Positions 1 through 20,286 of a stretch of DNA of 20,286 bases are shown here, piece by piece. The translations under genes and the position numbers were made by a program. Each line of letters starts with the position of its first letter. Position 1 is the stretch's first letter. The stretch is from the IMG/VR virus record IMGVR_UViG_3300044712_000467, positions 1 to 20,286 of that record; one strand, 5' to 3'. The notes under the pieces are model-generated. The model ran no database searches. It had not been told where the DNA came from and was given only the letters and a program-made list of their open reading frames with translations. Origin of the DNA: a virus.

Positions 1-761
1 AAGGTGAGGGCGTTCCAACGACCGCCGTCTCTATGACTGCTACCAACGTCACAGGATCAACTGCTCAGTACGACGCAGCTGTTTCTATCTCGGATATTCT
101 TGCATACACCTCTTTTGGTGATGTAATGAAAGCCGCTATGGAACGCTTAGCCTACAACGCAGGCAAATCCATTGATGGTATTGTTAAGAAAGAAATTCAA
201 GCAAGTGGCACATTTGCTACCATTCCTGGTAGTATCACAGCCGCTCAATGGACTTCAATCCCAGCAACTGCCACCATGACGATTGCAGGTGTGAGAAAAG
301 CTAACCGCTTCCTCGCAGGTCAAGATGCTATGCAACTTCCTGATGGAAACTGGGTAGCCGTTATTCATCCTGATGTATTGTTTGATCTTCAGTCTGACAC
401 CACAACTGGTGGCTGGATTGACGCTAACAAATACACGGATGCTAACGCCAGTAAACTACTTACCGGTGAAGTTGGTAAACTCATGGGTGTTAGATTCCTC
501 GAATCCACCAATGCAGCTGTACCACGCACAGGTGTAGCCGCTACTGGTTCCATCTACGTCACTTCCTTCATGGGTCGTGAAGCGTTTGGTGTAACTGAAC
601 TACAAAGTCTCAAGACTTATGTTAAGAGCTTTGGTTCAGCTGGATCAGCAGATCCAACCGACAAAGTAGCAACCGCTGGCTGGAAAACAACCTTCGGTGC
701 CGCTATGCTTAACAGTTCCTTCATGGTCAACATGAACACTCCAGTTAGTGCAACTGCTTAA
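1..761 (+). CDS. Major capsid protein, N4-gp56 family (5' partial)
   Basis: This would be the main shell protein of the phage head. The frame is open to the left edge: codons from position 3 read GEGVPTTAVS before the first internal Met at 33, so the true start lies outside the window and ATG 33 is not the start. About 252 residues are visible, ending in TAA at 759-761. N4-gp56-like features are the EGV-PT...SMTATNVT stretch followed by QYDAAVSISD, the central VIHPDVLFDL segment, and GSIYVTSFMGREAFGVTEL near the C-terminus, where family members carry a similar 'vfG..A' block. Family members usually run to about 300-400 residues, which fits a missing N-terminus. A terminator follows directly. 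The family call comes from recall of the family pattern; a profile search would settle it. Confidence 0.82.
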   Translation, partial: GEGVPTTAVSMTATNVTGSTAQYDAAVSISDILAYTSFGDVMKAAMERLAYNAGKSIDGIVKKEIQASGTFATIPGSITAAQWTSIPATATMTIAGVRKANRFLAGQDAMQLPDGNWVAVIHPDVLFDLQSDTTTGGWIDANKYTDANASKLLTGEVGKLMGVRFLESTNAAVPRTGVAATGSIYVTSFMGREAFGVTELQSLKTYVKSFGSAGSADPTDKVATAGWKTTFGAAMLNSSFMVNMNTPVSATA

Positions 762-787
762 TAACAACAGTAAATGTTATTTCTATT

Positions 788-815
788 ACAGCCTCCTTAA
801 ACAAGAGGCTGTTTT
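788..815 (+). terminator. Intrinsic terminator after the capsid gene
   Basis: Perfect 8-bp stem ACAGCCTC (788-795) / GAGGCTGT (805-812) with a 9-nt loop, running into TTTT (812-815). It lies 26 nt after the capsid stop codon and just before a new promoter, so it separates the capsid transcript from the cargo island. Confidence 0.8.
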
Positions 816-821
816 AGTAGG

Positions 822-830
822 TGGTATAAT
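822..830 (+). promoter_or_regulatory. Extended -10 promoter of the cargo island
   Basis: TGGTATAAT is a consensus extended -10 (TGn + TATAAT). No convincing -35 is seen, which is acceptable for this promoter class. Transcription should begin near 836-838, only about 4-6 nt before ATG 842, so the message would be almost leaderless. The core GTGGTATA recurs at 6932 and 16403 in front of structural genes. Confidence 0.7.
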
Positions 831-841
831 TAGAAGTACAT

Positions 842-1417
842 ATGGTCAATTTAGCCTACAAGCCCGAATGGGCTAAATATGAAAAAGATTTAACTAACCC
901 TGATCCTGAGATTGCTAGAAAAGCCGCAGAGGCATTTGACGAAGTTCGTGCTGAAGAATTAAAGAATAACCCAGAGGCTAGAGAGTGGGAGCAGTCACGC
1001 AAAGAAGCGTTCTTAAAAGATAAGCCAGAGTTTGTAAAACAAAGACTAGCTAAAGAAAAATCCGACTACGAGAAACAATTAGATAAATACTTAAATGGAG
1101 GTATCGTTATGGGTAAGTTTATCCCGTCCCCAGGGTTCATGTTAGTCAGACCCATCAAAGAAGAAAAGACCAATGGCGGTGTGATACTACCTGAGGGCGT
1201 ACAAACAGGCGCTGTAGACTCTCCTAACCGTGGAATAGTCGTAGCAGTAGGTAAAGATAAAATCTTTACTAACGGTGCGATTGTAGAGGCTCCTGCACAG
1301 GTCGGGGATTTAATTATGATGCGCTGGCATACGATGGAAATGATGTACGAGGGAGTTAAACACAACTTCATTTCGTTTGAAGATTGTCTGGGTTCAATCA
1401 TGCCAGACGAGGAATAA
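842..1417 (+). CDS. GroES-like co-chaperonin with charged N-terminal extension
   Basis: Residues about 90-191 are a complete Cpn10/GroES domain: PSPGFMLVRP opening, mobile-loop region EEKTNGGVILPEG, RGIVVAVGKDK, AQVGDLIMM, and the ending FISFEDCLGSI. GroES caps a GroEL-type ring during protein folding. Phage versions such as T4 gp31 replace host GroES to fold the capsid protein, and this gene directly follows the capsid gene. No GroEL is seen in the window. Residues 1-89 are a highly charged, helix-prone extension (many E/K/D/R) that normal GroES of about 95-100 residues lacks. ATG 842 has no clear Shine-Dalgarno and lies a few bases from the predicted transcription start. An internal ATG at 1109 has a strong site and would give plain 102-aa GroES. 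Either or both starts may be used. Confidence 0.85.
   Translation: MVNLAYKPEWAKYEKDLTNPDPEIARKAAEAFDEVRAEELKNNPEAREWEQSRKEAFLKDKPEFVKQRLAKEKSDYEKQLDKYLNGGIVMGKFIPSPGFMLVRPIKEEKTNGGVILPEGVQTGAVDSPNRGIVVAVGKDKIFTNGAIVEAPAQVGDLIMMRWHTMEMMYEGVKHNFISFEDCLGSIMPDEE
1097..1111 (+). promoter_or_regulatory. Strong internal ribosome binding site and in-frame ATG in the groES-like gene
   Basis: GGAGG at 1097-1101, 7-nt spacer, ATG at 1109-1111, in frame with ATG 842 (codon 90). Starting here yields MGKFIPSPGF..., exactly the beginning of a normal co-chaperonin. Confidence 0.65.
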
Positions 1418-1419
1418 TT

Positions 1420-1920
1420 ATGAAAGAATACATGAATAATCCTAAATATAAATATATGCTTAAATTTCCAAATTGCAGTAGTTGTGGAGAGCAACTAACA
1501 ACTAACAAGTCTAAGTATGGTTTATGTCATAAATGTATAGGTAAAAGTAAAGAACACACAGAAATACTTAGCAAGTCTCACGCCAATCAAAAGAACCCCA
1601 ATAAGGGTAAAGCATTACCGCTCCTAAGAGGAGAGAACGCCAACCACTGGACTACTGGTTATTCAGTAAATGTGGCAAATGACAGACTAAGAGATATGGC
1701 GAGAATAGAATATAAGTTATGGAGAAAATCTGTATTTGAAAGAGATAATCATACTTGTGTTATTTGTAATTCAACTGAAAATATAGAGACTCACCACATA
1801 AAATCATGGCATAATTTCCCAGAACTTCGTTACGCAATAGACAATGGGGTTACTCTATGCCGACCTTGCCACCTAAAAACAGACAATCATGGTAAAAAAG
1901 TTAAATGGGAGGTCAAATGA
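1420..1920 (+). CDS. HNH endonuclease, free-standing homing type
   Basis: A 166-aa protein with two zinc-binding parts. Near the N-terminus is NCSSCGE ... LCHKC, a CxxC/CxxC finger. The C-terminal half reads YKLWRKSVFERDNHTCVICN, then HHIKSW, then a late Asn (DNGVTLC) and CRPCH, which is the classical HNH nuclease with structural cysteines. The GENANHWTTG stretch before it resembles the linker common in phage HNH homing enzymes. The chosen start has GAGG at 1409-1412 with a 7-nt spacer; an upstream in-frame TTG (1384) lies inside the previous gene and was not chosen. Such enzymes cut phage DNA and spread their own gene. It sits 2 nt after the co-chaperonin stop and overlaps the next gene by ATGA. 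Confidence 0.85.
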   Translation: MKEYMNNPKYKYMLKFPNCSSCGEQLTTNKSKYGLCHKCIGKSKEHTEILSKSHANQKNPNKGKALPLLRGENANHWTTGYSVNVANDRLRDMARIEYKLWRKSVFERDNHTCVICNSTENIETHHIKSWHNFPELRYAIDNGVTLCRPCHLKTDNHGKKVKWEVK

Positions 1921-3317
1921 AAATATCTGTAATCATGTCCACTCACGATGGCAGAAAAGAACTATGCAAGCGAGCAATTGAAAGTGTAATTGCTCAAACA
2001 TTCACCGACTGGGAGCTAGTGATTTGTGATGATGCTAGTAAAGATGGTACTAACCAGATGGTTAAAGATTTTAATAATCCAAAGATTAAATATATCCATA
2101 GAGATACTAATTTTGGAAACGATACTCGACCCAAGAATGAAGCCATAATGAAATCTACTGGAAGTTTTGTTGCTTTCCTAGACTCAGATAATGTTTATAG
2201 ACCAGACCACCTACAATCCCTCTTCAATGAGATCGAGAAGACCAGAGTTGATGTGGTTTATGGAGATCGCTGGATCTTTGACCAAGAAAAGTCCGTATCT
2301 ATCGGTATATTCCATGACTTTGACCCTTTCCTAATGCTAAGACGTAATTATATTGACACATCAGACGTTCTAGTTAAGCGTGAAGCTATATTTGAAGTGG
2401 GTGGATTTGACGAGAGATATAAGAAGTATGTTGACTGGAACCTATGGGTCAGGATGTGTAAGGCAGGATACAAATTCAAGCGAGTACCACTAGTTATAAC
2501 TGACTACCATGTCTACCCTCACTCTAAAAGTAACCGTAAAGAGGATGAGAAGGGATTTAGTGTACCTGCGTGGGATCCTATGGATTGTGAGATTAACGTT
2601 CCACATCTATCACCAGTTAAAGAACCTACAGTAGCCGTATTCTCTATAACTTATGACAGGCTAGAGCTAACTAAGAAATGTTTTGACTCCCTACACGCCA
2701 CAGCAGACTACAAGTTCAAGCATTTTATTGTGGATAACCATAGTACAGACGGTACACAAGATTATCTTAAAGAATATGCAGTCAAACACCAGGCCAATAT
2801 AACTTTTAACGAGGACAACAAGGGCATCTCGATTGCCTCTAATCAAGCTCTTAAAGAGATCAACGGGAAGTTTGATATTGTAGTTAAAGTAGACAACGAT
2901 GCTTTCTTCTTAACAAAAGGCTGGCTCAAGAGAATGGTTGATTTATGGAAGGCTAATCGCATGTTAGTCATGTCTCCCTATATTCAAGGACTTAAAGATA
3001 ATCCAGGTGGCGCACCACGAGAAGATTATGGAATGGTTAAAGGAGAATACTTGGGACTCACTAGACACATCGGAGGGATAGTGCATTTTGTTGATGCTAA
3101 CGCCTACAAAGACTTTAGGTGGGATGAGAGGTCTACTCTCCACGGAGTACAGGACTTAGAGCTATCTAACTACCTTCGTACCAGAGGTTATTTGCATTGT
3201 TATCTCGAAAATTTTTATGCGGAGCATCTATTAGGAACTGAGGGACAGCACAAAGCCTACCCTGAGTACTTTGAACGCAGAAAAAGTGAAAAACAAAAAG
3301 CATACGGAGATAAATGA
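1917..3317 (+). CDS. Two-domain GT2 glycosyltransferase
   Basis: A 466-aa protein with two GT-A/GT2 modules. Domain 1 (residues 2 to about 200) has ISVIMSTHDG, ELVICDDASKDGT and the metal-binding FLDSDN (DSD at 89-91), plus a DERYKKYVDWNLWVRM acceptor-side region. Domain 2 (about 238-440) repeats the fold: VAVFSITYDR, HFIVDNHSTDGT, NKGISIASNQAL and VKVDNDAFF (DND at 326-328). Both DxD motifs look intact, so it may add two sugars. The start at 1917 has GGGAGG just upstream (1907-1912) and overlaps the HNH stop as ATGA; the ATG at 1905 was rejected because it overlaps that site. It likely transfers NDP-sugars to a phage protein or host glycan; the acceptor is unknown. Confidence 0.87.
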   Translation: MKISVIMSTHDGRKELCKRAIESVIAQTFTDWELVICDDASKDGTNQMVKDFNNPKIKYIHRDTNFGNDTRPKNEAIMKSTGSFVAFLDSDNVYRPDHLQSLFNEIEKTRVDVVYGDRWIFDQEKSVSIGIFHDFDPFLMLRRNYIDTSDVLVKREAIFEVGGFDERYKKYVDWNLWVRMCKAGYKFKRVPLVITDYHVYPHSKSNRKEDEKGFSVPAWDPMDCEINVPHLSPVKEPTVAVFSITYDRLELTKKCFDSLHATADYKFKHFIVDNHSTDGTQDYLKEYAVKHQANITFNEDNKGISIASNQALKEINGKFDIVVKVDNDAFFLTKGWLKRMVDLWKANRMLVMSPYIQGLKDNPGGAPREDYGMVKGEYLGLTRHIGGIVHFVDANAYKDFRWDERSTLHGVQDLELSNYLRTRGYLHCYLENFYAEHLLGTEGQHKAYPEYFERRKSEKQKAYGDK

Positions 3318-3991
3318 GCGTATCAGCCTGCACCCTACTACACTACACAGACAGAGACGAACCTAACGCCCCTAAGATTGTAAACGCTCTTAAAGGACAG
3401 GTAGATAAGATCCTAGTATTTATTGATAACCCTGAGATTAAGTTTGATGACCCTGATTGTATTATCCTGAGATCTAACAAACCCTTCCCTGTGATTGCCA
3501 GGAACATGATAGGTGCTTTACTAGATACTGATTATGTTTTCTTTCAAGACTCAGACTTATGCACAGAGCCAGATACCATCAAGTACATGCTAGGTTATGC
3601 ACAAAGTTATCCACAATCAGTCTTAGGATTTGAAGGGTCAAGGATGGCAGATACCCCCCACCCGTATACGCAAGGCACTACGATTGATCGTGGGGACAAA
3701 TTAGAGCCAGTTGATATGTTGATTCGTACATGGCTAGTACCTAGGCGTGTAGTTGGTTTGGCGGTAAATCTCTACCTGAATAATCGTGGGATAATACCCG
3801 ACAAGTATGTGGATGATATTCTATTTTGTTTAGGAAACCGCTACGCATTCAAAGAGCAAAACTACGCTTTACCTATCGTTAAAGGTTGTGGAGTCATTGA
3901 AATAGGCGAAAAAGAGGAAGGACAGTGTGCAACTCCTACTCATTACGCAGTCAGAGATCAAGTATGTAGATATTTAATGGAGTCCAGATGA
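3314..3991 (+). CDS. GT-A type glycosyltransferase
   Basis: A 225-aa protein overlapping the previous gene by ATGA. The fold clues are an N-terminal beta-strand region (VDKILVFIDNPE), the NMIGALLDTDYVFFQDSDL block with a DSD metal motif at residues 79-81, and VDDILFCLGNRYAF in the C-terminal part, where GT2-like enzymes place an acidic catalytic residue. No membrane segment or signal peptide is seen. It is shorter than typical GT2 enzymes (about 250-330 residues) but appears whole. Its place in the sugar operon supports a glycosyltransferase role; donor and acceptor cannot be inferred. Confidence 0.68.
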   Translation: MSVSACTLLHYTDRDEPNAPKIVNALKGQVDKILVFIDNPEIKFDDPDCIILRSNKPFPVIARNMIGALLDTDYVFFQDSDLCTEPDTIKYMLGYAQSYPQSVLGFEGSRMADTPHPYTQGTTIDRGDKLEPVDMLIRTWLVPRRVVGLAVNLYLNNRGIIPDKYVDDILFCLGNRYAFKEQNYALPIVKGCGVIEIGEKEEGQCATPTHYAVRDQVCRYLMESR

Positions 3992-5118
3992 TAAAACTAA
4001 TCAAAAACACCTTCTATCATGAGACTTGGACAAAGATTAGGCTAGCTTGGTTTATTCTCTGGGCTAAACAGCTATCATTTGGCAAGAAGTGTGAGCAGTT
4101 TGAAAAAGAGTTTAGTAAATGGCAGGGTAGAGATGACTCAATCTTTGTAAACTCAGGGTCAAGTGCTAATTTAGCAGTTGTACAAGCACTTCTTAACATG
4201 GGTTATCTAGCTAAAGGAGACAGAGTAGGATTCTCAGCTCTTGGATGGTCTACAACGGTCATGCCACTGATACAACTAGGGCTTAAGCCAGTACCAATTG
4301 ACGTAATGAGTGGATCTTTAAATATAAACAGTGTCCCAAAGAATATAAATTGCTTATTTATGACAAATCTTCTGGGGATTTGTCCTACAAACATGGATGA
4401 TATTGTAAAACACTGTAAAAATAACCATATTATTTTAATAGAAGATAATTGCGAGAGTCTTGGATCTGAATATCAAGGTAAAAAACTAGGAAACTTTGGT
4501 ATGGCTTCTACTTTTTCATTTTATGTAGGTCACCATATGTCCACAATAGAGGGCGGAATGATTTGTACTGACAATAAAAGGCTGGCTCGTGAGCTTAGGA
4601 TAGTTAGAGCACATGGTTGGGACAGAAATTTAGATATTCGCACACAAAACACCATTAGAAAACAGTATAAAGTAGAAAATTCCTTCTATTCACGCTATAC
4701 CTTCTATTCTCTAGGGTACAATCTTAGGCCAACAGAGATTGCGGGCTTTCTAGGGCTATTACAGCTCCCCTACCTCAAGGAAATAGTTGATAAAAGAGTG
4801 GCAATCTATCAGTATTTGCTCATGCATATCAATAAAGGAACCATAAATCCTACTTGGATGACCAAACATTCAGCATTTGCTTTCCCCATAATTTGTAAGA
4901 CCTCAAAAGAGCGTGACGAGCTAGTTAAACGATGTAGTGGTAAAATAGAAGTACGACCAATAGTCGGCGGTGACCTAACTTCACAACCTTTTTATAACTT
5001 TAAAACAACTGGGGTTACAACCGCACGCAAAATACACGAGACTGGACTATACATAGGGATCAATCCCGATATGACGCAATCTGATTTAGATACTATTGTG
5101 AGGACAATCAATGATTAG
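3988..5118 (+). CDS. DegT/DnrJ/EryC1-family PLP enzyme with His for Lys (ColD-like sugar 3-dehydratase)
   Basis: A 376-aa protein with the family order: LSFGKKCEQFEKEF, the phosphate-binding FVNSGSSANLAVVQALL (53-69), LGWSTTVMPLIQLGLKPV, LIEDNCESLGSEYQGKKLGNFG, and FSFYVGHHMSTIEGGMICT. In ordinary aminotransferases of this family the last block holds the PLP-binding lysine (as in FSFHAIKNLTT). Here that position is His182 (codon 4531-4533), followed by His183. The same Lys-to-His change marks ColD and the RfbH/E1 group, which remove a 3-hydroxyl to make 3,6-dideoxysugars. The inferred product is therefore a sugar 3-dehydratase, not an aminotransferase. It overlaps the preceding gene by ATGA and the next by 8 nt. 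No 4,6-dehydratase is present, so the substrate would have to come from the host or elsewhere in the phage. Confidence 0.82.
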   Translation: MIKLIKNTFYHETWTKIRLAWFILWAKQLSFGKKCEQFEKEFSKWQGRDDSIFVNSGSSANLAVVQALLNMGYLAKGDRVGFSALGWSTTVMPLIQLGLKPVPIDVMSGSLNINSVPKNINCLFMTNLLGICPTNMDDIVKHCKNNHIILIEDNCESLGSEYQGKKLGNFGMASTFSFYVGHHMSTIEGGMICTDNKRLARELRIVRAHGWDRNLDIRTQNTIRKQYKVENSFYSRYTFYSLGYNLRPTEIAGFLGLLQLPYLKEIVDKRVAIYQYLLMHINKGTINPTWMTKHSAFAFPIICKTSKERDELVKRCSGKIEVRPIVGGDLTSQPFYNFKTTGVTTARKIHETGLYIGINPDMTQSDLDTIVRTIND

Positions 5119-5725
5119 CCTTGACATAGACGATGGATCAATCTTGCGTAATAGGTATGATCTCCTATTACAGCTCAAGGAACACTACCCAGAGTTAAAA
5201 GTCTCACTGTTCTACATCCCCTACGACTACGAGGCAGAAATGACACAATTATCCCTTCAGCGTAAAGCCAAACTAAAACTCCTTAAAGATAACCTAGACT
5301 GGATAGAGCTAATCCCACATGGAGTTATGCACATCCCTAGTGAGTTTGAGAAAGCAGATAGGAAAGCTGCTGAGTTATCATTACAGGCGATTGATGAGGC
5401 TTTCAGGCATGATGACCTACCCTACGTCAAAGGATTTAAAGCTCCATTCTGGTTGTGGAACCAGGAAGTGGTGGACGTGCTAGATGAGAACGGATGGTGG
5501 GGGGCAGTAGATAAGAACAATCCAAAGATGTTAAAGACTAAGAAGGTCTATACCTATACTCATTCAATCTATGAACCAATCCCACAAGAAAGTGATATTG
5601 CTTTACACGGTCACATGTCACCCCCAAGTCAAAATGATATAGGAGCTTGCTTTGTTAATCTTATGAAAATTCCACATGGACAGAAGTGGTGTTTTGCTAG
5701 TGAGAGGGTATGCGAAAAAAAGTAA
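5111..5725 (+). CDS. NodB-like polysaccharide deacetylase
   Basis: A 204-aa protein. Family CE4 marks are ISLDIDDGS at the N-terminus (motif 1, usually TFDDG; D7 and D8 are candidate catalytic and metal residues), IPHGVMH (H70 and H74, motif 2 histidine pair), GFKAPFW (about 108-114, the motif-3 region, with K where RxPY enzymes have R), and ALHGHMSPP near the C-terminus. These enzymes remove acetyl groups from N-acetylated sugars using a metal ion. No signal peptide is visible, so it probably acts in the cytoplasm on a sugar precursor. It starts inside the end of the previous gene, suggesting translational coupling. The motif-3 change makes the exact activity uncertain. Confidence 0.72.
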   Translation: MISLDIDDGSILRNRYDLLLQLKEHYPELKVSLFYIPYDYEAEMTQLSLQRKAKLKLLKDNLDWIELIPHGVMHIPSEFEKADRKAAELSLQAIDEAFRHDDLPYVKGFKAPFWLWNQEVVDVLDENGWWGAVDKNNPKMLKTKKVYTYTHSIYEPIPQESDIALHGHMSPPSQNDIGACFVNLMKIPHGQKWCFASERVCEKK

Positions 5726-5940
5726 TAAAAGAAGTTGTCAAAGAACCAGAGTGGACACCTATCAACTTCGTACTTAAAACGTGTCAGAGATTCCCTACCC
5801 ATGCTTGCTTTGAGCCTGTTACAGACTGGAAAGAGATGGTAGAGGTCAAAGGTAACCAAGAGATCACCACTAAGCGGGCAACCTGTCGCAAAGGTCACGA
5901 GAACGAGATTATTACTATTAAAAACCTAGACTTCATATGA
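5710..5940 (+). CDS. Small protein of unknown function in the sugar operon
   Basis: A 76-aa protein not recognised. It is basic at the start (MRKKVIKEVVKEPEW), then has Cys and His pairs: C-x6-HAC in the middle and CRKGH about 30 residues later, which could bind a metal, though the spacing matches no zinc finger I know. It overlaps the deacetylase gene by 16 nt and the next glycosyltransferase by ATGA, so it is probably co-translated with both. The tight packing, rather than similarity, supports it as a real gene. Confidence 0.6.
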   Translation: MRKKVIKEVVKEPEWTPINFVLKTCQRFPTHACFEPVTDWKEMVEVKGNQEITTKRATCRKGHENEIITIKNLDFI

Positions 5941-6926
5941 AAAAGCTAGTCATGTACACCAACTCTAGCGCCTCAGCTCAGTGGAGACTACAAGATCCTG
6001 CTAAATACATGGACTATGAGATCAGATTCCCACAAAACGGTATCAAAGAGGAAGACATACAGTGGGCAGATTGTGTAACCTTACAAGGATGTGTGGATAA
6101 ACAGGCCATCGCCATGATTGCCTATTACAAAGATCAAGGAAAAAAGTTAGTCCTCGAGCAAGATGACAGAATAGTGGTAGAGGATGATAATCCCCACAAG
6201 AAACAGCATGACATAGTAGGGGCAAGTAGGATTATCGAGATCACAGCAGGTATGGCGGACATGATTACCTGTACCACACCTTACCTGGCTAATAATCTCA
6301 AGCAATACAACGATAAAGTAGTCGTACTACCCAACTACATGGATATGAAAAGGTGGGATCTCCCAGATAAACATCCAAATACTAACCCCAATCAAATAAG
6401 GATAGGATACTTCGGGTCAATCACACACCTAGAAGATATTAAGATGATCCTACCTGCGCTACATAAACTCTACGCAGAGTATCCAAACCTAATGTTAGTG
6501 TTTGTGGGGGATCCTAGAGTCGCTGATCTAATGGAGGGACTACCAAGTGAGGTGATGATGGGTGTACCCTTTGACGGTTATCCTGCTAAGTTACACTCGC
6601 TTTCACTAGATATAGCCATTGCACCACTGAGAGATACTGAATTTTGCCTAAATAAATCAGCTATAAAGTTTTTCGAAGCTAGTATTGCTCACTACCCAAT
6701 GGTTGCATCAAACACAATCTATAAGTGGGAAATTGAACACAATAAGACTGGCTTACTCTCACCTACACTAGATGACTGGTATATCAATCTAAAGAGACTA
6801 ATTGATAGTAAGGATTTGAGAGACGCCCTAGTAACTAACGCCTACAAGTACGTCAAAGAAACAAAAGATCTTGAGAAAAGGATCTATAAATTCAACGACG
6901 CATATAACTCGCTATGGACGTGTTAG
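5937..6926 (+). CDS. GT-B (GT4-like) glycosyltransferase
   Basis: A 329-aa protein. The N-terminal half ends in VVVLPNYMD, the usual linker before the second Rossmann domain. The C-terminal half has RIGYFGSITHLED (155-167), LMLVFVGDP, LDIAIAPLRD (224-233) and SAIKFFEASIAHYPMVAS (241-258), the last matching the GT4 donor-binding E-x-x-A region. It probably transfers a nucleotide-activated sugar as the last enzyme of the operon. It overlaps the 76-aa gene by ATGA. The stop at 6924-6926 is followed at once by the next promoter (6928 on), with no terminator between. Confidence 0.83.
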   Translation: MKKLVMYTNSSASAQWRLQDPAKYMDYEIRFPQNGIKEEDIQWADCVTLQGCVDKQAIAMIAYYKDQGKKLVLEQDDRIVVEDDNPHKKQHDIVGASRIIEITAGMADMITCTTPYLANNLKQYNDKVVVLPNYMDMKRWDLPDKHPNTNPNQIRIGYFGSITHLEDIKMILPALHKLYAEYPNLMLVFVGDPRVADLMEGLPSEVMMGVPFDGYPAKLHSLSLDIAIAPLRDTEFCLNKSAIKFFEASIAHYPMVASNTIYKWEIEHNKTGLLSPTLDDWYINLKRLIDSKDLRDALVTNAYKYVKETKDLEKRIYKFNDAYNSLWTC

Positions 6927-6932
6927 TAAAAG

Positions 6933-6941
6933 TGGTATACT
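6933..6941 (+). promoter_or_regulatory. Extended -10 promoter, leader module A
   Basis: TGGTATACT, within AAAAGTGGTATACT (6928-6941). The same 14 bases occur exactly at 16399-16412. It begins 2 nt after the glycosyltransferase stop. No good -35 is seen. The expected transcription start, about 7 nt downstream, falls on the AGCTA at 6948. Confidence 0.68.
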
Positions 6942-6947
6942 AAACCA

Positions 6948-6997
6948 AGCTACACTAATATAAATTAGCAGGCACTCAGGAATGAGTGTCTTTTTTG
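6948..6997 (+). promoter_or_regulatory. Double-hairpin transcript leader, copy A
   Basis: AGCTA start (6948-6952). Hairpin 1 is CTAAT/ATTAG (6955-6959 / 6964-6968) with a 4-nt loop, then CA. Hairpin 2 is GGCACTCA/TGAGTGTC (6971-6978 / 6983-6990) around the GNRA tetraloop GGAA, followed by T6 (6991-6996). The ribosome site AAGGAGG begins only 5 nt after the U-tract. It looks like a terminator placed after the promoter and before its gene, so it may attenuate or regulate gene 7014. Confidence 0.72.
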
Positions 6998-7013
6998 CTA
7001 TAAGGAGGACTTT

Positions 7014-7469
7014 ATGACAAACGTATACGCAGGTGGATTACCCATTAACAACGCAGCCAATACTCAAGGAGATACGTTTACTGGAGCTGTTACTTTTACA
7101 GTAGCCCCAACTGGTCCCCAACTCCGAACTGTAACCGACAGTGCCGCAGTAGGTGCAACAGTTGTACTAACCGCAGCTCAATCAGGGCAAGTATTTAACA
7201 ATGCCTCTACCTCAGGCTCACCATCGTGGACACTTCCAACCGCAGCTAATGGTCTTTATTACACGTTCACTTGTGGTAATACTACTGCAGGATTTACGGT
7301 AACTGGTGGAACTATCAAAGCTAAAGCTAACGCTACTGGCGCAGCAATAACTGGTACAACTTTGACTCATACTCAAGCTACTGCAGTAATTGGTGACTGT
7401 ATCACTCTAGTTTGTGATGGAACATTATGGCGCAACATTGCCCAAAATGGTATCTTTACAGCCGCTTAA
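7014..7469 (+). CDS. Phage structural protein, probable head decoration or fibre
   Basis: A 151-aa protein rich in Thr, Ala and Gly, with no catalytic motif. The N-terminal GDTFTGAVTFTVAPTG is typical of phage fibre and decoration proteins. The remainder, with WTLPTAANGLYYTFTCG, GFTVTGGTI and ITLVCDGTLWRNI, resembles a compact all-beta domain found at the ends of phage appendages. It has a strong AAGGAGG site 6 nt before ATG and is the first gene behind leader module A, upstream of the adaptor and nozzle genes. I recognise the style, not a named family; decoration and small fibre are both possible. Confidence 0.62.
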   Translation: MTNVYAGGLPINNAANTQGDTFTGAVTFTVAPTGPQLRTVTDSAAVGATVVLTAAQSGQVFNNASTSGSPSWTLPTAANGLYYTFTCGNTTAGFTVTGGTIKAKANATGAAITGTTLTHTQATAVIGDCITLVCDGTLWRNIAQNGIFTAA

Positions 7470-7484
7470 TAAAAGGAGGCTCTA

Positions 7485-8171
7485 ATGGCAACTCAATATA
7501 AAGGATTAGTCTCAGACATATTACAGATCATCTCTGATTATCGTGGTGAAACGACGGTCAACTCTGACGCTATGCGTATTCGGGCAATCTCACGTCAAGA
7601 ACAGGATATTGCTAATCGTAGATTCTGGTCAATGTATCTTCTACCTAATCAGACAATGGCTGGATCTGGAACTAACGATCAAACAATAGGTTCTGCAACC
7701 TATCCAATGCGTACAAAAGGGCTAACTGAGGTCTTTGTAAATGGAACTGATGAGTCTCACCGCTACCAGATAGTTGACTACAATAAATACAAAAATCTAG
7801 TAAACAGAAACAGTGCAGAGCAAGTAGTTTATACATGGTACGACGCAGCTAATGATCTTATGAAAATGCACATTAATCCTATTCCAGCAGTAACAGATAC
7901 AATAACTTATTCATACTACTGGACACCACCAGAAAGAACCGCAAGCACTGATGCAGTCTCATTTGTAGAACCAGAAGCACTAGCTCGACTAGCTCTATCT
8001 GAGATCTATGAGTCTGAGGAAGAAGATGATAAAGCTATCGCCCAAAAGTCTCTGGCTGAACAAATATTGGAAGAAGCCACAAGTGTAGAAAACGCACCTA
8101 GCGTCAATCAAACTTATTCCTTTGGTGCGATAGAGAACTCTATTAAAAACCAAGGAATAGGCATGTATTGA
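7485..8171 (+). CDS. Head-tail adaptor (connector) protein
   Basis: A 228-aa protein. The opening GLVSDILQIISDYRG and the EQDIANRRFW block, followed by VFVNGTDESHRYQIVDYNKY, beta segments and a helical C-terminal part (EALARLALSEIYESEEEDDKAIAQKSLAEQILEEA), match the layout of podovirus adaptor or tail-tubular-A type proteins: helix bundle, beta region, then C-terminal helices and a flexible tail. These proteins form a ring below the portal and join the head to the nozzle. Start chosen at ATG with AAGGAGG upstream. Directly followed by the nozzle gene with a 1-nt gap. No close family can be named by eye. Confidence 0.68.
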   Translation: MATQYKGLVSDILQIISDYRGETTVNSDAMRIRAISRQEQDIANRRFWSMYLLPNQTMAGSGTNDQTIGSATYPMRTKGLTEVFVNGTDESHRYQIVDYNKYKNLVNRNSAEQVVYTWYDAANDLMKMHINPIPAVTDTITYSYYWTPPERTASTDAVSFVEPEALARLALSEIYESEEEDDKAIAQKSLAEQILEEATSVENAPSVNQTYSFGAIENSIKNQGIGMY

Positions 8172-8172
8172 T

Positions 8173-10095
8173 ATGCGCAAATTTAACCTACCAAGAACCA
8201 AGCAAAAATTCTTTGAGTCTAGGCAAGAGGGCTGGATTAAAGGTGTTAATAAACTTGTTTCAAATACTCAAATTAAAGACACTGAAATAGCCGACTCAAT
8301 AGACATTCAACTAGTAGAAGACGGTAAAATCCAATGTCCACGTGACGGTCAAGCGTACTACGGTACAAGTAGTGGATCAAGGGTCACAGGACTCTATCCA
8401 TACTACAAATCAGATGGTACTAAAACTCTCCTAAGAACCGCAGGGACTAATCTACAGAAGTATGTGGGGACTACCCCAACCAACGTCACGGGTGGCACAG
8501 GATACACCACAGGGCTTAACACAAACGGTATTGTGGCTTATGACAAGTTATATCTATGTAATGGGACGGATAACCTAACCTATTATGATGGTACACAAGT
8601 TCAATCATTCACCCAGCGTACCGCACCAACAATCTCAAGTGTTACAAGAACTGGTGGGGGAGCTGGAACATTCACTTATTCATATAAAGTAACCACGGTT
8701 ACAGCTAATGGCGAGACTACTCCAAGTGCTGCCATGTCTCAGACCCAGAACGTAGCCGAGCTTACCGCCTCAATCTATCTAACAGTTACATGGAGCGCAG
8801 TAACTGGAGCCATCGGGTATAACATCTACGGCAACAAAGACGGTCACTGGTACTTCATGGCGTATGTAGAGGGAAATGGAACGGTAACCTATGTAGATAA
8901 TGGATCTGATATTCCCAACGAGTTCTTCACCACACCAGAGGGTAACTCAACAGGTGGTCAAAAGGGTAAGTACATTGCTTTATACAAAGACTCACTATTT
9001 ATCCTAGGTGATACTGCTAATCCCTCAAGGCTTTACTACTCAGGTGGTGGCGACAAGCTTGAGGACTTCACCGTAGGTGGAGGTGGTGGGTTTATTGACG
9101 TATCAAAGAATGATGGTCAAGCTGGTACTGGAATGATTGTGTTTAAAGATTCATTACTTGTATTTAAAGAGCGCTCAATCTATCAGTTTACCTTTACCTC
9201 AGCGGGTCTACCAAGTGTTACTCAGGTCAACCCAGGTGTGGGGTGTGTCGCCCCTAGATCAATCGTAGCTGTAGAGAATGATGTGTTCTTTGCCTCAGAG
9301 TTTGGAGTTTACACGGTAGGTAACGAGGCTGGGTTCTCCTTTGATGTACTAAGAACTAACGAGCTCTCAGCTAAGGTTAGATCAATTTATCAAACAATTG
9401 ACCCTGCATATATTCAAAATATGTCAGCAGTATACGGAAAAGTTGCCAATAAAAACTTGGTTATATTCTCCTATACGCCATCAGGCTCAACAACGAACGA
9501 AAAAGCCCTAGTGTATGACCGTGAACGTCTAGCGTGGTATCCGTGGTCTAACATCAAAGCTAATTGCTTTACTGTCTTTAAAGGAACGGACGGAGTTAAT
9601 CATGTACTATATGGATGTGATAGCTCGGGTTATGTTAAAGAAGCATTGACTGGATATGATGATTTTGGCAGCGCAATAGCGGCAGACTTCACGCTCAAAT
9701 CAGTCTCATTTGGAGAGACTAACACATATAAAAAACTCAAAAGAATTGATCTACTTCTAAGACAACCCCAAGGTTCAATCACCCTAGATATTATTAAAGA
9801 CGGAGTCACAACTGCTAAAACTATTGCTTTGAGTACTATTCAGCCTTCAATAAACTTTAGTCATTATGTATTTACTCGCTTCCTATTTGGTGTATCTGTA
9901 GGTACTGGTGTATCTACTCAAGACGAAAATCTACTTAGATCAATCAAGCAGTTATCAGATGTAGGTGATGGAAGATCATTTGCTCTTAAATTCTCAAATA
10001 ATACGACTGGTAAATTTACTCTACTTCTTTCATATCTAAAAGCTAAACCAAGGTCAGCTAACTTTAGACATAGTGAAGACTGGGTAGCTAGTTAG
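8173..10095 (+). CDS. Tail nozzle / tubular protein B-like
   Basis: A 640-aa protein of repeated beta strands such as GIVAYDKLYLCNGTDNL, KYIALYKDSLFILGDTANPSRLYYS, GMIVFKDSLLVFKERSIYQF and IVAVENDVFFASEFGVYTV. These look like beta-propeller blades and match podovirus nozzle proteins, in which 'F.dRlyl.g....p....S..gd..dF' repeats are typical. An inserted fibronectin-like region (about 152-240: APTISSVTRTGG, TYSYKVTTVTANGETTPS, WSAVTGAIGYNIYG) interrupts the propeller. The protein would close the bottom of the tail and gate DNA exit. The start follows the adaptor stop by 1 nt and lacks a strong ribosome site close by, so coupling is likely. Confidence 0.78.
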   Translation: MRKFNLPRTKQKFFESRQEGWIKGVNKLVSNTQIKDTEIADSIDIQLVEDGKIQCPRDGQAYYGTSSGSRVTGLYPYYKSDGTKTLLRTAGTNLQKYVGTTPTNVTGGTGYTTGLNTNGIVAYDKLYLCNGTDNLTYYDGTQVQSFTQRTAPTISSVTRTGGGAGTFTYSYKVTTVTANGETTPSAAMSQTQNVAELTASIYLTVTWSAVTGAIGYNIYGNKDGHWYFMAYVEGNGTVTYVDNGSDIPNEFFTTPEGNSTGGQKGKYIALYKDSLFILGDTANPSRLYYSGGGDKLEDFTVGGGGGFIDVSKNDGQAGTGMIVFKDSLLVFKERSIYQFTFTSAGLPSVTQVNPGVGCVAPRSIVAVENDVFFASEFGVYTVGNEAGFSFDVLRTNELSAKVRSIYQTIDPAYIQNMSAVYGKVANKNLVIFSYTPSGSTTNEKALVYDRERLAWYPWSNIKANCFTVFKGTDGVNHVLYGCDSSGYVKEALTGYDDFGSAIAADFTLKSVSFGETNTYKKLKRIDLLLRQPQGSITLDIIKDGVTTAKTIALSTIQPSINFSHYVFTRFLFGVSVGTGVSTQDENLLRSIKQLSDVGDGRSFALKFSNNTTGKFTLLLSYLKAKPRSANFRHSEDWVAS

Positions 10096-10102
10096 TCTCA
10101 TT

Positions 10103-10122
10103 CTCTTATACTAAGCAGGTAT
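10103..10122 (+). repeat. Imperfect direct repeat, copy 1 of 2
   Basis: CTCTTATACTAAGCAGGTAT here resembles CTCTTATTCCCAAGCAGTAT at 10282-10301, with CTCTTAT, AAGCAG and TAT shared. The copies lie at the two ends of the first domain of the candidate RNA. The inverted pair CTTATAC/GTATAAG uses the left part of copy 1 and the right end of copy 2. Confidence 0.5.
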
Positions 10123-10281
10123 GACGAACGAGGGAGTCTTAAGGAACTAAATCCCTTTGTTTCTTTGAGAGTTTATAGGGATGACCCCATCTCTTGCACT
10201 AAATCGACTATCCCGAAAACTAGACGTATCTAGAAAGGGGAGGTTCGCCCGATAGGTGACGATAACCCTCGCACACTTTTA

Positions 10282-10301
10282 CTCTTATTCCCAAGCAGTA
10301 T
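10282..10301 (+). repeat. Imperfect direct repeat, copy 2 of 2
   Basis: Second copy of the repeat described at 10103-10122. It is followed by AAGACTTC and continues into the GTATAAG arm of the closing helix. Confidence 0.5.
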
Positions 10302-10393
10302 AAGACTTCACTCAGGCGTAGTTATGCTGACCGGTTCACCTTTTCCGTTGGTACCCACAGCATGCTACTACTAGCTCAGGGTGGGGTTGAACC

Positions 10394-10430
10394 AAAAAAA
10401 ACACCCCTTTCGGTGTGTTTGCTCGTTTTT
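10394..10430. terminator. Bidirectional intrinsic terminator
   Basis: Stem AAACAC (10399-10404) / GTGTTT (10415-10420) plus CC/GG (10406-10407 / 10412-10413) across one mismatch. On the minus strand the loop is a GAAA tetraloop and the stem runs into eight U (10401-10394), a very good terminator. On the plus strand the tail is weaker (GCTCG then T5 at 10426-10430). It fits transcripts arriving from both sides. Confidence 0.72.
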
Positions 10431-10508
10431 AACGTAGTCCAACTATTAAAGTTTATCAAATTTAGAAAAGAAGTCAAGTCCCCCCGCTAGTTGTTGTTGG
10501 ACTACGTT
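10431..10508. repeat. Perfect 13-bp inverted repeat
   Basis: AACGTAGTCCAAC (10431-10443) and its exact reverse complement GTTGGACTACGTT (10496-10508), separated by 52 nt. The right arm is flanked by CCCCCCG (10480-10486) and CGGGGGG (10510-10516), a second perfect 7-bp inverted pair that interlocks with the first. Confidence 0.85.
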
Positions 10509-10527
10509 ACGGGGGGAATATTCATAT

Positions 10528-10536
10528 ATTATACCA
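10528..10536 (-). promoter_or_regulatory. Minus-strand extended -10 promoter
   Basis: Reverse complement reads TGGTATAAT, identical to the cargo-island promoter at 822-830. No matching -35 is seen at 17 nt. It diverges from the + strand promoter at 10556-10583 and points at the candidate small RNA. Confidence 0.6.
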
Positions 10537-10555
10537 GACCGTACAATAGGGGTAT

Positions 10556-10583
10556 TTGACATCCCCCTTAACTAGCGTAAAAT
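10556..10583 (+). promoter_or_regulatory. Sigma70-type promoter, leader module B
   Basis: TTGACA (10556-10561), 16-nt spacer, TAAAAT (10578-10583). The predicted start at about 10591 coincides with the AGCTA of the leader. AACTAGCG (10570-10577), just before the -10, is the exact inverse of CGCTAGTT at 10485-10492. The -35 lies between AGGGG (10548-10552) and CCCCT (10564-10568), a possible operator dyad. Confidence 0.75.
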
Positions 10584-10590
10584 TAGAATT

Positions 10591-10640
10591 AGCTACACAA
10601 GTAAATCACTTGCAGGCACCTAGAGATAGGTGTCTTTTTG
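10591..10640 (+). promoter_or_regulatory. Double-hairpin transcript leader, copy B
   Basis: AGCTA start (10591-10595). Hairpin 1 is CAAGT/ACTTG (10598-10602 / 10608-10612), then CA. Hairpin 2 is GGCACCTA/TAGGTGTC (10615-10622 / 10627-10634) with tetraloop GAGA and T5 (10635-10639). Unlike copies A and C, no ribosome site with a start codon follows at once; the next + strand gene begins 185 nt downstream, and that gap is filled by the minus-strand 47-aa frame. Confidence 0.72.
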
Positions 10641-10784
10641 TTATTTAGAGGAATAGAAACAACCTACGGTACCAGGACCAAGATCCTCTACCCAAGGGAA
10701 GTAACAAAAATGAGCATTTAATAGGTACATTGCCCAAAGCATGTACACACACGCCAGTAGAAAGGCAATTAAAAGTTTATTCAT
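10641..10784 (-). CDS. Putative 47-aa single-pass membrane microprotein
   Basis: Minus-strand frame from ATG at 10784-10782 to TAA at 10643-10641. It begins MNK followed by a hydrophobic run of about 19 residues (LLIAFLLACVYMLWAMYLL), then a short Cys- and aromatic-containing tail (HFCYFPWVEDLGPG...) ending SSK. One transmembrane helix, or an uncleaved signal anchor, is expected. A TATAAT on the same strand (10796-10791) places the transcript start at or next to the ATG, suggesting a leaderless message; the ribosome site is weak (AGG close to the ATG). The stop codon abuts the U-tract of leader B. Similar tiny membrane proteins in phages act in exclusion or lysis, but nothing here identifies a role. 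A chance ORF cannot be excluded. Confidence 0.45.
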   Translation of the reverse strand: MNKLLIAFLLACVYMLWAMYLLNAHFCYFPWVEDLGPGTVGCFYSSK

Positions 10785-10785
10785 A

Positions 10786-10808
10786 GACCTATTATAACAT
10801 TATAGGTC
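10786..10808. repeat. 23-bp dyad between the microprotein and ejection genes
   Basis: GACCTAT (10786-10792) and ATAGGTC (10802-10808) are perfect 7-bp arms around a 9-nt AT-rich centre. It covers the minus-strand -10 of the 47-aa frame and ends 4 nt before the AGGAG site of gene 10825. It could be an operator or a hairpin near the ribosome site. Confidence 0.55.
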
Positions 10809-10824
10809 AATAGGAGAGAATAAT

Positions 10825-11913
10825 ATGGTACAAATAGGAAGCTGGGGAACACCCGAATTTGGAATTACGGAGAAACTTCAAAGTATTTTTGCCCCAAATA
10901 AAGGATTATCTTCTCAGGGTGGATCCAATCTATTTGGACCATCTCAACCATCTGCTTCTACCCCAACCGCTCCGACATCTACCAGTCCATATGGTCCTAC
11001 ATATTATGGTCCTCAGCCTGCTCCGAAACCATCTGGAACACTCAGCTCTGGTGGTAAAACCCTCGGAGCCTCCACCTATCAAGACCCCTACGCTGGTGCT
11101 AATAATGCTGCACAGTCTGAAGCTGATGCTTATCTCCAATCCCTAAACACCGAATACGACAGAGCCGCAGAAGACCTAAGAGGACAGCTAACCTCAGCAG
11201 GTAACGCTAGAACTCAGGGACTATCTTCACTTCAAAGTGCAGTTGATGAATACGGTAATACAATCAATACTCAGAAACAAACAGCACAGAACGCAACTGC
11301 TAAAAACATCCAAAGCGCTGGATCTATGGCTGCTCAAACTCAGGGTAAGAGCCGTAATATCCTAAGAGCTTTAGGTATCCTCTCAAGTAGTGCAGCAGGA
11401 GATATTCTAAGTAGACCAATGTCTGAGTTTGGAACACAGAAAGCCGATCTCCAGCAAGGACTTATCCAGAGAACTCAGGAACTAGACAACGCCCTAGCTC
11501 AAAAGACAAGCGAACACGCCAATCTAGTTAAACAACTAGAATCACAATATGCTGACATTGTGGGCAAGATCCAGACTGATCTAAGATTTAGTGATCGTGA
11601 GAGAGCTGACGCTGTAGCAACTGCTAAGGCAGCTGTCTTATCTAGACTTTCAGAGATTAGAACAGCTCAGGCTAACTGGCAGAATCAAATCAATGCTGCA
11701 AAGAGTGGACTAGCGTCATCAACTGCTGGATTCTCCAGCTACGCACAACCAACAGCTGACCTTAGTAAAATATCTGGGACTGGACTCAATCCTCAAGAGC
11801 AATACAAACAAGGTCAACAGACTAGCGTCTATGATCCAAAAAAGAGGTTACAGGCAGATACAGTCTCACCTCTCTACAAGGACACCCTAAGTAGCGGAAT
11901 ATATAACGCATAA
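10825..11913 (+). CDS. Probable internal virion / ejection protein, coiled coil
   Basis: A 362-aa protein. Residues about 28-90 are low complexity, rich in Pro, Ser, Thr, Gly and Tyr (for example TAPTSTSPYGPTYYGPQPAP). Residues about 95-300 are long Ala/Gln/Glu-rich helices (SEADAYLQSLNTEYDRAAEDL, ADLQQGLIQRTQELDNALAQ) that should form coiled coils. A flexible tail follows. There is no signal peptide or enzyme motif. Size, helix content and position between the nozzle and a very large protein match podovirus ejection proteins, which leave the head with the DNA and build the trans-envelope channel. The start has AGGAG with 8-nt spacing. Family not recognised; role inferred mainly from context. 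Confidence 0.6.
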   Translation: MVQIGSWGTPEFGITEKLQSIFAPNKGLSSQGGSNLFGPSQPSASTPTAPTSTSPYGPTYYGPQPAPKPSGTLSSGGKTLGASTYQDPYAGANNAAQSEADAYLQSLNTEYDRAAEDLRGQLTSAGNARTQGLSSLQSAVDEYGNTINTQKQTAQNATAKNIQSAGSMAAQTQGKSRNILRALGILSSSAAGDILSRPMSEFGTQKADLQQGLIQRTQELDNALAQKTSEHANLVKQLESQYADIVGKIQTDLRFSDRERADAVATAKAAVLSRLSEIRTAQANWQNQINAAKSGLASSTAGFSSYAQPTADLSKISGTGLNPQEQYKQGQQTSVYDPKKRLQADTVSPLYKDTLSSGIYNA

Positions 11914-11923
11914 AGGAGGCGTC

Positions 11924-14900
11924 ATGTCTCTTTTTGACTTCTACAAACAAAAACTAGCACCAATAGGACAGAAGCTGTCTGGAATGATTGACCAAGATCA
12001 GTCTATGTCTGGTATTCAACTAGCTAAGGGTGGACTCCTCAATCAACTAAACCAAAGAGGGATAATCGGAGTAGGTGGTCAGTCTCTTGCCCCTGTTCAA
12101 GTACGCCCAGCACAACAGTTTGTTTCAGGTGCGTTAAGACCAGTAGCTGATGCGGTAGGTACATTTGGAAAGTTATCCTTTGATGCTATTGTTAAACAGC
12201 CAGCTAGAAACCGTCAGATGCAACTAGACACACAGAAAGCCATAGACGCTAGTAATCGTGCATTACAGACCGCTAAGATGACTAGGGAGGCTGGTAGACC
12301 CGATCTAGCAGCACAGATGACTCGCTCAATGATCCCCCAACTACAATCAGAGAGTCAGAGATTCCAAGATATTACAAATCAAACACAATCCAAGCAGAAA
12401 GCACTGGTAGGATCGGGTGTTAGAACTGGTTTATATGCCTCAGCTCTTGCTGCACCAGTAGCCTCACTTGGTGCTGGAGCTTTAAGTACTGGACTTGGAG
12501 CTGCATTTGCAGGTCAAACCTCACCAGAACAACTAGGAACATCATTTGGAGAAGGATTTAAGTACGGTGGTATGCCTAATCCTGTAGTTAAAGGTGGATT
12601 ACTGGCTAAATCAGCAGTAGGTGGACTTGTAAACCTTGCAGAAGACGCCTTATACGCCAAAACAGTTGAGAATCGGAATCTATCTCCCAAAGAAATAGCT
12701 CTATCTTTGGCTTTACCTGCCGCCTTTGAAACAATGGGGGCATTAAATAAAGCGATAAAAGTCAAACCTAAAGTTGATGTAACTACAACCCCAGAGGGAC
12801 TAACCTACAATAAAAAAGGTCAATTATTTGATCCTATTAGTGGACAGTTTGCTAAAAGTACCGAGGAAGCTAGGATTGCTGTACAACACGTTAAAGATTT
12901 TATTCAGTCAGGTGGTAAACCAGTTAGATCTCAGACAAGACTAATTGAAACAGCTCCAAATAAATGGGTAGATGAACAAGATTTGCAGAACTTTAACTCC
13001 ACTATAGACACCCCCAAACTAGCAGTAGAGCCAACCACCCCTATCAGAAGACCACTTAAAGAGGTGTATGGGGAGAAGTTTAGCGGACCAACCACACAAG
13101 AAGCCCCAAGATTAACCAAGGAAGTGCAAACACCAAGTACACAAATAGAAGCTCCGAAGCCAGTTGTTTCATCTGACTCTATTATAACCCCTGCTGGCAA
13201 CCTACCCAAACGCTCTGGACAATTAAAACAGCAACTTATGGAGGCACAGCAAGGACTAGAACAGTCTCAAGTTATAGCAGAGCAAAACAAACTAATTAGA
13301 GACAACTTTTCAAACGATCAAATAAAAGACATAAACAAATTGAAGCTGGTTGCTAAGAAATCACTAGATCAAGGTGGGGATATTGAAACTCTAAGAGCCA
13401 AGTATCCTAAACTGGTTGAAAGCGTAACATCTAGTGTAAGAGAGGCAGATCAAACTATTATTGGTGACTCAGAAGCCATAGATTTTGCACTATCTCTACC
13501 CACTAAGGCAGAAACTAAAGTAAACATGACAGAGGTAAAACAGCTACAGAAACAACTAGATCCAATTACTAAACTAGATGAGGCTGGTATCGCCGCAACA
13601 ACTGGCGATAAGTCTATTACATCAGCTATCGCAGAGCCTACAATCAAAACAGTTAAGAAAATATCTACTAAGCAACAGAAACTAGATACAGCCAATGAAG
13701 TAAGAGCTAGAAAAAAACTAGATGATGAGTGGCAGAAGGCAGTCTTTGGCGAAGCTCAGACTAGAACTGTTAAGCAGGCAGAGAAAGAACTAGACCAAGC
13801 TATAAAAAGAAGCACTAATGAAGCATCTTTCAAAATGGACACAGCTGATGGATGGAAAGATAAATCAGCTTTATCACTTGGAACTGAGACAATGGATCGT
13901 AACTTTGAAGATGTTATGGGTAAAAACGCACCAGAGTTAAAACGTAAACTATTAGAACCAGTGTATAAAAAAGAAGCAGAGCGCACTAGATTCCTAAATA
14001 CGGAACGTGAGCAGATTAAACAATTAGGAATTAAGGCTGGCAGTAAGGAGTCTTCGCTTGTGCAGGAATACGGAGAGGGGAATATAACCAGAGAGCAATT
14101 ATCACAACAAACAAACAATCCAGAAAAGATAATAAAAGCCAGTGAGTTTATTCGTGGTAAATATGATGAGTATCTAGGACAGTTAAACAAAGTCCTAACT
14201 AGAAATGGATACGAGCCAATCCCCAAACGACAAGACTACTTCCACCACTTCCAAGAGTTATCTGGAGCATTTGATTTACTTGGTGTATCGCTAAAAGCAC
14301 AGGATTTACCAACAGATATAAACGGACTTACGGCAGACTTCAAGCCAGGTAAAACATTCTTCTCTGCTGCATTACAGCGACTTGGTGGCGATTATAAGAG
14401 TGATGCTATAGGTGGTATTGATAAATATCTTGAAGGAGCTAGTAACCAGATTTATCATACAGACAATATCCAAGCTCTAAGGTCTTTTGAAACAGCTCTT
14501 AGAGAAAAATATGCAGGAACTAATCACTTGAGTAATTTTGTGGCTAACCTATCTGAATATACGAATGGGATAGCTGGCAAGAAATCAATGATTGACCGAG
14601 CGGCTGAAAGTATTGTGGGTCGTGGTATTTACGGGGCTGCTACTGGTCTTAAGAGACAGGTAGGGGCGAACATGGTCGGAGCTAACGTATCATCGGCTCT
14701 TACTAACTTTATTCCTCTAACGCAAACACTAGCTACTACAGACAAAGGATCCGTTCTTAACGCAATCATGGCTACAATTAAGAATGTAGGTAAAGATGAC
14801 GGGTTTATTCAAGCATCTGATTTTCTTACTACTAGGAATGGGACAGACAGACTAGCCAAATCACTATACGAGAACGTGGCTGATAAGGCGGGTTGGTTAT

Positions 14901-16399
14901 TTAAGAATGTAGATAGTTTTGTGTCTCAAGTAGTAACTAGATCTAAATATCTTGAGGGGATTAAGAAAGGAATGAGTGAATCCAGTGCTATGGATTATGC
15001 AAACTCATGGGCTAAAAAGCTAATGGCAGGTCGTGGTAAGGGTGAAATGCCAACCCTATTTAACTCTCAAACACTTGGAGCTATAACGCAATTCCAACTT
15101 GAAGTAAAAAATCAACTATCTTTTATGGCTAAGGATATTCCTAGAAACTTCGATAAGGTTGGCGCAACTTCCGCCATAGCTCAACTATTCTTATATGGAT
15201 ACTTATTTAACAATATCTATGAGAAGGTTACTGGTCGTAGACCAGCATTTGATCCTATCGGGGTAGGACAGAGAACTTATGAAGACTACACTAACCCAGA
15301 TATGAAAAAGGGTCAGGCTACCAAAAATCTAGTAGGCAACGTATCAGACCAATTACCATTTGTTTCTACATTCACGGGAGGCAGATTACCAATTACCTCT
15401 GCTATTCCCAATCCTATGGCAGTAGTAAACGGAGAATCAACTCTCAAGAAAGAACTTATGAAACCACTACAATTTGTCCTACCCACTGGTGGCGGACAGA
15501 TCAAAAAGTCTTACGAGGGGATTAAGGCATACAATCAGGGAGCATCGACCTCGCCCAGCGGTAGAGTAAGATACACTATTCCACAAACACCAGCAAATAG
15601 AGTAAGAACTGCTTTGTTTGGTCAATGGTCAACACCAGAAGCACAAAAATACCTTCGTGAAGGTCAAACTCCTCTTGGATATAACCAATCAAAGATTGTA
15701 CTGGAGAGTAATGACAAACAAACATTATTTGACAAGATTAAGTCTAGACAATTATCCGACAAACAACTAGCGGCAGTCAAAGACACTCTAAAATCTGGCA
15801 ATACTAAGTCTGCAGCAGTAACTACTGGTAAGTATGTCTACTTTGATGAAAAAACTGGCGATGTAAATACTCTCGACCTATCCAAAGTAACATCTATGCC
15901 AGAGACTACAAACTATGAAACTGTCAAAAAAGACAAGGCAAGGTGGACACTAGCCGATGACATCCTCAAACTAGACCCCACAGACCAGGTAGAAGCGTTC
16001 AAACAATTAGGTATCTCCAAGGATGACGCTGAATACTACACAGTCGCAAAAGACGCCACAGAGGCTAAGGCTGCATACATCAAAGACCAAGTTCAAGGTG
16101 TTAAAAACTATGACGAGTTCTTGCAGAAAGTAGCTCCACTAACCAAAGAAGTAAATGGTCAAAAGATCCTATCATCTGGAGTAGTTGACTGGATGTACAA
16201 CAACGACATAATCACCTCTGCTCAAAAGAAACAACTCAAGAGTTTAGAGTTTAAAGGTGGCAAAGTAGGAACCAAGGCTAGTACAGCTAAGGGTAAGATC
16301 AAAAAAATAACAGTAAAACCACTATCTAAGTTCAACCTAGCAGGGAAAGTTAAGAAAGTTAAGCGTATTCGTACAAACCAATATAAACTCAAAATATGA
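11924..16399 (+). CDS. Giant internal virion / ejection-type protein
   Basis: A 1491-aa protein, the largest gene here, 10 nt after the coiled-coil gene with a strong AAAGGAGG site. Visible regions: a Gly/Ala-rich hydrophobic stretch at about 161-198 (ASALAAPVASLGAGALSTG) that could enter a membrane; a Gln/Lys-rich helical middle (about 430-650); a helical region with RTRFLNTEREQIKQLGIKAG and a RQDYFHHFQEL motif (about 765-775); and around 1005-1070 a block (SKYLEGIKKGMSESSAMDYA ... ITQFQLEVKNQLSFMAKD) resembling large polyvalent/internal virion proteins of phages. The C-terminal 35 residues are very basic (KGKIKKITVKPL...), as in DNA-contacting tails. No transglycosylase or polymerase motif was found. 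It probably rides in the head and is ejected with DNA. Confidence 0.68.
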   Translation: MSLFDFYKQKLAPIGQKLSGMIDQDQSMSGIQLAKGGLLNQLNQRGIIGVGGQSLAPVQVRPAQQFVSGALRPVADAVGTFGKLSFDAIVKQPARNRQMQLDTQKAIDASNRALQTAKMTREAGRPDLAAQMTRSMIPQLQSESQRFQDITNQTQSKQKALVGSGVRTGLYASALAAPVASLGAGALSTGLGAAFAGQTSPEQLGTSFGEGFKYGGMPNPVVKGGLLAKSAVGGLVNLAEDALYAKTVENRNLSPKEIALSLALPAAFETMGALNKAIKVKPKVDVTTTPEGLTYNKKGQLFDPISGQFAKSTEEARIAVQHVKDFIQSGGKPVRSQTRLIETAPNKWVDEQDLQNFNSTIDTPKLAVEPTTPIRRPLKEVYGEKFSGPTTQEAPRLTKEVQTPSTQIEAPKPVVSSDSIITPAGNLPKRSGQLKQQLMEAQQGLEQSQVIAEQNKLIRDNFSNDQIKDINKLKLVAKKSLDQGGDIETLRAKYPKLVESVTSSVREADQTIIGDSEAIDFALSLPTKAETKVNMTEVKQLQKQLDPITKLDEAGIAATTGDKSITSAIAEPTIKTVKKISTKQQKLDTANEVRARKKLDDEWQKAVFGEAQTRTVKQAEKELDQAIKRSTNEASFKMDTADGWKDKSALSLGTETMDRNFEDVMGKNAPELKRKLLEPVYKKEAERTRFLNTEREQIKQLGIKAGSKESSLVQEYGEGNITREQLSQQTNNPEKIIKASEFIRGKYDEYLGQLNKVLTRNGYEPIPKRQDYFHHFQELSGAFDLLGVSLKAQDLPTDINGLTADFKPGKTFFSAALQRLGGDYKSDAIGGIDKYLEGASNQIYHTDNIQALRSFETALREKYAGTNHLSNFVANLSEYTNGIAGKKSMIDRAAESIVGRGIYGAATGLKRQVGANMVGANVSSALTNFIPLTQTLATTDKGSVLNAIMATIKNVGKDDGFIQASDFLTTRNGTDRLAKSLYENVADKAGWLFKNVDSFVSQVVTRSKYLEGIKKGMSESSAMDYANSWAKKLMAGRGKGEMPTLFNSQTLGAITQFQLEVKNQLSFMAKDIPRNFDKVGATSAIAQLFLYGYLFNNIYEKVTGRRPAFDPIGVGQRTYEDYTNPDMKKGQATKNLVGNVSDQLPFVSTFTGGRLPITSAIPNPMAVVNGESTLKKELMKPLQFVLPTGGGQIKKSYEGIKAYNQGASTSPSGRVRYTIPQTPANRVRTALFGQWSTPEAQKYLREGQTPLGYNQSKIVLESNDKQTLFDKIKSRQLSDKQLAAVKDTLKSGNTKSAAVTTGKYVYFDEKTGDVNTLDLSKVTSMPETTNYETVKKDKARWTLADDILKLDPTDQVEAFKQLGISKDDAEYYTVAKDATEAKAAYIKDQVQGVKNYDEFLQKVAPLTKEVNGQKILSSGVVDWMYNNDIITSAQKKQLKSLEFKGGKVGTKASTAKGKIKKITVKPLSKFNLAGKVKKVKRIRTNQYKLKI

Positions 16400-16403
16400 A
16401 AAG

Positions 16404-16412
16404 TGGTATACT
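16404..16412 (+). promoter_or_regulatory. Extended -10 promoter, leader module C
   Basis: TGGTATACT, inside AAAAGTGGTATACT (16399-16412), which is identical to 6928-6941. It begins on the last base of the preceding stop codon. The expected start falls close to AGCTA at 16420. Confidence 0.68.
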
Positions 16413-16419
16413 TATTATT

Positions 16420-16470
16420 AGCTATTCTAGTAACAACCTAGCAGGCAGATCGAGAGGTCTGTCTATTTTG
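16420..16470 (+). promoter_or_regulatory. Double-hairpin transcript leader, copy C
   Basis: AGCTA (16420-16424). Hairpin 1 is CTAG/CTAG (16427-16430 / 16438-16441), then CA. Hairpin 2 is GGCAGATC/GGTCTGTC (16444-16451 / 16456-16463) with tetraloop GAGA, then TATTTT. The AAGGAGG site of gene 16487 follows within a few bases. Confidence 0.72.
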
Positions 16471-16486
16471 GTTTAAGGAGGTCAAT

Positions 16487-17506
16487 TTGGCAGTAACATT
16501 TCACCAACGCAGTGCAGGCAACAACGCTAGTACCACGCTATCATCTGGCGTAACTAATAGCGATACAAGTTTTCCACTCACATCGGATACCCTTTTTCTT
16601 GCAGGTGGTGGATTTGTCATCATTGATGAGGGTCTAGCAACTGAGGAACTCGCCTATTACACAGGTAAGTCAGGTGGTGCTTTGACTATCCCCCTTGCTA
16701 ATCGTGGACTAGAGGGTGGATCAGCCCAAGGTCATGCCACTGGAGCATCTGTTAAAGGTGTTCTATCGGCCGATATGTGGAATAACGTCATAGAAACTCT
16801 GGCTAATGGCTTTAGTGCAACTGATGGGACACTTGATTTAACTAAGGTAGTCTCACCTGACGGAACTCAAACACTAACTAACAAATCAATCACAAGTCCT
16901 ACAATCACAGGTACAGGCTCAGCCGTTCTATCTAAAACATCAGGAGCCATCACCACCGACACCGACGGAGCCACAATCACGATGGACTGTACAACCTCAC
17001 GTCACCAGGTAGTCTTGGGAGGCAACAGAACACTAGAGTTATCCAATCTCTCAACAGGTCAGGTAACGATAGTAGATCTAATCCAAGACTCTACAGGCTC
17101 ACGTACGGTCACTTGGCCGTCATTTGGGGCTACGGCTACCATGACTATCGCTACACCTTGTGTAGTAACTACAAATAAAGACATTCCTACTCTCACTCCT
17201 GTAATATTCACTACAACTGGTGCATTGCCTACTGGTGTGACTGCTAGTACGGTCTATTACTACGTCAGAGTAAACGCCACAACAGGCAATATCAGTACCT
17301 CAGTGGCTAACGCTCAAGCAGGAACGTATATCGCTACATCAGGCTCACAATCAGGTACACATACTTGTGCAGTACAAGTCAGATGGCCTAGCCAGACTGC
17401 ACCTACTTTGAGTACAGGGAAGTTCTTAACAGACACAATTAACTTTTATTGTAAAAATGCGACAAATACAGTGGTAAATGCAACTACAGCAATAGCGGGG
17501 GTGTGA
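16487..17506 (+). CDS. Tail fibre / appendage protein
   Basis: A 339-aa protein starting at TTG, chosen because AAGGAGG lies 5 nt upstream. The N-terminal third (TTLSSGVTNSDTSFPLTS ... FVIIDEGLATEELAYYTG ... NRGLEGGSAQGHATGASV) is a small beta domain common at the attachment end of phage fibres. It is followed by GTQTLTNKSITSPTITGTG, a repeat-like segment seen in many tail fibres. The rest is Thr- and Gly-rich beta structure. It is the first gene behind leader C and sits before the glycine-rich adhesin, so it likely anchors or forms part of the host-binding apparatus. Confidence 0.75.
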   Translation: MAVTFHQRSAGNNASTTLSSGVTNSDTSFPLTSDTLFLAGGGFVIIDEGLATEELAYYTGKSGGALTIPLANRGLEGGSAQGHATGASVKGVLSADMWNNVIETLANGFSATDGTLDLTKVVSPDGTQTLTNKSITSPTITGTGSAVLSKTSGAITTDTDGATITMDCTTSRHQVVLGGNRTLELSNLSTGQVTIVDLIQDSTGSRTVTWPSFGATATMTIATPCVVTTNKDIPTLTPVIFTTTGALPTGVTASTVYYYVRVNATTGNISTSVANAQAGTYIATSGSQSGTHTCAVQVRWPSQTAPTLSTGKFLTDTINFYCKNATNTVVNATTAIAGV

Positions 17507-17507
17507 T

Positions 17508-18314
17508 ATGGCACTTTCTAAACTAGCAACAGGTGGAACAATTACTACAAGTGGTCTTTATACAATTCACACATTTACTACAAGTGGAACTTTTACTGTA
17601 GTTGGTGGTGGAACAGTTGAATATCTTGTAGTCGCTGGTGGAGGTGGTGGTGGAAGCCTTGATGTTGGAGGAGGTGGTGGAGGTGGAGGATACTTAACTT
17701 CTAATAGCTACTATGTTACTCCTGGAGCAAAAACAGTTACTATAGGAAATGGAGGAGCTGGAGGTGTTTCAATTAACTTTGGAGGAGATGGTCAAAACAG
17801 TGTATTTGATAGTGTAACGGCAATTGGTGGTGGAGGTGGAGGATACAGAACTAACACAAGCGTAAATGGTAGAAATGGTGGTTCTGGCGGAGGTGGTGGC
17901 GGTTTATTGTCTGGAACTTCTGCTGGTGGAACTGGGTCTCAAGGTAGTAATGGTGGTGCTGGTATGACTCGTGGAGACACTAGCGCAGCAGGTGGAGGAG
18001 GTGGTGGAGCAGGAGCAGTTGGAGCAGATGCTCAGATTAGTATTGGTGGAAATGGTGGAGTAGGTCTAGAAAACTCAATATCTGGCTCATCAGTTTACTA
18101 TGCTGGTGGCGGAGGCGGTGGTGGTTATGCTACTCTGGGAACTGGAGGTAATGGAGGTGGTGGAGCATCTAAAGTAGTTGGAACAGCCAATACTGGTGGA
18201 GGCGGTGGTGGTGGTGCTGGTGCTTCTGGTGCAGGAGCAGCGGGTGGGTCTGGAATAGTTATTATCAGATATTTAATTGCCTCAGGCTCTGCCCTCATGT
18301 CATTTATGGTGTAA
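17508..18314 (+). CDS. Glycine-rich tail adhesin
   Basis: A 268-aa protein with about 36% glycine by my count. After a short beta lead-in, the sequence EYLVVAGGGGGG begins a chain of Gly-rich loops (GGGGGGY, GGAGG, GGNGG, GGGGGGAGA) and it closes with GGSGIVIIRY. This is the common phage Gly-rich tail-protein layout. Related Gly-rich adhesins, such as gp38 of phage S16, pack these loops as polyglycine-II helices and bind the receptor at the fibre tip. The start lies 1 nt after the fibre stop. The GGWGGW-type DNA repeats are prone to slippage and recombination, so copy changes may alter host range. The receptor is unknown. Confidence 0.75.
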   Translation: MALSKLATGGTITTSGLYTIHTFTTSGTFTVVGGGTVEYLVVAGGGGGGSLDVGGGGGGGGYLTSNSYYVTPGAKTVTIGNGGAGGVSINFGGDGQNSVFDSVTAIGGGGGGYRTNTSVNGRNGGSGGGGGGLLSGTSAGGTGSQGSNGGAGMTRGDTSAAGGGGGGAGAVGADAQISIGGNGGVGLENSISGSSVYYAGGGGGGGYATLGTGGNGGGGASKVVGTANTGGGGGGGAGASGAGAAGGSGIVIIRYLIASGSALMSFMV

Positions 18315-18332
18315 AAATAAAAAGGAGGCAAT

Positions 18333-18455
18333 ATGCCACTACTTAAAGGTAAGAAAAACATAGGAAGGAATATAAAAACAGAAATGGCTCATGGGAAACC
18401 ACAACGCCAAGCCATTGCCATTGCTTTGTCAGTATCAAGAAGGAAGAAAAAATGA
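18333..18455 (+). CDS. 40-aa basic phage protein (DUF6496-like)
   Basis: A 40-aa protein with a strong AAAGGAGG site 5 nt before ATG. It reads MPLLKGKKNIGRNIKTEM, then AHGKPQRQAIAIALSVSRRK and KK. This matches a frequent small phage/bacterial family of the type 'M.l.KGks...is.NIk.e...GkpqkQAvAIAl..ar'. It is very basic, and its role is not known to me. Its stop overlaps the next ATG (ATGA). It is too short to be noticed in a scan for long frames, but the start signal and family pattern make it secure. Confidence 0.8.
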   Translation: MPLLKGKKNIGRNIKTEMAHGKPQRQAIAIALSVSRRKKK

Positions 18456-18949
18456 GCGAAACAACCCTAAACCGAGGCTCATCCCAAGACACAAGCGTAT
18501 TCTCTGACGTACCTCGTGAAGACCATGACCACGGCTCAGATCTCCGCCTAGACATAGAACCAATCGATGAGAACAAAGATGCTTTACTTGACTCATTAGA
18601 TATTGACGACTCATTAGATAATCTATCTGAAGAAGACAAGGAAAATCACAAAGAAGTAAAACAATATATACTAGACATAATTAAAAAATCTGGTGACAGT
18701 CCAACGATGGGAGCGTTCAAAAGGACGCTTAACGATATAAAGGCTGACATGGGACTTTCTGAGGACTCTGATCCCTCAACCATCCTAGATAGGATTGGCG
18801 GAGTAGTTAAGTCTTGGAAAGAGTTGTCCTTTATTAAAAGTCCATCCGAGAAAAGATCTATATTATCTAAGCTTATGCGAGCAACAGATAGTAAAGAAAT
18901 GAATAGACTTGTCTATCAAGAAATGACTCGGAGGCAGGTATGGACTTAA
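18452..18949 (+). CDS. Acidic protein of unknown function
   Basis: A 165-aa protein not recognised. The first 65 residues are acidic and probably disordered (DVPREDHDHGSDLRLDIEPI, ALLDSLDIDDSLDNLSEED). The C-terminal 100 residues look helical (VKQYILDIIKKSGDSPT, AFKRTLNDIKADMGLSED, a WKELSFIKSPSEKRSILSK segment). An acidic leader plus helical body is common in small virion or chaperone-like proteins. It overlaps the 40-aa basic protein by 4 nt and the next gene by 10 nt, so the three are probably translated together; opposite charges make pairing with the 40-aa protein conceivable. Confidence 0.65.
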   Translation: MSETTLNRGSSQDTSVFSDVPREDHDHGSDLRLDIEPIDENKDALLDSLDIDDSLDNLSEEDKENHKEVKQYILDIIKKSGDSPTMGAFKRTLNDIKADMGLSEDSDPSTILDRIGGVVKSWKELSFIKSPSEKRSILSKLMRATDSKEMNRLVYQEMTRRQVWT

Positions 18950-19266
18950 ACAGCAAACCTTATTCACTTACTCATATTCAAAATCTCTCATTTGATGAAG
19001 CTAATCAACTAGCTATACGAGAAATAGTAGGAGTTGACACTAACGGGGTTATTAGGAAAGTACCAGTAGGGACTGATGGATCACTACAAACCAGTAACAA
19101 CTCTCTACCAACCGTAGGCAACAACCCAGTCATTAAACTCCACACAAACGCTTCAGGAGAACTCGTTAAAGTAGAAAAGATAATCGGAGCTACTACCTAT
19201 ACAAAAACCTCAGATGTTGCAGATCAAGTAATCACCTTAGTAACAACTTATTCTGCTTGGACATAA
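18940..19266 (+). CDS. Small structural-type protein, unknown
   Basis: A 108-aa protein with a GGAGG site about 6-8 nt before the ATG, overlapping the previous gene. After a short helical start (LSFDEANQLAIREIVGVD) it is beta- and Thr/Ser/Asn-rich (GVIRKVPVGTDGSLQTSNNS, VEKIIGATTYTKTSDVADQV), in the style of small phage fibre-associated proteins. I do not recognise a family. It precedes the beta-helix spike by 1 nt and may be an adaptor or chaperone for it. Confidence 0.65.
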   Translation: MDLNSKPYSLTHIQNLSFDEANQLAIREIVGVDTNGVIRKVPVGTDGSLQTSNNSLPTVGNNPVIKLHTNASGELVKVEKIIGATTYTKTSDVADQVITLVTTYSAWT

Positions 19267-19267
19267 T

Positions 19268-20286
19268 ATGCCATATACCTACAATCCAATAGAAAATACT
19301 TTCGACTACTATAGCCAAATAGCCAAATACGCCCCCACAGGCGCAACCCTCCCCACCTCTCCGATAACAGGTCAATGGTTCTTACACACACCAACAGGGA
19401 GAAGTGTTCTAATGCAGTACGTAAATGGGGGTTGGGAATCAATATATGCATTTGGTGAGGTTAGCGTATATATAGACTCAGTAGATGGCACTGATACAGA
19501 AAATAATGGATTTGGAGTTGATACAGATGCGTGGAAGACACTAAATTATGCTCTAACCAAAATACCTAAACAGGGCAGTGGTACAGGATTGCAAATATAT
19601 CTATCTGGAACATTTGATTCGGCGGTAGAGATAGGTGCTTCACCATTTACTTTCGCAGGACTCAAGTGGGCTTCGGTGATAGTAATTGGAACCGATTTTA
19701 CAGTAAGCGATTCTGGAACAGTAACTGCTACTGTTAAAGGAACAACTAATACTAAAGGAAGCGTTACAGACTCAACGAAGACATGGACAACAGATCAGTT
19801 TGTAGGTAACTACTTTCTTAGATTTACTGCTCAAAATGGTGTTGAGTATATGTACCCAATTGAGTCAAATACTTCTGATACTATCAATGTACCTACAGTA
19901 TTTAATGGAGCTACAAATAACATACCTTATGTTGGTGGAACTTATACAATAGAGAGTATAGATACACTTATAAATTATTCTGGAGCCACAGCAATCGGTT
20001 CGTGTCTACAAATAAATGGTCTTCAAAACATAAGCTTTTATCGGATTAAATTGTCTACAACTGGTGTTGCCAACTTTTCAGTAAACCAATTATCAGATTC
20101 TACTGTGACTTTTACCGAGTGTTATATAGAAAGATTAAATGGTTCCATTATTTTTGCTACTAACTGTGTTACCAATATCAGAAAATGTACAACGTTGTCA
20201 CGTTTTTTGGCTACTCTCAATGGTTGTGCTTTGACTAATCAACAATCCTTGTTTACGGCATCAAGGGGAAAGATAGATATTGCGGT
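19268..20286 (+). CDS. Beta-helix tail spike / appendage protein (3' partial)
   Basis: The frame is open from ATG 19268 to the right edge, 339 codons visible, with no stop. Residues about 1-60 (MPYTYNPIENTFDYYSQIAK ... PTSPITGQWFLHTPTGRSVL ... YVNGGWESI) form an attachment-like head. From about 68, VYIDSVDGTDTENNGFGVDT and DAWKTLNYALTKIPKQGSGT match the start of right-handed parallel beta-helix spikes ('dG.Dt..nG....pwktl..A...ip'). Later short repeats (LQINGLQNISFYRIKLSTTG, STVTFTECYIERLNGSIIF) look like helix rungs. Such spikes bind or cut surface polysaccharide. No catalytic residues can be placed, as the C-terminus is missing. There is no strong ribosome site; it is likely coupled to the gene ending at 19266. 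Confidence 0.75.
   Translation, partial: MPYTYNPIENTFDYYSQIAKYAPTGATLPTSPITGQWFLHTPTGRSVLMQYVNGGWESIYAFGEVSVYIDSVDGTDTENNGFGVDTDAWKTLNYALTKIPKQGSGTGLQIYLSGTFDSAVEIGASPFTFAGLKWASVIVIGTDFTVSDSGTVTATVKGTTNTKGSVTDSTKTWTTDQFVGNYFLRFTAQNGVEYMYPIESNTSDTINVPTVFNGATNNIPYVGGTYTIESIDTLINYSGATAIGSCLQINGLQNISFYRIKLSTTGVANFSVNQLSDSTVTFTECYIERLNGSIIFATNCVTNIRKCTTLSRFLATLNGCALTNQQSLFTASRGKIDIA

Follow-up and report, generated by a model that had tools for sequence, protein, structure and literature searches.

To time late transcription, phages usually rely on a new sigma factor or polymerase, or on a single antitermination site. In lambda, a host-type promoter with an early terminator behind it precedes the late virion genes, and Q is encoded just upstream, before the late terminator. 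The RNA targets of ANTAR proteins consist of two hairpins with six-base loops, and the put RNAs of phage HK022 are, to our knowledge, not part of a terminator. Lambda Q is described as binding DNA at a site within the late promoter and as engaging a sigma-dependent pause (PMC6606751). The put RNAs are about 70 nt long and act on early operons over long distances (PMC9378689). In antiterminator leaders, a protein-stabilized hairpin leaves the terminator with a shorter stem that no longer abuts the U-tract, the two structures being mutually exclusive (PMC3369936); in S. mutans bglP, transcription starts 7 bp from the -10 element and the RAT begins 4 bp later (PMC1489936). In conAn of pLS20-type plasmids, a protein together with an RNA brings about antitermination of large operons (PMC8955417).

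Here, we compare with these systems a promoter-leader module that occurs in several copies in one stretch of viral DNA. The module is the local representative of a leader RNA family that has not been described before.

Results

Module copies in the window

The window, that is, the whole stretch analyzed, is a virus record of 20,286 bases and probably represents a fragment. Family matches of its proteins identify a tailed-phage virion region, with the end of the major head protein, a GroES-domain protein, an HNH protein, glycosyltransferases, a DegT-type aminotransferase, an SU10-type adaptor, a tail/stabilization protein, and large and fiber-like proteins. The glycosyltransferase and DegT-type genes lie within the virion region (1905-6926), as glycosyltransferases do in ctQWt234. 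At 775-845, an ordinary terminator-like hairpin stands 3' of the head protein gene, and next comes an extended -10 promoter that has no module and lies ahead of the GroES-type gene. Megablast against phages gave no match.

A preliminary description of the window had reported three copies (A to C) of a promoter followed by an AGCUA transcript start, a first hairpin (HP1), CA, a second hairpin (HP2) with a GNRA loop on a constant GGCA/UGUC base, and a U-tract. All three were found at the positions given there, and the pairing claimed for HP1 and HP2 is borne out, including the loss of the innermost HP1 pair in copy C. The shared pattern AGCTA-N10..20-GCAGGCA-NNNN-GNRA-NNNN-TGTC occurs three times in the window and not once in 100 dinucleotide shuffles. 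The count of copies was one short, however, as a fourth, module D, lies on the minus strand (Table 1). Module D was outside the training set of covariance model R1 (see below) and has one bulge in HP1 and one mismatch in HP2. Copies A and C share an extended -10 element, TGGTATACT, with a weak -35 element, and both have a Shine-Dalgarno sequence between module and start codon. The -10 element and AGCTA are separated by 6, 7, and 7 nt in the three plus-strand copies, which places AGCUA at about +1.

Module D heads no gene: no ORF was found 3' of it on the minus strand, and it is directed into an ORF-free region (10096-10440). The plus strand of this region folds better than shuffles (z of -2.6), the region is missing in the near relative G001 (gene end at 1017, module at 1048), and a search for relatives of it found none; it is possibly an orphan structured RNA or an insertion. 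An inverted repeat, TAACGTAGTCCAAC / GTTGGACTACGTTA, lies on either side of the module D promoter (10431-10444 and 10498-10511). Antisense to the leader B transcript, a minus-strand ORF of 47 aa with a hydrophobic start (10641-10784) encodes a conserved tiny peptide that shares about 50% identity with a 60-aa ORF in the equivalent place in G001 (1098-1280).

Table 1. Module copies, their promoters and adjoining genes in the window
Feature	Position	Strand	Basis or remark
Copy A promoter, extended -10 TGGTATACT	6933-6941	+	Sequence; same element at copy C
Leader module A: AGCUACA, HP1 6955-6968, CA, HP2 6971-6990, U6	6948-6996	+	64 bits with R1
P0 of copy A: GCU 6949-6951 with GGC 6971-6973, HP1 enclosed; excludes HP2 base	6949-6973	+	MFE of first ~27 nt is P0+HP1
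Gene 3' of copy A, 151 aa	7014-7469	+	Without family match
SU10-type adaptor, after the 151-aa gene	7485-8171	+	Protein family match
Tail/stabilization-type protein, after the adaptor	8173-10095	+	Protein family match
Module D, P0 GUU/AAC	10394-10444	-	R1, 34.9 bits
Module D promoter, TTGACT-16-TAAACT, TG ahead of -10	10450-10477	-	Sequence
Copy B promoter, TTGACA-16-TAAAAT	10556-10583	+	Score 11/12
Leader module B: HP1 10598-10612, HP2 10615-10634, U5	10591-10640	+	Sequence and R1
P0 of copy B: GCU with GGC	10592-10594, 10615-10617	+	Pairing
Gene 3' of copy B, 362 aa	10825-11913	+	Orthologs module-led in 8 other contigs
Copy C promoter, extended -10 TGGTATACT	16404-16412	+	Sequence
Leader module C: HP1 16427-16441, HP2 16444-16463, tail UAUUUU	16420-16469	+	Sequence and R1
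P0 of copy C: GCU with GGC	16421-16423, 16444-16446	+	Pairing
Gene 3' of copy C, 339 aa, fiber-like	16487-17506	+	Orthologs module-led in 7 other contigs

The module in related phages

Related loci were collected through the MCP (44 loci) and through a portal alignment (50 loci), with contigs that overlap in part, and stretches of about 20 contigs were examined for copies. By eye and in a first search, copies of the same plan appeared in phages of 38 to 58% G+C. Covariance model R1, built from ten copies, brought the number found to about 45, and with model R2, built from 43 copies, the collection grew to about 80 rows from 47 loci in related phages, some of the rows being near-identical. These relatives show both the conserved pairing and the AGCUA start on which the preliminary description had staked its claim. 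Their common plan is a sigma70-type promoter, a start 5 to 7 nt past the -10 element, AGYYNNW, an HP1 closed by C-G, CA, HP2, a U-tract, and a virion gene. Because the portal set was fetched without use of the RNA, it provides an independent test, and modules stand directly upstream of most of its portals.

Both hairpins covary. In alignment A2, which is small and was made without structure, 93.8% of cells pair, sliding gives at most 46%, and both sides change in 11 of 13 pairs; in the larger alignment, which was fitted to the structure, the values are 94.5% and at most 45%, with both sides changing at all 13 HP1 and HP2 pairs. A C-G pair closes HP1 in 42 of 43 copies; the HP1 loop is 3 to 8 nt long and often A-rich, and the 8-base tail contains at least six T in 73 of 81 copies. 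Several details proved to be local. The GGCA/UGUC base is constant in copies A to C, but HP2 usually starts with GGC, not invariably GGCA, and relatives have a variable base, mostly GGC/GYC; the GNRA loop of the local copies recurs in some relatives only and is replaced by other loops elsewhere, so it is not family-wide; and the constant G-U pair at the HP2 base is not a family feature.

A third helix predicted to compete with the terminator-like hairpin

The preliminary description overlooked a third helix, P0, in which nucleotides 2 to 4 pair with the three bases that open HP2, enclosing HP1 with a 3x2 internal loop (4x3, 2x2, or 3x3 in some copies, with pairing kept). P0 is only 3 bp long. 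In one fixed register, full triples pair in 39 of 48 copies compared with 11 in the best slid register; with the better of two registers the count is 41 of 48, whereas shuffled partners gave 20 on average and 30 at most in 5,000 shuffles. P0 is paired in 95% of cells of an alignment not fitted to it, and outside the model training set it is present in 19 of 23 copies (shuffle maximum, 15). Pair types include GCU/AGC, GUC/GAC, GAU/AUC, GGU/GCC, UCU/AGA, CCU/AGG, and ACC/GGU, and the full helix is missing in 4 of 48 copies. A divergent module before the portal of L021 (G013) has an extended 5' end and a long loop in HP2, and keeps P0 as CCU/AGG. The sequence and loop of HP1 vary across copies; therefore, any binder would have to read the shape and the internal loop.

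Because the three 3' bases of P0 also open HP2, P0+HP1 and the terminator base are mutually exclusive. The minimum free energy (MFE) structure of the first ~27 nt is P0+HP1 in 13 of the 14 copies listed, and that of the whole module is the terminator state (median energies of -4.0 and -12.0 kcal/mol for P0+HP1 and the terminator, respectively). From these sequence features, the module would be an antiterminator/terminator switch at +1 to +50. The proposal that the repeated promoter-leader with covarying hairpins probably serves attenuation or antitermination thus draws support from the covariation in relatives and the predicted competition with P0, and P0 turns attenuation by competing structures into a more specific and likelier reading than was apparent when it was proposed.

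Promoters and genes behind the module

A promoter scoring at least 9 of 12 stands in the right place at 35 of 81 copies, against 2% at random positions. The gap between the -10 element and the module peaks at 5 to 7 nt across the 81 copies, so the module begins at about +1. Many relatives have their start codon 0 to 6 nt behind the U-tract, without a Shine-Dalgarno sequence, and at some sites there are separate terminators upstream (e.g., G003 26234).

Every copy that heads a gene precedes virion genes. These fall mainly into six orthologous groups across different genomes: the portal, the GroES-type protein after the head protein, a 168-aa protein, the SU10-type adaptor, a 350-aa protein, and the fiber-like protein. 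The near-complete G001 has four modules, all in the virion half, and none at ~9.4 to 28.8 kb, its early-gene region. No modules occur anywhere in two long relatives, G008 and G011; a leader terminator was looked for at the same positions in their genes and not found. Upstream of the portal in L122, L140, L133, L136, L118, L026, and L127, the late promoters are module-less and nearly leaderless (TTGAC ... ATG). In L140/G011, a genome without modules, TTGACACGAAA is repeated at the promoters of several virion genes.

A small protein linked to the module

By blastp, early genes are not common to these phages, and no conserved early regulator was found except a small protein adjoining the portal module, an orphan of 60 to 90 aa encoded between the terminase and that module. 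Where this spot is covered, about 30 contigs have both protein and module, 2 have the protein only, 4 have neither, and none has the module only (Fisher p of ~2e-4, on hand-made counts). The protein occurs without a visible module in L026 and L127, both fragments; neither is present in G008, G011, L133, and L136. On a portal tree whose bootstrap is not settled, these four scattered lineages need 3 to 4 separate changes. L133 and L136 cover the portal region only, and the whole-genome test consists of G008 and G011; in the two short contigs, joint loss could be one local replacement, because the protein adjoins the portal module.

The small protein is not basic. Its fold model consists of two helices and a hairpin (pLDDT of 89), and a fold search with this model gave no convincing match (GnsA, Z of 3.6 and rmsd of 5.2 over 53 residues); tblastn against phages gave no match. 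Assignment to DUF2292 (PF10055) was rejected, with member 1 scoring 15.5 bits, below the gathering threshold of 22 bits; an E value of 0.1 or less was reached by 3 of the 30 members, the best of them at 0.0036. The small protein is associated with the module and is a candidate for a factor that binds it.

Specificity and novelty

The best R2 score in 195 bacterial genomes was 32.6 bits, and most family copies score 33 to 60 bits; because the controls reach this value, copies under ~33 bits rest also on position and promoter. All six bacterial matches were dismissed as ordinary terminators behind tRNA genes or CDS. The best R2 score in other phages was 14.6 bits, and no module was found in other MCP relatives (ctQWt234, Pony, ctf1B273, and gut phages). 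In 80 other viral contigs, R2 scored at most 26.1 bits; among the matches listed for a broad pattern in viral contigs, a search of limited reach outside the clade, the best score was 26 bits. The exact pattern with GNRA and UGUC was too narrow and so gave only chance matches to coding sequence in viral contigs. Bacterial genome contigs contained MCP relatives at only 34 to 35%, in Bacilli MAGs and without the module.

The statement that no described family matches agrees with our searches: in Rfam 15 no family reached its gathering threshold, one tRNA being the only match, and no describing paper was found. The best subthreshold candidate, lysM-TM7 (16.6 bits against 61.5), was not repeated in a second search and was set aside as chance. 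A literature search for a repeated promoter-terminator late module, with subscription journals mostly outside its reach, also found nothing. We conclude that the leader forms a new RNA family, one whose kind of mechanism is already known, and that its use before virion blocks is new.

Discussion

We estimate at roughly two in three the probability that the modules are late-gene attenuators of virion blocks, relieved by a factor that binds P0-HP1 and is perhaps the small protein. Judging from promoter spacing, a host-type RNA polymerase would start at the first A of AGCUA, and the first ~27 nt would fold into a small imperfect hairpin, P0+HP1 with its 3x2 internal loop, as covariation and MFE suggest. 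With onward transcription, the last three bases of P0 would be needed for the base of HP2, which together with the U-tract has the sequence and structure of an intrinsic terminator and would be expected to terminate. Because HP2 needs the P0 bases and the energies favor it, free RNA should switch to the terminator and stop near +50. A factor holding P0-HP1 would shorten the terminator stem and part it from the U-tract, allowing polymerase to enter the virion genes; this geometry agrees with that of antiterminator leaders already described (PMC3369936, PMC1489936). The best candidate for this factor may be the 60- to 90-aa protein, as its gene lies immediately ahead of the portal module and of the first putative late terminator, much as Q does in lambda, and one switch copied before each virion block could give single on/off control of a late regulon. 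The stricter proposal, that this protein is an antiterminator of a new family that binds the 27-nt 5' hairpin and switches on the late regulon from sigma70 promoters, is tentative, and we would sooner expect it to need revision than to stand.

The element might instead work without a protein, as HK022 put does, with nascent P0-HP1 acting on the polymerase and carrying it past HP2 and perhaps later terminators. Its place at the very 5' end resembles that of putL (PMC9378689), its structure is conserved while its sequence varies, and conserved regulators are scarce among phages that share no early genes. We nevertheless consider RNA-only antitermination unlikely, since put is ~70 nt with two long stems and the 5' element here ~27 nt, the 3' strand of this element belongs to the terminator, suggesting local competition, and a linked protein exists. 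Somewhat less probable again is an attenuator in which P0-HP1 senses a ligand or host protein changed by infection and the small protein has another role. Between its variable helices the element has a conserved internal loop (NNW / CA), as binding sites typically do, and the linked protein lacks a known RNA-binding fold, but the restriction of gene-heading copies to virion genes suits phage timing more than a metabolite, and module and protein are lost jointly.

Two explanations would do without a switch. If HP1 and HP2 shielded the mRNA or set a cut near the start codon, with HP2 non-terminating, the close, Shine-Dalgarno-free start codons of many relatives and the near absence of a leader behind module-less late promoters would make sense; we regard this as very unlikely because it leaves unexplained both the near-invariant U-tract and the pairing of nucleotides 2 to 4 with the terminator base, which is incompatible with full HP2. 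That the modules are ordinary terminators of upstream operons, overlapping the next promoter by chance and with HP1 and P0 incidental, is scarcely credible: from its position HP2 could also stop transcription arriving from upstream, but HP1 and P0 covary, in contradiction to this explanation, the distance to the promoter is fixed, and some sites, such as that in G003, have their own terminators further upstream.

What we propose under the attenuator reading is a small RNA switch copied before each virion block, with three strongly covarying helices of which two are mutually exclusive. It would add an RNA family and show how late genes are controlled in a group of uncultured phages; RNA and protein together might form a minimal antitermination pair that could serve as a compact genetic switch.

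Among described systems, lambda Q likewise combines an early terminator behind a host-type promoter with a regulator gene just upstream; the module system differs in having many promoters, each with an RNA switch, and no Q match was found among the window proteins. conAn is a processive system with a single site heading one operon, and it is not known to us to involve a competing helix. put, like the module, is a phage RNA at the 5' end just past the promoter and has two stem-loops in its layout, but where put is a ~70-nt RNA of two long stems and no terminator, the module has a ~27-nt element, and its second stem is a terminator-like hairpin with a U-tract. By analogy, the leader would behave like a RAT- or ANTAR-type attenuator, a likeness in mechanism and not an assignment to either family. 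It shares with ANTAR-responsive leaders a hairpin that competes with the terminator and, in its proposed mechanism, protein-stabilized antitermination (PMC3369936), and differs from them in having one hairpin, with loops of 3 to 8 nt, plus P0. With BglG/SacY/LicT RAT leaders, it shares a small imperfect internal-loop hairpin a few nucleotides from the start, and, as in RAT leaders, the putative antiterminator hairpin (P0, GGC) overlaps the 5' arm of the terminator. Sequence and loop geometry are different, and no BglG-family CAT-domain regulator was found among the window's own proteins. The RAT regulator is built of CAT and PRD domains and RATs lie in sugar operons, whereas the module is repeated before many virion operons.
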